From the NCBI RefSeq assembly GCF_001482285.1, contig NZ_LOEP01000017.1:1-64000 (forward strand): a stretch of DNA of 64,000 nt. Reading direction: 5' to 3'. Origin of the DNA: Haloferax sp. Q22 (GTDB lineage: Archaea; Halobacteriota; Halobacteria; Halobacteriales; Haloferacaceae). Each line of letters begins with the position of its first letter. Position 1 is the stretch's first letter. This document shows positions 1 to 64,000 of this stretch, one piece after another. The translations under genes and the position numbers were made by a program. The notes beneath the pieces are model-generated. The model saw nothing but the letters and a program-made list of their open reading frames with translations. It was not told the DNA's origin and did not search any database.

Positions 1-95
1 GCGCAGTGTTTGAACTGCTCGACTGTCTCGCGGAGGAGTGGGTCGGCCCCTTCGGGAGTGTCGAGTTTGATGACGGCGGTTCGACGGTATCCCAC
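1..95 (-). CDS. tnpB: IS1341-type TnpB, N-terminal end only (runs off left edge)
   Basis: From a GTG at 95 the frame reads GYRRTAVIKLDTPEGA and continues to the window edge without a stop. This opening (a beta strand followed by a DTPEGADPLL-like turn and a helix ending EQFKHCA) resembles haloarchaeal TnpB proteins of solo-tnpB (IS1341-type) elements. TnpB is an RNA-guided nuclease carried by IS200/IS605 elements. An in-frame TGA just upstream of the GTG supports this start. Only about 31 residues are visible, so activity cannot be judged. The left-end hairpin of the same element lies at 188-204. Confidence 0.6.
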   Translation of the reverse strand, partial: MGYRRTAVIKLDTPEGADPLLRETVEQFKHC

Positions 96-220
96 TGTGT
101 TTCACATATTTCCCTGTGGTTATTTAATAGTAGGGAGTCGGCCTGCCTTCGTAGCGTGGTTTGTGTACCGAGTTGTCGGCTTCCTCCCCGAGGTCAAGCC
201 TCGGAGCATCCGCCTTGACT
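1..220 (-). mobile_element. Left end of a solo-tnpB (IS1341-type) element, truncated by window edge
   Basis: The stretch between the tnpB start and the broken lipoprotein gene carries a perfect 6-bp stem hairpin (CCGAGG at 188-193, CCTCGG at 199-204). Its flank, gtcggcttc-tccccg, closely matches the left end of the complete IS605-type element at 15620-15672. No target duplication is expected in this family. The junction with the host gene is near 220, judged from where the lipoprotein reading frame stops making sense. Confidence 0.6.
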
Positions 221-659
221 TTTCTGTGAAGCCGTACTCGCCCGCCGCGTCGGCCCACTCGATTTCGAAGTCGTCGAAGCCGGCGGTGAAGTATTCGAGG
301 CCCGCGACGGTGCCGTCCCACCAGAGGTTGTTGACGGTGTCGCCCTGCCCGAGCGCGCTCGCCATGTCCGGGAACCACGGGAAGTGGGTGAACACGTTCG
401 TCGGCGGTTCGTCCAGCGTGACCGTCCCGACCGGCGACAGTTCGGCCGTGTAGCCGGAGTCGTCCGTCTCGGTTTCAGTCGTCGTCTCGGTGGCTTCCGT
501 CTCGGTTTCGGTCGCCGTGGCGGCCTCGGTCGTCGTCGCCGTCCCGTCGTCGCCCGACTGCCCGGCGCAGCCCGCGAGCACCCCGCCACCGAGAAGCGCG
601 CCACCGTACTTCAGGTAGTCTCTCCGCGTCGGCCCCGCGTTCTCGTCGGTCTGTTTCAT
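221..659 (-). pseudogene. Siderophore/iron ABC transporter substrate-binding lipoprotein, 3' end lost to an IS
   Basis: Reading starts at ATG 659. The N-terminus has a Tat-type signal (RRDYLKYGG) and a lipobox (LAGC), then a Thr/Glu-rich linker typical of haloarchaeal surface lipoproteins. The domain start (GTVTLDEPPTNVF, then a WWDGT segment) resembles the iron-siderophore binding proteins of the BtuF/FhuD fold. Only about 145 residues remain, against roughly 350-400 for a full protein; sense is lost at the IS junction near 220. The rest may lie beyond the IS, left of the window. The protein would normally deliver an iron chelate to a membrane ABC permease. The promoter carries iron-box-like repeats (665-715). 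Confidence 0.75.
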
Positions 660-664
660 ACGAA

Positions 665-715
665 TTAGGCCCACCTAAACCAATATAGGTGCTTCGAAGT
701 TTAGGCCGGGCTAAA
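665..715 (-). promoter_or_regulatory. Two inverted repeats resembling DtxR/Idr iron-repressor boxes
   Basis: TTAGG-N4-CCTAA is a perfect inverted repeat at 665-678, and TTTAG-N6-CTAAA is another at 700-715. Both lie within 60 bases of the start of the iron-binding lipoprotein gene. Half-sites of the TTAGG type are known for DtxR-family metal repressors, including SirR/Idr-like proteins of haloarchaea. Iron-dependent repression of the downstream gene is inferred from the motif and the product together. Confidence 0.6.
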
Positions 716-769
716 AACAAGTGACACGACGGGGCGCGGCCGTCGCCTCACCGGCGGTCGGCGCTGACG

Positions 770-1783
770 CTAGGGTTCGGACACGTCGACGACCTGCTTG
801 CCGATGTTGTCGCCGGAGAACAGGCCGAGGAACGCGTCGGGCGCGTTCTCCAGGCCGTCGACGACCGTCTCGCGGTGTTCGAGGTCGCCCGACGCGACCC
901 ACGACCCGAGTTGCTCGCTTGCCTGTTCGAACCGGGTCGCGTAGTCGCCGACGAGCAGTCCCTGCACTTTCGCCCGCGGCGCGATGAGCTGCGGGAGCTT
1001 TCGCGGGCCGGTCGGCACGTCCTCGTCGTTGTAGTGGGCGATCTGTCCGCAGACGGCGACGCGGGCGTCGAGGTTCAGCTTCGTGAACACCGCGTCGGTG
1101 ATGGGACCGCCGACGTTGTCGAAGTACACGTCCACGCCGTCGGGCGCGGCGTCGTCGAGCGCCGCCCGGTAGTCGTCGACATCCTTGTAGTTGATTGCGG
1201 CGTCGAAGCCGAGGTCGTCGGTGAGCCACGACACCTTCTCGTCGGAGCCGGCGAAGCCGACGACGCGACAGCCGTTGAACTTGGCAATCTGGCCGACGAC
1301 GGAGCCGACTGCACCGGCCGCGCCGGACACGACGACCGTCTCGCCGGGCGAGGGGTCGCCCACTTCGAGTAGGCCGAAGTACGCCGTCCGGCCGGGCATC
1401 CCGAGCACGCCGAGATATGCGGGCAGGTCCGCGACGGATGGGTCGACGGGCGCGACCTCGCTCGCGTCGAGGACGCTGTAATCGGCCCACGTCCCGTTGC
1501 CGGTCACGAAGTCGCCGGCGTCGTACGCGTCGCTTTTGCTTTCGACGACTTCGCCGACGACGCCGCCCTGTAGTGGGTCGCCGACCGACCACGGTTCGGC
1601 GTACGACTCCGCGTCTCGCATCCGCCCGCGCATGTACGGGTCGACGGAGAGATACCGCACGCGAACGAGCAGCTCCCCGTGTCGCGGCTCCGGGAGGTCG
1701 CCCTCGCGGAGTTCGAAGCTGTCCATGTCCGGTTCTCCTTCGGGCCGTTCGGCAAAAATCCACTCGCGGTTCGTTTCGCGCAT
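770..1783 (-). CDS. NADP-dependent oxidoreductase, MDR superfamily (CurA/leukotriene B4 dehydrogenase-like)
   Basis: A 337-residue zinc-independent medium-chain dehydrogenase/reductase. It opens NREWIFAERPEGEP and contains LSVDPYMRGRM, typical of the prostaglandin/LTB4 12-hydroxydehydrogenase and YncB/CurA group, which reduce alkenal or enone double bonds with NADPH. The nucleotide-binding glycine motif is VVSGAAGAVGSVVGQ near residue 150, followed by the INYKD segment typical of this group. The ATG at 1783 was chosen because the conserved N-terminus begins there; longer in-frame sequence upstream has no family resemblance. The physiological substrate is unknown. It is divergent from the gene at 1937 and separated from it by about 150 bases. 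Confidence 0.85.
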   Translation of the reverse strand: MRETNREWIFAERPEGEPDMDSFELREGDLPEPRHGELLVRVRYLSVDPYMRGRMRDAESYAEPWSVGDPLQGGVVGEVVESKSDAYDAGDFVTGNGTWADYSVLDASEVAPVDPSVADLPAYLGVLGMPGRTAYFGLLEVGDPSPGETVVVSGAAGAVGSVVGQIAKFNGCRVVGFAGSDEKVSWLTDDLGFDAAINYKDVDDYRAALDDAAPDGVDVYFDNVGGPITDAVFTKLNLDARVAVCGQIAHYNDEDVPTGPRKLPQLIAPRAKVQGLLVGDYATRFEQASEQLGSWVASGDLEHRETVVDGLENAPDAFLGLFSGDNIGKQVVDVSEP

Positions 1784-1936
1784 ACCCGAACACCGACCCG
1801 CGACGGTAAGGACGGTGTTGTTTCCAGCAGCACCGTCCGGTTCGACGCGGCGGCAGGCTCCGCCTCGGGTCGGGGGCGCACCACCTTCGCCGAACCCAGC
1901 CCCTATTTGGCCGGGGCGACTACGTGACGGCGAACG

Positions 1937-2578
1937 ATGCAGGTCGCAGTCATCGGCGCGAACGGCGGTATCGGACGGGAACTGCTCCCGCGACTCGCGG
2001 ACGCCGGCCACGACCCCATCGGCGTCGTCCGCGACGAATCGCAGTTCGAGGCGGTCCGCGACCGCGGCGGCGAGCCACGACTGGGCGACCTCGAAGACGA
2101 CTTCGACGCGGCGCTCGACGGGGCCGACGCGGTCGTCTTCACCGCCGGCTCCGGCGGATCGACCGGCGCGGACAAGACGCTGATGGTCGACCTTTGGGGC
2201 GCTCGGCGGGTAGTCGACGCCTGTGTCGACGCGGGCATCGACCGCTTCGTGATGATTAGCTCGGTCGGCGCGGGCGACCCGCTCGCGGGCCCCGAGCCCC
2301 TGCGCCCGTATCTGGTCGCCAAGCGCTGCGCGGACGACCACCTCGAACAGTCGTCACTCGACGCCACGATTCTCCGCCCCACGAGGCTCACCGACGCGGA
2401 GGGCACCGGAACCGTCTCGCTGACCCTCGACGAACGTGACGACACGCCCGAGATTCCGCGAGCCGACGTCGCCCAAGCGGTCGTCGCCTGTCTCGATATC
2501 GACCGGACGGTCGGCGAGACGATGCACCTCACGGGTGGGGACACGCCCATCGAGCAGGCGCTCGGTGGCGACGACTGA
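1937..2578 (+). CDS. NAD(P)-binding protein, atypical SDR (NmrA/epimerase-like)
   Basis: A 213-residue single-domain Rossmann protein. The glycine-rich motif VIGANGGIGREL is at residues 5-16, the strand-4 segment VVFTAGSGG follows, then VMISSVGAGDP and an active-site-like YLVAKRCADDHL with the Tyr-x3-Lys pair. It ends with TILRPTRLTD and HLTGGDTPIEQAL, a layout shared with the small SDR-a5/NmrA-like proteins that are widespread in haloarchaea and usually of unknown substrate. Roles as an NADPH sensor or reductase are both possible. Confidence 0.8.
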   Translation: MQVAVIGANGGIGRELLPRLADAGHDPIGVVRDESQFEAVRDRGGEPRLGDLEDDFDAALDGADAVVFTAGSGGSTGADKTLMVDLWGARRVVDACVDAGIDRFVMISSVGAGDPLAGPEPLRPYLVAKRCADDHLEQSSLDATILRPTRLTDAEGTGTVSLTLDERDDTPEIPRADVAQAVVACLDIDRTVGETMHLTGGDTPIEQALGGDD

Positions 2579-3033
2579 GTCGATATTATATGGATATAGA
2601 CACTTAGTACAGATGATAGAAGTGCAATAAATAAGCAATAGCGAGAAGCAAGACCAGTTTTTGCTGCTCCCAATAGAGCAACAAATTCGACATTCTAGTA
2701 CTTCTATTGAGTATCTTTAGTAGACATGTACAGATAGCAGCGACTATCTGCAGTCCCTTATTCAGTACGCACAGTCTCGAGAATAATGCGCTAATGTAAA
2801 CATGCACAGAAACAACATTACTATATTAGGTATTTATCTACCCATATCCGAAGATACATTTAAGAAGCGTGGTCAACTAAGAGTAGTAACCACGTATGAG
2901 GACACCCACAATACGTGCTGTGTGGGAAGAGACGACAACTGTCCTCGGAAGTAACCTCGACGGGATGGTACGTGACTCGCCAGCTACCCGTTACCGGTCG
3001 GCGTCTTGTGTTGCCGTTTGTACATTGATGCGC
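2579..3033. other. AT-rich intergenic region with nested inverted repeats
   Basis: About 455 bases without a convincing gene. The first 300 are strikingly AT-rich, which marks the left edge of the TRAP/glycerate-kinase island. A nested inverted repeat lies at 2898-2946: outer arms GAGGACA and TGTCCTC, inner arms CCCACA and TGTGGG. It sits about 90 bases beyond the 3' end of the TRAP permease gene and could fold in its 3' UTR. No transposase remnant was recognised. Confidence 0.5.
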
Positions 3034-5013
3034 CTAATTGTTGATGGAGTCACCGACAGCAACTTTACGAGTCGCGAGCTGTTGGACGACGAAGAGCGTG
3101 ATAATCACGCCAGCGCCCGCGTACTGAACTGTCGAGTTGGGATACACCATCGTGAGGACACCAACCACAAAGAACGCCACTCGAGTGCCGAGTTGCGCCA
3201 ATTTGCCGTAGCCAAAGCGGTAGTTGATTCCGTGGATGATACTGATGCCACCCAGCAAGATGAGCAGCCCGGTGAAGACGGCACCGCCACTGAGTACCCC
3301 TGAGACGATGACAGGGTGATAGATGAACGAGAACGGCAAGACGAACAGTGGGGCGGCGACTTTGATGGCCTCGTAGCACGTCTCGACGAAGTCAGCATTC
3401 GCGATACCGGCGGCGACCGCAGCACATGTCGCAATCGGTGGCGTGAGCCCCGAGAGAATCGCGCCGTAGAAGACGAAGAAGTGGGCAGCCAGATCGGGGA
3501 CCAGGAAGCGACTGACGAGCGTTGGGGCCACAAGGAGTGCCACGACGGTGTAGGCGGCAGTCGTCGGCATCCCCAAGCCAAGGAGGATACAGATCACCAT
3601 CGAGATAAGAACGGCGACGAGCATGATGCCACCCGAGATATCCATCATCGAGAGCGTGAGGATTCCGGGGACGCCCGTGGTCATCAGAATATCAACGACG
3701 CCGTTGATCGCCGCGAGAATAATGGCGATGGGTGCCGTGATGATCGCTCCACGCCGGAAGCCAGCCACCGTGTCCGAGAGCGTCTCTCGAGTCGCGGCCG
3801 TCACCGAGCGTGACTCGTACGCCGCCTGGAAGACAGGGAATGTGATGCCAGTAATCAACATCGTGATTGCGGTGTACAGCGCGGATGTCATCACTGTTAG
3901 CTGAATGACGCCGAGCGTGTACACTAACACGCCGAACGGAATGATGAACTTGACCGTGTCGACGATCGTGTCACGACGAGTCCGGACCTCCAGTTCGTCG
4001 AGGACTGCGTCAACGTCAATCGAGTCGAGCTGATTGCTCGCGATGTAGTGGACCGCGAGAATTATACACACCATCATAATCATCGCCGGGATGAGCCCCG
4101 CGGTGATGACGGTCACGTAGCTGATGCCGAGAAGCGAGGCCATGATGAACGCACCCGCACCCATGACTGGTGGAAGGACCTGTCCAGTCGTGGACGCGAC
4201 CGCCTCAATCCCCCCTGCTGTCGAGGGCTTGATACCGTTTTCTTTCATCATCGGGATTGTGAACGACCCGGTCATACCGGCGTTTGCGGTCTGTGAACCG
4301 TTGATCGAACCGATAACCGCACTTGCGACGACAGCGGTCTGTGCAACGCCCGAGTCGATGTACTTCGACGTTCGGACGGCTCCACGGAAGATGAGGTCGA
4401 ACGCACCGTAGCTCTCCAGCAGCCCCGCATAAAGCAAGAAGAGCGCGATCCACGCCGCGACTAACTGAGTCAGGAAGCCGTAGAAGCCGGTGATGTCGAG
4501 TGCGAGCAAGAGGAGCAGTCGACTGTAGCTCAACCCGCTGTGCCCGAGGATTCCGGGAATCAGATCACCGAAGTAGCCGTACAGGAGCGCACCCACAAGG
4601 ATGCTAAGGAACGTCAGCCCAAACGAACGCCATGAGAGGTAGACAATTGCTGCGAGGAATGCAGCTGCCAAGGCGTACTCGTGTGGAAACGCGTAGCCAA
4701 CACGGTCGATGTACAGTTCCCTGAAGTGCAGGTTGACGTAGACGGTGATGGCAATGGTGATCACCAACGACCCGAGTAACAGGGCTGCGTCGAGATAGTC
4801 CCGATCAGCGATGACGTCTTCGAGTTCGTTGAGGATGTACACCCCGATTGCACCGGCAATGAACAGGACACCATACTGTGCCCGCGGCATCGACACGGTG
4901 TAGGCATAGAAGATAACGAGTGCCCACAACGCGAGAGCAGCGAGCGTTACCGTCCCACCCACCGCGTCTTCCAGGTCTGTTGATCTCAATCGCTGGATAC
5001 GTCTTGCTACCAT
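3034..5013 (-). CDS. TRAP transporter permease, fused small and large membrane subunits (TAXI type)
   Basis: A 659-residue, highly hydrophobic protein with at least 15 predicted membrane segments. It matches the fused DctQ-DctM (4TM/12TM) TRAP permeases that work with TAXI-type binding proteins: the N-terminal third is the small-subunit part, and the large-subunit core carries the conserved GSINGSQTANAGMTGSF-like loop and the GLGMPTTAAYTVVALL motif. TRAP systems import organic acids with a Na+ or H+ gradient. It is the last gene of a probable operon (dehydrogenase 6719-5658, UspA 5654-5232, permease), and the matching TAXI binding protein is divergent at 6896. The ATG at 5013 gives the sequence MVARRIQRLR before the first segment. 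Confidence 0.9.
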   Translation of the reverse strand: MVARRIQRLRSTDLEDAVGGTVTLAALALWALVIFYAYTVSMPRAQYGVLFIAGAIGVYILNELEDVIADRDYLDAALLLGSLVITIAITVYVNLHFRELYIDRVGYAFPHEYALAAAFLAAIVYLSWRSFGLTFLSILVGALLYGYFGDLIPGILGHSGLSYSRLLLLLALDITGFYGFLTQLVAAWIALFLLYAGLLESYGAFDLIFRGAVRTSKYIDSGVAQTAVVASAVIGSINGSQTANAGMTGSFTIPMMKENGIKPSTAGGIEAVASTTGQVLPPVMGAGAFIMASLLGISYVTVITAGLIPAMIMMVCIILAVHYIASNQLDSIDVDAVLDELEVRTRRDTIVDTVKFIIPFGVLVYTLGVIQLTVMTSALYTAITMLITGITFPVFQAAYESRSVTAATRETLSDTVAGFRRGAIITAPIAIILAAINGVVDILMTTGVPGILTLSMMDISGGIMLVAVLISMVICILLGLGMPTTAAYTVVALLVAPTLVSRFLVPDLAAHFFVFYGAILSGLTPPIATCAAVAAGIANADFVETCYEAIKVAAPLFVLPFSFIYHPVIVSGVLSGGAVFTGLLILLGGISIIHGINYRFGYGKLAQLGTRVAFFVVGVLTMVYPNSTVQYAGAGVIITLFVVQQLATRKVAVGDSINN

Positions 5014-5231
5014 GGTTCATTCTCACAGTAGATTCAAACATATAAATTAGTTATGGTAGACTCAGTCATATGGCGACGTCTCGCGTGACAGCAGACAAAC
5101 GAATCCGCACCTGAGACGTCCGAGTACATCGGCTCTCAGTTTCCGGGGAGCGTGACTGAAGTCGTTGGGAGGCAATCTCAGCTGACGAAAACGGGAGTGG
5201 GGCAGGTTGTAGGCTGTCGGGCGGTCAGGAA

Positions 5232-5654
5232 CTAGGCAACGATGACTGGACATTCGGCGTCAAGCAGGACACCCTGTGTGACGCTCCCGAAGAGCACTTT
5301 CCCAACCGGAGAGCGACTGGCGGGCGCCATGGCAATCGCGTCGGCGTCACAATCCGCTGCAGTCTGTACGACCGTCGCCGCTGGGTCGCCGTGAGCCGCC
5401 TCGAACGTCCAGTCGATTCCGTGCTCGTCCAGTTTTTCGCGGGCGACAGTTACGCTCGATGGCGGATCGTACTTTTCGAAGAGTTCCTCCGACGTCACGT
5501 GTCCACCGCTGTCGTCGATTGCATCGAACTCCTCGAACACGTTGAGGATCGTGACGGTGACGACTGACTCGGCAGCGGGGAGATCGGCAACTGCGTCGAC
5601 TGCGGCTGCTGTCCGGTCTTCATTCCCGTCGACCGCAAGTAGCACGTGATACAT
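5232..5654 (-). CDS. Universal stress protein, UspA domain
   Basis: A 140-residue single UspA domain. It begins MYHVLLAVDGNEDRTAAAVDA and ends with the ATP-binding-type stretch GSVTQGVLLDAECPVIVA (the G-2X-G-9X-G(S/T) region, here GKVLFGSVTQG). Its start is three bases from the stop of the dehydrogenase gene, so the two are surely co-transcribed, with the TRAP permease downstream. UspA proteins encoded beside TRAP transporters are known (TeaD with TeaABC in Halomonas) and can tune transport. A similar role is inferred here from gene order. Confidence 0.85.
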   Translation of the reverse strand: MYHVLLAVDGNEDRTAAAVDAVADLPAAESVVTVTILNVFEEFDAIDDSGGHVTSEELFEKYDPPSSVTVAREKLDEHGIDWTFEAAHGDPAATVVQTAADCDADAIAMAPASRSPVGKVLFGSVTQGVLLDAECPVIVA

Positions 5655-5657
5655 GGG

Positions 5658-6719
5658 TTACTCAAGGAGTCGTTCTTCGAGGTCGCCCACAACATCCAGT
5701 GTCGTTGCCGAGCCACCGATGTCCGGGGTCCGCGGTGCGTCCGAATCTGCTAGCTGTGCACCGACGCCGTCCCAGAGCGTCTCGGCGAGGTCGTCCTCTT
5801 CGAGATGCTCGAACATCAACGACATCGACAACAGCATCCCGACCGGATTCGCGATGCCCTCTCCCATGATATCGAAGGCGCTCCCGTGAACCGGTTCGAA
5901 CATCGAGGGGAATTCCCCGCTTGGGTTGATGTTCGTCGACGGGGCCATCCCAAGACTCCCGGAGATGATGCCACCGATGTCGGTGAGGATATCGCCGAAC
6001 AGGTTAGATGCGACGACGACGTCGAACTCGTTGGGACGACGAACGAAGTCCATACTCCCGGCATCGACGAGGAGTCGTTCGACGGTGATGTCCGGGTATT
6101 CCTCGCTAACCTCCTCGACGATTTCGTCCCAGAACACCATCCCGTAAGCCTGTGCGTTCGACTTCGTGATATTGGTTAGTTTTCCACTCCGCTCTGTCGC
6201 GGCCTCGAACGCGGCCCGGACGATCGCTTCGGTCCCCTCGCGTGTGTAGACCGCTGACTGGACTGCGACTTCGTTCCCGAATCCTTGGTGTTCGCGTCCA
6301 CCGACGTCGGCGTACTCGCCTTCGGTGTTCTGCCGGTAGACAACGAGATCGATATCGCCGCCCTCGTAGCCACGAAGCGGGCTTTCGACCCCATCAAAGA
6401 GATACGAGGGGCGCTTGCAGATGTGCTGGTTGAATCCCTTGGTGATCGGGAGGCGAAGGTTACGGAGCGTAACGTGATCCGGCACATCTGGGTGACCCAC
6501 CGCACCGAGCAGAATCGCGTCAAACTCTTTGAGCGTCTCCAAACCGTCGTCGGGCATGAGCGCACCCTCTTCGAGATACCGCTCGCTTCCCCAGTCGAAC
6601 CACGTCGTCTTGATCTCGACGCCGTGGGCCGCAGCAAGTTCGATGAGAAGTGGCTCGGTTGCCTCTGTCACTTCAATTCCGATACCGTCGCCTGGAATCA
6701 CCGCTATGTCATACGACAT
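5658..6719 (-). CDS. Isocitrate/isopropylmalate-type dehydrogenase, tartrate/D-malate dehydrogenase group
   Basis: A 353-residue beta-decarboxylating hydroxyacid dehydrogenase using NAD+ and a divalent metal. Visible motifs are GDGIG at the N-terminus, LRNLRLPITKGFNQ, VVYRQNTEGEYADVGG, the catalytic Lys in ITKSNAQAYG, and FDVVVASNLFGDILTD. The ENTEGEY/NLFGDIL pattern with the absence of isocitrate-specific loops fits the tartrate dehydrogenase (TtuC)/D-malate dehydrogenase (DmlA) group rather than LeuB. Such enzymes turn meso-tartrate into D-glycerate plus CO2, or D-malate into pyruvate. A glycerate kinase nearby (10786-12114) favours the tartrate reading, but 3-isopropylmalate or other substrates are not excluded. 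ATG 6719 starts the MSYDIAVIPGDGIG fold; upstream in-frame sequence is not protein-like. Confidence 0.8.
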   Translation of the reverse strand: MSYDIAVIPGDGIGIEVTEATEPLLIELAAAHGVEIKTTWFDWGSERYLEEGALMPDDGLETLKEFDAILLGAVGHPDVPDHVTLRNLRLPITKGFNQHICKRPSYLFDGVESPLRGYEGGDIDLVVYRQNTEGEYADVGGREHQGFGNEVAVQSAVYTREGTEAIVRAAFEAATERSGKLTNITKSNAQAYGMVFWDEIVEEVSEEYPDITVERLLVDAGSMDFVRRPNEFDVVVASNLFGDILTDIGGIISGSLGMAPSTNINPSGEFPSMFEPVHGSAFDIMGEGIANPVGMLLSMSLMFEHLEEDDLAETLWDGVGAQLADSDAPRTPDIGGSATTLDVVGDLEERLLE

Positions 6720-6833
6720 CGGTCCGATTGATGCTCTATCTTGATAAAAATATTTGGGTGGCGACCAACCAAGGGGGTATCTCGATCCCAATCCGGCTGC
6801 CACAGGACCGACCCCCTGACGATATTTTGAGTA

Positions 6834-6870
6834 CCAATCAAATATTGGAATTAACAATAAGATTTATAAT
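6834..6870 (+). promoter_or_regulatory. Promoter and candidate operator of the TAXI gene
   Basis: A TATA-like TTTATAAT at 6863-6870 lies about 28 bases before the TAXI start codon, as expected for a short-leader haloarchaeal transcript. Just upstream, CCAAT-N5-ATTGG forms an inverted repeat at 6834-6848. The 176-base gap also serves the divergent dehydrogenase operon, so a regulator here could control both. A related AATATTGGAA string occurs upstream of the glycerate kinase (12249-12257). Confidence 0.5.
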
Positions 6871-7927
6871 TGATGTACATGAACGTCAAGAGCGGATGTC
6901 TAAGCAAGCACACAGCGCACGGACTAGACGGAGTATTCTCAAAGCAGCCGCTGCGGGTGCCGGGACCGTTGCAATCACCGGCTGTCTCGGTGGCGACAGC
7001 GGATCCGATAGTGGGTCCGGCAGTGGATCCGGCGGCGATTCAGGGTCGGACGGCGGCTCGAGCGATGATTCGGGATCAGACGGCAGCTCTGGCGGTGGCT
7101 CGTACCAACTACGGATGGGCGGCTCCTCACAGGGGAGTACGGCGTTCAACTCGATGCAAGCACTTGCTCGAGCACTCAACGAGCACAGCGACTCCCTCCG
7201 AATGACCGTCGAGCAGACCCAGGGGAACGTCGCCAACATGTACCAGTACGACCAAGGCAACATCCCTGCCATCGCGACGGACAACAACACGATCAACAAA
7301 GCGGTCAACGAAACGGACCGATTCAACGATGAACCGGTCGACAACATCGGCTATCAGTCGTTCCGGTTCAACGGTCTCGACATCTTCTGGGTTGCCGTTG
7401 AAGGCTCTGGAATCGAATCGACCGCAGACTTCGCGGGCAAAACCGTCTACCCGATTCAGCCGGGCTTCGGGACGCGACTACTCACCGAAGAGGTGATGCG
7501 AGTCGCCGGAATGTGGGAGGAGGTCGACATCATCAACGTCAACACGAGCGACATCCCTGGTGCGATCGAAGAGGGACGCGTTGACGCTGTTGCGGTGTAC
7601 GGGTCGAATCGCGTCGAACTGACTGGCTGGGCAAAGCAGATCGACGCTCGAAACGACGTCTATCTCGTCGATGTCGCCGACGACTTCAAACAGGCCATCG
7701 AAGAGGTCGGCGGCGCACGTTTAGCCGAAATCGAGCCGTACGGGTGGAATCAGGAGGTCACGAAGGTTACCGACTCGATCGTCAGCTGGAATCTTGACCT
7801 GCAGTGTCTGCTCGGCCCGGAAGTGCCAGCAGACGCCGCACACGAACTGGCTCGGATCAGTCACGAACACGGCGAGACGATCCGAGAGGCCGACCAGACG
7901 TACGCTGACCACTCTGACCCGGCAGAT

Positions 7928-9329
7928 CATCCGTCTTTAGTTAAGCGAGAAACCGCGTGACTGCGGCGGCTTATCGAGGCATCTTTCGGAAAGAGTGAGG
8001 AAGCCGAGTCTGTGCACGACAACGGCTCCTCATCTCGGATTATGCGTCGGCTCACTACACTGTTTCCTTCCGAGTTCCTCAAAGAGCACGCCGAGGAACT
8101 CGGCGTGGTCGAACGTGACCGCAAGCTCCAGATTCCGGCCTTCGTCTGGGCATTTGTGTTCGGCTTCGCCGCAGGCGAAAGCCGAACACTCGCTGGCTTT
8201 AGACGATCTTACAACTCGACTGCCGACGAGACGATTTCACCGGGCGGCTTCTATCAGCGGTTGACGCCGGAGCTTGCGGAATACCTCCGCGACCTCGTCG
8301 AACATGGTCTCGACGAGGTCGCTGTTCCTAACGCCGTTGACGCTGATATCGACCGATTCAGAGATGTGATGATTGCTGATGGAACGGTGTTGCGGTTACA
8401 CGAGTTTCTTTCAGATCAGTTCGAAGCACGCCACGAGGAGCAGGCTGGAGCGAAGCTCCACCTGCTCCACAATGCCACTGAGCAGACGATTGAACGGATC
8501 GACGTGACCGACGAGAAAACACACGATAGCACGCTATTCAAGACCGGATCGTGGCTTGAGAACCGCCTCGTGTTGTTCGATCTTGCGTACTTCAAGTACC
8601 GCCGGTTTGTGCGGATCGACGAGAACGGCGGTTACTTCGTGAGCCGGCTGAAACAGAACGCAAACCCGGTGATTACGGCTGAATTACGGGAATGGCGCGG
8701 GCGCGCCATTCCCTTAGAGGGGAAGCAGCTCCGCGATGTTCTCGACGACCTCTCGCGGAAGTACATCGATGTAGAGGTGGAAGTAGAGTTCAAACGAGGA
8801 CCGTACAACGGGACGCGGTCGCTGGATACGAAGCGGTTCCGCGTCGTCGGCGTCCGCAACGAGGACGCCGACGACTACCATCTGTACGTGACAAATCTGT
8901 CGAGAGAGGAGTTCTTTCCGGCTGATTTAGCGCAGATCTACCGGTGTCGGTGGGAAGTTGAATTGCTGTTCCGTGAGTTGAAGACGCAGTACGAACTGGA
9001 TGAGTTCGACACGAGTAACGAGCACGTGGTGAAGATCTTGCTGTACGCAGCGTTGCTGTCACTGCTTGTGAGCCGTGATCTGTTGGATCTAGTCACTGAA
9101 CAGGCTGACGATGAGCTCGTGTTTCCGCCGGAACGCTGGGCGGCGACCTTCCGGTCGCACGCCCAGCTCATTCTCCACGAACTCGGTGAGCACCTCGGTT
9201 ATTCGCCACCGCCGCTGTTGGAGCGGCTGATCGAGGACGCACAGAAGATCCACAAGCAACGACCGATCTTACAAGAGACGCTCGCTACTGCTACGCAACC
9301 GAGGTGTGAGTCTTAACTAAAGACGAATG
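7928..9329 (+). mobile_element. ISH8-like insertion sequence (IS4 family), 1402 bp
   Basis: The boundaries are defined in the sequence. The 10-bp direct repeat CCCGGCAGAT occurs at 7918-7927 and 9330-9339, and the ends carry imperfect inverted repeats (CATCCGTCTTTAGTTAAG at the left; CATTCGTCTTTAGTTAAG on the opposite strand at the right). The enclosed 1402 bp holds one transposase gene. Length, duplication size and transposase type agree with what I know of the ISH8 group. Intact ends and an intact gene suggest a recent insertion. Confidence 0.93.
8042..9316 (+). CDS. ISH8-type transposase (IS4 family, DDE)
   Basis: About 424 residues from the ATG at 8042 (MRRLTTLFPSEFL), the start usual in this group; a GTG at 8012 would add ten residues. 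The DDE-type features are visible: first Asp in VMIADGTVLRLHE, second in LVLFDLAYFKYRRF, and the IS4 signature YRCRWEVELLFRELK near residue 310, carrying the catalytic Glu and the Y-(2)R-(3)E-(6)K pattern. No frameshift or internal stop. It mobilises the surrounding element by cut-and-paste transposition. Confidence 0.93.
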   Translation: MRRLTTLFPSEFLKEHAEELGVVERDRKLQIPAFVWAFVFGFAAGESRTLAGFRRSYNSTADETISPGGFYQRLTPELAEYLRDLVEHGLDEVAVPNAVDADIDRFRDVMIADGTVLRLHEFLSDQFEARHEEQAGAKLHLLHNATEQTIERIDVTDEKTHDSTLFKTGSWLENRLVLFDLAYFKYRRFVRIDENGGYFVSRLKQNANPVITAELREWRGRAIPLEGKQLRDVLDDLSRKYIDVEVEVEFKRGPYNGTRSLDTKRFRVVGVRNEDADDYHLYVTNLSREEFFPADLAQIYRCRWEVELLFRELKTQYELDEFDTSNEHVVKILLYAALLSLLVSRDLLDLVTEQADDELVFPPERWAATFRSHAQLILHELGEHLGYSPPPLLERLIEDAQKIHKQRPILQETLATATQPRCES

Positions 9330-9445
9330 CCCGGCAGATATGGCCACCGCAGTCATTCCAGAACATCCGGTTCACCCGGGTGTTGCTGAGTTCTACAAGG
9401 AACAAGACGTGTGGGATGACTCCTGGACCGTCGGCGACGAAGCGT

Positions 9446-9478
9446 AACGAAACCAAACTGACGGACGTTTCGTTTTTT
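9446..9478 (+). terminator. Hairpin with T-run after the TAXI gene
   Basis: An 8-bp perfect stem, AACGAAAC (9446-9453) with GTTTCGTT (9467-9474), continues into a run of six T (9473-9478). The left arm begins inside the TAXI stop codon. Archaeal termination depends mainly on T-runs, so this is a good candidate transcript end; the hairpin resembles a bacterial intrinsic terminator. Confidence 0.55.
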
Positions 9479-9784
9479 ATGATAGTCACCGATTGTACTT
9501 CGTACCTAGTATGTTCGTATATAAAGTTCCGTATTATGACACACTCGATGCTGATTGGCGGCCAGTATGGGGTCTCACTTCGCTGCGTTCGAAGACGGAT
9601 GGATGGACACGCGAACAACCGTAATGATTGTTGAGTGAATATGTGTGAGTATGACTCACACGAACACTACGTGTGTACGGCGAGACACGCGCGCCAATCC
9701 GAAGTGAGACTCCGAGTGTTCTGTTCCACATGGTGAAACTTTATATATAACCGTCGAGAATCGAGACTAACGGAAACACAAAAC
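9479..9784 (+). promoter_or_regulatory. Non-coding region with the iclR promoter
   Basis: A TATA element (TTTATATA, 9740-9747) with a purine-rich BRE-like GAAAC before it lies about 40 bases ahead of the IclR start codon. Upstream, GTCTCACTTCG near 9570 recurs as its reverse complement CGAAGTGAGAC near 9700, and a CACACGAACACTACGTGTGT-like inverted repeat lies between. These could be operator arms or chance; no gene was seen in this stretch. Confidence 0.45.
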
Positions 9785-10525
9785 ATGAAAACGACACACA
9801 AGCTGTTCAGGATTATCGAGGAACTACGAGACCGAAATGGGGCTCGAGTGTCGGAACTGGCGACCGAGTTAGAGCTGCCCAAGAGCACAGTTCACCGTCA
9901 CCTCAAGACACTTGAGGAACGAGAGTACGTGATGAAGACGGGAGATATCTACTATATCGGCTCCCGATTTCTTTACATCGGTATGGGTGTAAACAACCGT
10001 CACGATGCGTTCGCACAGATCGAACCGAAGGTCAAAGCACTCGCCGCAGAGACTGATGAACGCGCTCAGTTCATGATCGAAGAGCACGGCTATCTCGTGT
10101 ACATCTATCGCGAGACCGGAGAACACGCCGTTCAGACGAACACGCAGCTCGGAAAGCGAATGCCGATTCACGCGACTTCTGGCGGAAAAGCGATTCTCGC
10201 TCAACTGACCGATGACCAAATCTCTCGCATTATCGAGCGTCATGGGCTCCCAAAAGTCACCGAGAACACCATCACGGACGAAAACGAGCTCTACGACGAA
10301 CTACGCGAGATCAGAGACGAGGGCGTCAGTTTCAACGACCAAGAGTATATCAGCGGTCTCCGGTCCGTCTCAGTCCCAGTTCTCAAGCCGAACGGACAAC
10401 CGTTGGGTGCCATCGGTATCTCTGGTCCGCAGAATCGATTCAAAGGCGAATTCTACCGCGAAGAACTGCCAGACAAACTCCTGGGAGTCGTCAACGAGGT
10501 AGAACTCAATATGAAATATCAGTAG
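9785..10525 (+). CDS. IclR-family transcriptional regulator (tartrate/TRAP island)
   Basis: A 246-residue IclR protein. The winged helix-turn-helix covers residues 1-75, with the recognition-helix segment LPKSTVHRHLKTLEERE. The effector domain follows, with the conserved GGKAILAQL and ISGLRSVSVPVL blocks. It lies between the TAXI gene and the glycerate kinase and is the likely local regulator of the TRAP, dehydrogenase and kinase genes; IclR members usually sense a small organic acid from the pathway. A TTTACA-N10-TGTAAA palindrome lies within its coding sequence (9972-9993) and ATTACA-N10-TGTAAT lies 40 bases after its stop. Confidence 0.9.
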   Translation: MKTTHKLFRIIEELRDRNGARVSELATELELPKSTVHRHLKTLEEREYVMKTGDIYYIGSRFLYIGMGVNNRHDAFAQIEPKVKALAAETDERAQFMIEEHGYLVYIYRETGEHAVQTNTQLGKRMPIHATSGGKAILAQLTDDQISRIIERHGLPKVTENTITDENELYDELREIRDEGVSFNDQEYISGLRSVSVPVLKPNGQPLGAIGISGPQNRFKGEFYREELPDKLLGVVNEVELNMKYQ

Positions 10526-10564
10526 CACGACTGTCGTGCGAGTGAAGCGACGTTCGTGCCACAT

Positions 10565-10586
10565 ATTACAGACATAATATTGTAAT
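10565..10586. promoter_or_regulatory. Palindrome ATTACA-N10-TGTAAT (shared motif, copy 1)
   Basis: Perfect 6-bp arms separated by ten bases, 40 bases downstream of the IclR gene in the gap before the convergent glycerate kinase gene. The same arms and spacing recur at 24187-24208 and 26136-26156. The 3' flank GTAATCTTTTGC is identical to the one at 49761-49772. Function is not known: it may be a regulator site or a conserved 3'-end signal. Confidence 0.5.
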
Positions 10587-10785
10587 CTTTTGCAACATAG
10601 ACCACCAACAATTATTATATTCCGCAAAATGGAATTTTATATAGTACCTGTTGTTTCGTAGACACCCGCCGGCCGGCCCGATGCTGGGTCACGGTTGATA
10701 CATTCTCATGCGGCCCACGGCTCACGTAGGGAAAAACAGAACGTCGTATCTACACAGATAGTCAAGGCGAGTGCCTCGAGACGAC

Positions 10786-12114
10786 TCACGTCGACGTGAT
10801 CACCATTACACGAAGATCGTTTACGTTTGTCCCAGTCGGCCCCGAGCGAAGCAGTGCCCCAGCGGCCTCAAGGTGTGGATAGACGTCGTTTTGTGTGAGT
10901 CCAGTTCGTGCAGCCTCTCGGTCATCTAGTAGCTCGGCATCAACGAGTGCCCCAGCGGCGTCGGTGTTGCCGTCGATGCCATCGGTGTCAACCGCCCCAA
11001 CGACGACGCCTGGTGTCTCAAGTTCGAGTGCGGCACTCAACGCGAACTCTTGGTTTGGTCCGCCATGTCCGTCGCCCGAGACGGTTACTGTTGCTTCGCC
11101 GCCGGAAAGGACGACCGCCGGTGGCTCGACCGGTCGTTTCGCGGCGAGCGCTTCCTCTGCGAGACCGACGTGTACTTTCGCGATTTCGCTCGCTTCGCCT
11201 CGGACATGTGATGACAAGATCATCGGCTCGTACCCGTGTTCGTGAGCGACTTCAGCGGCACTCTCTAGCGCGGTTCCGTTATCTGCCAAGACGTGAACGT
11301 CCACACCAGCGAAGGCCGGGTGGTCTTCTGTAGGCGTTTCTGGGTGCTCTCCTTGGCAGCCGTCTTTGAGGTGGCGCACAACCGGTTCAGGCGGTTCGAT
11401 GTTGTAGCGGTCGAACACCGCTTGTGCGTCGTCGTATGTCGTCGGGTCCGGTGAGACGGGGCCGCTCGCCACTGCACCCAAATCGTTCCCGACGACATCG
11501 CTGAACACGAGCCCGATGACATCCGCTGGCGAGGCAGCGACCGCGAGACGACCTCCCTTGATTGCCGAGAGATGTTTTCGAACCGTATTGATCTCCCCAA
11601 TAGTCGCACCGGCCCTGAGAAGTGTCTCGGTGACTGCCTGTACGTTACTGAGGGTGAGCGCACCCGCGGGAGCAGGGAGAAGAGCGCTCCCCCCACCCGT
11701 CACGATGCTGAGCACGAGATCGTCTGTCGTCGCGTCCGACGCTAGTTCCAATAGCTCAGCCGTCCCTGAAACGGCGGACGCATCTGGAATCGGGTGAGAC
11801 CCCTCGACACAGCTGACCCTCGAGAGTGAAACAGGGTCGTCTGTTACGACCAGTCCGTCATCGATTCGGTCGGACAAGCACGTCTCGAGGGCTGCAGCGA
11901 CGTGACCAGCGGCGTTGCCACCACCCAACACGAGCAGGCGGTCGTAGTCGTCGAGGTCGTAGTCGTGTTCGCCGACGTGTAACGTGTTGTCTACCACCGA
12001 AACAGTCTGTTCGATAACCGACTGCGGGTGTGCAGCGCGAATCCCCGCCTCGAGGCAGTCGAGTACAAGTTCGTGTTCGGATGTGGCTGCAAGGGCAGCC
12101 TTGTTTGCAAACAT
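10786..12114 (-). CDS. Glycerate 2-kinase, MOFRL family (TtuD/GckA-like)
   Basis: A 442-residue type II glycerate kinase that phosphorylates D-glycerate to 2-phosphoglycerate with ATP. Visible are the N-terminal LVLGGGNAAGHVAAAL, the nucleotide/substrate loop VTGGGSALLPAP, the VFSDVVGNDLGAVASGPVSPD block, and the family-defining C-terminal GPTGTNVNDL at residues 425-434 (MOFRL domain). Length is normal. In Agrobacterium vitis the tartrate genes pair a TtuC dehydrogenase with a TtuD protein of this family; here a TtuC-like dehydrogenase lies 4 kb away in the same island. It stands alone on the minus strand, convergent with iclR. Confidence 0.92.
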   Translation of the reverse strand: MFANKAALAATSEHELVLDCLEAGIRAAHPQSVIEQTVSVVDNTLHVGEHDYDLDDYDRLLVLGGGNAAGHVAAALETCLSDRIDDGLVVTDDPVSLSRVSCVEGSHPIPDASAVSGTAELLELASDATTDDLVLSIVTGGGSALLPAPAGALTLSNVQAVTETLLRAGATIGEINTVRKHLSAIKGGRLAVAASPADVIGLVFSDVVGNDLGAVASGPVSPDPTTYDDAQAVFDRYNIEPPEPVVRHLKDGCQGEHPETPTEDHPAFAGVDVHVLADNGTALESAAEVAHEHGYEPMILSSHVRGEASEIAKVHVGLAEEALAAKRPVEPPAVVLSGGEATVTVSGDGHGGPNQEFALSAALELETPGVVVGAVDTDGIDGNTDAAGALVDAELLDDREAARTGLTQNDVYPHLEAAGALLRSGPTGTNVNDLRVMVITST

Positions 12115-12619
12115 CGGTCGATACTCTTAACCACGAACTCAAAAATGTACTGGCGTTTCGTGTCTCGTGTTGATGGACAGCTGCGCGACGTTGTCGTGTT
12201 TTCACAAGCCTATTCTCTCTCGCTACGAGATAGTAACTGCATCTATCAATATTGGAAATAAATAACAATATGGATACTAGTTTTCAGGTCTGGGTCAGTC
12301 AAACCCAGGAGAACGTAGTTGTCACCATATGTCTCGGAATGCCTCCAATAAGATACATGTTTACACTTCAAATAAGCTATCTCAACTATTTTTACCGTTA
12401 TTTATTTTCTTATAGTGTTTCACATCGACAGTCGTCCCAGATAATGGAGCGAAAATGGATTACACTAGTGTTGGAGTATTGTATTAATATGTGTCAATTA
12501 CCTCGGGGCAAACCATGCTCGAAGAGCGATAATAATCGACAAAAAGCACAAAACTAGCGTGTGGCTCATCTGCTCAGCACAGCAGAACGACAAACGATTT
12601 CAGCCCACGCCGAGCAGAT
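12115..12619. other. AT-rich intergenic region, right edge of the island
   Basis: About 500 bases with no convincing gene; short frames here look AT-rich and random. CAATATTG (12248-12255) is an 8-bp palindrome upstream of the glycerate kinase and shares AATATTGGAA with the TAXI promoter. CTGGGT-N7-ACCCAG (12290-12308) is a clean 6-bp hairpin. Base composition changes sharply to high GC at the MFS gene. Confidence 0.45.
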
Positions 12620-13870
<1,251 letters not shown>

Positions 13871-13884
13871 CGTTGGGGGTTCGG

Positions 13885-15536
<1,652 letters not shown>

Positions 15537-15759
15537 CAGCTATGCATACTATCATGGTCGGACGGCTTAAAAATTGCGTTGGAACCCCGTCTATGTCATC
15601 GACGGCGGTTGAATACTGTTGGTCGGCTTCATCCCCGCCCTGAAAGGCGAGGCTTTCGCCTCGAATTTTTTCGTAAGCCCACCGTTGCGTCGTGTTTTTT
15701 TACCCGTGACTGCCGCGCCGTCGCCACGCCTATTTATATATTAACTATCCAGTCACGTT

Positions 15760-15936
15760 ATGTATGAGGGGAACGGACGAGTAGGTATGGCCCGCGCAGT
15801 CAATCCCGTTCGAACCGACTACTCGAACATTCAGATGGGGCTGATGGGAACGCTCATCGTCGCTGGAATCGCGGTGCTGATGATTCCGTTCACGCCGTTC
15901 ATCCTCCTCGGTCTGGTGTGGAGAGCGCTCCACTAA
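15760..15936 (+). CDS. Small membrane protein, 58 residues
   Basis: An ATG at 15760 lies about 24 bases after a TATA-like TATTTATATA (15731-15740), fitting a leaderless start; a second in-frame ATG at 15787 is possible. The product has a charged N-terminus with RTDYSNIQ, then one long or two short hydrophobic segments (MGLMGTLIVAGIAVLM, then TPFILLGLVW) and a short tail. It resembles the many tiny membrane proteins of haloarchaea with no known function. Codon usage looks native. Confidence 0.6.
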   Translation: MYEGNGRVGMARAVNPVRTDYSNIQMGLMGTLIVAGIAVLMIPFTPFILLGLVWRALH

Positions 15937-16499
15937 CGCGTCGCCACGCCACAAGACCCCACTTCAGCACGTGTTTTTCTGACCACGTTGACCGCCGAGC
16001 GACACCAGCCCGCCGGCCGCGACGAACGACACGACCACCGAGTAGTCGTCGCCCTGACCGACGACCCGACGACAAACAATATTTTTTAGACATACATATA
16101 AGATATCTAGAAAATTAGGTATCGTCGGTGTAGAGATAGATATTCAGAAACCCCGATTGGTGCGTTCGAAGCCAACGATACGCTCAGTTTCCTATATCGA
16201 AACGCCAAATCGCGGTTCCTGACCGTCTAAAATCTAAAACAGCGTTTAACGCCACTTTCAGCGCGTCATTCCGGAATATATCGCGCGCTCATAGACTGTC
16301 CGCTGAAATCATAGAATATCTGAATACTAACAGAATTTATAAATTTTCTGTCTAAGAATCGGCTGGGAACCGAACCGATTCCGTGAGGCCGCTTCCCTCT
16401 GCGGTCGAAGCACCGACGCGACTGCAGACGGCTTTGTAGTCACTCGTCGCGCCCACCACGTCGTCGAGCGCCGGGTCGACCACGAGTCCGAGCGGTCGT
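15937..16499. other. Intergenic region before ptsH, no gene seen
   Basis: About 560 bases. The centre (16080-16350) is AT-rich with no convincing frame; GC-rich frames on either side are short and lack family resemblance. It may hold the 3' UTR of ptsH. No repeat of note was found. Confidence 0.4.
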
Positions 16500-16781
16500 C
16501 TACGTACCGAGGTCGAAGTCGTTCTGGACGAGTTCGACGAGTCGCTCGACGGCCTGTTCGCCGTCGCTGCCGTCGGCGGTGATGACGATTTCCTCGTCCG
16601 GGCCGACGCCGAGCGAGAGAACGGCGATGCTGCTTTTGGCGTCTACTTCCGTCTCCCCGCCGGCTTTCCGCACGGAGATGTCCGTCTCGAACTTCGACGC
16701 CGTCTGGACGAACATCGACGCGGGGCGCGCGTGGAGACCGGTCTCGTGCTCTACGACTACTGTCGCTGATTTCGCTGCCAT
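16500..16781 (-). CDS. ptsH: HPr phosphocarrier protein of a PTS
   Basis: About 93 residues. The phosphorylated His lies in TGLHARPASMF (His17 from this start, equivalent to His15 of bacterial HPr), and the Ser46-like region is KSSIAVLSLGV. It accepts phosphate from EI (16911-18593) and passes it to EIIA. The ATG at 16781 lies about 30 bases after an AT-rich TTTAG element; an ATG at 16793 would add four residues. It is divergent from ptsI with a gap of 130 bases. Few archaea other than haloarchaea are known to carry complete PTS systems. Confidence 0.93.
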   Translation of the reverse strand: MAAKSATVVVEHETGLHARPASMFVQTASKFETDISVRKAGGETEVDAKSSIAVLSLGVGPDEEIVITADGSDGEQAVERLVELVQNDFDLGT

Positions 16782-16910
16782 CCGTGCGACCATTTCCCAC
16801 GCCGGTACTAAAGGCTTTACCGCTTGGAGAGGGTTTTTGCCGGCGGACGCGGACTAGACGCGTGCGATGTTCGCAAGCCCAGCGTATTCAGCGATAGCTA
16901 CGAGGGACCG

Positions 16911-18593
16911 ATGAGCGACCGCCGAATCTCAGGCGTCGGGGTGACGCCGCTACTCGGTGTCGGCACGGTCGTCCAGTACGATTCGACGGTCAACCTCGAC
17001 GACGACGAGCGGTCGGCGGCCGACCCCGAGACCGAACGTCGGCGGTTCGAAGAGGCACGAGAGACGGCGGCGGACGAACTCGCTCGCGAGCGCTCTCGGA
17101 CGGCCGAGCGCGTCGGCGCGGACGAAGCGGAGATATTCGACGCACACCAGCAGTTCCTCGCCGACCCGCAGATTACCGACGGCGTCGAAACCGCAATCAA
17201 CGAAGACGGCGTCACCGCCGAGCGCGCCGTCTCGCGGGCGTTCGAAGACCCGATCGCCACCTTCGAGGACGCGGATGGGATGTTCGCCGAGCGCGCGGAC
17301 GACCTCCGCGACGTCCGCGACCGACTGCTCCGCATTCTGCTCGACCGCGACCGAGTCGACCTCTCGGCGCTCCCTGAGGGGACGGTGCTCGTCGCCGAAC
17401 GACTCACGCCCAGCGACACCGCGCAGTTAGACCCCGACGCGGTCGCGGGGTTCGTCACGGTCGAGGGCGGGCGCACGTCCCACGCCGCCATCATGGCCCG
17501 GTCGCTTGCGATTCCGGCGGTCGTCGGCGTCGACCCCGACGCGCTCGACCTCGCCGATGGGACACGGCTCGTCGTCGACGGGACCACGGGTGACGTGACC
17601 GTCGACCCGGACGCCGATGCCGTCGCCGCGGCGCGGGAATCGGACGGTGCGACGGTCCGACACGACCCCGTCACGACGGCCGATGGGCGGCACGTCGAAG
17701 TCGCCGCGAACGTCGGAACACCGCGGGAAGCGGTGGCGGCCGGCGAGCGCGGTGCGGACGGCGTCGGGCTCTTTCGAACGGAGTTCCTCTTTCTCGACCG
17801 GGAGGCGCCGCCGGACGAAGACGAGCAGTACGAAGCGCTCACCGAGGTGTGCGAGGCGTTCGACGGGTCGCGCGTGGTCGTCCGAACGCTCGACATCGGG
17901 GGCGACAAGCCGATTCCGTACGTCGACTCCGACCCCGGCGACAACCCGTTCCTCGGCGTTCGTGGCGTCCGGTTCGCACCGGGCGAGCGACCCGAGCTGT
18001 TCGAAGAACACGTCCGCGCGATTCTGCGCGCGGCCGCCGGGCCGGCGCAGCTCGCCGTGATGTTCCCGCTGGTGTCGACAGTCACCGAACTCGACGCGCT
18101 CCTCGACGAAGTGAACGCAATCGCCGTGGAACTGGACGACGCGGGCGTCGACTACGCGGTTCCTGAACTCGGCGCGATGGTCGAGACGCCGGCGTCGGTC
18201 TTTCTCGCCCGCGAGTTCGCCGAGCGCCTCGACTTCCTCAGTATCGGGACGAACGATCTCACGCAGTACGTGATGGCCGCGGCCCGCGACGACGACCGCG
18301 TCGCCTCGTTACACGACCCGCTGCACCCGCCGGTCCTCCGCGCCATCGCGCGGACGGTCGAGGCCGCCCACGAAGGCGACGCCTGGGTCGGCATGTGCGG
18401 CGAGATGGCCGGTGACCCGGACCTCACCGAACTGCTCGTCGGACTCGGCCTCGACGAGCTGAGCATGAGCGCCGTGACGATTCCCGACGTGAAAGCGGGC
18501 GTCCGGGCCGTCGACGACGAGTCGGCGGCGGCGCTCGCCGAGACAGCCCTCCGCGCCGAGACCCGCGAGGACGTTCGGGCGCTCATCGACTGA
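16911..18593 (+). CDS. ptsI: Phosphoenolpyruvate-protein phosphotransferase, EI of PTS
   Basis: 560 residues, the normal EI length. Domains in order: HPr-binding/N-terminal domain, the phosphohistidine domain with His191 in GGRTSHAAIMARS, and the PEP-binding TIM barrel containing GVGLFRTEFLFLDR, LDIGGDKPIPY, GANPFLG-like DNPFLGVRG, the SIGTNDLTQY motif and the active-site Cys in GMCGEMAGDP. It transfers phosphate from PEP to HPr in the cytosol. The start MSDRRISGVGV was chosen; upstream in-frame residues are not conserved-looking. It is convergent with the EIIA gene. Confidence 0.95.
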   Translation: MSDRRISGVGVTPLLGVGTVVQYDSTVNLDDDERSAADPETERRRFEEARETAADELARERSRTAERVGADEAEIFDAHQQFLADPQITDGVETAINEDGVTAERAVSRAFEDPIATFEDADGMFAERADDLRDVRDRLLRILLDRDRVDLSALPEGTVLVAERLTPSDTAQLDPDAVAGFVTVEGGRTSHAAIMARSLAIPAVVGVDPDALDLADGTRLVVDGTTGDVTVDPDADAVAAARESDGATVRHDPVTTADGRHVEVAANVGTPREAVAAGERGADGVGLFRTEFLFLDREAPPDEDEQYEALTEVCEAFDGSRVVVRTLDIGGDKPIPYVDSDPGDNPFLGVRGVRFAPGERPELFEEHVRAILRAAAGPAQLAVMFPLVSTVTELDALLDEVNAIAVELDDAGVDYAVPELGAMVETPASVFLAREFAERLDFLSIGTNDLTQYVMAAARDDDRVASLHDPLHPPVLRAIARTVEAAHEGDAWVGMCGEMAGDPDLTELLVGLGLDELSMSAVTIPDVKAGVRAVDDESAAALAETALRAETREDVRALID

Positions 18594-18657
18594 GGGTCGG
18601 AAGACCGGCCGCTCGTCCGAGATGAAGCGGACCCCACGGCGTGTTCTTTCAGTTCGT

Positions 18658-19119
18658 TCAGCCGTCGAAATCCACACAGCGCTCGACGACGAGGTCGAGC
18701 AGCCCGTCGGCGTCGCGGCGCTTCGTCAACTCGGCGAACTCCTCGGCCTGGAAGAGCTTCGCGAGGTTCGAGAGGAACGACGAGTAGCCGTCGGTGTCTG
18801 TCACGAGAAGCAACACGACGACTTCGGCCTCGACGCGCTCGTCGGGGTTGTCCATGCTTCGGAAGGCGACCGACTCGCCCGCGGGCGGCAGTCCGAGGAG
18901 CACGGCCTGTTCTGTGACGTGGTCGGGGTCGGCGTGGGGGATGGCGATGCCGAACCCCATCGTCGGGATGTCGAGTCCCGTCGGGTAGTCGGCTTCGCGT
19001 TCCAAAAGGGCGTCCGCGTAGCTCTCGTCGGCCCAGCCTTGGTCGTAGGCGTACGCGCCGAGTTCTGTGAGGACCGCTTCGTCCGTCTCGCCAGTCAGTT
19101 CGAGGCTTTCGGTTCGCAT
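18658..19119 (-). CDS. PTS EIIA component (fructose/mannitol/galactitol type)
   Basis: 153 residues of the PTS EIIA-2 fold. The phosphorylated His is H62 in the characteristic GFGIAIPHADPDH loop, and the ADALLEREADYPTGL segment before it is typical of the family. It relays phosphate from HPr to EIIB. It is the last gene of the minus-strand PTS operon, 127 bases after EIIC. Confidence 0.92.
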   Translation of the reverse strand: MRTESLELTGETDEAVLTELGAYAYDQGWADESYADALLEREADYPTGLDIPTMGFGIAIPHADPDHVTEQAVLLGLPPAGESVAFRSMDNPDERVEAEVVVLLLVTDTDGYSSFLSNLAKLFQAEEFAELTKRRDADGLLDLVVERCVDFDG

Positions 19120-19246
19120 CGATGAGTCGTACGCGGGTCTCCGAGAAAAGTGTTGGTGCCGGTTCGCCGTCGGTGCCGCGAACCGCGGCGGCTCGTCGCG
19201 GCCGAGTCGCGAACGCCGACGGGAGACTGTAACTGTAACTGCGCGG

Positions 19247-20770
19247 TCAGTCGTCCGAGCGACCCTCTGCGCCCGTCGCGTCGACGCTCGAGCCGATTTT
19301 GTTGGGCAGGAGGCCACCGCCCTTGCCGGTGTGACGACGCTCGACGGTCTCTCGCGCTTTCTCTTCGGACGCGCCGGCGACCATGTACATCCGCTGGGGC
19401 CACATCCGAAGCGCGACCCAGATGCCGAGGACGATGACGAGTGCGACCGCGAGTGCGACCGGTGCCGGGATGAGGGCCAGGATGCCCGTCGCGGGCGACC
19501 CCGCGTCAGCGACGGGCGACGTGATGAGCCCGCGGCCACCGAGGTCGAAGCCCGCGCTTCCCGCCGCCTGCGTCAGGAGGGGAGCCACCGCGGAGGAGAT
19601 GTAGTGCAGCGGAATGAGCAGGATGGTCCCCGTGACGACCATCTTCACGATGTTGCCGTTCATGATGGGAACCATCAGCGCGAAGAAGAACGGGAACGTC
19701 GCCAGGTCGATCCCCCACAGGACGTCGTTGCCGGGGAGGATGATCGACATCACGATGGCGATGGGGACGATGAGCAGGCTGGACGCGATAACCGACTCGT
19801 GGCCGATGAGGATAGCCGAGTCGAGGCCGATCGCCATGTCGCGGTCTTCGAACCGCGAGGTCATGTAGTTCCGAATCGACTCCGAAAGCGGCGTCAGCCC
19901 CTCCATGAGGATACCGACCATCATCGGGAGGATATGCATCACCGCGGCGAACGAGATGCCGGCGGTGAGAATGGCGTACCAGCTCTCGGCGACGAAGAGC
20001 GCGTTACTGTAGGCGGCGATACCGATGACGAGTCCGATAGCGAGACCGACGAAGATTGGTTCACCGAGGATGCCGAACCGGTCTTGAATCGCGTCGGGGT
20101 CGGCTTCGATGTTCCCGAGCGGCGTCTTATCCACCGCCCAGTGAATCGGAATCGCGGCGACGGCGTAGGGTGCCGAGGTCCCGTGTGGAATGGAGATGCC
20201 GGGCGTGTCGAACGTCTCTTCGACGGCCGGTTGCGTCCAGTCCGCGGCCACGAGGACGAACAGCCCCAGCGTCAGCCCGACTGCCACCGAGTACAGCCAG
20301 TTGTTCGTGCTCATGTAGACCAGCCCGCCGATGAAGGCGAAGTGCCAGTAGTTCCAGATGTCCACGTTGAGCGTGTAAGTGAACCCGATCGCGAAGAGGA
20401 CGAGGTTCATCACGACGAACAGCGGAATCATCCAGACGCCGAGTTCCGCGATACCGAAGGCGATGGCGGCGGCGGCGGGCCAACCGACGTCGACCGCCGG
20501 CAGCGTGATGCCGGTCACCTCGACCATCTGTTGGGCCAGCGGACTGATGTTCTCGCTGAACAGCCCGATGACGAGATTGATGCCGATGAAACCGATGCCG
20601 ATGAGGATGGACGAGCGCGCCGCCTTCAACACGTCCACCCGGAACGCGAGCGCGATGAGGAAGATGATTATCGGAAGGAGGACGCTCACGCCCAACGATT
20701 GGATTACGCTGTTGATCGAATTCAACAGGGAACTCACACCACTCTGTAAGAGTACTTCTGGTACTGCCAT
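19247..20770 (-). CDS. PTS EIIC permease, galactitol (GatC) family
   Basis: 507 residues with many membrane segments. The opening LGVSVLLPIIIFLIALAF and ILIGIGFIGINLVIGL match the galactitol-type EIIC permeases and not the fructose type. The middle carries the long conserved loop PHGTSAPYAVAAIPIHWAVDK. It moves a polyol or sugar across the membrane while EIIB phosphorylates it. The C-terminal 40 residues are hydrophilic and basic. Galactitol itself is only one possibility: GatC-family members also carry other pentitols and sugars. Confidence 0.88.
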   Translation of the reverse strand: MAVPEVLLQSGVSSLLNSINSVIQSLGVSVLLPIIIFLIALAFRVDVLKAARSSILIGIGFIGINLVIGLFSENISPLAQQMVEVTGITLPAVDVGWPAAAAIAFGIAELGVWMIPLFVVMNLVLFAIGFTYTLNVDIWNYWHFAFIGGLVYMSTNNWLYSVAVGLTLGLFVLVAADWTQPAVEETFDTPGISIPHGTSAPYAVAAIPIHWAVDKTPLGNIEADPDAIQDRFGILGEPIFVGLAIGLVIGIAAYSNALFVAESWYAILTAGISFAAVMHILPMMVGILMEGLTPLSESIRNYMTSRFEDRDMAIGLDSAILIGHESVIASSLLIVPIAIVMSIILPGNDVLWGIDLATFPFFFALMVPIMNGNIVKMVVTGTILLIPLHYISSAVAPLLTQAAGSAGFDLGGRGLITSPVADAGSPATGILALIPAPVALAVALVIVLGIWVALRMWPQRMYMVAGASEEKARETVERRHTGKGGGLLPNKIGSSVDATGAEGRSDD

Positions 20771-20861
20771 GCTATTAACTCACAACCCTGTCTCAGGATG
20801 AGAGTGAGCCCACATAAACATTGCTATCGTTCGTGAAAAATCCGCGTCGCCGACGTGTCAA

Positions 20862-21158
20862 TCAGTCTTCGAGCGCCGCGGCGATGTCGTCGAGGACTTC
20901 GTCTTGACCGATACCGGTCATGAACGCCGTCGTGTGGATGACCGGGATGTCGAACTTGTCTTGGTTGAGTTGCGTCGTGGTGACGATGAGGTCGAAGTTC
21001 CCCGACGAGACCTTGCCGGGAGCTTCCGTCGCCTTCGCCTTGGCGATGGTGCCGATGTCGAGGCCCCGCGCGGGGAGCTTCTCTTTCAGCGCTTCCTTGA
21101 CGACCGTCGACGTCGCGACCGATGTGCCACACACTACGAGGATGTTTTTCGCTGTCAT
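20862..21158 (-). CDS. PTS EIIB component, galactitol (GatB) type
   Basis: 98 residues. The phosphorylated Cys is C10 in ILVVCGTSVATSTVV, the P-loop-like pattern of GatB proteins. The TTTQLN and PVIHTTAFMTGIG segments fit the same family. The start ATG at 21158 places the Cys at position 10, as in relatives. The 91-base gap to EIIC is AT-rich and may contain an extra promoter or processing site. Confidence 0.92.
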   Translation of the reverse strand: MTAKNILVVCGTSVATSTVVKEALKEKLPARGLDIGTIAKAKATEAPGKVSSGNFDLIVTTTQLNQDKFDIPVIHTTAFMTGIGQDEVLDDIAAALED

Positions 21159-21236
21159 TGTCGTGTATTGCACATCATCGATGACCACTAAAAAGATTGC
21201 GCCGGTCTGACGCGCCGCAGTCACCGAATGGGGCGG

Positions 21237-21277
21237 GACGGCGCGGCGCGAGACGGCGCGGCGCGAGACGGCGCGGC
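21237..21277. repeat. Tandem repeat, 15-bp unit, 2.7 copies
   Basis: The unit GACGGCGCGGCGCGA occurs twice exactly (21237-21251 and 21252-21266) and a third time for 11 bases (21267-21277), in the gap between the TIM and EIIB genes. Length differences between strains would be expected. No function is apparent. Confidence 0.85.
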
Positions 21278-21295
21278 CCGCTGTCGGCGACCGTC

Positions 21296-21973
21296 TCAGG
21301 GGAAACTCGCGGCGATGTCGCGGAGGAGCGACTCCGGGTCCGACGCGAGCGATACGGCCGACGCGGCACCGGTCGCGTGACCGCCCTGTTCGAACGCGAG
21401 GCGGACGTCCTCGGCGGTCGAGATGCCGCCGCCGACGAGGACACGAGTACGCGGGTTCTCCGCCTCGACCATCGACATGAAGTCGCGAACGCGATCGGGG
21501 TGGGTCTGCGTGATCGCGCGGTCCGACGAGATGTCTTCGGGCATCTCGTATATCATCGAGTCGGGGTCGAACTCAGCGACTGCGCGACCCATCTCGATGC
21601 TGTCGACACAGACGACCGAGTCGAGGCCGAGGTCGTGGCAGCGCTCGATTTTCCACACGAGGTCGGACAGGGTGTCGCGGTTCTCCGCGTGATTGATGAC
21701 GACACCGTCGGCCCCCGCGTCCGCGATGGTCTCCGGGAGGATCTTCCCCATCCCGCGACCGGGCTCGACGGCATCCATCGCGGGCGCGGTGATGGCGAGG
21801 TCGGTGTGTTCGGTTATCAGCCGGATGTCCGGCAGTTGCGGCGTCAACACGAAGCGCGCGTCGGTCTCCGCCTCTATCGTTTCGAGCATCCGCGCGAACG
21901 CGAGCGCGTCCTCCCCGCTCGTGTCCGGGTACACCTTGAAGTTGACCTGAAAGTGGGGGTACGGAAGGTTCAT
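21296..21973 (-). CDS. Triosephosphate isomerase-like protein (TIM paralogue in the PTS operon)
   Basis: 225 residues, the length of archaeal TIM. The catalytic residues are present: Lys13 in QVNFKVYP, His95 in VVINHAENRD, and a Glu in MIYEMPEDISSD (Glu143). The phosphate loop reads VLVGGGISTAED, then HATGAASAVSLASDP. The loop-6 segment (YEMPEDISS) departs from the YEPPELIGTG of housekeeping archaeal TIM, hinting at a changed substrate. In erythritol and threitol pathways TIM paralogues isomerise tetrulose phosphates, so a C4 or C3 sugar phosphate made by this PTS is plausible. It lies 28 bases after the aldolase gene. Confidence 0.85.
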   Translation of the reverse strand: MNLPYPHFQVNFKVYPDTSGEDALAFARMLETIEAETDARFVLTPQLPDIRLITEHTDLAITAPAMDAVEPGRGMGKILPETIADAGADGVVINHAENRDTLSDLVWKIERCHDLGLDSVVCVDSIEMGRAVAEFDPDSMIYEMPEDISSDRAITQTHPDRVRDFMSMVEAENPRTRVLVGGGISTAEDVRLAFEQGGHATGAASAVSLASDPESLLRDIAASFP

Positions 21974-22001
21974 GAGTGAGTTCGGGAGGTGGTTCGGCGG
22001 G

Positions 22002-22778
22002 TCATAGCAACGTCTCCGCCTCCTCGATGGTCGCGCCCTCGTGGACGATGGCCGAGAGCGCGTCGATGATGGCCGCGGGGTCGTCCCGCTGCCAGACGTT
22101 TCGGCCGAACATCACGCCCTCCGAGCCGGCCTCCACGGCACCGTGGACCATCTCCAGCACCTCTCGGTCCGTCTCGACGGTGGGGCCACCGGCGATGTAC
22201 GTCGGCACCGGCGCGTTGTCCACAATGCGCTCGAAGCCCGTGGGTGGATACGGCGTCTTCAGGATGTCCGCGCCGAGTTCGAAGCCCAGGCGGTTGGCGT
22301 TGACGAGGTAGTCGGTGTCGAACTCGTCGTCGACGCGCTGGCCCCAGAGGGTCGGCTCGACGATAAGCGGAATCCCCGCGTCGTCGCAGTCCTCGGCCGC
22401 GGCTGCGACGAACTCGGCGTTCTCCTTCAGCACGTCGGTGTCCTCCCGGCCGAAGACGAGCGCGACCTTCGCGGCGTCGGCGACCTCGGCGCAGTCTTCG
22501 ACGCTAAACACTTGTGAGTGGATCTCTGCGTTCTCGATGTCGCCCGGCATCGTCGAGTCGTACAGGAGGTCGAGCGTGCCGATAGTGTGCACGTCGGCGG
22601 CGTTGATTCGGTCCTCGAAGCGCTTCAGGAAGGGCACGCTCGCCAGGATACCGTCGGGCCCGGCGTCCAGTACCGTGTCGAGGAGCGCCGCGGGGTCTTC
22701 GAACCCTTCGAGGGAACCCCAATGGAGGCCGTGGTCGATAGCAACAGTCACCGATCGTCCGAGTCGTTGGTCCGTCAT
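22002..22778 (-). CDS. Class I aldolase, FbaB/LsrF/DeoC superfamily
   Basis: 258 residues forming a TIM-barrel aldolase that uses a lysine Schiff base. The N-terminal VAIDHGLHWGSLEGFEDP is the family's Asp-His phosphate motif, the Schiff-base Lys is K174 in GADILKTPYPP, and the C-terminal phosphate site is YIAGGPTV and GVMFGRNVWQ. Relatives include archaeal fructose-bisphosphate aldolase, ADH synthase and LsrF of the AI-2 pathway. In this PTS operon it probably splits or modifies the imported sugar phosphate, the TIM paralogue acting next. The ATG at 22778 is five bases after the yjbQ stop. Confidence 0.85.
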   Translation of the reverse strand: MTDQRLGRSVTVAIDHGLHWGSLEGFEDPAALLDTVLDAGPDGILASVPFLKRFEDRINAADVHTIGTLDLLYDSTMPGDIENAEIHSQVFSVEDCAEVADAAKVALVFGREDTDVLKENAEFVAAAAEDCDDAGIPLIVEPTLWGQRVDDEFDTDYLVNANRLGFELGADILKTPYPPTGFERIVDNAPVPTYIAGGPTVETDREVLEMVHGAVEAGSEGVMFGRNVWQRDDPAAIIDALSAIVHEGATIEEAETLL

Positions 22779-22783
22779 GGCTG

Positions 22784-23209
22784 TTATTGTAGAATCGTCG
22801 TGGTAACCGTTCGCTCGCGCGGGCCGCACAGTTCGAAGAACATGACCTCCTCCCAAGTCCCGAGGTCGAGTTCCCCGTCGCGAAGAACGAGAAGGACCGG
22901 ACGCTTGATCATCGCGGAGATGAGGTGCGCGTGAGCGTTCGGCTGCTCGCCCGCGGTGATGTGGTCGAGGTCGTGGTAGTAGCCCTCGTCCGGGGGGGCA
23001 ATCTCCTTGAACTTATCAATCATGTCGTCGAGAAGCTTCTCTTCGTACTCGTTGGTCGAAAGCGCCGCAGACGTGTGCGGCGTCGACACGTACACGAGCC
23101 CATCGGTCACGCCGAGGTCCTCGATGGTCGCTTCCACCTCGGGAGTGACGCTCAGAATCTCGAACCTGCTGTGGCTCTCGATGGAGAAGCTCTCTGTCTG
23201 TATCTCCAT
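22784..23209 (-). CDS. YjbQ-family protein (UPF0047)
   Basis: 141 residues with the YjbQ signature: PHTSAALSTNEYE, a central DLDHITAGEQPNAHAHL with conserved His and Glu residues, and a C-terminal GTWEEVMFFELCGPRERTV. These proteins form small trimers with a metal site. The E. coli member shows weak thiamine-phosphate synthase activity, but the real role is unknown. It is the first gene of the PTS operon, divergent from the IclR gene. Confidence 0.9.
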   Translation of the reverse strand: MEIQTESFSIESHSRFEILSVTPEVEATIEDLGVTDGLVYVSTPHTSAALSTNEYEEKLLDDMIDKFKEIAPPDEGYYHDLDHITAGEQPNAHAHLISAMIKRPVLLVLRDGELDLGTWEEVMFFELCGPRERTVTTTILQ

Positions 23210-23422
23210 ACACCGTAGCTCAGAGAGTGAGCGTAAATAGTTTTTGCCGACAGTGTTCCGAACACCGCACAGCGGCCCTTAGACACCAAATACCTCGGTT
23301 CCACGCTTCTTGCTCCGCCGCTCGACCGGTATCGACGGTCTGTCCCGCTGTCTCACCGAGTCGAACGGCTGTTCTACTCAATGGAACAAACTATTTACGG
23401 CTGCCTCGACGACACCTCGCTC

Positions 23423-24184
23423 ATGACAGAGAACACGCCCCACCGGGTCGAGACGAGTCGGAAGACGATTCGGGTGCTCGACGCGCTTCGAGAACACGGG
23501 TCGAGTAGCGTCACGTTCCTCGCACGGGAACTCGGGATGAACAAGAGTACCGTCCACAACCACCTCAGTACGCTCGAAGCCGAGAAGTTCGTCGTCCGCG
23601 ACGGGACCAATTACGATCTGAGTCTTCGACTCCTCGAGTTCGGGGGATACGTACAGCACCGCCACTCGCTGTATCAGGTGGCGAAACGCGAGGTCCACCG
23701 ATTGGCGTCCCAGACCGGCGAACTCGCGAACCTGATGGTCGAGGAGTACGGACAGGGCGTCTATCTCGCCTCCGAACAGGGTGAGCGAGCGGTCGATTTA
23801 GACATCTATCCCGGCCTCAGACGGCCGCTCCACGCTATCGGACTCGGAAAGGCGATACTGGCGCACCTCCCTCCCGAGCGCGTCGACGACATCATCGACG
23901 AACACGGCCTTCCCGCGGAAACCGACCAGACAATCACCGACAGAGCGGAACTCGACGAGCAGTTGGCGACGGTCCGTGACCGGGGCTACGCCGTGGACAA
24001 CGAGGAACTCATCCGAGGGCTCCGGTGCGTTGGCGCACCCATCATCGCAAAAGACGGGACCGTCCTGGGTGCAATCAGCGTCTCGCAGCCCGTCAGCCGC
24101 ATGAATAACGAACGGTTCACCGACGAGGTTCCCGACATCGTCCAGAGCGCCGCCAACGTCATCGAACTCCACGCGAACCACTAG
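23423..24184 (+). CDS. IclR-family transcriptional regulator (PTS cluster)
   Basis: About 253 residues from the ATG at 23423, chosen because an AT-rich CTATTTACG lies roughly 25 bases upstream; an ATG at 23381 would add 14 residues. The winged helix is at residues 10-70 (FLARELGMNKSTVHNHLSTLEAE), then the effector domain with GLGKAILAHLPPERVDD and LIRGLRCVGAPI. It is divergent from the PTS operon and upstream of the FGGY kinase, so it probably controls both. The palindrome ATTACA-N10-TGTAAT follows its stop codon by three bases. Confidence 0.9.
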   Translation: MTENTPHRVETSRKTIRVLDALREHGSSSVTFLARELGMNKSTVHNHLSTLEAEKFVVRDGTNYDLSLRLLEFGGYVQHRHSLYQVAKREVHRLASQTGELANLMVEEYGQGVYLASEQGERAVDLDIYPGLRRPLHAIGLGKAILAHLPPERVDDIIDEHGLPAETDQTITDRAELDEQLATVRDRGYAVDNEELIRGLRCVGAPIIAKDGTVLGAISVSQPVSRMNNERFTDEVPDIVQSAANVIELHANH

Positions 24185-24186
24185 AG

Positions 24187-24208
24187 ATTACATGTATATT
24201 TTTGTAAT
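24187..24208. promoter_or_regulatory. Palindrome ATTACA-N10-TGTAAT (shared motif, copy 2)
   Basis: Perfect 6-bp arms and a ten-base AT-rich spacer directly after the IclR stop codon, about 320 bases before the FGGY kinase. Identical arms and spacing occur at 10565-10586. Confidence 0.55.
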
Positions 24209-24530
24209 GCCCGTTCCGACTACGCTTGCAGGCCGCCACCGGCCCCGACGATGCGGTTCAGTCAGAGTGAACCACTGTTCTTAGATACGGAATGGATAGA
24301 ATGCCGACGATAGTTCGTGTTTGTCCGTTTATTTCTCATATTTCGGTGTCAACTCTCGGAATGACAGCGTCATCGAAATGTATGTCAATTGAACGTGCTC
24401 TCGCCCAGATGGTGTGCTAACACTCATCAAATAAACTCCGCTGCGGTCAGTCGGCCACACTGCGCGCTCGCGCGCTCGACGGGTTACTACCCTCGGAAGG
24501 ATTTAACTGCGTCCTACGTGACCCCGTGGT
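24209..24530 (+). promoter_or_regulatory. Upstream region and promoter of the FGGY kinase
   Basis: No gene is seen in these 320 bases. A TATA-like ATTTAA at 24501-24506 lies 25 bases before the kinase ATG, so the message is probably leaderless. The upstream half is AT-rich. Confidence 0.5.
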
Positions 24531-25991
24531 ATGGAGAGCCCGCAACTGGTCGGCGTTCATCTCGGTACTGCGAGCGTGCACGTCGATGTGTACAGCACCG
24601 ACGGCGAACGACTCGCCGGCGGTGAGGCGCCGGTCGCCGAGCAGACGACGCTCGCGTGGGAGCGAGCGCTCCACGAAGCGGCACCGGCGCTGCCACAGAC
24701 CGGTATCGGCTCGGTTGCGAGTACGTCGGGGACGGCCGTACTCGTCGATAAGTACGGCGAGCCGGTGTTCCCGCCGCAGATGTACTTCGATTCCGCGCCC
24801 GAACAGGCATCGAAGCTCCGCGACCTCGACCTGTCCAGTCTCTCGATTAACCAGAACATCGCGTTTTCTCCGACCAGTCCCCTGCCGAAGATTCTGAAGC
24901 TTCGCGCGGAACACCCCGAAAAGTTCCAGCGGGTGGAGTGGATTCTCAGTCCGACGACGTGGCTGTTGTATCGGCTCCGGTTCGACGCGTCGACGCCGTG
25001 GCACGACATCGAGACCGACTGGACGAACGCGTTGAAGTTCGGTGCCGACGTGACGACGCCCCTTCCCACGTGGTTCGAGTCGCTGTTCGAGACGCTCGAC
25101 CTGCCTCGGTCGCTCTTTCCGGCGATTCGACCCCCGGGGTCGTTCATCGGCGTCGCCGACGGTCAGTTAGCCGAGCGGACCGGCTTCGAGGGCATCAAAC
25201 TCTTTCAGGGGCTCACCGACGGCAACGCGTCGGTGCTGGCGAACGGCGGCGTCAAAACGGGGGAGTTCAGCATCACCTTCGGCGCGTCGAGCGTCGTCAA
25301 GTACGTCTCGGAATCCGTCTCGCCGCACCCGGCGCTGTACTACCACCGTCACCCCATCGACGGCTATCTTCCCGGCGCGTCGTTCGACACCGGCAACCTC
25401 CTTCGGTGGTTCTTCGACCGCATCCTCAACTGTACGCCGGAGCGCGGGCTCGAACTCGCCCGACAGGTCCCGAGCGGACAGGGCTACGAAATGTTCCTCA
25501 AGGGCAACCGAAGCCCGTTTTTCGACGCCGACGTCGCGGGGTCGCTCCTCGGTCTCAACTACGACAACTCCCTGTCGACCGAGGAGGTCCACGGCCGACT
25601 GGCGCGCGGGCTCATTACCGGCATCATCCTGACCGAGTGGACCTACATCTCGCTGGTCGAAGAACACTTCGACACCGACATCGACCGCGTGCTCGTCATC
25701 AACGACGGGACGCCGACGCTCGACGGCAACTACGACTGGTGGAACACGCTCCGCGCGTCGATCTGGGACCGTCCGGTCGTCGAGATGGAGCCGCGGACGA
25801 CCGCCGGCGCGGTCATGGCCCCCGCGCTCATCACGTCGATTTACAGCGATGTCGAAACAGCAGCGGAAAACCTCCTCCGAGAGCGTGGCGTTATCGAGCC
25901 GGACCCATCGGTCGGCGCAGACTTCGATACGCAAAAAGAGGCGTACTTCGACCGATGGCGGGACATCGCGGAGTTCTATCAACGGGAGTGA
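24531..25991 (+). CDS. FGGY-family carbohydrate kinase
   Basis: 486 residues. The N-terminal ATPase fold opens LVGVHLGTASVHVDVYSTDG (phosphate 1 motif) and the likely catalytic Asp is in FQGLTDGNASVLANG near residue 230. The C-terminal half has ITFGASSVVKYV (phosphate 2/adenosine type) and TPTLDGNYDWWNTLRASI. Such kinases phosphorylate sugars or polyols such as xylulose, glycerol, erythritol or AI-2; the specificity cannot be read. It lies beside the PTS operon, whose substrate would already be phosphorylated, so it may act on a second hydroxyl or on a cleavage product. Confidence 0.88.
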   Translation: MESPQLVGVHLGTASVHVDVYSTDGERLAGGEAPVAEQTTLAWERALHEAAPALPQTGIGSVASTSGTAVLVDKYGEPVFPPQMYFDSAPEQASKLRDLDLSSLSINQNIAFSPTSPLPKILKLRAEHPEKFQRVEWILSPTTWLLYRLRFDASTPWHDIETDWTNALKFGADVTTPLPTWFESLFETLDLPRSLFPAIRPPGSFIGVADGQLAERTGFEGIKLFQGLTDGNASVLANGGVKTGEFSITFGASSVVKYVSESVSPHPALYYHRHPIDGYLPGASFDTGNLLRWFFDRILNCTPERGLELARQVPSGQGYEMFLKGNRSPFFDADVAGSLLGLNYDNSLSTEEVHGRLARGLITGIILTEWTYISLVEEHFDTDIDRVLVINDGTPTLDGNYDWWNTLRASIWDRPVVEMEPRTTAGAVMAPALITSIYSDVETAAENLLRERGVIEPDPSVGADFDTQKEAYFDRWRDIAEFYQRE

Positions 25992-26135
25992 CGCCGAACG
26001 CACCGGCTTTGCCTGCCGGCTGTACGACAACCGGCGACACCGACGGCGCAGACATGAGCACCGAGACGATCGCGTCGAAGGTGAGATCGAGACTACGAGC
26101 ACGTCCCGTGTTTCGTGAAATGAACCTCGGGAGAG

Positions 26136-26156
26136 TTACAAGCATACACTTGTAAT
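26136..26156. promoter_or_regulatory. Palindrome TTACA-N10-TGTAA (shared motif, copy 3)
   Basis: The arms extend to TTACAAG and CTTGTAA with six bases between, which is a 7-bp perfect inverted repeat. Counted from the TTACA/TGTAA cores, the spacing is ten, the same as copies 1 and 2. It lies 145 bases after the FGGY kinase, so copies 2 and 3 bracket that gene. Confidence 0.55.
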
Positions 26157-26212
26157 CTAAAATGTCCATCGCGCAGCTGACCGAATCACGTGAGAACTCG
26201 GTGTGAAAACAG

Positions 26213-26230
26213 TTTCCAACACGCATGGAA
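26213..26230. promoter_or_regulatory. TTTCCA-N7-TGGAA palindrome (IclR-like operator, copy 1)
   Basis: TTTCCA at 26213-26218, seven bases, then TGGAA at 26226-26230. The arms resemble half-sites of the E. coli IclR operator (TGGAAA/TTTCCA). It is about 480 bases upstream of the IclR gene at 26712. Confidence 0.45.
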
Positions 26231-26392
26231 CCGAACACACGGCGAAACCAACCAGCAGCGACTTCCCCAACGGGTTACGTGCCCGTTGGTCGCTTGCTTG
26301 CCGCCGAGATACCCAGACAACGCTCGAGACCGCGTGCTTGCACGGGTATTACCGGGAATATCTGGGGACCACGTGAGCCAACCCGACTAGTG

Positions 26393-26411
26393 TTTCCAAC
26401 TGAAGTGGAAA
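26393..26411. promoter_or_regulatory. TTTCCA-N7-TGGAAA palindrome (IclR-like operator, copy 2)
   Basis: Perfect 6-bp arms with a seven-base spacer. Together with 26213-26230 and 27490-27510 it surrounds the IclR gene at 26712-27476, suggesting autoregulation and control of the adjacent genes. Confidence 0.55.
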
Positions 26412-26673
26412 TGTCCGTTTCGACTGCCTTTATTCGTAATCGTGGCATTATAACGGGAAAGACAAGCGAACTATCCACTCGCTCGCGACGCAGGAGACCG
26501 TTTGGAAAGAGGTTCCTCGTGAGCGATTACGACACACCGCTTACCCCCGGGATGGAGACAATGAGCACTATCCGAAACGGTGCTGATGAAACGGGCAACG
26601 ACCCGATACAGAGACGCTTTCTTGATCAGGCCTCGCTTCTGCAATAGTGACCGTTCCGAACCGTGTCCTGAAC

Positions 26674-26709
26674 CCAAATATTTAATCAGGTTGGAAATGG
26701 TGTGTTATC
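26674..26709 (+). promoter_or_regulatory. Promoter of the acid-sugar iclR gene
   Basis: CCAAATATTTA (26674-26684) is followed after 18 bases by TGTTATC (26703-26709), two bases before the ATG. The same two elements with the same 18-base spacing precede the binding-protein gene at 54216. The AT-rich box fits a TATA element and TGTTATC the start region. A TGGAAAT half-site lies between them. Confidence 0.6.
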
Positions 26710-26711
26710 GT

Positions 26712-27476
26712 ATGGCAACCAACAAACCACGAACGCTGGAGGCGGTTGAACGGTCTCTCGAACTCATCGAGGCACTGGTCGAGGAGGACTCGCTAGGGGT
26801 GACGGAACTCTCGGAGCGAACTGGACTTCCAACGAGCACCGTCTACGTGCACCTGCAGACGCTTCGGGAGAACGACTACGTCGTCAAGGAAGGGAGCAAG
26901 TACCGACTCTCGCTTCAGTTCCTCCACTATGGGGGCAAGATTCGAGAACGGCTTCCGGTCTACCGACATGGACGGAAGGTCGTCCACGACCTGGCCAAAG
27001 AGACTGGCGAACTGGTCAATCTCGCGATTGAGGAGAACGGCCGCGGTGTCGTGATATTCATGGCACGCGGCGACAACGCTGCTGTCGACCTCGCACCCGT
27101 TGGGAAGCACTCGTACCTCCATCGACCGGCTTTCGGGCGGGCCATCCTCTCGTGTTTCTCCGACGAGGAGGTGAACGATATCGTCGACAAATGGGGGCTT
27201 CGAGCGGTCACCGAAAACACCATCCATACGCGTGAGGCGCTCTTCGAGGAACTCGAAGCGACCCGAGAGCGCGGGTACGCGATCGAGCGAGACGAAGGAG
27301 ACGTCGGAATCAGCTGTGTCGGCGCGCCGATTCAGGACATCGAAGGAAACCCCGTTGGCGCGATCAGCGTGACCGTCCCCTCGAACAAACTTCGGGACGA
27401 CCGCGTCGAAGAAGAACTCTCACACAAGATTCTCAATGGAACCAACATCATCGAACTCAAGATAGAACACGCATAA
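26712..27476 (+). CDS. IclR-family transcriptional regulator (acid-sugar cluster)
   Basis: 254 residues. The winged helix is at residues 5-65 (LSERTGLPTSTVYVHLQTLREND), and the effector domain contains FGRAILSCFSDEEVNDIV and GISCVGAPIQDIEGNPVGAISV. The ATG at 26712 follows a clear promoter; an in-frame ATG at 26697 falls inside it and is less likely. It is convergent with the pdxA-like gene. TTTCCA-N7-TGGAAA palindromes lie on both sides of the gene. Confidence 0.9.
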   Translation: MATNKPRTLEAVERSLELIEALVEEDSLGVTELSERTGLPTSTVYVHLQTLRENDYVVKEGSKYRLSLQFLHYGGKIRERLPVYRHGRKVVHDLAKETGELVNLAIEENGRGVVIFMARGDNAAVDLAPVGKHSYLHRPAFGRAILSCFSDEEVNDIVDKWGLRAVTENTIHTREALFEELEATRERGYAIERDEGDVGISCVGAPIQDIEGNPVGAISVTVPSNKLRDDRVEEELSHKILNGTNIIELKIEHA

Positions 27477-27489
27477 CCGACGAGACACC

Positions 27490-27510
27490 ATTTCCACGCT
27501 GGTTGGAAAT
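27490..27510. promoter_or_regulatory. ATTTCCA-N7-TGGAAAT palindrome (IclR-like operator, copy 3)
   Basis: Perfect 7-bp arms and a seven-base spacer, 14 bases after the IclR stop codon and 36 bases beyond the 3' end of the pdxA-like gene. It is the strongest of the three copies. Its place between convergent genes is unusual for an operator. Confidence 0.6.
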
Positions 27511-27545
27511 TCCGCCGAGTCCACCTGACGGGTTCTATGTACCTG

Positions 27546-28553
27546 TCACGCTCGCTCGATGGCGACGCGAGCGGCGGTTCGAATCGCGTCGACCATACTG
27601 GACTCGGAGGCGATTCCCTGTCCCGCAATATCGAACGCCGTCCCGTGGTCAACACTCGTTCTGATGATCGGCAGTCCGACCGTCATGTTGACGCCGCTGA
27701 CCGTGTCGGTGCTGTCGAAGCCGAGCATCTTGATCGGGATATGTCCCTGGTCGTGGTACATCGAGACGACGCAGTCGTACGCGCCAGCGGCTGCCTTGAC
27801 GTAGACGGTGTCCGGCGGAATGGGCCCTTCGGCGTCGATACCAGCCTCACGGGCCTGTTCGACGGCCGGTTCGATGGCGTCGTCGTCTTCCGTCCCGAGG
27901 AGTCCCCCCTCGCCGGCGTGAGGATTCAAGCCAGCGACGGCGATCGTCGGGTCGTCGATTCCCAGGTCGTGTAACCCCTGATTAGTGACAGCGATGGTGT
28001 CGAGGACGTTCTCGGTTGTCACGAGGTCGCACGCCTCGCGAAGCGGGACGTGTGTGCTCACGTGCGTGACGCGAAGCCCCCCCTCGATAAGCATCATCGA
28101 ATAGTTATCTGTCTCGGTGTACGCCGCGAGCATCCCGGTGTGGCCCGCGAATTCGCTTCCCGCCTGGGCTGTCGCTTGCTTGTGAATCGGGGCCGTCGCG
28201 ATGGCGTCGATGTCGCCTGCGATGGCGAGTTCGATCGCGCGTTCGATGTACTCAAGCGAGGCGCGGCCGTACGCCTCGTCGATTTCGCCGTAGGTCAGCG
28301 ACGCGACGTTGTCGAGATCGAGTACGAACAGCGTCGATGGGTCGGATCGAACGTCTGCGACGGACTCGACCGCTTCGACCGACAGGTCGCTATCACACTG
28401 GTCGACTGCGTGCCGAATCACGTCCGCGTCGCCGATGACCACGAGGCTTGCGTCCTCGGTCACCTCGGGTGCTGCTTCGACGATTATTTCGCTTCCGATG
28501 CCACCGGGGTCACCCATCGTCACGCCGACGAGAGGTCGCTCTACTGCTGTCAT
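27546..28553 (-). CDS. PdxA2-like 4-phospho-acid-sugar dehydrogenase (decarboxylating)
   Basis: 335 residues of the PdxA family. VGVTMGDPGGIGSEII opens the fold, and three metal-binding His residues are visible in TAPIHKQA, GLNPHAGEGGLLG and MYHDQGHIPIKML. The neighbouring DUF1537 kinase is decisive: PdxA2 proteins paired with it oxidise and decarboxylate 4-phospho-D-threonate or -erythronate to dihydroxyacetone phosphate, instead of making pyridoxal phosphate. The start codon at 28553 overlaps the kinase stop by one base, so the two are translationally linked. Confidence 0.87.
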   Translation of the reverse strand: MTAVERPLVGVTMGDPGGIGSEIIVEAAPEVTEDASLVVIGDADVIRHAVDQCDSDLSVEAVESVADVRSDPSTLFVLDLDNVASLTYGEIDEAYGRASLEYIERAIELAIAGDIDAIATAPIHKQATAQAGSEFAGHTGMLAAYTETDNYSMMLIEGGLRVTHVSTHVPLREACDLVTTENVLDTIAVTNQGLHDLGIDDPTIAVAGLNPHAGEGGLLGTEDDDAIEPAVEQAREAGIDAEGPIPPDTVYVKAAAGAYDCVVSMYHDQGHIPIKMLGFDSTDTVSGVNMTVGLPIIRTSVDHGTAFDIAGQGIASESSMVDAIRTAARVAIERA

Positions 28554-29791
28554 CACGGCGTACCGATGAAGTCGAGGCAATTAACTATTGTCGTCGGGTC
28601 ACCGAACGACCCCGCCTTGGTCACGAGGAGGGTCTCGTCGGCCGCTCCACCGCGAATTCGGGTGAGTGGAATGCCGTCGGCGAGTTCGATTCCCGTCAGT
28701 TCGAGTGACTCCGCGTCGAGTTCGTCGAGTACCGCGATGGTCGTCGAGCCACCAGTCGTGAACAGACCGGTCAACGGCCGTGTCTCGTGGACTCCGCGGA
28801 CGGTCGCACGCAACGTCGTCGCGATTCGATCTTTGACGGCGTGCTCGTCGAGTCCGAGCGCGTCCGCGTTCCGGGTCACTACGTCGACGGCGCGAGAAGA
28901 CGGAGCCGACGTGACGATGGCGAATCCGTGAGCGCGCTGCGCGGCGAGAACCGGGCCGACAGCTTCGGACGCCGCTTCCGTTGGACGCTCGAGCATCGTC
29001 TCGGGGTCCAGCGCAACGATCGCTTGGTCCGGAACCCGCGCGAGTTGCCCGAACGAAGTCTCGCTGACGCTCCCGACCACGCCGAGGACCGATTGGCCCC
29101 CACTTACTGCGGTCGAACGCGACAACGCCCCCGCGAGTCCGCCACTCCCCGCATAGGCGACGGTGGCTGTGAGTCGGCTGGCGGCGTCGGCAAGCGACCG
29201 AAGGTGGGTGTGAGTTGTGGCGTCGGCGACGACGACTACCGGCCCGTCGCGGTTGCGGTCTATCTCGGCGAGTTTCGACCGGACGTGTCCTGTTCCCTTG
29301 GTTACGACGTCCAGCGGGAGTGTTTCGACGGGATACGCGAGCGATGAGAGCAGCTCGACCACCGACGACGTTGCAGGCAGGTTCTCTGAGTCGGTAAGCG
29401 TCTCGAGCACGGGGTCACCGTCGACCAACTGGACGCCGTCTTCGGTCGTCCGCCCGTTACTGGGAAACGCCGGTGCAAGCAACAGGATGTCGGGCGTCGC
29501 GGCGTCGAGCACCGCCGCCAGTTCGTCGGTGACGTTCCCGCGGAGCGTGGAGTCGAGCTTGTTGTACAGAAGCGTGGTGTCGTGTTGTGACACGGCGGCG
29601 CGAACCGTTTCGTACGCCGCTGCCGGTGGTGCTTCCCGTGTCTCCGTATCGACGACGAGGACGTCGCAGCTCGTCGGTGCGCTTGGGTCGAACACCACGT
29701 TCGTCCGATACCCACGGCTGGCGAACTGGCTCCCGGTGTCGTTCGCTCCGGTGATATCGTCTGCAATAACAACTGCGTTCAACTCGGTCAT
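28553..29791 (-). CDS. Four-carbon acid sugar kinase, DUF1537 family (DtnK/DenK/OtnK-like)
   Basis: 412 residues. The N-terminal domain begins VVIADDITGANDTGSQFASRG (substrate-binding D-D motif) and has YNKLDSTLRGN. The C-terminal nucleotide domain contains FTTGGSTTIAVLDEL and DETLLVTKAGSFGDP. Members phosphorylate D-threonate, D-erythronate or related C4 acid sugars with ATP, and PdxA2 then converts the product to DHAP. The start (MTELNAVVIADD) is divergent from the binding-protein gene with about 105 bases between, so a shared control region is likely. Confidence 0.9.
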   Translation of the reverse strand: MTELNAVVIADDITGANDTGSQFASRGYRTNVVFDPSAPTSCDVLVVDTETREAPPAAAYETVRAAVSQHDTTLLYNKLDSTLRGNVTDELAAVLDAATPDILLLAPAFPSNGRTTEDGVQLVDGDPVLETLTDSENLPATSSVVELLSSLAYPVETLPLDVVTKGTGHVRSKLAEIDRNRDGPVVVVADATTHTHLRSLADAASRLTATVAYAGSGGLAGALSRSTAVSGGQSVLGVVGSVSETSFGQLARVPDQAIVALDPETMLERPTEAASEAVGPVLAAQRAHGFAIVTSAPSSRAVDVVTRNADALGLDEHAVKDRIATTLRATVRGVHETRPLTGLFTTGGSTTIAVLDELDAESLELTGIELADGIPLTRIRGGAADETLLVTKAGSFGDPTTIVNCLDFIGTP

Positions 29792-29896
29792 ACCGTCTGA
29801 GTCTTGGTTGCCAGCCTATGAATGTTCGGCCGTGCCATGATAAATGTCAACAAGGATTAGAAATGTATTTACATTACAGTCAAGAAGCGTAATTCC

Positions 29897-31324
29897 ATGG
29901 CATCGAACGAATGCCGAGACAGTGATAGGACCGCTACGAGACGCCGAACCGTCCTCAAGGCCGTGGGGGGCTCAGCAGTCGCAGGGCTTGCAGGCTGCGT
30001 TGGCGGTGGTGGGGGAGACGGCTCGGGCTCAGGCTCGGGTTCGGGATCCGGCGACGGAACCACCACGGGGACCGTGAACGAAAACGGCTGGCCTGACTAC
30101 AGCGGGCGCGAGATGCGCGTTGTCACCGACGAGTGTTCGGACGTGTTCAAGCGCGTCTGGGAAGACGCGTTCGCCGAGTTCGAAAACAAGACGGGCGCGT
30201 CCGTCACCCTCGAATGCGGCGCAGAGGGACAGAGCATTCAAGAGCGTATCATTCAGCTTATTCAGTCCGGCAACCCGCCGGAGCTGTTCCCGACATCGGT
30301 GACGCAATCGACGCAACTCCAGAACCAAGGGACGCTCGCTCCGATGACCGACTTAGTCGAGACGGTCACGGACCGATTAGGCATGCCCCACGAGCGGTCG
30401 TTCCTCGAACGCGACGGCGAACACTACACGATTCCCTTCTTCGCGATTCCGTACCTGCAGTGGTACCGAGAGGACATCGCCGAGTCGAAACCAGACTCCT
30501 GGGAGAACATGGTTGGCTGGATGGAGGAAGCCAGTGGTTCGGACGAGGTGACCGACGCGACGCTGCTTCCGTGGTCGACGCACTACTGTAGCGAACTCGT
30601 CGCTCAGTGTTTCCTCCGAAGTAACGGTGCGAACATGGCGACTCGAAACGATGACGGTGAGGTTGTGGTCTCGATCGACCAAGGAGAGAACCGCGAGCGC
30701 TGGATCGAAATGCTCGAATTCCGCAAGCAGCTCCAGCCCTACACCGGCCCCGGTTCGGACATCGGCTGCGAAGAGCGGATCAACGCACTTCATACTGAGT
30801 CGTCGGCGCATACGACGTACGGTGGTGCGCGGCCGAAGATTCAGTCCATCGAACGCGAGCGTGACTTCCACGAGCATATTCGCGCCGCTCCGATCCCGGG
30901 GCCGGACGGACCGGGGAAGTTCTTCGGCGTCATCAAGTCCATCTGCTCGTTCCAGGGGTCGAACACGGACATGGCCAAGACGTTCCTCGATCAGTTCATC
31001 TTCCAGCCGGAGTACTACGAGCGCTACATCAACATTCAGAACGCGCCGCTGTACCCGAAACAGAAAGAGGAGATCGACATGCGCGAGAAGCTTCCGGACT
31101 CCTACACCGACGCGGATATCGAGGCGTGGAAGTCGGTGACCGACGCGATTCCACCGGCACACGAGACGAGTCCGCCGAACCCGTACGTCGATTCCATCTT
31201 CACGACTCGGCCGGGCTCGACTGCCATCTCACTCGTGATCAGCGAGGACATGGACCCAGGCAAGGCAGTCGACCAAGTCGCAGCGAAGGCTCGCGAGTCG
31301 CTGAACCAGGCGAAGGGGCCATGA
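29897..31324 (+). CDS. ABC transporter sugar-binding lipoprotein (CUT1/SBP_bac_1)
   Basis: 475 residues. A Tat signal (TRRRTVLKAVGGS), lipobox LAGC and a short Gly/Ser linker anchor the protein outside the membrane. The mature domain is a type 1 sugar-binding fold with FENKTGASVTLE, QSGNPPELFPTSVTQ, VPYLQWYRED-like YLQWYREDI and ALHTESSAHTTYGG. It probably feeds the permeases at 33615 and 34556 and the ATPase at 35597, although a lyase and a reductase gene lie between. A TATA-like TATTTACA sits about 25 bases before the ATG. Confidence 0.88.
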   Translation: MASNECRDSDRTATRRRTVLKAVGGSAVAGLAGCVGGGGGDGSGSGSGSGSGDGTTTGTVNENGWPDYSGREMRVVTDECSDVFKRVWEDAFAEFENKTGASVTLECGAEGQSIQERIIQLIQSGNPPELFPTSVTQSTQLQNQGTLAPMTDLVETVTDRLGMPHERSFLERDGEHYTIPFFAIPYLQWYREDIAESKPDSWENMVGWMEEASGSDEVTDATLLPWSTHYCSELVAQCFLRSNGANMATRNDDGEVVVSIDQGENRERWIEMLEFRKQLQPYTGPGSDIGCEERINALHTESSAHTTYGGARPKIQSIERERDFHEHIRAAPIPGPDGPGKFFGVIKSICSFQGSNTDMAKTFLDQFIFQPEYYERYINIQNAPLYPKQKEEIDMREKLPDSYTDADIEAWKSVTDAIPPAHETSPPNPYVDSIFTTRPGSTAISLVISEDMDPGKAVDQVAAKARESLNQAKGP

Positions 31325-31460
31325 GAATACATGCGTAGACACATCGGCCACAGGCACGCTCACCTCACCCTGTCGAGGAACCCGTAACCAGAGACCAGCA
31401 GACCAGCCTCCAAGTACACTCGAATCCACACATCGACTCACATACGACCTCAACAAACAG

Positions 31461-32396
31461 ATGAAACACGAACTACACGGCGTAAATCCACCGCTTATCA
31501 CCCCGCTCGACGCCGACGGTCAGTTGGACGAAGACGCGTTCAGAGATGAGATTCGCTACCATCTCGGTGCTGGCGTCTCAGGCGTCGTCGTCGGCGGAAG
31601 CACCGGCGAAGGGATGCGAATGACCGACGACCAACTCAAGCAACTCTACGACGTCGCGGTCGACGAAGTGGACGGCGACGTTCCCGTGGTCGCGGGAGTC
31701 ATCGCACGACAGACGCGCGAGGCCACCGTAAAAGCGGAACTGGCTCGTGACGCGGGTGCGGACTTCATCATGGCGATGCCACCGACGGGGTACGTCGGCT
31801 CGCACATGGCCGACAACGACTCGATCCGCGACTACTACCGCGCAATTGCGGACGTTTCCGAGTTACCAATCGTCATCTACGACGTCATGTCGTTGCTCGA
31901 CCTCGACGCGGAACTCGTCGGTGACCTCGTCCGGGACATCCCGGAAGTCGTCGGCATCAAAGTCAGCAGCACGCTCGGCAATCTGACGCACTATCTCCGA
32001 GCCATCGGCGATGACGGCTTCGTGCTCGGCGGGATGAGCATCGGCCAGTTCCCAACGTACACATTGGGTGTCAACGGCGGGATCGTGGGTATCAGTAGTG
32101 TCTGTCCACGCATCTCCGTCCAAATCTGGGAAGCCACACAACGTGGCGATTACGACCGTGCCCGAGACCTTCATTTCGCGCTCGTCCCGCTCATCCGCGC
32201 CGCGATGGAGAACTACGAATCGAACTTCCCCGCTGGCGAGAAAACGGCGATCGACGTGCTCGGACGCGATGCGGGCTGTCTCTTCCATCCCTTCGACGGA
32301 GTCGAAGACGGTGACGAGAAGCGCGCGGCCATTGAGGACGCAGTCTCACAGATGCACGACCGAGGAACGAGAGAAATCGTCCACGCCGACGATTAG
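31461..32396 (+). CDS. DapA/NanA superfamily lyase
   Basis: 311 residues forming a class I Schiff-base TIM barrel. The pyruvate-binding loop is GGSTGEGMRMT (residues 46-55 region), the catalytic Tyr is Y140 in VIYDVMS, and the Schiff-base Lys is K167 in VVGIKVSS. Family members are dihydrodipicolinate synthase, N-acetylneuraminate lyase, and the 2-keto-3-deoxy acid sugar aldolases and dehydratases. In a catabolic cluster the last group is the most likely. It follows the binding-protein gene by 136 bases. Confidence 0.88.
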   Translation: MKHELHGVNPPLITPLDADGQLDEDAFRDEIRYHLGAGVSGVVVGGSTGEGMRMTDDQLKQLYDVAVDEVDGDVPVVAGVIARQTREATVKAELARDAGADFIMAMPPTGYVGSHMADNDSIRDYYRAIADVSELPIVIYDVMSLLDLDAELVGDLVRDIPEVVGIKVSSTLGNLTHYLRAIGDDGFVLGGMSIGQFPTYTLGVNGGIVGISSVCPRISVQIWEATQRGDYDRARDLHFALVPLIRAAMENYESNFPAGEKTAIDVLGRDAGCLFHPFDGVEDGDEKRAAIEDAVSQMHDRGTREIVHADD

Positions 32397-32657
32397 GACG
32401 GAAAAACTCGGCCAGCACTGACCGGTCTGTCCGTCAGACCTCGAAACAGCCTGCCGATTGGATGGGCCCTTTCAGCGACCCGTCCCGCGTCTTCGATAGC
32501 CGCTCCCCTTGAGACGAACGCGCCGACGATCGTCGAGCGGACACTCGTCGTCGCTGGCGTCGGTTCTGCCGTGGGAGTTCCAGTTCTCGAGTCCCGCTCG
32601 CAGCACGACCGCAAAAACAGTTCTCGGCTCGGTTCGATTCGCGCCGAGCGTTCGAGG
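32397..32657. other. Intergenic region between the lyase and the reductase, no gene seen
   Basis: 260 bases between two convergent genes; GC-rich and without an intact family-like frame. Confidence 0.4.
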
Positions 32658-33455
32658 TTACCAGTCGACCCAGTCTCGGTCGGCGATCCGAAGCTCGCGG
32701 TCGATGTCGTCGATCCGAGCAAGTTCTTCCGCGGTGAGTTCGATTTCCGCGGCTTCGAGATTCCCACGGATGTGCGCCTCGCTCGACGCCTTCGGGATGG
32801 GATTAACGCCGTCTTTCGAGAGCAGCCACGCGATGGCGACCTGTGCTTGGCTGAGGCCGTTTTCGCGGGCGATGTCGGTGATCTCCGGAATCTCGAAGAC
32901 CCTCCCGCGGGCGAGCGGGGAGTAGGCGACGACTTCGATGTCGTGACCGCGACAGTACTCGAGGAGGTTCGGTTGCGGGAGGAGTGGATGAAGCTCGACC
33001 TGGTTGACGTCGATTGGGGCGTCGCAGGCCGCCTGCGCCTCGTCCAGCAGTTCGGGAGTGAAGTTACTGACACCGATATGCCGAATCAGTCCCTCGTCTC
33101 GGAGTTCCGAGAACGCGCCGAGCGTGTCGGCGGCGTCGTAGTCCTTCGCTGGCCAGTGAACGTAGAGGATGTCGAGATAGTCCACGCCAAGGCGGTCGAG
33201 GCTCTCGGCGACTGCGTCGGGGACCCGGTCGGACGCGAGGTCGCCCGGCCAGAGCTTCGTCCCAAGGGTAATCTCCTCTCGGTCGACGTCCGCTCGTTCG
33301 ATTCCATCGCCCACGTAGGCTTCGTTTTCATACAGCTGTGCGGTATCGATGTGTCGGTAGCCCATCTCTAGTGCCGTTCGTACGCTTTCGGCACAGGCCT
33401 CCGGATCAGTGTTCTGCCACGTCCCGAAGCCTACTCTTGGCTCGCTAAATACCAT
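32658..33455 (-). CDS. Aldo/keto reductase
   Basis: 265 residues, slightly short for the family but complete. The catalytic tetrad is visible: Asp37 and Tyr42 in HIDTAQLYENE, Lys67 in LGTKLWPGD, His100 in LYVHWPA. The NADPH end carries ISNFTP-like GVSNFTPELLDEA and IPKASSEAHIRGNLEA. It resembles the 2,5-diketo-gluconate reductase-like group, which reduces sugar-derived carbonyls. It is the only minus-strand gene within the ABC gene run, so it may be a later insertion or separately controlled. Confidence 0.88.
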   Translation of the reverse strand: MVFSEPRVGFGTWQNTDPEACAESVRTALEMGYRHIDTAQLYENEAYVGDGIERADVDREEITLGTKLWPGDLASDRVPDAVAESLDRLGVDYLDILYVHWPAKDYDAADTLGAFSELRDEGLIRHIGVSNFTPELLDEAQAACDAPIDVNQVELHPLLPQPNLLEYCRGHDIEVVAYSPLARGRVFEIPEITDIARENGLSQAQVAIAWLLSKDGVNPIPKASSEAHIRGNLEAAEIELTAEELARIDDIDRELRIADRDWVDW

Positions 33456-33614
33456 GATCGTCAGTACGTTCTCGGGTGATCCTATAATAATCTATGGGGG
33501 GACGCGAGAAGACAGTGGATCGGGTGACTGGAGTCTTCGTTCGTCTCTCGAACAGCTGTGACTGTACTGATGGGAAGGTTTTTACCGTTGGTTCATGAAG
33601 AATTGGCACGTTCC

Positions 33615-34559
33615 ATGAGTACAATCAACAAGCATGGCTCCCGGGCTCGAGAGTTACGAGACGAGGTGTTCGAGTTCCTCTCAAAAAAGAAGGTATTGGC
33701 CGCGCTGACGATTCTCCCGCCGATGCTACTCTTCACGTTCGTGAATCTCGTTCCGATTATCGGCGTCATCGGCGCGAGTTTCTTCAACATCAACGCCTTC
33801 TCGAACGAGTGGCAGTGGATCGGGACTGCGAACTTCGAGTCGCTCCTGACGAGCGACTCGTTCTACGATGCGCTCAACCGGTCGGTGATATACGCGGGTG
33901 GCTCGGTCGTCATTCAGGTGATTTTCGGGACGACTCTCGCGCTATTGCTCAACCGGTCGTTCAAGTTCGTGAATATCGCGCGCACGTTCGCAATTCTCCC
34001 GTACCTCATCCCGAACGCCGTCATCGGCTTCATGGCGCTCTGGATGCTCAATTCGCAGTGGGGAATCGTCAACCAGCTCGCCGTCCAGATCGGTCTCACC
34101 CAAGGGTACGTGTCGTTCTTCGGAGACCAAGGATCGGCGATGCTCGCGGCGATTCTCACGAGTAGTTGGAAAGACTCTATCTTCGTCACGGTGATGGTGC
34201 TCGCTCGACTGCAGGCTATCCCCGAGAGCTTCTATGAGGCGGCGAAGATGTCCGGTGCGACGGCCTACCAGCGATTCCGAGATATCACCCTGCCGAACCT
34301 GAAGGGTGTGTTCTTTATCGTGCTGCTGCTGCGTGCGGTGTGGATGTTCAACACCTTCGACTACATCTGGGTCCTCACGCAAGGAGGACCGCGAGGAGCG
34401 ACGACGACCGCACCCATCTACGCGTACAACATCGCCTTCGGGACGAGTCGGCTCGGCATCGCCGCGGCCGTTTCGACCGTGCTGTTCCTCGTCTTGTTGG
34501 TCGCGGCAGTGTTGTACTTCCGGATCTTCGAGCCGTCTGAGGAGGTGCGTGCAGAATGA
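33615..34559 (+). CDS. ABC sugar permease, MalF-type (CUT1)
   Basis: 314 residues with six predicted membrane segments. The EAA loop (EAAKMSGATAYQRFRDITLPNL) marks the ATPase contact, and WVLTQGGPRGATTTAP is a family hallmark. The ATG at 33615 starts a basic N-terminus; an in-frame ATG at 33558 would add 19 residues. It ends overlapping the next gene by four bases (ATGA). Confidence 0.9.
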   Translation: MSTINKHGSRARELRDEVFEFLSKKKVLAALTILPPMLLFTFVNLVPIIGVIGASFFNINAFSNEWQWIGTANFESLLTSDSFYDALNRSVIYAGGSVVIQVIFGTTLALLLNRSFKFVNIARTFAILPYLIPNAVIGFMALWMLNSQWGIVNQLAVQIGLTQGYVSFFGDQGSAMLAAILTSSWKDSIFVTVMVLARLQAIPESFYEAAKMSGATAYQRFRDITLPNLKGVFFIVLLLRAVWMFNTFDYIWVLTQGGPRGATTTAPIYAYNIAFGTSRLGIAAAVSTVLFLVLLVAAVLYFRIFEPSEEVRAE

Positions 34560-35476
34560 GCATTCGTAACGACATCGGACGCAAGTGGTCGAACGTCAAA
34601 CAGCGGACCGTGGACAAGCCGTGGAACCCGCTGACGCACCTCTCGCACCAGGGTCGGTCGACGGGGTGGAACTTGACGCTGAACGCCCTGTTGGTGCTGC
34701 AGCTGTTCGTCGTCATCTTCCCCATCTTCTGGATGGTCAGTACGGCGCTACGGCCGACGGACATGATTTACAACGTTCCGCAAACGCTGCTACCGCAGAT
34801 ATTCTCCGTCGAGAACTTCGTCAACACGTTCGAGGGGACGAACTTCCCGACGTACTTCAAAAACAGCATGATTCTCTCGGTGGGCGTCGTCGTGGTCACG
34901 ACATCGATGTCGACGCTGGCTGGCTACGGGCTCACGCGCATCGACATCCCACACAAGAAGACGTTCGCGAGAATCATTCTTTTCGGGTACATGTTCCCGC
35001 AGATTCTGCTCGCGATCCCGATGTTCATCTTCTGGAGTCGCATCGGCCTCATCAACAGCCACCTCGGCCTCATCTTGGCGGTTACTGCGACCGCCTTGCC
35101 GTTCGGCATCTGGTTGATGTGGAAGTTCTTCCAGAACGTTCCCATCTCGCTCGAAGAGTCCGCCCAGATGGCGGGCGCGTCGCCGTTCCGGGCGTTCTAC
35201 GAGATCGCACTACCGATGGCGAAACCCGGTGTCATCGCGGTAGCCATCTTCTCGTATGCAACGGCGTGGGGTGCGTACACGATTCCCCGCATCATCATGC
35301 CGACGAGTGAAAACTGGCCGCTCACCGTGGGTATCCACATGTTCACGATTCAGAAACAGACTCTCTGGGGAGAGGTCATGGCCGCGAGCGTGATGATGGT
35401 AATCCCGGCGTTCATCTTCGTCTTCGCGCTCCAGAAGTACCTCCTCGAAGGGTTCGAAGTCGGCGGACAGATGTAA
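34556..35476 (+). CDS. ABC sugar permease, MalG-type (CUT1)
   Basis: 306 residues with six predicted membrane segments. It has the EAA loop EESAQMAGASPFRAFYEIALPMAKPG and the early periplasmic WMVSTALRPTDM. It forms the permease dimer with the preceding protein. Confidence 0.9.
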   Translation: MSIRNDIGRKWSNVKQRTVDKPWNPLTHLSHQGRSTGWNLTLNALLVLQLFVVIFPIFWMVSTALRPTDMIYNVPQTLLPQIFSVENFVNTFEGTNFPTYFKNSMILSVGVVVVTTSMSTLAGYGLTRIDIPHKKTFARIILFGYMFPQILLAIPMFIFWSRIGLINSHLGLILAVTATALPFGIWLMWKFFQNVPISLEESAQMAGASPFRAFYEIALPMAKPGVIAVAIFSYATAWGAYTIPRIIMPTSENWPLTVGIHMFTIQKQTLWGEVMAASVMMVIPAFIFVFALQKYLLEGFEVGGQM

Positions 35477-35596
35477 CAGTCGACCACGCGGTCCTTCGAC
35501 ACCCCTCTTATTTTCGTCCGTTCTGGCAGCAGAGATCCTGCGTTCACCGAAACGTATAATGTCCCCGTCGAATAACGTGTGAGTGGTTGTCAATCA

Positions 35597-36697
35597 ATGA
35601 CTATTGAGGTTAGCTCCCTGCGAAAAGAATTCAGTTCGCCGTCCGGAACGATCACGGCCGTCGATGGTATCGACTTCAGCATCGACGAAGGCGATTTCTT
35701 CACGTTCGTCGGCCCGTCCGGGTGTGGGAAGACGACGACGCTCCGTTGTATCGCGGGCCTCGAAACGCCGACGAGCGGGAGTATCCGGTTCGACGGCGAG
35801 GACATGACGGGGAAACCGGCTCACAAGCGGAATCTGGCGATGATGTTCCAGAACATCGCCCTCTACCCACACATGAAGGTGAAAGAGAACATCTCCTACC
35901 CGCTGAAAGTCCGGAACGTTCCGAAGCAAGAGCGACACGAGAACGCCGAAGAGGCCGCGGACATCATGCAGATTCGAGAACTACTGGAGAAGTACCCCGG
36001 CGAACTCAGCGGTGGCCAGCAACAGCGGGCGGCCTTAGCGCGAACAATCGTCCACGAACCGGAGGCGTTCCTGATGGACGAGCCGCTGAGCGACCTCGAC
36101 GCGAAGCTGAAAGTCGAGATTCGCAAGGAGATTCAGCGCGTCCACGACCGCGTAAAGAAGCCGACGATCTACGTGACGCACGACCAGGAGGAAGCGATGA
36201 CGATGAGCGACCGTATCGCGGTGTTCAACGACGGTGGTATCGAACAGATCGGGACGCCGGACGAACTCTACCAGCGACCTGCGAACCGGTTCGTCGCGAA
36301 CTTCATCGGCAACCCATCGATGAACTTCTTCGACGGGACTATCGACCGCGCGAGCGGTGAGACGGCCATCGTCGCCATCGACGGGCAAGACGTCGAACTC
36401 CAAGTGGTCGACTCAACGGCGCTCAGCGTCGGCGACGAAGTCACGGTTGGCGTCCGCCCCGAAGACGTCACGCTTGACCGGAACCACGGAGACCTCGAAG
36501 GCGAGATCACTCTCATCGAGCGAATCGGAAAGCAGATGCTGGCAACTATCGAGGGACCGCAGGGCGAGGTTCGGGTGACGCTCCCGGCCGACAACTCCTA
36601 CGAGAAGGGCGAGGAGATCCGCCTCGCTATCGAGGCCCGGGCGACGCACCTCTTCGGCTCCCGGGACGACGTCGTGACTCGCGGACCGGACGTGTGA
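35597..36697 (+). CDS. ABC transporter ATP-binding protein, UgpC/MsmX type
   Basis: 366 residues. Walker A is GPSGCGKTTTLR near residue 40, the signature is LSGGQQQRAALAR, Walker B is AFLMDEPLSDLDAKL, and the switch His is in YVTHDQEEAM. A C-terminal OB-fold (TOBE) domain follows, with VGVRPEDVTL. This type energises CUT1 sugar importers and is the clear partner of the two permeases. The ATG at 35597 starts TIEVSSLRKEF. Confidence 0.92.
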   Translation: MTIEVSSLRKEFSSPSGTITAVDGIDFSIDEGDFFTFVGPSGCGKTTTLRCIAGLETPTSGSIRFDGEDMTGKPAHKRNLAMMFQNIALYPHMKVKENISYPLKVRNVPKQERHENAEEAADIMQIRELLEKYPGELSGGQQQRAALARTIVHEPEAFLMDEPLSDLDAKLKVEIRKEIQRVHDRVKKPTIYVTHDQEEAMTMSDRIAVFNDGGIEQIGTPDELYQRPANRFVANFIGNPSMNFFDGTIDRASGETAIVAIDGQDVELQVVDSTALSVGDEVTVGVRPEDVTLDRNHGDLEGEITLIERIGKQMLATIEGPQGEVRVTLPADNSYEKGEEIRLAIEARATHLFGSRDDVVTRGPDV

Positions 36698-36708
36698 CGA
36701 GGTGACCG

Positions 36709-37542
36709 ATGAGTTGGATGCGACAGCGTGATTCAGTCGTGCTCGACCGAGTCCGGAACCCAGCGTACACAGGCGAGAACCGGTGTCTCCCCTGTACTGG
36801 CGTAAACGCCGCCTTGGCCATCGCACTCGCTGGACTCGTCGCGTGGGTTGGATTGCCACTCCTGAGTGCGGTCGTCCTCGCGGTGTCGGCCGCAGTCATC
36901 AGCCTCCGCGGGTATCTGATACCCGGCACACCGACGCTGACACAGCGATACCTTCCCTCGCGGGTGATGGCGTATTTCGAACACGGGCCGGAACAGACGG
37001 CCGTCGATTCGCACTCGGAGCCAGTCGACGTGACCAACGCCGACCACGACACCCTCCTCGTCGACAACGGCGTACTTGTACCGTGCGACGGTGGGGCCGA
37101 TTTCTGCCTGACGGACCGTTTTCACGCCGCGTGGACGAACGCCATCGACACGATTGATTCCGACGTGGACACCGCGCTCTCGGTGTCCGCGTTCGTCGAT
37201 GCTGATCCGTCTGAGGTGGTTGTCGACGAATCGGCTGCTGACTTCGCCATCTCCGTCGATGGGGCACACGTCGGTCGGTGGCCATCTCGAGCCGCCTTCC
37301 TCGCCGACGCGGCCGGTGCGGTAGCGCTGGCCACCGAGCTCCCGAACTGGCACGATCTGTCTTCGAGAGTACGAGGCGTGGCGCTCGGTGAGCTTCGACT
37401 GTTCCTCGAACGCTGCCCAACCTGCGACGGTGAACCGAACATTCAGCAGCGAACTGAAGAGACGTGCTGCCGAACGCGAACCATCACGACGATGCGATGT
37501 ACGGACTGCAACGCGACGTTTGTCGAAGTCGTCGGTGCGTAG
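36709..37542 (+). CDS. Unrecognised membrane protein with Cys pairs
   Basis: 277 residues, no family recognised. An N-terminal Cys pair (NRCLPCTGVN, near residue 27) precedes two adjacent hydrophobic segments (about 33-68). A long acidic soluble domain follows, then a C-terminal zinc-ribbon-like part with CPTC (CPTCDG), a CC pair and CTDC. It starts 11 bases after the ATPase stop and so is probably co-transcribed with the sugar importer. A metal-binding or redox role is possible, but nothing in the sequence proves it. Confidence 0.75.
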   Translation: MSWMRQRDSVVLDRVRNPAYTGENRCLPCTGVNAALAIALAGLVAWVGLPLLSAVVLAVSAAVISLRGYLIPGTPTLTQRYLPSRVMAYFEHGPEQTAVDSHSEPVDVTNADHDTLLVDNGVLVPCDGGADFCLTDRFHAAWTNAIDTIDSDVDTALSVSAFVDADPSEVVVDESAADFAISVDGAHVGRWPSRAAFLADAAGAVALATELPNWHDLSSRVRGVALGELRLFLERCPTCDGEPNIQQRTEETCCRTRTITTMRCTDCNATFVEVVGA

Positions 37543-37605
37543 CTCGGCTCCACGACCGGCTGCGATATCTTTAATATCCCCGCCCCAACTCTGTGAAACA
37601 GACAC

Positions 37606-38763
37606 ATGTTAGCGTCACCCAAGAGCGTCGAGAGTGCCGAACACACTATCGTCTACCACAGTGATGATGAGTTCTCAGCGTGGCCGTTCAACGGCGGGAT
37701 GTGGAAGACCGATGACGGCGTCGTCGTCGGGTTCATCAACCACGACTGTGATTACTCAGTTCCGGAGAATCTCCACGACGCTAAGGTCGTTCGCTACGGG
37801 AGCGTCGTCTCTCCGACCGAGAATAAGCAGAATCAGTTGAGCCACGCGCGTATCGAGACCTACGGGTCCATCCGTGCGATGCGCACCACCGACGGCGGCG
37901 CGACGTGGACGGACGACGGCGTCATCTCGGACAACGTCGAGACCTCTGAACAGGTCCTCTACAACGAGATTCCGGACATCGAGGCGCACGACTTCTCGAA
38001 TCAGAATACGCTCATGGCCTGTTGGTCTTCGCCGCATTCGGCTGCCTCTGACGCGGTGCCGTGGGTGAAACTCTCCGACGATGGGGGGGACTCGTGGAGC
38101 GATGCGAAACGGCTCCCCATGTTCGACTTCGAGCGAATCCAGGGCCGCCCGTCGTACATTACTCGTGAAGATGGCACCCTCCTGTTGATGCTAACGGGGA
38201 AAACCAGCACCGACCCCCACGACGTGCCGATCGTGTACGCGTCGTTCGATGGGGGACAAAACTGGTCGTTCCTGTCGCAGATCGGTGGGAGCGAAAAGTA
38301 CCGCATGCTGTGTCCCTCGCCAGTACTGCTTGACGACGGGACGCTTGTCGCGGCCGTGCGCTGTAAGATTTCCGTCGACTGTGAGTGGACCGAGATCTAT
38401 CGCTCAACTGACGACGGGCGAAACTGGACGTTCGTCTCGCGAGTGAACGACCTTGGCGCACCGAGCAAACTCTTGGAGTACGATGGTTCACTCGTGTGTA
38501 TCTACGGATATCGCCATCCACCGTACGGTATCCGCGCACGTGTGAGTCACGACGACGGTGCCACGTGGAGCCGCGAGTGGATTCTCCGTGACGACGGTGC
38601 GAACTACGACCTCGGCTACCCGCGCGCGGCCGTGCTCGACGACGGGACGATTCTCGCCACGTACTATTTCAACCAACAGGACGATGAAGTCGCCGTCGAT
38701 GGTGGTCCTCGACACATCGCGGCCACCAGATTCGACCCCGAGGAACTACTCTCCAACCGGTGA
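37606..38763 (+). CDS. Cytosolic Asp-box beta-propeller protein, sialidase-superfamily fold
   Basis: 385 residues with five Asp-box motifs (S/T-x-D-x-G-x-x-W type): TTDGGATW, SDDGGDSW, SFDGGQNW, STDDGRNW and SHDDGATW, spaced along the chain as in six-bladed sialidase propellers. There is no signal peptide, so it acts inside the cell. The N-terminal Arg motif of true sialidases (F/Y-R-I-P) is replaced by PFNGGMWKTDDG, which argues against sialic acid hydrolysis. It is probably a glycoside hydrolase or lyase that acts on the imported compound. A TATA-like CTTTAATA lies near 37570. Confidence 0.8.
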   Translation: MLASPKSVESAEHTIVYHSDDEFSAWPFNGGMWKTDDGVVVGFINHDCDYSVPENLHDAKVVRYGSVVSPTENKQNQLSHARIETYGSIRAMRTTDGGATWTDDGVISDNVETSEQVLYNEIPDIEAHDFSNQNTLMACWSSPHSAASDAVPWVKLSDDGGDSWSDAKRLPMFDFERIQGRPSYITREDGTLLLMLTGKTSTDPHDVPIVYASFDGGQNWSFLSQIGGSEKYRMLCPSPVLLDDGTLVAAVRCKISVDCEWTEIYRSTDDGRNWTFVSRVNDLGAPSKLLEYDGSLVCIYGYRHPPYGIRARVSHDDGATWSREWILRDDGANYDLGYPRAAVLDDGTILATYYFNQQDDEVAVDGGPRHIAATRFDPEELLSNR

Positions 38764-39273
38764 TGACCCGACGAACAGCCGCGTCTCTACCGCCCTCCGC
38801 TTCGCAATAGAACAGCCTCCGTCGAACCTCGAAACTTCGGTTCGAATCGCCTCTTCTAGTGTTTTGCTTCCTATCCGCTCCGCAGTCTCTGAGAGTGGGT
38901 ATTGACGCAGATGTAGAGGAAGGCCCAGGACTTCACTCAAGGATGATTTGGACAGACGAATATTGTTTATTTGTAACACACCTATGGAGCATATATAGTT
39001 ATTTTATAAAAAATAAAAGTATATATTTAATATTTCTTCAAATATACCCATTCCTGATATTCAGAATATATACTAATCGGGCAAATATTCCAATATAGTT
39101 GTACTTTTACCCCCGTATTCATGACATATCTGATTTCCCCTCATTGAAAGGACTCTCAGTTGTATTCTGAGTCATTATTGTTATATCTATGCTATTCTAT
39201 AAAACGCCAACGTGACTCTATTCGCTTGGACGCAGAGGGTCTCGAACGGATGCCATGGTTCGGCAGCCACCTA
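38764..39273. other. AT-rich intergenic region with a possible terminator
   Basis: 510 bases without a convincing gene. TCGAACC (38822-38828) pairs with GGTTCGA (38839-38845), a 7-bp hairpin about 60 bases after the Asp-box gene, followed by T-rich sequence; it may end that transcript. From 38940 to 39200 the DNA is extremely AT-rich and marks the right edge of the cluster. Confidence 0.5.
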
Positions 39274-39483
39274 CTAGGTACGGTCGAACTCGTCGTCTAT
39301 CATCGCCAGCGCCCCGCCGGAGTTGAACAGCAGGCGGCTCACGACCACCCACGTCGGCACCGCGAGGACGACCAGCGCGACCGTGCTCGCGATGGGCGAC
39401 AGCGGCGGCAACAGCCCGCGGTAGAACCACACGATGGCAAACGTCAGGACGATGCGGAGCATCGGTTTGACGGCGATGCTCAT
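39274..39483 (-). CDS. Small membrane protein at the end of the dpp operon
   Basis: 69 residues with two predicted membrane segments ([15 protein letters not shown] and [17 protein letters not shown]) and an acidic tail. Its ATG overlaps the stop of the DppF-like gene by four bases, so it is translated with the operon. No family recognised. Confidence 0.7.
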
Positions 39484-40598
39484 CTGTCGTCGTCACCCTG
39501 ACCCCGTCCGCGACCGTCGGTCGCGACCGTCGGTTCGGCGTCGAAGTTCTCGATGCTGAACCGCTCGTCGACGTCTTGTGCGGCGCTCGGGACGCCCGCC
39601 CCGGTCTCGAACTCGTCGACGTGAATGCAGGCGGCCTTGTGGCCGCCGGTCGCGCCCGCCACCTCGTCGAGCGTCGGGTCGACCGACGTGCACTCTTCTG
39701 TCGCCTCGGGACACCGCGGATTGAACGAACAGCCGGACGGCGGGTCGAGCGGCGAGGGGACCTCGCCTTCGAGCACCTGCCGCTGCCGCGCCAGCTCCGG
39801 GACCGGCTGGGGAATCGCACCCAACAGCGCCCGCGTGTAGGGGTGCTGCGGATTCGAAAACAGCTCGTCGGCGTCCGCGAGTTCGACGATTTCGCCGAGG
39901 TACATCACGGCGACGCGGTCACAGACGTGGCGAATCACGCTGAGGTCGTGGGCGATGAACAAAAGCGTTAGGTCGAACTCCTCCTGAAGGTCCTCGAGCA
40001 GGTTGAGGATCTGCGCCTGAATCGACACGTCGAGCGCCGAGACGGGCTCGTCGGCGACGATGAAGTCCGGGTCGACCGCGAGCGCGCGGGCGATGCCGAC
40101 GCGCTGGCGCTGGCCGCCGGAGAACTCGTGGGGGTAGCGGTTCGAGTACTGCGGCGGGAGGCCGACCGTCTCCATGAGTTCGTCCACGCGGGCGTCGCGT
40201 TCGCCCTCGTAGAGGCCGTGAATCTCCATCGGCTGTTTGATGATTTGGCCGACGGTCTTCCGGCGGTTGAGACTCGATGCGGGGTCCTGGAAGACGATTT
40301 GGATGCGCTTTCGCATCTCCGTCATCTCCCGGTCCGACAGCGCCGTCAGGTCGGTGCCGTCGTAGCTGATCGTCCCCTTCGTGGGTTCGTCCAGCCGGAG
40401 GACCGACCGCGCGGTCGTCGATTTGCCCGAACCGGACTCGCCGACGAGGCCGAGCGTCTCGCCGCGCTCGATGTCGAACGAGACGCCGTTGACGGCCTTC
40501 ACGGTCTCGTCGGCACCGAGCAGACGGTCGATGAAGCCGTCGTTCTGCGTGAAGTACTTGTGGAGCCCCGAGACGGACAACAGCGGGTCGTCGCTCAT
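39480..40598 (-). CDS. dppF: Oligopeptide/dipeptide ABC ATP-binding protein, DppF type
   Basis: 372 residues. Walker [13 protein letters not shown], signature [15 protein letters not shown], Walker [13 protein letters not shown], and the switch in [12 protein letters not shown]. The C-terminal oligopeptide-ABC motif has a Cys cluster ([15 protein letters not shown] plus a later AACIHV), which binds an Fe-S cluster or metal in this family. The start at 40598 gives [16 protein letters not shown] and overlaps the DppD stop (ATGA). Confidence 0.92.
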
Positions 40599-41671
40599 TG
40601 GGACGCACCCCCGTCGGTCGCCGGCGTCGCGGGACTGCCGCCGTCGGCCTCCGCACGCTCCATCTCGATGGCCGACTTCGAGAGGTTGTAGCCGCGCGCG
40701 TGGAGACACGCCGCTTCCCGGCCGGGTTCGACCTCCCGCAGTTCGGGGTCGTACGACTCGCACTCGGCGGTCGCGTGGGGACACCGCGGGTGGAACGAAC
40801 AGCCCGACGGCAGGTCCGTGAGGTTTGGCACGTCGCCCTCGACGGGCGTCAGTCGGTCGGTGTCGTCGGTGAGCCGCGGAATCGACCGCATGAGGCCGCG
40901 GGTGTAGGGATGCCGTGGGTTCTCGAAGAGTGCGTCCACCCCAGCGCGCTCGACGACGCGGCCGCCGTAGGCGACGGCGACGCGGTCGCAGGTCCCGGCG
41001 ACGACGCCGAGGTCGTGGGTGATGAGGATGATGCTCATCCCGTACTTCTCCTGGAGTTTGTCGAGGACGGTGAATATCTGCGTCTCGATGGTCACGTCGA
41101 GCGCCGTCGTGGGTTCGTCGGCGATGAGCACGTCCGGCTCGCAGGAGATCGCCATCGCGAGGAGCGCGCGCTGACGCATCCCGCCGGAGAACTGGTGGGG
41201 GTAGTTGTCGACGCGCGAGGTCGGTTCGGGGATGCCCACGTCGGCCATGAGTTCGATGGTCCGCTCGCGGGCCGCCGCGTCCGACACGTCCTGGTGAGTC
41301 TTGATGACCCGGCTGATCTGGTCGCCGACGGTGAACACGGGGTTGAGACTCGTCATCGGGTCTTGGAACATCATCGCGATGTCGTTGCCCCGAATCGACC
41401 GCATCTCCGCCTCGCTCTTTTGGAGCAGGTCGTCGCCGCGGTAACGGACGCTTCCCCCCTCGATGCGACCGGGGCTGTCGACGAGTTGGAGCATCGACAG
41501 CGCGGTCACGGACTTTCCGGAGCCCGATTCGCCGACGATGCCCAGCGTCTCACCCTCGTAGAGGTCGAACGACGAGCCATCGACGGCTTTGACCGTCCCC
41601 TCGTCGGTGTAGAACCGCGTGACGAGGTCGCGGATTTCGAGCACCGGCTGTTCGTCCGGTTCGGCGCTCAT
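40595..41671 (-). CDS. dppD: Oligopeptide/dipeptide ABC ATP-binding protein, DppD type
   Basis: 358 residues. Walker [13 protein letters not shown], signature [15 protein letters not shown], Walker [15 protein letters not shown], and switch [13 protein letters not shown]. The C-terminal Cys motif is [15 protein letters not shown] and AACLHA. It works as a heterodimer with DppF. It overlaps both neighbours by four bases. Confidence 0.92.
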
Positions 41672-42684
41672 CGCTCGCCTCCGTCGTTTCGGGGGTCGAG
41701 CGCGTCGCGCAGGCCGTCACCGAGCAGGTTGAACCCGAGGATGGTGACGACGATGACGAGCCCGGGGAACACCGAGTACCACCACTCGCCGCTGTAGAGG
41801 TAGCCGCGGGCGTTCGACAGCATCAGCCCGAGACTCGCGTTCGGCGGCTGGATACCGAGCCCGAGGAACGACAGCGCGGCGCTGGCGAGGACGGCCGTCC
41901 CCATGTAGAGCGTCCCCTGGACCACGACGGTCGGCAGGGTGTTGACGGCGATGTCCTTCACGAGGATGTGTCGGTCGCTCGCGCCGAGGGACTTCGCGGC
42001 GTCGACGTAGTCTTCTTCCATCTCCTTGAGGACCGACCCGCGCATGACGCGTGCGAAACTCGGGATGTAGACGACGCCGATGACGGCGATGACCTTCACG
42101 ATGTTCGGGAGGGTGAACGAGCCGTACTCCGTGCTTCCGACCCCGAGCACGCCGAGCACCGCGATGGCGAGGATGAGACTCGGGAAGGAAAACAGGATGT
42201 CCATGAAGCGCATGACGACCTCGTCGACCCAGGTGTTGCGGTAGTAGCCGGCGATTGCGCCGGCGGTCACGCCGAGCGCCATCGCGAAGCCGACGACGCC
42301 GAGCGAGACGGTCATCAGCGTCCGCAACCCGTAGATGATGCGCGAGAGGATGTCCCGACCGTGGTGGTCGGTACCGAGGTAGGCCGTCGTCGTGCCGACG
42401 ACCTCGCCGGCGTCGTTCTCGACGATCATCTCGGTGCCCATCGGCATCGGGTTGTGTTCGCCGTCCGGTGCCTCGAACTGCGTCGTCGGGTCGTGGGGGG
42501 CGAGAAACGGCGCGAACAGCGCGGTCAGGAGCATCGTGAGGATAATCGCGGTCCCCACGAGCGAGAGGGTGTTCTTGCGGAACTCCTTCCAGAACATCTC
42601 GAACTGACTGTGGTGCGTACCGGGGGCTTGCGCGGCCGGCACCGCCTCGTCCGTGTGGTCTGTCGTTGCCATGTTAGTTTCCAT
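41668..42684 (-). CDS. dppC: Dipeptide-type ABC permease, DppC
   Basis: 338 residues. The N-terminal segment SLVGTAIILTMLLTALFAPFLAPHDP is typical of DppC, and the EAA-type loop lies at DYVDAAKSLGASDRHILVKDI. Six membrane segments are predicted. The ATG at 42684 overlaps the DppB gene by 11 bases; an ATG at 42672 would avoid the overlap. Confidence 0.9.
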   Translation of the reverse strand: METNMATTDHTDEAVPAAQAPGTHHSQFEMFWKEFRKNTLSLVGTAIILTMLLTALFAPFLAPHDPTTQFEAPDGEHNPMPMGTEMIVENDAGEVVGTTTAYLGTDHHGRDILSRIIYGLRTLMTVSLGVVGFAMALGVTAGAIAGYYRNTWVDEVVMRFMDILFSFPSLILAIAVLGVLGVGSTEYGSFTLPNIVKVIAVIGVVYIPSFARVMRGSVLKEMEEDYVDAAKSLGASDRHILVKDIAVNTLPTVVVQGTLYMGTAVLASAALSFLGLGIQPPNASLGLMLSNARGYLYSGEWWYSVFPGLVIVVTILGFNLLGDGLRDALDPRNDGGER

Positions 42685-43633
42685 CGTGTCTGATGCGGGG
42701 GTCGAGGTAGGCGTACAGCACGTCCACCGCGAGGTTCGCGAAGACGAACACGCTCGCGATGAACAGGATGAGCGCCTGGATGATGCGGTAGTCGCGGCGG
42801 TCGATGGCCAGTATCAGAAGCTTGCCGATACCGGGGAGGTTGAACACCGTCTCGGTCAGAATCGCGCCGTTCATCAGTTGGCCGAGTCCGACACCGATGA
42901 CGGTCACGACGGGGATGAGCGCGTTCTTCGAGGCGTCCTTGAGGACGATTTCGCGCGCGCCGATACCCATCGCGCGGGCGGTCTTGACGTAGTCCTGACT
43001 GAGCGTGTCCAGCATCTCCGAGCGCATCATCCGGGCGATGAGCGCGGAGTAGGCCGTCCCGAGCGTGATGACCGGGAGGAACAACTGCTGGAGGTTCGCC
43101 ACCGGGTCGACCCACGGCGGCGTCCAGCCGCCGGTCGCCCACGGGAACGAAAACTGCACCGCGAAGATCATGATGAGGATGATTCCCAGCCAGAAATCGG
43201 GAATCGAAATCCCCGACAGCGCGGCGATGCGCGCGGCGTGGTCCGCGGGCTTGTCCTTGCGGACGGCGCTGATGATGCCCGCCGGGATGGCGATGAGAAT
43301 CGCCGTGATCATGCTGAGAATCGACAGCTCGACCGTCAGCGGGATGCGCTCGACGATGATGTCAGTCACGGGCGTCCCCTGCTGGACCGTCCACGACACG
43401 CCGAAGTCGCCTTGGATGGCGTCGAGCATCCACAGACCGTACTGGACGTACAGCGGGCGGTTGAGCCCCATCTCCAGTCGAATCTGCCTGACGAGTTCCT
43501 CGCTGCTGAGCGGGCCGAGCATCACCCGCACCGGACCGCCCGGTGCGAGGTGGACGAGCGCGAAGACGACGACGCTCACCCCGAGGAGGACGGGAACGCT
43601 CAACAGCAGGCGCTTGAGGACGAACCGGAACAT
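42674..43633 (-). CDS. dppB: Dipeptide-type ABC permease, DppB
   Basis: About 319 residues from ATG 43633 (a GTG at 43639 adds two). It has the RRLLLSVPVLLGVSVVVFAL-like first segment, VRQIRLEMGLNRPLYVQYG and the EAA loop DYVKTARAMGIGAREIVLKDA, all typical of DppB. It forms the channel with DppC. Confidence 0.9.
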   Translation of the reverse strand: MFRFVLKRLLLSVPVLLGVSVVVFALVHLAPGGPVRVMLGPLSSEELVRQIRLEMGLNRPLYVQYGLWMLDAIQGDFGVSWTVQQGTPVTDIIVERIPLTVELSILSMITAILIAIPAGIISAVRKDKPADHAARIAALSGISIPDFWLGIILIMIFAVQFSFPWATGGWTPPWVDPVANLQQLFLPVITLGTAYSALIARMMRSEMLDTLSQDYVKTARAMGIGAREIVLKDASKNALIPVVTVIGVGLGQLMNGAILTETVFNLPGIGKLLILAIDRRDYRIIQALILFIASVFVFANLAVDVLYAYLDPRIRHDGN

Positions 43634-43708
43634 GCTCACGGCTGAGTCACCTCCCGGGTCGCCGTTGGAACTCGACGTGGCTGGCGCGAACGCGTGTGCA
43701 TCTGTTCG

Positions 43709-45451
43709 TCACTCACCCTTCGAGACGAAGCGGTAGTTGTCTTGGAACGTGCCCACGTCGTAGTCGTTGACGGCGTTGCGCCACGCCTCGAGTTTGTTGA
43801 CGTAGGCGATGTCGATCTGGATGCCGTGTTCGACGAGGTACTCCTCCAGTTCCCAGACGATTTCCTTCTGTACTTGTTCGTCCGTCGACGCCTGCGCCTC
43901 GCGGAGCTTCGAGACGTACCACTCGTGGCCGTTCGAGAAGTCGCCCTCGGCGTCTTCGGGCGCGGCGGGGCCGCTCGGCGCGTAGATGTCTTCGAGGTCG
44001 TCGGAGGGGTGGTGCCAGTTGTTGTGGTTGTGGTTGTTGTCGGCGTAGCCGGCATCGAGCCACGACGTGGCAACCGGAATCGACTGCGCCCAGTCTTCCA
44101 TCGCGGCGTGCCACGTGTCCGTGCTGTACACTTGGTTGAGGAGCGTGGACTTGTCGACGGCGGTGACGCTGGCTTCGATGCCGATTTTCGACAGTTGGTT
44201 CTGGATGACGACGGCCTCGTCTTTGAACCACGACCCCTTGGTGGCGATGATGTCCATCTCGAAGCCGTCGGGGTTGCCCGCGAGTTCGAGTTCTTTCTTG
44301 GCCTTCTCGGGGTCATACATCTGCATCTCCTTGAGCTTCGGCGAGGTCCAGTCGCTGTCGGGGTACCACGGTCCCTTCTGGACCGCGCCCTGCCCGTAGA
44401 ACACCTCGTCGAGAATCTCCTCGCGGTCGATGCCGAACAGCACCGCGCGGCGGTTGTGCCGGTTGCTCATCGGGTTGCCCTCGGACTCCATGAGGTTCAC
44501 GTACAGTACCTGGGTGAAGTTACCGGGGACGGACTCGGTCGTGATGTCGGGTTGGCCGCTGAGGCTCTCGAAGTCCTTCGGGGGAACCTTGTCCGTCAGG
44601 TCGAGCTGGCCCGAACGGAGGTTCGCGAGGCGCGTGGAGTCCTCGCCGATGAAGTTGAACTTGAACTCGTCGACGGCGGGCGAGCCCTCCTTCCAGTAGT
44701 CTTCGTTCTTCTCGAGGAGGACGTGACTTCCGCTTTTCCACTCGACGAATTTGAACGCGCCGGTGCCAGCGCCGGAGGGGTCCTGCGTGAGGTCGGTCGC
44801 GAGGCCGCTCGGTCCCTTGCCGTCTGCGGTGTCGCCGCGGGAGCCTTCGGGGACGATGCCTTCGAGGCCGCGGGTGAGCCACCAGTTGAGCGTCCCGAAC
44901 GGCTGGGAGAGGTTGAGCCGAAGCGTCCGGTCGCCGACGATTTCGGTGTCCTCGACGAACGGGAGGCGGCTCTTGACCGGCGACTTGTTGTCGGGGTTGA
45001 GAATCCAGTCGACGGAGTACTTGAAGTCCTCGACGGTCACCTCGTCGCCGTTGTGGAACGTGATGCCCTCGCGGAGCGTGTACTCGAACGCCGTCCCGCC
45101 GTCGACGGGGTCGGGAACCTCGGTCACGAGTCCGGGCTGGAGTTCGGAGTCGGGCGTCAGTTCGATGACCTCGTCGTAGATGAGGCCGCCGATGGTGCTG
45201 GTCGCGGTGTCCGTCCAGAGCGCGGGGTCGAAGTTCCACGGCTCCGCGGCGAGTGCGACGTTGACGCGGACGGTCTCGCCCGAGTTGCCCGACGAACCGC
45301 TGTCGGTGCTCTCGCCGCTCGTCTCGGTTCCGTCGGAACCGCCGGAATCGCCGCCGGTACAGCCCGCAAACGCGGTCGCCCCGACCGCGCTCGCGGCCGC
45401 AATAAATTGCCGTCTGTCCATGTTTATCTCGGTAATGTTGTCGTCTGCCAT
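43709..45451 (-). CDS. Dipeptide/oligopeptide-binding lipoprotein (SBP_bac_5)
   Basis: 580 residues. Tat signal MDRRQFIAAAS with lipobox FAGC and a Gly/Ser/Thr linker, then a type 5 binding fold (FDPALWTDTATSTIGG, YTLREGITFHNGDEVTVEDF, NNRHNRRAVLFGIDR-like NRHNRRAVLFGI). The C-terminal region has an unusual YADNNHNHNNWHHP stretch, rich in His and Asn, which could bind a metal. The ATG at 45451 is used; ATG 45421 would start right at the twin Arg. It captures a peptide or amino acid derivative for the Dpp proteins encoded downstream. Confidence 0.88.
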   Translation of the reverse strand: MADDNITEINMDRRQFIAAASAVGATAFAGCTGGDSGGSDGTETSGESTDSGSSGNSGETVRVNVALAAEPWNFDPALWTDTATSTIGGLIYDEVIELTPDSELQPGLVTEVPDPVDGGTAFEYTLREGITFHNGDEVTVEDFKYSVDWILNPDNKSPVKSRLPFVEDTEIVGDRTLRLNLSQPFGTLNWWLTRGLEGIVPEGSRGDTADGKGPSGLATDLTQDPSGAGTGAFKFVEWKSGSHVLLEKNEDYWKEGSPAVDEFKFNFIGEDSTRLANLRSGQLDLTDKVPPKDFESLSGQPDITTESVPGNFTQVLYVNLMESEGNPMSNRHNRRAVLFGIDREEILDEVFYGQGAVQKGPWYPDSDWTSPKLKEMQMYDPEKAKKELELAGNPDGFEMDIIATKGSWFKDEAVVIQNQLSKIGIEASVTAVDKSTLLNQVYSTDTWHAAMEDWAQSIPVATSWLDAGYADNNHNHNNWHHPSDDLEDIYAPSGPAAPEDAEGDFSNGHEWYVSKLREAQASTDEQVQKEIVWELEEYLVEHGIQIDIAYVNKLEAWRNAVNDYDVGTFQDNYRFVSKGE

Positions 45452-45637
45452 TGTTTTCTGGAGCTACGTACACACCCTTGTAGCGGTACGCGTGATACCT
45501 TAGCTCATGAAACACCGTTATTTATAGCTTTGGCAACCCCTCACAATCCTGGCACTATCTCGCAATGGAGTTCCGGACGCGTTCGTTGTGCTACCGCTTC
45601 CCAAACAGTTTAACCGGGTGGTTGCAATGTCGGCTTC

Positions 45638-46900
45638 ATGGCGTACGCCAGCACGCTCTCCCTGCGAGAGTTACGACAGGACCTTCACGCCCACCCCGAG
45701 TCCGGGTGGAAGGAGTTCCGCACGACAGCCCTCATCGCCGCCGCGCTCGACGACCGCGAGTTCACACTCCACCTCGGCCCGCACGCCGTCGCCGAAGACG
45801 AGCGACTGGGCGTCCCCGACGACGACGCGGTCGCGGCCGCAGTCGAACGCGCACGCGAGGAAGGCGCACCCGAGGCCTACCTGGACCGGATGGACGGCAT
45901 CACGGGGCTCGTCGCCGAGAAGCGCTTCGGCGACGGGCCGACTGTCGGCGTCCGCGTCGACATGGACGCCCTCGAACGCACCGAATCGAGCGACGAGGAA
46001 CATCGCCCCGCGAAACTGGGCTTCGCGAGCACGCACCCCAACGAGATGCACGCGTGCGGCCACGACGGTCACACCGCCATCGGCCTCGGCATCGCCCGCG
46101 ACCTCGACGACAACGGCGGATTCGACGGCACGCTCCGACTGTTCTTCCAGCCGGCGGAGGAAGGCGGCCGCGGCGGCAAGCCGATGAGCGAGACCGACCT
46201 GCTCGCGGACATCGACTACTTCCTCGCGCTCCACCTCGGCCTCGGCAACCCCACGGGGACGGTCATCGCCGCCTACGAGAACCCGCTTTCGAACGCGAAA
46301 CTCGACGTGACCTTCGAGGGCGCGCCGAGCCACGCGGGCAACGCGCCGAACGAGGGGCGCAACGCGCTCCACGCGGCGACGACCGCGGTCCAGAACCTCT
46401 ACGGGATTCCGCGCCACGCCGACGGGACGACCCGCATCAACGTCGGGAAGTTCGAGTCCCCCAATCCGCAGAACATCATCGCAGAAGAGGCGCGCCTCCG
46501 CGTCGAGGTCCGCGGCGGGACCGCCGACCTGAACGAGTACATGCTCGAGAAGGCGCGACGCATGCTCGACCACGCCGCGGGCATGCACGACGTGTCGGTC
46601 GAGACGGGCCTCTACGGAAAGACGGCGACGTTCACGGCCGACGACGAGATGGTTGAGGCCGTCCTCGCGTCGGCGGCCGACCTCGACGACGTGACCGAAA
46701 CGGTCCCGCGACTCGACATCGGCGGCAGCGAGGACGCCTCCTACCTCATCCGGCGCGTACAGGAACACGGCGGGAAGGCGACCTACGTCGGCATCGGTGC
46801 GAGCAACGAGTTCGGCCACCACACCTCGCGGTTCGACATCGACGAAGACGCCCTCGACATCGGCGTCGACGTAGTGTGTCAGACGATTCGAACGCTCTAA
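45638..46900 (+). CDS. M20D amidohydrolase (AbgB/HipO/IAA-amino acid hydrolase-like)
   Basis: 420 residues. The metal-site motifs are VGVRVDMDAL, MHACGHDGHTAIGLGIA, FFQPAEEGGRGGK and the late GASNEFGHHTSRFDID; the dimerisation domain lies between about 205 and 315. Enzymes of this group cleave N-acyl or N-benzoyl amino acids, such as hippurate or aminobenzoyl-glutamate. It has an unusually large insertion between RxLHAHPE and the first Asp motif. It is divergent from the Dpp operon, so the import of an N-acyl amino acid or peptide followed by hydrolysis is likely. Confidence 0.88.
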   Translation: MAYASTLSLRELRQDLHAHPESGWKEFRTTALIAAALDDREFTLHLGPHAVAEDERLGVPDDDAVAAAVERAREEGAPEAYLDRMDGITGLVAEKRFGDGPTVGVRVDMDALERTESSDEEHRPAKLGFASTHPNEMHACGHDGHTAIGLGIARDLDDNGGFDGTLRLFFQPAEEGGRGGKPMSETDLLADIDYFLALHLGLGNPTGTVIAAYENPLSNAKLDVTFEGAPSHAGNAPNEGRNALHAATTAVQNLYGIPRHADGTTRINVGKFESPNPQNIIAEEARLRVEVRGGTADLNEYMLEKARRMLDHAAGMHDVSVETGLYGKTATFTADDEMVEAVLASAADLDDVTETVPRLDIGGSEDASYLIRRVQEHGGKATYVGIGASNEFGHHTSRFDIDEDALDIGVDVVCQTIRTL

Positions 46901-47029
46901 CGCGGCGATTCGACCCGGCTGTTCGACCCCGACCAGCCGCGCGTCTCACCCGTCATCGCCGCCGTCGCCCCGTAGAATCTGCCACGAACACACACAATTA
47001 TTAGACATCGTTTGCGAGTTGAGTCGCAC

Positions 47030-48286
47030 ATGCAGGCCTCCCAGCAGCGACTCCGCGAGGACATCGAAGCGAACGCCCGCTTCGGCGACATCGACGCGCC
47101 GGCGGGACGCGGCCGCACCGTCCTGACGGGGAGCGACGCCGACCGCCGCGCCCGCGAGTACCTCGTCGAGCGACTGCGCGACGCCGGCCTCTCGGTCCGC
47201 ATCGACGCCGTGGGTAACGTCGCCGGGCGGTGGGTTCCCGCCGGAGCCGACCCCGACGCGGCCCCCGTCGCCGCCGGTAGTCACCTCGATTCGGTCCCCG
47301 AGGGCGGCATCTTCGACGGCCCGCTCGGCGTCTACGCGGCGCTCGAAGCGGTTCGGACGCTCCAACAACGAGAGACCGACCTCGCCCTCGACCGCCCAAT
47401 CGACGTGGTCTCGTTCACCGAAGAGGAGGGCGCGCGCTTCTCGCACGGCCTGCTCGGGTCGTCGGTGGCGACGGGGGCGCGAGACGCCGACGACGCGCTC
47501 GCGTTCCGAGACGCCGAGGGCACGACCCTCGACGCCCACCTCGACGCCATCGGCTTCCGCGGGACTGACACCATCGACGCCGCGGCGTGGGACGCGTGGG
47601 CCGAACTCCACATCGAACAGGGAACAGTGCTGGAGTCCGCGGGCGCGGCGGTCGGCGTCGTCGACGCTATCACCGGCATCACGACCTGCGCGGCCGACAT
47701 CGTCGGCGAGGCCGACCACGCGGGCGCGACGCCGATGGACGAGCGCCGCGATGCGCTGGTCGCCGCCAGCGAGTTCGTCGTCGATTTCCGGGCCGCGGCC
47801 GACGATGTGGCGCAGAGCCAGAGCCAGACTGCCGTGGGGACCGTCGGCCAGTTCGACGTGGCCCCGAACGCGCGTAACATCGTCCCCGGAGAGGTCACGC
47901 TGCAGATGGACATCCGCGACGTGAACTACCGGGCGATGAACGCTATCGCCGAACGGGCCGACGCCGCGCTCGCGCGCCTCGAAACCACCCACCCGGTCGA
48001 GACGACGTTCGACCGCTACCGCGACCAGCGCCCCAGTCAGATGGCCGACGACTGCGTCGGCGCCGCCCACGACGCCGCCGCGGCCGAGGATATCGACGCG
48101 AAACGCATGCATTCCGCGGCGATGCACGATACTGCAAATGTTGCCGAGGTAACCGATGCCGTACTCCTGTTCGCTCCGTCCGCGGACGGCCTCTCGCACA
48201 ACCCACGCGAATGGACCGACTGGGCGGACTGTGCGACCGCAGCGTCGGTTCTCGCGGGGACGCTCGCACGCCTCGCCGGCGCGTGA
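47030..48286 (+). CDS. M20-family Zn hydrolase (allantoate/N-carbamoyl amino acid hydrolase type)
   Basis: 418 residues. Typical blocks are AGSHLDSVPEGGIFDGPLGV, SFTEEEGARFSHGLLGS, ELHIEQGTVLESAG, the dimerisation segment GEADHAGATPMDERRDA, and the C-terminal MHDTANVAEV in place of the usual HDA motif. Family enzymes hydrolyse C-N bonds of carbamoyl or ureido compounds. The ATG at 47030 was chosen; a TTG at 47012 in frame is weaker. It follows the M20D gene by 130 bases in the same direction. Confidence 0.88.
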   Translation: MQASQQRLREDIEANARFGDIDAPAGRGRTVLTGSDADRRAREYLVERLRDAGLSVRIDAVGNVAGRWVPAGADPDAAPVAAGSHLDSVPEGGIFDGPLGVYAALEAVRTLQQRETDLALDRPIDVVSFTEEEGARFSHGLLGSSVATGARDADDALAFRDAEGTTLDAHLDAIGFRGTDTIDAAAWDAWAELHIEQGTVLESAGAAVGVVDAITGITTCAADIVGEADHAGATPMDERRDALVAASEFVVDFRAAADDVAQSQSQTAVGTVGQFDVAPNARNIVPGEVTLQMDIRDVNYRAMNAIAERADAALARLETTHPVETTFDRYRDQRPSQMADDCVGAAHDAAAAEDIDAKRMHSAAMHDTANVAEVTDAVLLFAPSADGLSHNPREWTDWADCATAASVLAGTLARLAGA

Positions 48287-48877
48287 GTTGCGGCCGACGG
48301 CCTGCCTCGTTGTGAACTAGGGTCCCGTTTTCAGACAGTTCACGGCCAGATTCGCGTCTCTGTCGCGATTCCGTCGCGGCCGCGGTGTCTGTCTCGATAT
48401 GTGGCACGCAGCCCCGAACTGGACCGTCTCTCGGGCAGACGTTCGTATTCCGGCGGTCTGGAGGCGCTCGAACGCGAACCACAGTTTTTCCGTCCCGCTT
48501 CAGTCGAACCCTCTCCTCGTGAATCATCGAGTTTACCCTGCGAAACCTGCAGCCATTCGCTCTGCTCCGCGGTGTTGTCATCAAATACAACGGTTCTCCG
48601 AGTCGTGTGTGGTTCGACCGCGAATAGCGTCACCGAGCGGCCGAGTATCCGCGGAGAAGCCGATTCCACGCATCTGACAAGTGAGGTCGAGGGCGGCGGC
48701 CGTCACTTCCGGTGTGTCTCGAGGGAGACGCACATTCGCGCTCGCGCTGGGCGAGGGTGGCGGGCGGCTCCGGTTTCGAGTTGGGGTTGACAAGTATCGA
48801 CCGAAGCCGCCTTCGAGCGGCGGTCTCAACACCGATTGTCCCCATCACGTTTCGATTGCAAGATATTCGGAACAGCT
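48287..48877. other. GC-rich intergenic region, possible gene relic
   Basis: 590 bases with no intact family-like gene. Minus-strand frames between 48340 and 48832 are open for 80-110 codons and not low in complexity, but none starts or ends plausibly or resembles a known protein. A decayed gene is possible. Confidence 0.35.
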
Positions 48878-49723
48878 ATGACACCCGATAGACGTTCTCG
48901 TAGCATGCCCGAGAACCCCAACACCGATGCGCCGTCCCGCACGCTGAGCACGGTGGACACGGCGGTCAGCGTCGTCCGGGCGCTCGAGGAGTTGAACGGG
49001 GCGCGCGTCGCCGAGTTAGTCGACTATCTGGGCCTCTCGAAGTCCACGGTGTACAACCACCTCGCGACCCTGCGGAAGAACAACCTCGTCGCCAAGGAAG
49101 ACGACAGCTACCATCTCAGCCTCCAGTTCCTCCTCCTGGGCGAGTACGTGCGCAACCAGCAGATACTCTACCAGGTCGGCAAGGAGGAAGTCGAGGCGCT
49201 TGCGGAGAAGACCGGCGAGTACGCCCACCTCTCGACCGAACAGCACGGTCTGCGCATCAGCCTGCTCAAGGTGCGCGGCGAGCGCGCGGTCGGCAGCCAG
49301 TACCAGCGCTCGAAGATTCAGCGACCGGACAACCTCCACGCGTCGTCGACCGGGAAGGCCATCCTCGCGTTCCTCCCGCGCAGTCGGGTGGAGGAAATCG
49401 TCGACCAACACGGCCTGCCGGCGAAGACCGAAGCGACGATTACCGACCGCGACGCGCTGTTCGACGAGCTCGACGCCATCCGCGAGCGGGGGTACGCCTG
49501 CAACGACGAGGAGGAAATCGAGGGCCTCCGCGCGGTCGGCGCGCCGATCCGCGACCGCAACGGCACCGTCCTCGGCGCGCTGAGCGTCTCCGGACCGACG
49601 AGTCGCATCAAGGGCGAGCAGTTCCGCGACACCATCCCCGAGATGGTCACGAGCACGGCCAACATCATCGAGGTGAACATGAACATGGCCGCGCGGAGTT
49701 CGAACGCCGGGCGCTTCGACTGA
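48878..49723 (+). CDS. IclR-family transcriptional regulator (Dpp/GH3 region)
   Basis: 281 residues from ATG 48878, or 272 from 48905 (MPENPNTDAPS). Winged helix near residues 25-85 (LVDYLGLSKSTVYNHLATLRKNN), then the effector domain with STGKAILAFLPRSRVEEIV and IEGLRAVGAPIRDR. It is next to the M20 hydrolases and convergent with the TrmB-type gene. A variant of the shared palindrome (TGACA-N10-CGTAA) follows its stop codon by about 20 bases. Confidence 0.9.
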   Translation: MTPDRRSRSMPENPNTDAPSRTLSTVDTAVSVVRALEELNGARVAELVDYLGLSKSTVYNHLATLRKNNLVAKEDDSYHLSLQFLLLGEYVRNQQILYQVGKEEVEALAEKTGEYAHLSTEQHGLRISLLKVRGERAVGSQYQRSKIQRPDNLHASSTGKAILAFLPRSRVEEIVDQHGLPAKTEATITDRDALFDELDAIRERGYACNDEEEIEGLRAVGAPIRDRNGTVLGALSVSGPTSRIKGEQFRDTIPEMVTSTANIIEVNMNMAARSSNAGRFD

Positions 49724-49744
49724 GCCGCCCACCCTCGACTGCCA

Positions 49745-49765
49745 TGACATAGATATGCCCGTAAT
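49745..49765. promoter_or_regulatory. Variant palindrome TGACA-N10-CGTAA (shared motif, copy 4)
   Basis: Each arm has one change from TTACA-N10-TGTAA; the ten-base spacing and position just downstream of an IclR gene are the same as copies 1 and 2. The 12 bases GTAATCTTTTGC from 49761 are identical to the right flank of copy 1. Confidence 0.4.
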
Positions 49766-49969
49766 CTTTTGCGGCATCTCACTCGATTTCGGGTACGGTG
49801 TTCGGTCGAGAGGATCGGCGTTCTGACCGCCGTTTCGACTGTCTCACCGGGGCTCGTCCTCGAGCCGTCATGGAAACACGATCAGGTGTGTGAATACCGT
49901 CGGTGTTGTGAGTCGGAGAACCGTCCCGCAGCCGTCGGCGGCCGTTCGAAGCGGGCGAGAACTGACCGG

Positions 49970-51067
49970 TCAGTCTCGTCTCTCGTGGGTGAACGGGGTC
50001 TCTCCGATGTCGATACGCTCCAAGGTGATCGTCCGTATCTCCATGTCTTCGAAGACGGCACCCCATCCGCCAACGACGGCCGTTTCATCGCCCGTGTCGA
50101 GTGTGAGGTTCTTGTACGCTCCCAGGTCAGACAGTGCCAGTCGTGACGGCGGTCGCTCGTCTCCGTAGAACGAGATGTCGGCGACGCTCCCTTCGACAGT
50201 CGTCTCTCCTCCATCCGGAAGATCGACGCCTTCGACGGTGGCCCCGAGTTCGAACCCGCTTTCCCAAAGCGGGACGATATCTCGAATGAACTCTTCGATG
50301 GTCACGTAGGTGAACTGGTCTTCGGCGTCGAGGTAGACGGTCGGGTAGAGGTTCCACAGACAGGTGAGGAAGAACCAGTGAAAGACAAACGGCAGGATAC
50401 GGTCGTAGACGAGGACGCCGTAGTCTTCGTCGGAGCGCGTGTTCGGTCCGAAACACGTCCGGTTTCGGTCGATGACGACGAGGAACGGTCCCGGAATGGT
50501 GCACACACGAAGTTCCGAGAGCACCCCACTCGGGTCGAACGCTGCTGGCGGTTCATCGCCCTGGTCGATGTAGACGGACGCACGAACGACGACACCTCGG
50601 TCGCGGGCCGCTTGGAGCGCTGGGGAGAGCGACTGGAGTTGTTCGAACGACCCGGCAACCTCCACGACGGTTTCTGCGTCGTCGATGAGCTCCTGTGCGT
50701 TCTCGACGGCTGTCTCGACACGCTTGGTGACGCCGACTCGCGCGTCCATCCGCTCGGGGGTCCGGTATCGCTCGCGGACCGCTTCGGCAGCCTCGTTGAG
50801 GAGTTCGCCCCTAGTTTCGAGGTCTGCCATCGCCGCCTCCGGGTCACACGGTTGCACGTAGAGTTTCTCTCGTTCGATCGTTTCGACGTACCCCTTCGAT
50901 TCGAGGCTCCGGAGAACGTCGTACACTTGCGAGACGGGGACGGCGCTCTCACGGCCCACTTCGATAGCAGGCGAGACGCCCATCTCGAGGAGTGTGAGAT
51001 AGGCGTCGGCTTGGTACGACGTGAGGTCCGCGTACTCGAGTGCTTTCGTCAGCGTTTCGCGGTCCAT
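49970..51067 (-). CDS. TrmB-family sugar-responsive transcriptional regulator
   Basis: About 365 residues. The N-terminal winged helix (SYQADAYLTLLEMGVSPAIEVGRES, then VSQVYDVLRSLESKGYVE) is typical of TrmB, followed by a coiled coil (EAAMADLETRGELLNEAAEAVRERY) and a C-terminal sugar-binding domain with YGVLVYDRILPFVFHWFF. The start MDRETLTKALEYADL was chosen for its match to the family; ATG 51094 would add nine residues. TrmB proteins in archaea bind sugars such as maltose, glucose or trehalose and control transporter and glycolytic genes. The GH3 gene and Dpp-type importer nearby are likely targets. Confidence 0.88.
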   Translation of the reverse strand: MDRETLTKALEYADLTSYQADAYLTLLEMGVSPAIEVGRESAVPVSQVYDVLRSLESKGYVETIEREKLYVQPCDPEAAMADLETRGELLNEAAEAVRERYRTPERMDARVGVTKRVETAVENAQELIDDAETVVEVAGSFEQLQSLSPALQAARDRGVVVRASVYIDQGDEPPAAFDPSGVLSELRVCTIPGPFLVVIDRNRTCFGPNTRSDEDYGVLVYDRILPFVFHWFFLTCLWNLYPTVYLDAEDQFTYVTIEEFIRDIVPLWESGFELGATVEGVDLPDGGETTVEGSVADISFYGDERPPSRLALSDLGAYKNLTLDTGDETAVVGGWGAVFEDMEIRTITLERIDIGETPFTHERRD

Positions 51068-51156
51068 ACTCGCACTCACACCATCATTCACCATGAATAC
51101 TTCGCTGATGCCCGACCCTTTTTCGAGGAGCCGGTTGCGTTCGACCAGTACCAACA

Positions 51157-51178
51157 TTACGGGCGTAATTTTGTAATG
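51157..51178. promoter_or_regulatory. Palindrome TTACG-N10-TGTAA upstream of the TrmB gene (copy 5)
   Basis: TTACG (51157-51161), ten bases, TGTAATG (51172-51178). Inside it ATTAC-N4-GTAAT forms a second perfect inverted repeat (51156-51169). It lies about 65-90 bases before the trmB start, the only copy of the motif in a clear promoter position. Confidence 0.5.
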
Positions 51179-51205
51179 GTACTGTGCCCTCCAGCCCAGA
51201 GACAC

Positions 51206-51773
51206 TCTAGAATATGACAGCTAAGCCGACGTCACGACCTCACGTCCCGACCGAGGAACGAACCGACTCACCCGCCACGGACAAATACGCCGTTAGAAGC
51301 CGTCAAGCAGGCGTTTGTGATGTCAGTGAACTTATTTTTCATCACCCTATACAGAAAATTTGCTTGTGTATGATGTCTTATAGTTCGAATCAATCTGAAA
51401 CAGAGAATCAAGAATAGAGGTTCTAAAGCCATATTTAAGACGATGAGAACTCTCACAGACATCATTGTACTCTGAGTTATTTTCTCAAACACTAGTCTAT
51501 ATGACCTGATGAAAATATTATGTATGTTTCATGTGGTCGAATGTCACGAAGTGGGGCCCTCCGGAAAACACCGAATGAGAGTCCAGAGGCGTCCATGAGG
51601 GCGTTCACAAAGCCCGGGGCGACGGCTCACAGGAGACAGTTCCGCGTCTGTTCTCGACGCATCGTCGAGCGGGAGGAACCGTTTGGCTGAGCTCTCGACG
51701 AAGAACTGCCAGGAAGGATATCGCCGCAAAAAACCTCGCTCGGAACGGGGTCTTCAGTCCGCGACGGGGTCGG
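51206..51773. other. Intergenic region between trmB and the GH3 gene, no gene seen
   Basis: About 570 bases. It is AT-rich from 51300 to 51545 and then GC-rich, and the frames present are short and not family-like. The AT-rich part may mark an old junction. Confidence 0.4.
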
Positions 51774-54005
51774 TCAGTCGGATTTCGGTTCGACGGTGAT
51801 CGTGACGTCTTGCTCGCCGATACGAAGGGTGTACTCACCCGGAATCGCCGACACTCTCCCAGTTTCGTCGACGCGCCCAATCGATGCCGCATCAATGGGA
51901 ATCGACACCGTCTCTGTAGCGCCGGGGTCGAGCGAGACACGCTCGAACCCGCAGAGTTCCCGGACCGGGGTTATGCGCGTTCCAGCCTGGTCGGTGACGT
52001 ACACCTGTACGACGGTCGAACCGTGTCGATCCCCGACGTTCTCCACGGGAAGTTCGACTGTCGTGGTCCCGTGGGGAGACATCCGTTCGTCCGTCACGGT
52101 CATCGAGCCGAACTCGAACGCAGTGTAACTCAGCCCGTGACCGAATTCGAAGAGTGGGTCGTACGACGGAAGATGCTCGTCGGGGCCGATCGGTGCCGGG
52201 TGCGGGAAGTGATTGAACCGGGTTGGAAGGTGACTCGCGGACCGGGGGACCGAAATCGGTAATCGCCCGCCGGGATCGCACGCCCCGAAGAGCGTCTCCG
52301 CGACGGCTTGGCCACCCATCGTCCCCGGGTAGTACGCCAGCAACAGCGACGGGAGATGCTCCGCCATCCACTCCACGGCCAGCGGTCGACCGGTGACGAG
52401 GACGCCGACGACAGGCGTCCCCGTCTCGTACAACGCCGTCACGAGGTCGCGCTGCGCATCGGGGAGTTCGAGCGTGGTCCGGTTCGGAAACTCGTCGGGA
52501 GCGGTCCCGCTCTCCGCGGTCGGCCCGAACTCGTGGATATACCAGTTTTCTCCGACGGCGACCACTGCGACGTCCGCATCCTTCGCCGCTTCGACTGCGG
52601 CGTCGATATCGACCGCTTCGGTTATCGTCGTTCCCTGCTCGTAGGTCACCGTCCCATCACACACGGATTCGATTCCGTCTTTGATTGAGATGACATCGGT
52701 GCCCGCCTCGTCGGGGACACTCCAACCACCGAGTTGGTGAATGGGGTTGTCCGCGTTCGGCCCAGCGACGAGGACGTCGGCAGCGGGGTCCAACGGGAGC
52801 GTGTCGTCGTTCTGCAGGAGCGTCATCGACTTCCGCGCGGTCGCTAACGCGTCGGCCCGGTGCGCATCGGCACCGACGACATCTCGCGCTTCGTTCGCAT
52901 CGACGAACGCGTCTTCGAAGAGCCCGAGCCGGAATTTGAGGTCGAGGACGCGCCTGACGCTCTCGTCGAGAACGTGTTCTGCAACCGCCCCCGATTCGAC
53001 GAGCGAGACGAGGTGGTCCGCGTGCGCGACCGCATCGACTGATGCGACATCGAGTCCAGCGTTGCGAGTCATTCGGACCGACTCACGGTGGTCGCTCGCG
53101 ACGTGGTGGTCTTCGTGGAGCATTCGGACCCCGTTCCAATCCGAGACGACGGTGCCATCGAACCCGAGTTTCCCTCGGAGAAGGTCTGTGAGATAGTCGC
53201 GCGAGGCGTGTGCGGGTTTCCCGTCGATTGCGTTGTAGCAGGGCATAACGGACGCGACTCCCTCGTCAATCGCGTCGACGAACGACGGTAAGAAGACGTT
53301 TCGAAGGAGGTACGAGGACACTTCGACGGGGGCAGTATCTTCCCCTCGTGCGGGCTCGCTATAGGCCGGGAAGTGTTTCGCGGTTGCCGCCACGGCGGTT
53401 GGGTCGCCGAGACCGTCGCCCTGGTATCCGCGTACCATCGCACCCGCCATCCGTCCGCACAAAAATGGACTCTCGCCGAACGTCTCGAAGGTGCGACCCC
53501 ACCGCGGCTCTCGGGCAACGTCACACGTGGGCGAATAGTTCTGCTGTGCCCCCGACTTTCGGACTTCGGTTGCAGTGGCCGCTGCTGCGCTCTCGACGCC
53601 GTCTTCATCCCACGTTGCCGCCATCCCGAGTCCGTTCGGGAACGCTGTCCCTTCGGCGACGTACGCGTGACCGTGGACAGCATCCACGTTGAACAACAGC
53701 GGGATGCCGAGTCGAGTCTTCGACAGCGCGACTTCTTGCAGGTGGTTGACCGTCTCGACCACGTCGTCGATTCGAGAGTCGAGCGCCCCGGCCCATCCGA
53801 ACGACGCAACAGCGCCGACTCCGGATTCGACGATTTCGTCTTCGACCGTTTCGACCGATTTGAACTCGTCGAGCTCTCCCGCCCACGTGCCGACGAGTTG
53901 CCCGGCTTTCTCTTCGACCGTCATTCGGTCGAGAAGGTCCGCGACGCGCTTGTCGGTCGGTAGAGTCTCATCTCTGTAGGGGGGATGCTTGCTTTCTGAC
54001 TGCAT
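51774..54005 (-). CDS. Glycoside hydrolase family 3 beta-glucosidase
   Basis: 743 residues. The N-terminal TIM barrel carries MTVEEKAGQLVG, CDVAREPRWGRTFETFGESP, KHFPAYSEPARGED (210-223) and the nucleophile Asp289 in GTVVSDWNGV. The second domain and the C-terminal fibronectin-like domain follow (FEFGHGLSYTAFEF). There is no signal peptide, so it works inside the cell on imported disaccharides. GH3 enzymes of this layout cleave beta-glucosides or beta-xylosides. It is divergent from a Dpp-type importer, a pairing known for archaeal cellobiose uptake. Confidence 0.92.
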   Translation of the reverse strand: MQSESKHPPYRDETLPTDKRVADLLDRMTVEEKAGQLVGTWAGELDEFKSVETVEDEIVESGVGAVASFGWAGALDSRIDDVVETVNHLQEVALSKTRLGIPLLFNVDAVHGHAYVAEGTAFPNGLGMAATWDEDGVESAAAATATEVRKSGAQQNYSPTCDVAREPRWGRTFETFGESPFLCGRMAGAMVRGYQGDGLGDPTAVAATAKHFPAYSEPARGEDTAPVEVSSYLLRNVFLPSFVDAIDEGVASVMPCYNAIDGKPAHASRDYLTDLLRGKLGFDGTVVSDWNGVRMLHEDHHVASDHRESVRMTRNAGLDVASVDAVAHADHLVSLVESGAVAEHVLDESVRRVLDLKFRLGLFEDAFVDANEARDVVGADAHRADALATARKSMTLLQNDDTLPLDPAADVLVAGPNADNPIHQLGGWSVPDEAGTDVISIKDGIESVCDGTVTYEQGTTITEAVDIDAAVEAAKDADVAVVAVGENWYIHEFGPTAESGTAPDEFPNRTTLELPDAQRDLVTALYETGTPVVGVLVTGRPLAVEWMAEHLPSLLLAYYPGTMGGQAVAETLFGACDPGGRLPISVPRSASHLPTRFNHFPHPAPIGPDEHLPSYDPLFEFGHGLSYTAFEFGSMTVTDERMSPHGTTTVELPVENVGDRHGSTVVQVYVTDQAGTRITPVRELCGFERVSLDPGATETVSIPIDAASIGRVDETGRVSAIPGEYTLRIGEQDVTITVEPKSD

Positions 54006-54171
54006 ACAGCGAAGAGAAGACCACTACTACTTATACATTTGCCAACGCGTGGCTATCGTCGCGCAGACGGTCGTGTTTCGCGACGAGCGCGAAACCGTGT
54101 CGTGCCCTCCGACGCCGACGTGTTCGGGTGGCGCTCTCGGGAGCGTTACAACAACGAACTACCGCATCTAA

Positions 54172-54207
54172 CCAAATATTTATTAATAATGGCTATGGTT
54201 TGTTATC
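54172..54207 (+). promoter_or_regulatory. Promoter of the Dpp-type binding protein gene
   Basis: CCAAATATTTA (54172-54182), 18 bases, then TGTTATC (54201-54207), nine bases before the ATG. The same elements and spacing occur at 26674-26709 in front of an unrelated IclR gene, and both also share ATGGT-N-TGTTATC. The box CCAAATATTTA fits a BRE/TATA element. Confidence 0.6.
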
Positions 54208-54215
54208 AGTACGCC

Positions 54216-56039
54216 ATGTCAGACAGTACTGACCGCTTTAGCGACTTGATCAGCCGGCGCACTTTCGTCGAACTAACCGGGACAACCGGAATCGCAGCCC
54301 TTGCGGGGTGTAGCGGTACTTCCACCGGAGGGGGAACGACTGACGACGGTGGGTCGAACGGGGACACGACCGGGTCCAACGGGGACGAGACTGGCGGTGA
54401 CGATTCCGAGTCGAGTGGGACGACTGTCCTCGACAAGAAGATGGTCGGTGCCACGAACAACGGCGTCCCGACGAACCTACACCTAAACCCGGAGGCGACA
54501 CAGAACTACGACGAACGAGCGGGGAACTTCGTCTTCGAACGGCTCGCGGCCTACAACTTTGCGACCGGTGAGTTCGAGCTAGCCGCGCTCGATTCGTGGT
54601 CGATCGACGGGCAGACGGTGACGCTCACGCTCCGCGACGACCTGTTGTGGGATACTGGCGAAGACGTGACTGCACGTGACGTCCTGACACAGTTCCGCCT
54701 GATGAAGAAGATGAACGCGTCGCTTTGGGACTTCACCGAGAGCGTCGAACAGGGCGAAGACGACAAGACCGTCGTTCTCAACCTCAAGCGACCATCCAAC
54801 CCGGAGGTCATCAAACACACGCTCGCCAACGGGTCACTCCGACTGTTCGCGCACCATCCGACCTTCGAACGCTTCCTCGACAAAGAAGCCGAGGAACTCC
54901 AGCAGTTCAAATATGAAGGAGACGTGGTTGCGAGCGGTCCCTTCTCGGTCGCGTCGAAGTCGAAGCAGTCGTGGGAACTCACGAGGAACCCCGAATACTA
55001 CGGCGCTGACAACATCAACTTCGCGGGCATCTCGCTTCTCTCGCGGGCAGACAACACCGCACTCCAACAGGGCCTGATGGGCCGCGAACTCGATTTCGTC
55101 ACGAGCCTCTTCGCGCCGCCGAAGATCGTCGACAACTTCCCCGACTCCGTCGAAGAAGTCACTATCTCTGCGAAATGGGGGTACGGTGTCCTGTTCAATC
55201 ACGACGACCCCGACTTCGGGAAGCGAAACGTCCGGCAGGCGGTCGCTCACGTCATCAACCGCCAGCAGGTCGTTGATAACGCAGGGCCGCGAACGAAAGC
55301 GCCCGCACCGAAGGTTACGGGTATCGCCCCGGACGACCAGGAATCGTGGCTCGGTGATGCGTACGACTCCTTCGAGGGGTACGGCGTGGCGGCGTCGCAG
55401 ACGGACAAAGCCGCTGCGCTCCTCCGCGAGGCCGGCTACTCGAAGGAAGACGGCACGTGGACGCACAGCAGCGGTCGAACCCTCGGTGGGACGTACTACA
55501 CCCCCGCTGGCTGGACGGACTGGACCACGGCGACGAACACTGTCGTCGACCAGTTGAACGCGTTCGGCTTCGACTTCGAAATCAGCCAGAAGCCGACGGG
55601 AGATCTCTACGGCGGCTACATCGAGTCCAACTTCAAGATCGGCGCGTTCTACTGGATGCCCGGTGGTGCACGGTCGGCGTTCCCATACTTCCCGCTCCGC
55701 TGGCAGCTCACTAACCCGGACATCGACGGCGGCCACAACTTCCCGGAGGGCGAACAGACTGTCCCCGGGATGGATGGCGGCGAGATGACTATCGACCCAC
55801 TCTCGGTGGCACAGGAGATTTCGACCACGCAAGACCGAGCCACGACGGAGGAACTCATCAAGCGTGTCGCCTGGCACCACAACCAGAACCTTCCAATACT
55901 GGGGCTGGTTGCGAAGCTCGAACAGTCGTGGCTCACCAACGACGAGTGGGACATCCCGGCGGAAGGGAGCGACGACCGAGCGATCAAGTGGCCAAGCGAG
56001 TGGCTCCCGCGCCAAGGACACCTCATGGCCGAGCAATAA
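54216..56039 (+). CDS. Dpp-type ABC binding lipoprotein, probably for beta-oligosaccharides
   Basis: 607 residues. Tat signal SRRTFVELTG, lipobox ALAGC, Gly/Asp/Ser linker, then a type 5 binding fold (NLHLNPEATQNYDERAG, LTLRDDLLWDTGEDVTARDV, GKRNVRQAVAHVINRQQV). Binding proteins of this fold carry peptides or, in archaea and Thermotoga, cellobiose and other beta-sugars. The divergent GH3 glucosidase favours a sugar. The ATG at 54216 follows a good promoter; in-frame residues before it come from the leader. Confidence 0.88.
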   Translation: MSDSTDRFSDLISRRTFVELTGTTGIAALAGCSGTSTGGGTTDDGGSNGDTTGSNGDETGGDDSESSGTTVLDKKMVGATNNGVPTNLHLNPEATQNYDERAGNFVFERLAAYNFATGEFELAALDSWSIDGQTVTLTLRDDLLWDTGEDVTARDVLTQFRLMKKMNASLWDFTESVEQGEDDKTVVLNLKRPSNPEVIKHTLANGSLRLFAHHPTFERFLDKEAEELQQFKYEGDVVASGPFSVASKSKQSWELTRNPEYYGADNINFAGISLLSRADNTALQQGLMGRELDFVTSLFAPPKIVDNFPDSVEEVTISAKWGYGVLFNHDDPDFGKRNVRQAVAHVINRQQVVDNAGPRTKAPAPKVTGIAPDDQESWLGDAYDSFEGYGVAASQTDKAAALLREAGYSKEDGTWTHSSGRTLGGTYYTPAGWTDWTTATNTVVDQLNAFGFDFEISQKPTGDLYGGYIESNFKIGAFYWMPGGARSAFPYFPLRWQLTNPDIDGGHNFPEGEQTVPGMDGGEMTIDPLSVAQEISTTQDRATTEELIKRVAWHHNQNLPILGLVAKLEQSWLTNDEWDIPAEGSDDRAIKWPSEWLPRQGHLMAEQ

Positions 56040-56060
56040 TCGGAGTGGAGCAACGTAACC

Positions 56061-57065
56061 ATGAGTAACTACTACGTCCGTCGGACGGCCAGGGTGTTCG
56101 CGACTATCTTCGCGGTCGCGACGCTCACGTTCGGGCTGATTCGCCTCCTCCCAGGCGGCCCCTTCACGCAGTTGCGCGCGCAACTGCTTCGGCAGGGTGT
56201 TCCGGCATCGGAGGTCGACGCCCGGATTTCGAATCTCCAGAACATCAACCCCAACGCGCCGCTCTGGCGGCAGTACCTGGATTACATGGGTGCCGTCGCG
56301 CAGGGGAACTTCGGCGAGTCAATCTCGCTGGGCGAACCGGTGGCACAGGTCATCGCCGAAGCGGTGCCGTGGACGGTGTTCGTCGTCCTGGTGTCGACGA
56401 TTCTCATGTTCGCCGTCGGTATCTTCCTTGGGTCGTTACAGGCCTACTGGGAAGGTTCGCGGTTCGACAAGGCGTTCAGTGGCGTCTCGATCGGCCTCAT
56501 GTCCGTCCCCTTCTACGTCGTCGCCGTCATCTCACTGTACGTCTTCGCGTACCAGTGGGGATGGTTGCCGACAGCGGGAACAGTTGGGACCAACGTCGAG
56601 AAAGAACTGAGCGTCCCGTTCTTGCTCAGCGCACTCGAACACAGTCTCTTGCCCATCTTCTCGTACACGCTGGGCGGGATTGGCGGGCAGGCGTTGGCCA
56701 TGCGCGGGAACAGTATCCAGGTGCTCGGTAACGACTACGTCCGGGTCGCGAGGCTCCGCGGACTCGCCGACCGCCGTATCGCAACTCGGTACGTCGCGAG
56801 AAACGCCATCCTTCCGATGTACACTGGGTTCTTGCTGCTCCTCGGATTCCGCTTGTCGGGGACCGTCATTCTGGAGCAGATATTCTCGTACACCGGCCTC
56901 GGCTACTACATGTTCGCCGCGCTGAAGGCGAACGACTACCCGCTCATGATGGCGACGTTCCTCGTCATCACCGTCGCGCTCATCGTCGGCGTCTACATCG
57001 CCGACCTGACCTACAGCAAGATCGACCCGCGAATCAGTGCCGGAGGTTCTGATGAAGCGTACTGA
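56061..57065 (+). CDS. Dpp/Opp-type ABC permease, DppB
   Basis: 334 residues with six predicted membrane segments. It opens YYVRRTARVFATIFAVATLTFGLIRLLPGGP, and the loop GNDYVRVARLRGLADRRIATRYVARNA is the ATPase contact. It starts 21 bases after the binding-protein gene. Confidence 0.9.
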   Translation: MSNYYVRRTARVFATIFAVATLTFGLIRLLPGGPFTQLRAQLLRQGVPASEVDARISNLQNINPNAPLWRQYLDYMGAVAQGNFGESISLGEPVAQVIAEAVPWTVFVVLVSTILMFAVGIFLGSLQAYWEGSRFDKAFSGVSIGLMSVPFYVVAVISLYVFAYQWGWLPTAGTVGTNVEKELSVPFLLSALEHSLLPIFSYTLGGIGGQALAMRGNSIQVLGNDYVRVARLRGLADRRIATRYVARNAILPMYTGFLLLLGFRLSGTVILEQIFSYTGLGYYMFAALKANDYPLMMATFLVITVALIVGVYIADLTYSKIDPRISAGGSDEAY

Positions 57066-58113
57066 GAGAGCGGAGTCCAGCGCAGCGGAGTCCAGCGCAG
57101 TGGTTACGGACGGTGCCGGGGTCGACTGGCGAGGGTCGGCCTCGTCGTCGGTGACGGTGACGCGCGAGGAGCGACTTCGAGAGTTCTACGAGGAAACGAT
57201 CTTGAAACCGATGCTCGTCGCGTGGTCGGACAGCAGAACCCAACTCGGACTGCTCATCATCGGGTTCTACGTGTCGTTGGCGCTCGTGGCCGTCTTCGGT
57301 CTCTGGCGAGAGCCCTCGACGAGTCAGGCCCCGCGGTACCTGACGCTGTTCGAGAACATGCAGTACCCGCTCGGGACGACTGCGTCGGGGACGGACCTCG
57401 CCGCACTCATCATCCACTCGACTCCAGACATCTTGCTGATGGTCACCTCGGGAGGACTCTGGGCGACCGGTATCGCTGTCCTCGTCGGGACCGTCGCTGG
57501 GTACAAGGGTGGTTCGGTGGGACGCGTGTTGATGTCGGTGTCGGACTTCGTCATGGCCATCCCCGGGCTCCCGCTGGTGATGATTCTCGCGATTACGTTC
57601 AATCCCAAGAACCCGATCCTGCTCGGAATCGTCATCAACATCAACTACTGGGCTGGCCTCGGCCGGTCGATCCACTCACAGGTGCTGACGATTCGAGAGA
57701 ACAACTACGTCGAAGCCTCCCGGACGATGGGCGTGAGCACGCCGCGAATCATCCTGAAGGACGTGATTCCGAACATCATGCCGTACGTGACGGTCAACTT
57801 CGTGTTCGCCGCCCGGTACGTCGTGTTCGCATCGATTGGACTGTTCTTCCTCGGCGTGTTGCCGTACTCCGACCAGAACTGGGGCGTCACCCTGAACTTC
57901 GCGTACAATGGTGGTGCCCTGTTCTCTTGGAGTGCCGCACACTGGCTTCTCGTCCCGATGGCCGCGATTATCGGCCTCTCGGTCGGCCTCATCCTCCTCG
58001 GTCAGGGGATGGACCGCGTGTTCAACCCGCGCGTTCGCACTCGGCTGACGGGGGAGTCTGAGTCGACTGCTTCGGCCGACGAGAAAGACACCGGCATGAC
58101 GGAGGTTCTGTAG
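57052..58113 (+). CDS. Dpp/Opp-type ABC permease, DppC
   Basis: 353 residues with about six membrane segments. The ATG at 57052 overlaps the preceding stop by 14 bases. The contact loop is ENNYVEASRTMGVSTPRIILKDVIP. Near the start, a 15-base unit is duplicated (57064-57093 region), giving the repeat AESSAAESSA. It pairs with the DppB-type permease. Confidence 0.88.
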   Translation: MKRTERAESSAAESSAVVTDGAGVDWRGSASSSVTVTREERLREFYEETILKPMLVAWSDSRTQLGLLIIGFYVSLALVAVFGLWREPSTSQAPRYLTLFENMQYPLGTTASGTDLAALIIHSTPDILLMVTSGGLWATGIAVLVGTVAGYKGGSVGRVLMSVSDFVMAIPGLPLVMILAITFNPKNPILLGIVININYWAGLGRSIHSQVLTIRENNYVEASRTMGVSTPRIILKDVIPNIMPYVTVNFVFAARYVVFASIGLFFLGVLPYSDQNWGVTLNFAYNGGALFSWSAAHWLLVPMAAIIGLSVGLILLGQGMDRVFNPRVRTRLTGESESTASADEKDTGMTEVL

Positions 58114-59202
58114 ATGACTGCCAAACAACGTGAAACGACGACCCCTACGACAGCTATGACGACAGACGACCCAATCATCGAGATCAACAACGCGGCCGTC
58201 ACGTACGACGGCGGCGAGACGTTCGTGTTGGACCACGTGAGCATGTCTATCGAACGCGGCGAGATTCTCGGCATCGTGGGCGAGAGCGGAAGCGGCAAGT
58301 CGATGTTCGCCGACTCGATGCTGGATGCCATCCCCGACCCCGGACGACTGTCCGGTGAGATACTCTACCACCGCGACGATGGGACCACAGTCGACGTACT
58401 CGAACTCTCCGACGACGAACTTCGAGAGTTTCGGTGGGAGGAGGTGTCGATGGTCTTCCAGGGCGCGATGAGTTCGTTCAACCCGACGATGAAGATCGGC
58501 GGACACTTCAGAGAGACGCTGAAGGCCCACGACACCGACGTTACGTCGGGAATGGAGTTCGCCCGCGAACTCCTCTCAGACCTGTACCTCGACGCGGACC
58601 GTGTGCTGACGTCGTACCCACACGAACTCTCCGGCGGGATGCAACAGCGGGCACTCATCGCCCTGTCGCTCATCCTCGAACCCGAAGTCCTCGTGATGGA
58701 CGAACCGACCGCCGCACTCGACCTCCTGATGCAGCGTTCGATTCTGACGCTCCTCGAGGACCTACAGGAGAAGTACGACCTGACGATGGTGTTCATCACC
58801 CACGACCTGCCGCTGGTCGCCGAACTCGCCGACCGGATGGCCGTCATGTACGCCTTCCAACTCATCGAGGTCGGCGACCGTGAGCAACTCATCGCGAATA
58901 GTGGGCACCCATACACGCGAGCGTTGCTCAATGCGACGCCCGACATCGAAGCACCGCTCGGAGAGATGCGACCAATCGAGGGACAGAGTCCAGCACCCAT
59001 CAACGTTCCACAGGGGTGTTCGTTCGCACCGCGATGTCCACTCGCCACCGAAGAGTGCCGAGTTGAAGACCCGGCGTCCACGCAACTCGACGACGGCCAC
59101 GCCGTTGCCTGTCACTACGCGGAAGACGCACGAGACGAGATTGCGCTGCACTTCGACCGTTCCGAGGAGTCCGTTCCGGTCTCGGGAGGTGGAGAGTCGT
59201 GA
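58114..59202 (+). CDS. Dpp/Opp-type ABC ATP-binding protein, DppD
   Basis: 362 residues. Walker [13 protein letters not shown], signature LSGGMQQRALIALSL, Walker B VLVMDEPTAALDLL, switch FITHDLPLVAEL, and the C-terminal Cys motif GCSFAPRCPLATEEC with AVACHY. It starts immediately after the permease stop. Confidence 0.92.
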   Translation: MTAKQRETTTPTTAMTTDDPIIEINNAAVTYDGGETFVLDHVSMSIERGEILGIVGESGSGKSMFADSMLDAIPDPGRLSGEILYHRDDGTTVDVLELSDDELREFRWEEVSMVFQGAMSSFNPTMKIGGHFRETLKAHDTDVTSGMEFARELLSDLYLDADRVLTSYPHELSGGMQQRALIALSLILEPEVLVMDEPTAALDLLMQRSILTLLEDLQEKYDLTMVFITHDLPLVAELADRMAVMYAFQLIEVGDREQLIANSGHPYTRALLNATPDIEAPLGEMRPIEGQSPAPINVPQGCSFAPRCPLATEECRVEDPASTQLDDGHAVACHYAEDARDEIALHFDRSEESVPVSGGGES

Positions 59203-60305
59203 GCCGTGCCGGCGAATCGTCGACTGAGTTCGACCAACGCGACGAGCCACTCATCTCACTCGAAAACGTCGAAGTCCACTTCGAAAAAGACCAAGGGCTG
59301 TTCGACCTCTTCGAGGACCCGGACGTGGTCAAAGCAGTCGATGGCGTCTCGCTCGACATCGAGGAGAACGACGTCCTCGCACTCGTTGGGGAAAGCGGGT
59401 GTGGAAAGACCACACTCGGGAAGACGACCATCGGACTCCAGCGACCGACGGGCGGGACGGTGACGTACAAAGGACAGGACATCTGGGCCGCGAAAGACGG
59501 CAGCGGAGAGATACCGTTCGACGAGATTCGGTCGTCGCTCCAGATCATCCATCAGGACCCGGGGAGTTCGCTCAACCCAAACCGGCGGATTCTGAACATC
59601 CTCGCAGAGCCGATCAAGCTCACTCACCCAGAGGTCGGGACCAACGAACGCCGCGAGCGGATTCACGCGCTCCTCGAACGCGTCGGGATGAACCCCGCAG
59701 CGGACTTCGCGGACCGGTACCCACACCAGCTCAGCGGCGGGGAGAAACAGCGCGTGGCGCTCTGTCGCGTCCTCTTGATGAACCCCGACGTCATCCTCGC
59801 AGACGAGGCGATAAGCGCACTCGACGTCTCCTTACGGGTCGAAATGATGGACCTCATGCTCGACCTGCAGTCGGAGTTCGACACCTCGTTCGTGTTCGTC
59901 TCACACGACCTCTCGAACGCACGGTACTTCGCAGAACACGGGGACGGTCGAATCGGGGTGATGTATCTCGGAAATCTGGTCGAAGTCGGGCCGGCAGACC
60001 AACTCATCGGCGACCCCAGTCACCCGTACACGAACGTCCTCCGCTGGGCGACGCCGAACTTGTCCCGACAGTCGGGCGAGGCTGGTGAGCCGCCGATGCG
60101 GAAGATAGATATTCCAGACCCGGTCAACCCACCGAGCGGGTGCCGGTTCCACACGCGCTGTCCCGAAGCCCGTGAGGCGTGTCGGGAGGAGTTCCCACAA
60201 CTCCAACAGTCCGGCGAGGCCGCTGGCCATCGCGTCGCCTGCTTCAGAGACGACCCGAACCACACCTATTGGGATAGTGACCCGCTGACGGAGGAGGGTG
60301 ACTGA
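59199..60305 (+). CDS. Dpp/Opp-type ABC ATP-binding protein, DppF
   Basis: 368 residues, starting with GTG at 59199 and overlapping the previous stop by four bases. Walker A GESGCGKTTLGK, signature LSGGEKQRVALCRVL, Walker B VILADEAISALDVS, switch FVSHDLSNARYF, C-terminal Cys motif GCRFHTRCPEAREAC and VACFRD. The Walker B second acid is Glu followed by Ala instead of the usual DEP; this is tolerated in the family. Confidence 0.92.
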   Translation: MSRAGESSTEFDQRDEPLISLENVEVHFEKDQGLFDLFEDPDVVKAVDGVSLDIEENDVLALVGESGCGKTTLGKTTIGLQRPTGGTVTYKGQDIWAAKDGSGEIPFDEIRSSLQIIHQDPGSSLNPNRRILNILAEPIKLTHPEVGTNERRERIHALLERVGMNPAADFADRYPHQLSGGEKQRVALCRVLLMNPDVILADEAISALDVSLRVEMMDLMLDLQSEFDTSFVFVSHDLSNARYFAEHGDGRIGVMYLGNLVEVGPADQLIGDPSHPYTNVLRWATPNLSRQSGEAGEPPMRKIDIPDPVNPPSGCRFHTRCPEAREACREEFPQLQQSGEAAGHRVACFRDDPNHTYWDSDPLTEEGD

Positions 60306-60437
60306 TGTGAATGAGTGGTTGTCGCTTCCGCGTCCCCCGTTGGCCACCGGTGCGAACCCGTCCTCCCATCTCGACCGGAATCCGATCGATATCGGTCGAA
60401 TCGAGAGCTTGATAATCAGTGCTGGACATGACACTGT

Positions 60438-60671
60438 ATGGCACGATTAGAGACAGTTGTCGACGTTATCTGCGACCAGCGTGACCGGTTCCCGCTGTTC
60501 GTCGCAATCGGCATCGTGATGGGGCTCCTCCTCGGGTTTTCGCTGTTGTATCTCGAACCGGGAACTGCCGCGTACGCGATCGCGCTCGTCGACATTGGCC
60601 TCGTCGCGGTTACGGTGGTCGGGTTCGGCGGCGGCTTTTGGCTCTGTACGAAGCGGTCCGTAGGGGAATGA
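60438..60671 (+). CDS. Small membrane protein
   Basis: 77 residues with two predicted membrane segments (LFVAIGIVMGLLLGFSLLYL and IALVDIGLVAVTVVGFGGGFWL) separated by a short loop. No family recognised. It follows the Dpp-type operon by about 130 bases and may be separate. Confidence 0.65.
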   Translation: MARLETVVDVICDQRDRFPLFVAIGIVMGLLLGFSLLYLEPGTAAYAIALVDIGLVAVTVVGFGGGFWLCTKRSVGE

Positions 60672-60815
60672 TGGAGTACTGGCGACAGCGCCGAACACTC
60701 GGTGGGGAACAGCCAGTCCCACGAGAAGCGTAGCAACTACGCGACGCCCAACCGCTGCTAGGCAATAATGTAAGAAAGCCATCCACATAGAAATAGCATC
60801 AGAATATTTATATTT

Positions 60816-61256
60816 TTACCACTGTTCTGGCAACAGGCATGACTCGCCTGAGATAGCAGCGATGTGGGTGATAAACTCGTCAACTATGCTCGGATTTGAC
60901 GGCTTAATATTGGTTATATTTTGCAAGTGTACTGAGCCAGTTACTTCTTGATTCCAATCTGACTGGACACCGAAAAACCGTTCTGGGTACGCTACCCGCT
61001 CCAGACAGTATCGTATTATCACCAGAATGGCGTCTTTCTCGGCGTCGACCACCAGTATCGGTCTCGGTCCCGAGTTCGTACCCCCTCGAGTGAAAGCCAC
61101 ACAACCACCACCATATTCAACTGTTTGAACAATATTATAAATCTTAAACTGCCTCGGCGGTTGGTTGTCGAGGCCGGTCGATGACGTGTATTCTAGAGAG
61201 TGAATCCCACAAACAAAATCTGAATTTAATATCAATATATTTGACATTCTGTCCAT
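60816..61256 (-). CDS. Doubtful hypothetical protein, 146 residues
   Basis: An open frame in AT-richer DNA. The central part (PRPILVVDAEKDAILVIIRYCLERV) looks protein-like, but no family is recognised and the flanking residues have the composition of non-coding DNA. It could be an orphan gene or the relic of one. The surrounding 60672-61359 stretch holds nothing else that I can support. Confidence 0.3.
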   Translation of the reverse strand: MDRMSNILILNSDFVCGIHSLEYTSSTGLDNQPPRQFKIYNIVQTVEYGGGCVAFTRGGTNSGPRPILVVDAEKDAILVIIRYCLERVAYPERFFGVQSDWNQEVTGSVHLQNITNIKPSNPSIVDEFITHIAAISGESCLLPEQW

Positions 61257-61359
61257 GTTCGGAACGGGCGTATCACTCAGACGACAACGAACGAGTTGCT
61301 CGGTTCAGTGGGCTATCCTCGTATCGGAACGCGACTCCATCACCGACTGAGTTGGACCG

Positions 61360-62229
61360 TCAGTGCAGTCGCGCTTCCAGCGACTCGACGAGCGGGTCGT
61401 TGCCAATGTAGACTGGGACGCGGTCGTGGATGCCGTCGGGCGTTCCCGAAAGGAGCGACTTCTCGCCGTCCGACGACCGCCCGCCGGCGCACTCGATGAT
61501 GTAGCCGATGGGAAAGCCCTCGAACTGCTGTCGGAGTTTCCCGCTCGGCGCGTCAGTCTGGGCGGGGTACGCGAAGATGCCGCCGTAGTGGAGAATCTGG
61601 TTCACGTCGCCGATCATCGATCCGCCGTAGCGAAGCTTCATCCCCTCGGTGCGTTCGGTCTCGCGGGCGAACGCCTCGAAGTCGTCGAACCAGTGGTTGG
61701 CCCGGCCGCCGAAGCTGAAGATGGCGGGGTCGTCGGGGAGCGTCAGTTCCTCGCGGAGCGGGCGCTTGATGCCCGATTCGATGATGTACTCGCTGACGAC
61801 GCCGTCGCGGGCGGCCACGAGCGTCGTCACCGGGCCGTAGAGAATGTAGCCCGCGGCGAGCAGGTTCTCGCCACCCGTGGGGAGCGGTTCGCCGTAGATG
61901 CTGTAGAGCGTCCCCATCACGTTGTTCGGCTTCAGGTTCGTCGACCCGTCGAGCGGGTCGAGCGCGACCGACACGCCCTCACCGATGTCGATGACGTCGG
62001 GGCGCTCCTCGCTGGCGTACTCGCCGACGCCGTCGAGGGGACGGAGTCGCTTCAACAGCAGTTCGTCGGCGTAGGTGTCGGCTTCCAACTGGCGCTCGCC
62101 GCTCGGGTTCGTGCCCTCCTCGTAGACGCGTCGGCCGGGCAACCCAGCCCGAATCGACGGCGCGGCCGCACAGAGCGTCTCGACGACGGCGTCGACCACG
62201 TCGTCCTCCCGACTCGATGGGTCTGTCAT
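61360..62229 (-). CDS. fbp: Class I fructose-1,6-bisphosphatase
   Basis: 289 residues. The metal-binding block EERPDVIDIGEGVSVALDPLDGSTNL holds the DPLDGS signature (Asp91, Asp94), and substrate-binding parts are LRYGGSMIGDVNQILHYGGIFAYP and SGKLRQQFEGFPIGYIIECAGG. The enzyme removes the 1-phosphate of fructose 1,6-bisphosphate for gluconeogenesis. The ATG at 62229 begins MTDPSSREDD; longer in-frame sequence is not conserved-looking. It stands apart from the transporter clusters. Confidence 0.93.
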   Translation of the reverse strand: MTDPSSREDDVVDAVVETLCAAAPSIRAGLPGRRVYEEGTNPSGERQLEADTYADELLLKRLRPLDGVGEYASEERPDVIDIGEGVSVALDPLDGSTNLKPNNVMGTLYSIYGEPLPTGGENLLAAGYILYGPVTTLVAARDGVVSEYIIESGIKRPLREELTLPDDPAIFSFGGRANHWFDDFEAFARETERTEGMKLRYGGSMIGDVNQILHYGGIFAYPAQTDAPSGKLRQQFEGFPIGYIIECAGGRSSDGEKSLLSGTPDGIHDRVPVYIGNDPLVESLEARLH

Positions 62230-62606
62230 GCGTTCGATACACCCTGCGGAGTCGCGGCTGCGCCGAGGCGATTCGACGGGACGCCGACGGGCGGCGCGCG
62301 GACGGGCGTCGGGGTGGTCGTCATCACCTACAGATACCGTGGACGGAGTATAGTTCTGTCCCCGCGTGTAAGCGTTGCACCGCATCGACCACGGAGTTGG
62401 CGGCGGGTTTTCGACTTGGGCGCTGTTGAAGTCCTCCGCTGGTGGTGGTTGTTGGACTCGTGCTGAATACGACGCGCGAGTCGGCTATGAGTTCAGCACT
62501 CAATATGGACCGCTTACCTCGGTATGTACAGTGTTGGTGAGACAGGCCCTCTGTATCGGGACTCGCTGCCCTATCTATAATGTATATCCAAGCAGTGTAG
62601 TCGAAT
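62230..62606. other. Intergenic region between fbp and the GIDE-like gene
   Basis: About 375 bases with divergent genes on both sides; no gene was seen. The half near 62500-62600 is AT-rich and should hold the promoter of the gene at 62607. Confidence 0.4.
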
Positions 62607-63428
62607 ATGGTTGAGGCGGTCAGAACTATCTTCGGGGTAGTTATTCTTGCTAGCTCGTTGTGGTTTGGCTCCCGAGCGATCACCGCTGGGATGCTCTCCC
62701 ATTCGATGTCGGTATCCGAGGCCGAGAGTCCATCAACGCTCGTCGGTGGCGAGACAGTCGCCATTGAGGGAACGGTGAACGTCAGGAGTTCACCGCCACT
62801 AAGCAACTCAGTCCCGATTGACGAGGAGGAGTCGATTGGTGCGTACGTGTGGCGGCTCAAGAAAGCCGAGTCGTATAACTACAACCTTGATGCCGAAGAG
62901 CTCGGAGCGGATATGAATCTGATTACGTATGCATCCGGAATTGAGTCTGGAACGTTTACCGTCAACGACGGTCAACGCGAGATCTGGATCGACACAGACT
63001 GGTTGGCTCAGACCCACGGCAGCACCGACATCACAACAGTGTCTTCGGATTGGACGGTATCGACCTGGCTGTCGAAGCGTAGCTGGGAATCGCAGTACAT
63101 CCAACTAGAGGACCACTGGATTGCCGTACCCGTTGCCGATGTAGATGGCTCGGATCTAGGCGCCGACGACGAGAGCCTCGATGATACGTATTTTGAGGCG
63201 AGAGCTATCGTCGATGGCGAGGAGTTGGCCGTCTGCGGGGAAGTCACGGTTGAGCAGGGCAGGCCCGTACTCCACGGGAGCGACGAGACGCCGCTGGTGC
63301 TTTCTGACCAAGGATTCGAGGAATTCAACAGCAGTCTTCGTCGGCAGGTCCTGAAGTACGGACTGGCCTCGGGCGGGTTTGCGGTCATCGCCAGCCTCGC
63401 GTTGGGAAGCGGACTGGGAATCGGTTGA
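62607..63428 (+). CDS. Membrane protein resembling GIDE/MULAN domain proteins
   Basis: 273 residues. An N-terminal membrane segment (IFGVVILASSLWFG), a soluble acidic domain, and a C-terminal segment (GLASGGFAVIASLALGSGLGI). The central pattern GETVAIEGTVNV, then SIGAYVWRLKK, a WIAVPVADV strand, FEARAIVDGEELAVCGEV and a LVLSDQGFEEFNSSLRR ending is the layout of GIDE-domain (E3 ligase-like) membrane proteins found in haloarchaea. No RING finger is present. The function in archaea is unknown. Confidence 0.6.
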   Translation: MVEAVRTIFGVVILASSLWFGSRAITAGMLSHSMSVSEAESPSTLVGGETVAIEGTVNVRSSPPLSNSVPIDEEESIGAYVWRLKKAESYNYNLDAEELGADMNLITYASGIESGTFTVNDGQREIWIDTDWLAQTHGSTDITTVSSDWTVSTWLSKRSWESQYIQLEDHWIAVPVADVDGSDLGADDESLDDTYFEARAIVDGEELAVCGEVTVEQGRPVLHGSDETPLVLSDQGFEEFNSSLRRQVLKYGLASGGFAVIASLALGSGLGIG

Positions 63429-63472
63429 AACCGACGGCGTCTCGTGATGCACCAGCGTCGAGTCACGGACCA

Positions 63473-63766
63473 TCATGCAGCTGTGAGAGAGAACAGATAG
63501 AGAAACAGTATAATCGAACTGCCAAACGTCAATGCTCCGTACAGCAGCACAGACTTCCACGAGGAGGTTCGGCTGAACCAACTCGACACGAGAGACCCGA
63601 CTGCTGACAGTCCCAGAAGGCCGTACACGATTGGCATTCCTTCCATCGAGAGATAGCCACCAATAACGTCCACAGCGATCATTGTAGAAAGGAGTCCAAA
63701 ACAGATAGCGAGGACGCCAGCGGTGGACCGTCGCTTAACAGTCAACCTCACACTAGTACGTGACAA
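63473..63766 (-). CDS. Small membrane protein, 97 residues
   Basis: Three predicted membrane segments (AGVLAICFGLLSTMIAVDVIG, PIVYGLLGLSAVGSLVSSWF, VLLYGALTFGSSIILFLYLF) with a basic N-terminus. No family recognised. It is convergent with the GIDE-like gene, 44 bases apart. Confidence 0.65.
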   Translation of the reverse strand: MSRTSVRLTVKRRSTAGVLAICFGLLSTMIAVDVIGGYLSMEGMPIVYGLLGLSAVGSLVSSWFSRTSSWKSVLLYGALTFGSSIILFLYLFSLTAA

Positions 63767-63805
63767 TTCGCTATAACAAATTCGTTGTGGCTCAGTGGAA
63801 ACAGG

Positions 63806-64000
63806 TTACTGAGCGGCGAATAAGCGTTCGAACACGACCGTCGGGAACTGCGGTTCGAGTCGGCTCGGCGGCCGCCCCTTCCGGTCGACGCGCTCCGCCG
63901 TGACCCGGCGGGTGATGCCGTCTTCGGCGAGTTCGTAGAGGATGCGCTTGACCGTCGCCGCCGAGAGGTCGACCGATTTCGCGATGTGCTGGCTCGTCGC
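63806..64000 (-). CDS. Winged-helix transcriptional regulator, C-terminal part (5' end beyond right edge)
   Basis: 64 residues are visible. They begin in the helix-turn-helix (ATSQHIAKSVDLSAATVKRILYELAEDG), continue into the wing (ITRRVTAERVDRKGRPPSRLEPQ) and end VVFERLFAAQ. This pattern is common in haloarchaeal MarR/TrmB-like regulators. The start lies outside the window. Confidence 0.75.
   Translation of the reverse strand, partial: ATSQHIAKSVDLSAATVKRILYELAEDGITRRVTAERVDRKGRPPSRLEPQFPTVVFERLFAAQ

Follow-up and report, generated by a model that had tools for sequence, protein, structure and literature searches.

The gene at positions 37606-38763 (forward strand) of the window, which denotes the whole stretch of 64,000 nucleotides of Haloferax sp. 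Q22 DNA analysed here, encodes a protein with the Asp boxes of a sialidase and without the arginine of the sialidase R-I-P motif, raising the question of what reaction such an enzyme would catalyse and on which substrate. It starts with ATG, encodes 385 residues and is present in one copy in the Haloferax sp. genome. A pseudogene was dropped from consideration, as the frame is open and the product is 95% identical end to end in Haloferax massiliensis and Haloferax denitrificans. Close copies were found only in Haloferax among haloarchaea (3 of 292 genomes, with weak partial matches in seven more) and only in Cohnella among 348 Bacilli searched, the homologue of the Bacillota species Cohnella xylanilytica having approximately 53% identity. 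The presence in both genera suggests lateral transfer of the gene. This protein, called the WPxN protein after its clade signature, may be a sialidase-superfamily enzyme that cleaves ketosides of Dha or of a Kdo-like acid in the cytosol, a reading for which the balance is about even.

Fold and active site of the WPxN clade

The five Asp boxes and the propeller described in the earlier note were borne out by the sequence, by Pfam and by the structure prediction for which that note had called. The boxes, all on the forward strand, are TTDGGATW (residues 94-101, 37885-37908), SDDGGDSW (157-164, 38074-38097), SFDGGQNW (213-220, 38242-38265), STDDGRNW (267-274, 38404-38427) and SHDDGATW (314-321, 38545-38568), and the cut-offs of both BNR_2 (61.6 bits, cut-off 31.4) and BNR/Asp-box (31.3 bits, cut-off 27) were passed. 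The AF2 model, built with nine sequences (mean pLDDT 78.2, pTM 0.83), is a six-bladed sialidase propeller that is weak at residues 54-85 (pLDDT below 50) and 143-147. Against GH33 sialidases it scored Z about 29-31, at approximately 14-20% identity, and against 5hx0 Z 34.1 over 322 residues, a similarity that rules out a chance occurrence of Asp boxes.

The nearest solved structure, 5hx0, is Dfer_1899 of Dyadobacter fermentans and has no assigned function. It belongs to the same family as the WPxN protein, since a profile from 27 relatives matched it over its full length (E 3e-82, compared with approximately 1e-15 for true sialidases), and the WPxN clade, defined here, falls within this family by the full-length match and by common invariant residues. 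The two proteins share the C-terminal motifs GYRxxPxGIRAR, DLGYP and YYFN, but 5hx0 has F-P instead of W-P-x-N and N-E at the Glu position, and is therefore placed in an outer clade. The literature search returned no paper describing 5hx0 and none on the WPxN clade.

Residue correspondences to sialidases rest on alignments throughout, with site names (Arg1 to Arg3, Glu and Tyr) that follow the Micromonospora sialidase and Neu2. The yardstick was a true sialidase from the neighbourhood of a relative (L143:14194-15750; Y-R-I-P motif; E 7e-145 to 4bbw), to which the WPxN protein aligned in an HMM-HMM comparison with a probability of 98.4% (E 7.8e-15). This local alignment omits the N-terminal part, and the Arg1 site was judged by eye from the register of W-P with I-P. 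The place of the sialidase Y/F-R-I-P reads F-S-A-W-P-F-N-G-G-M-W, with A25 at the Arg1 position and the clade signature W-P-F-N-G-G-M-W (37681-37704, forward strand) at the site of R-I-P. The earlier note was correct that the Arg is missing and mistaken in naming PFNGGM as its replacement, as PFNGGM sits just after the Arg position. Arg1 loss is no quirk of the Haloferax gene, because W26, P27, N29 and W33 are present in 36 of 36 clade sequences and Arg at the Arg1 place in none of 27 aligned sequences.

At the sialidase Glu place, the HMM-HMM and clade alignments put C236 (38311-38313, forward strand, as are the following residues), a position with Cys in Haloferax and Cohnella, Met in all 34 other clade members and Glu in all six outer relatives. 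R252 (38359-38361) is in register with Arg2, Y338 (38617-38619, in D-L-G-Y-P) is in register with the nucleophile Tyr, and R303 (38512-38514) lies three residues ahead of P306, which aligns to Arg3; R252, R303 and Y338 are invariant (36 of 36). Like GH33 sialidases such as 4bbw, 1eur and Neu2, the WPxN protein has a six-bladed propeller with Asp boxes and keeps Tyr and Arg2 in register, but Arg3 is out of register and, as read from the alignments, the clade has lost Arg1 and the sialidase Glu. An ordinary sialidase with a displaced motif was rejected because both are missing across the whole clade. This agrees with the reaction other than that of an ordinary sialidase expected in the earlier note, whose description of a protein without the sialidase Arg motif holds for Arg1 and understates the retained Tyr and Arg2. 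Of the Arg triad, Tyr and Asp that the note named as evidence against its reading, the complete set is absent, although the protein retains the Tyr and one Arg of the triad.

Twenty residues are invariant in 36 of 36 clade sequences from archaea and several bacterial phyla, counted after two near-identical Haloferax rows were taken out. They are W26, P27, N29, W33, H80, R93, D96, W101 and R181 in the N-terminal half, and R252, R303, S314, G318, W321, R328, D335, G337, Y338, Y353 and Y354 in the C-terminal half. The sialidase Asp acid/base loop has no conserved Asp and an invariant His, in a region where both alignment and model (pLDDT below 50) are weak. This His is H57 in the 27-sequence alignment and H80 in the 36-sequence alignment (Haloferax numbering), and the outer clade has His at that column in the former and not in the latter.

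If the protein cleaves ketosides, R252 and R303, perhaps with R328, would hold the C1 carboxylate, Y338 would attack C2 or serve as acid, the invariant His would stand in for the sialidase Asp as acid/base, and D335 may fill the role of the lost Glu. The loss of Glu, Arg1 and the exact Arg3 is unexpected in an enzyme that depends on binding a C1 carboxylate, and counts against a ketosidase.

The gene cluster in Haloferax

The WPxN gene is preceded by a gene for a 277-residue protein of no known family (36709-37542, forward strand), syntenic in two other Haloferax. This protein has CxxC-type pairs near its C terminus, and its gene adjoins the WPxN gene in all three Haloferax genomes. Next come the forward-strand genes of an ABC importer: a CUT1/MalK-type ATPase (35579-36697) and two permeases (34556-35476 and 33558-34559), the latter recognised by tblastn to permeases beside the WPxN genes of Devosia (L077) and Rhizobium (L078), of which the L077 permease is annotated as a carbohydrate ABC permease. 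The solute-binding protein of the importer (29897-31324, forward strand) was assigned by family match. The adjoining sugar importer, conserved with the WPxN gene, supports the imported substrate proposed in the earlier note, as does the N terminus its claim that no secretion signal exists, since inspection by eye revealed no hydrophobic, lipobox or twin-Arg stretch.

The catabolic genes of the cluster, assigned by family match, encode an aldo/keto reductase (32658-33455, reverse strand), a putative reducer of D-threuronate to D-threonate, a DHDPS/NanA-family protein (31461-32396, forward strand), a putative pyruvate aldolase for Dha, a DUF1537 four-carbon acid-sugar kinase (28553-29791, reverse strand) and a PdxA-family dehydrogenase (27546-28580, reverse strand), a putative D-threonate 4-phosphate dehydrogenase, followed by an IclR-type regulator (26580-27476, forward strand). 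Gene order in H. denitrificans (L123) is the same, kinase, PdxA gene and regulator included, and among 292 haloarchaeal genomes a close kinase ortholog (77-100%) occurs in the three with the WPxN enzyme at 95-100% and in no other.

The best model for the kinase by far was that of D-threonate kinase (NF047819), with 238.9 bits against a cut-off of 450, compared with 102.4 bits for the 3-oxo-tetronate kinase model. The PdxA protein passed TIGR00557 (376 bits, cut-off 290.35) and reached 307.2 bits against the D-threonate 4-phosphate model, below its cut-off of 583. A role of this gene in vitamin B6 synthesis was rejected, because no PdxJ was found in the Haloferax genome and archaea possess only the alternative route to B6 (PMC9997740).

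Adjoining the acid-sugar cluster at 18658-25991 is a PTS sugar cluster, here in an archaeon, with PTS EIIA- and EIIC-type, triosephosphate-isomerase-like, DeoC-type aldolase, IclR regulator and FGGY-type kinase genes. The PTS, triosephosphate-isomerase-like, DeoC and FGGY genes (18.6-26.0 kb) were left out of the pathway, as they lie beyond the regulator and no counterpart was seen in the Cohnella cluster. A glycerate-kinase-type gene (DUF4147/MOFRL; 10786-12114, reverse strand) lies approximately 14 kb past the cluster.

Recurrent neighbours and two downstream modules

Neighbourhoods were compared at 39 clade loci, comprising three from Haloferax, one from Cohnella, ten from Armatimonadota, eight from alphaproteobacterial plasmids, five on short viral-collection contigs and 12 Bacteroidota loci from eight genomes; the clade motif is not visible in two of them, L053 (cut short) and L077 (two frames). 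A DHDPS-family gene lies inside the fetched stretch at 12 loci from nine lineages (Haloferax, Cohnella, Devosia, Rhizobium SSA_523 and five Bacteroidota genomes), with a further weak match in L145 (64 bits). None was found at E 1e-8 in the other 27 loci (26 counting L145), several of which have short flanks and which include all ten from Armatimonadota and six of the eight alphaproteobacterial ones, nor in any of seven outer-clade loci.

This distribution bears on whether the protein is an enzyme at all. A non-catalytic binding protein, or an unrelated function with a coincidental neighbourhood, would accommodate the majority of loci without an aldolase, but is quite improbable given 20 invariant residues across archaea and several bacterial phyla and the same partners in unrelated lineages.

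In Cohnella, the WPxN gene occurs with DHDPS, three dehydrogenases, a second sialidase-superfamily gene and a CUT1-type importer, and the cluster continues with a DUF1537 kinase, PdxA and a PrpR-type regulator. In Devosia (L077), an importer and DHDPS are beside the WPxN gene. The annotated frames of DHDPS (6203-7105) and of the WPxN gene (11611-12699) on this plasmid are shortened or split, reflecting broken genes or sequencing errors. On three other plasmids, all rhizobial, a SemiSWEET sugar carrier gene is directly 5' of the WPxN gene (L074:11712, L075:11337 and L126:11702). Settings in Armatimonadota differ, with a CUT1-type importer and an enolase-superfamily gene in L056 and an RraA-type gene, from another pyruvate aldolase family, in L059, and the function of the WPxN protein may be different in this phylum.

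A second combination is present in three Bacteroidota genomes (L135, L136 and L141), in which DHDPS, a sodium-solute symporter and the WPxN enzyme are accompanied by an FGGY pentulose kinase and an L-fucose isomerase; in L141 these genes form a single same-strand row. In Rhizobium SSA_523 (L078), the neighbours are an ABC importer, DHDPS, a GntR regulator, a pentulose kinase (654 bits) and a divergent gene resembling isomerases, whose assignment to fucose isomerases is weak (one Pfam domain, 29.7 against a cut-off of 29.3). FucI-type isomerase and pentulose kinase thus occur together in these four of the 39 loci, and are over cut-off in L141 and L135 (680 and 704 bits for the kinase against a cut-off of 408.7, and 1077 and 1076 bits for the isomerase against 775).

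These two modules, both lacking at most clade loci, would fit two different substrates. Fucose isomerases also act on D-arabinose, and an isomerase and pentulose kinase beside a pyruvate aldolase fits the cleavage of Kdo to pyruvate and D-arabinose. The reverse reaction is described for NanA-type enzymes, which join pyruvate and D-arabinose into Kdo (PMC4016182). The kinase and PdxA module of Haloferax and Cohnella would suit Dha, a C7 diacid, converted to pyruvate and D-threuronate, then D-threonate and dihydroxyacetone phosphate. The stereochemistry was derived manually from the sugar names, D-lyxo denoting OH groups left, left and right at C4-C6. Dha minus C1-C3 is D-threuronate, the reduction of which therefore gives D-threonate, the substrate of DtnK, and the same rule turns Kdo into D-arabinose, as is known. 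DtnK is reported as a D-threonate kinase (PMC10971088).

In a tree with the outer clade as outgroup, whose clade rows cover part of the 39 loci, most rows being without either module, the Haloferax and Cohnella enzymes split first from the remaining clade members. This branch was supported by 99/100 in one tree, in which the row of L057 was out of frame, and by an SH-aLRT of 99 in a second, with that row corrected, made with a quick method. Enzymes linked to kinase and PdxA and those linked to isomerase and pentulose kinase are on opposite sides of it, as two substrates would predict.

The first guess of the earlier note, uronic- or aldonic-acid glycosides or a lyase reaction, found no support so far, as the neighbours mismatch a 2-keto-3-deoxygluconate route. 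One alternative is that the sialidase fold here serves a lyase or hydrolase of the uronate type, feeding an aldolase of the 2-keto-3-deoxygluconate type, since the invariant His, Tyr and Arg would also suit beta-elimination. The DHDPS family includes enzymes of that type, and the propeller lyases 7esk and 7esl (rhamnose-glucuronate lyase) are in the Foldseek list (E about 1e-9). That match is weaker than to 5hx0 (TM 0.51 against 0.69), propeller lyases of the BT3686/GH145 type likewise gave only weaker fold matches, and a uronate route has no place for the C4-acid kinase and PdxA, nor for the FucI and pentulose kinase of the relatives. Uronates are disfavoured because the neighbouring catabolic genes match the breakdown of 3-deoxy-2-ulosonic acids, of the sialic-acid kind, and we consider this alternative unlikely.

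In Neu5Ac catabolism, a sialidase, a transporter and NanA follow the logic seen in the WPxN clusters, with a propeller ketosidase, an importer and a pyruvate aldolase, but the WPxN clusters have pentose or C4-acid genes downstream and no ManNAc route. Haloarchaeal glycans can contain nonulosonic acids, and with a fold match of Z about 30 to GH33, the protein could be a sialidase that uses an atypical site to release N-acetylneuraminic acid or some bacterial nonulosonic acid. This is very improbable, given the missing Arg1 and Glu and the absence of ManNAc-type genes among the named families of the window cluster; moreover, the organisms of L135 and L143 keep true sialic-acid genes as separate neighbours. 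A NanM-SSS fusion and a NanA-type gene adjoin the WPxN gene in both loci, and L143 also has a true GH33 sialidase.

These same neighbourhoods would suit an enzyme with an accessory task, a mutarotase or lactonase for example, that acts on free 3-deoxy-ulosonic acids in the way NanM acts on sialic acid, rather than a glycosidase. The retained sialidase Tyr and Arg2 argue against such a role, which is rather unlikely, and an attack on glycans is suggested by the signal- or lipobox-like N termini (by eye) of the Bacteroidota WPxN proteins, by nearby sulfatases and by up to three clade copies together. Three WPxN enzymes lie within 7.3 kb with a sulfatase at L136:6123-13394 (forward strand), which suggests that the substrate at that locus is an algal glycan, sulfated and Kdo-like.

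A candidate route for Dha and its substrate sources

Dha, or 3-deoxy-D-lyxo-hept-2-ulosaric acid, is a seven-carbon relative of sialic acid found in pectin RG-II and green-algal walls. In the proposed pathway, whose reactions and substrate are deduced from directly observed fold, clade, residue conservation and recurrent gene order, the ABC importer would take up an oligosaccharide ending in a 3-deoxy-2-ulosonic acid, most likely Dha, which the WPxN enzyme would free. The DHDPS/NanA-type protein would split Dha into pyruvate and D-threuronate, the aldo/keto reductase would convert the latter to D-threonate, and the DUF1537 kinase and PdxA protein would lead through D-threonate 4-phosphate to dihydroxyacetone phosphate. 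Known D-threonate catabolism (DtnK of DUF1537 and PdxA2) has the same kinase and PdxA pair as the window and Cohnella, but the window set scores below equivalog cut-offs and its aldolase and reductase come before.

The ketosidase reading is favoured by the recurrence with DHDPS in nine lineages, by two chemically complete downstream sets and their separation in the tree, by the shared distribution of the enzyme and the close kinase ortholog, and by the single-row gene set of the Bacillota locus L099 described below. Counting against the Dha route are the 27 of 39 loci without DHDPS, the kinase and PdxA scores below the D-threonate cut-offs, and the Haloferax and Cohnella aldolases, which are only approximately 27-28% alike. 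That the Haloferax and Cohnella enzyme opens a complete, undescribed Dha pathway and its sister enzymes a Kdo pathway, as a new His/Tyr ketosidase family without Arg1 and Glu, is put forward tentatively, as a possibility. No described route for Dha catabolism was found in the open-licence literature.

Kdo and Dha occur side by side in RG-II (PMC12168206) as well as in the scales of prasinophytes and the theca of Tetraselmis (PMC10762512), with 54% Kdo and 17% Dha in T. suecica walls (PMC7693365). GH143 cuts Dha from RG-II (PMC6811678), and the CAZy GH33 list includes Kdo hydrolase and KDNase (PMC9120202). GH143 would share Dha as substrate with the WPxN enzyme, but is a different family. Haloferax may encounter Tetraselmis-type algae in brine. 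As Kdo and Dha are major Tetraselmis wall sugars and parts of RG-II, the hypothesis is of interest in naming every enzyme of a Dha-eating route and in tying the orphan solved fold 5hx0 to a chemistry. If true, it would show that the sialidase scaffold can carry a second type of active site, and the Dha pathway would be a natural substrate source for D-threonate kinases.

The DUF1537 kinase and PdxA pair extends beyond the WPxN clusters, and its settings there lend the Dha route independent support. In a survey of 40 DUF1537 loci (20 from Bacilli and 20 from haloarchaea, counting L123, which is the window cluster as it stands in H. denitrificans), PdxA adjoins the kinase in 39, the exception, L096, being at a contig end. 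DHDPS is near the pair in L106 and L119, and in L099 (Bacillota) a PrpR-type regulator, DHDPS, iron alcohol dehydrogenase, DUF1537 kinase and PdxA are in one row, the DHDPS matching that of Cohnella at 51% and the alcohol dehydrogenase at 64%. No DHDPS was seen near the pair in the other 36 loci, so the pair often serves other acid-sugar sources. Close by in L099 is a relative (43%) of the second sialidase-superfamily gene of Cohnella. A second sialidase-superfamily clade, in which N-H-A replaces R-I-P, is present in two Bacillota (L003:11325-12581 and L099:12651-13829, both reverse strand), adjoining DHDPS, iron alcohol dehydrogenase, DUF1537 kinase and PdxA genes, and may fill the role of the WPxN enzyme. 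In the haloarchaeal row of DUF1537, PdxA and DHDPS genes, a gene for a 434-residue protein lies between PdxA and DHDPS (L106:11202-12506, forward strand); its product may be a racemase or an epimerase acting on a different C4-acid precursor.
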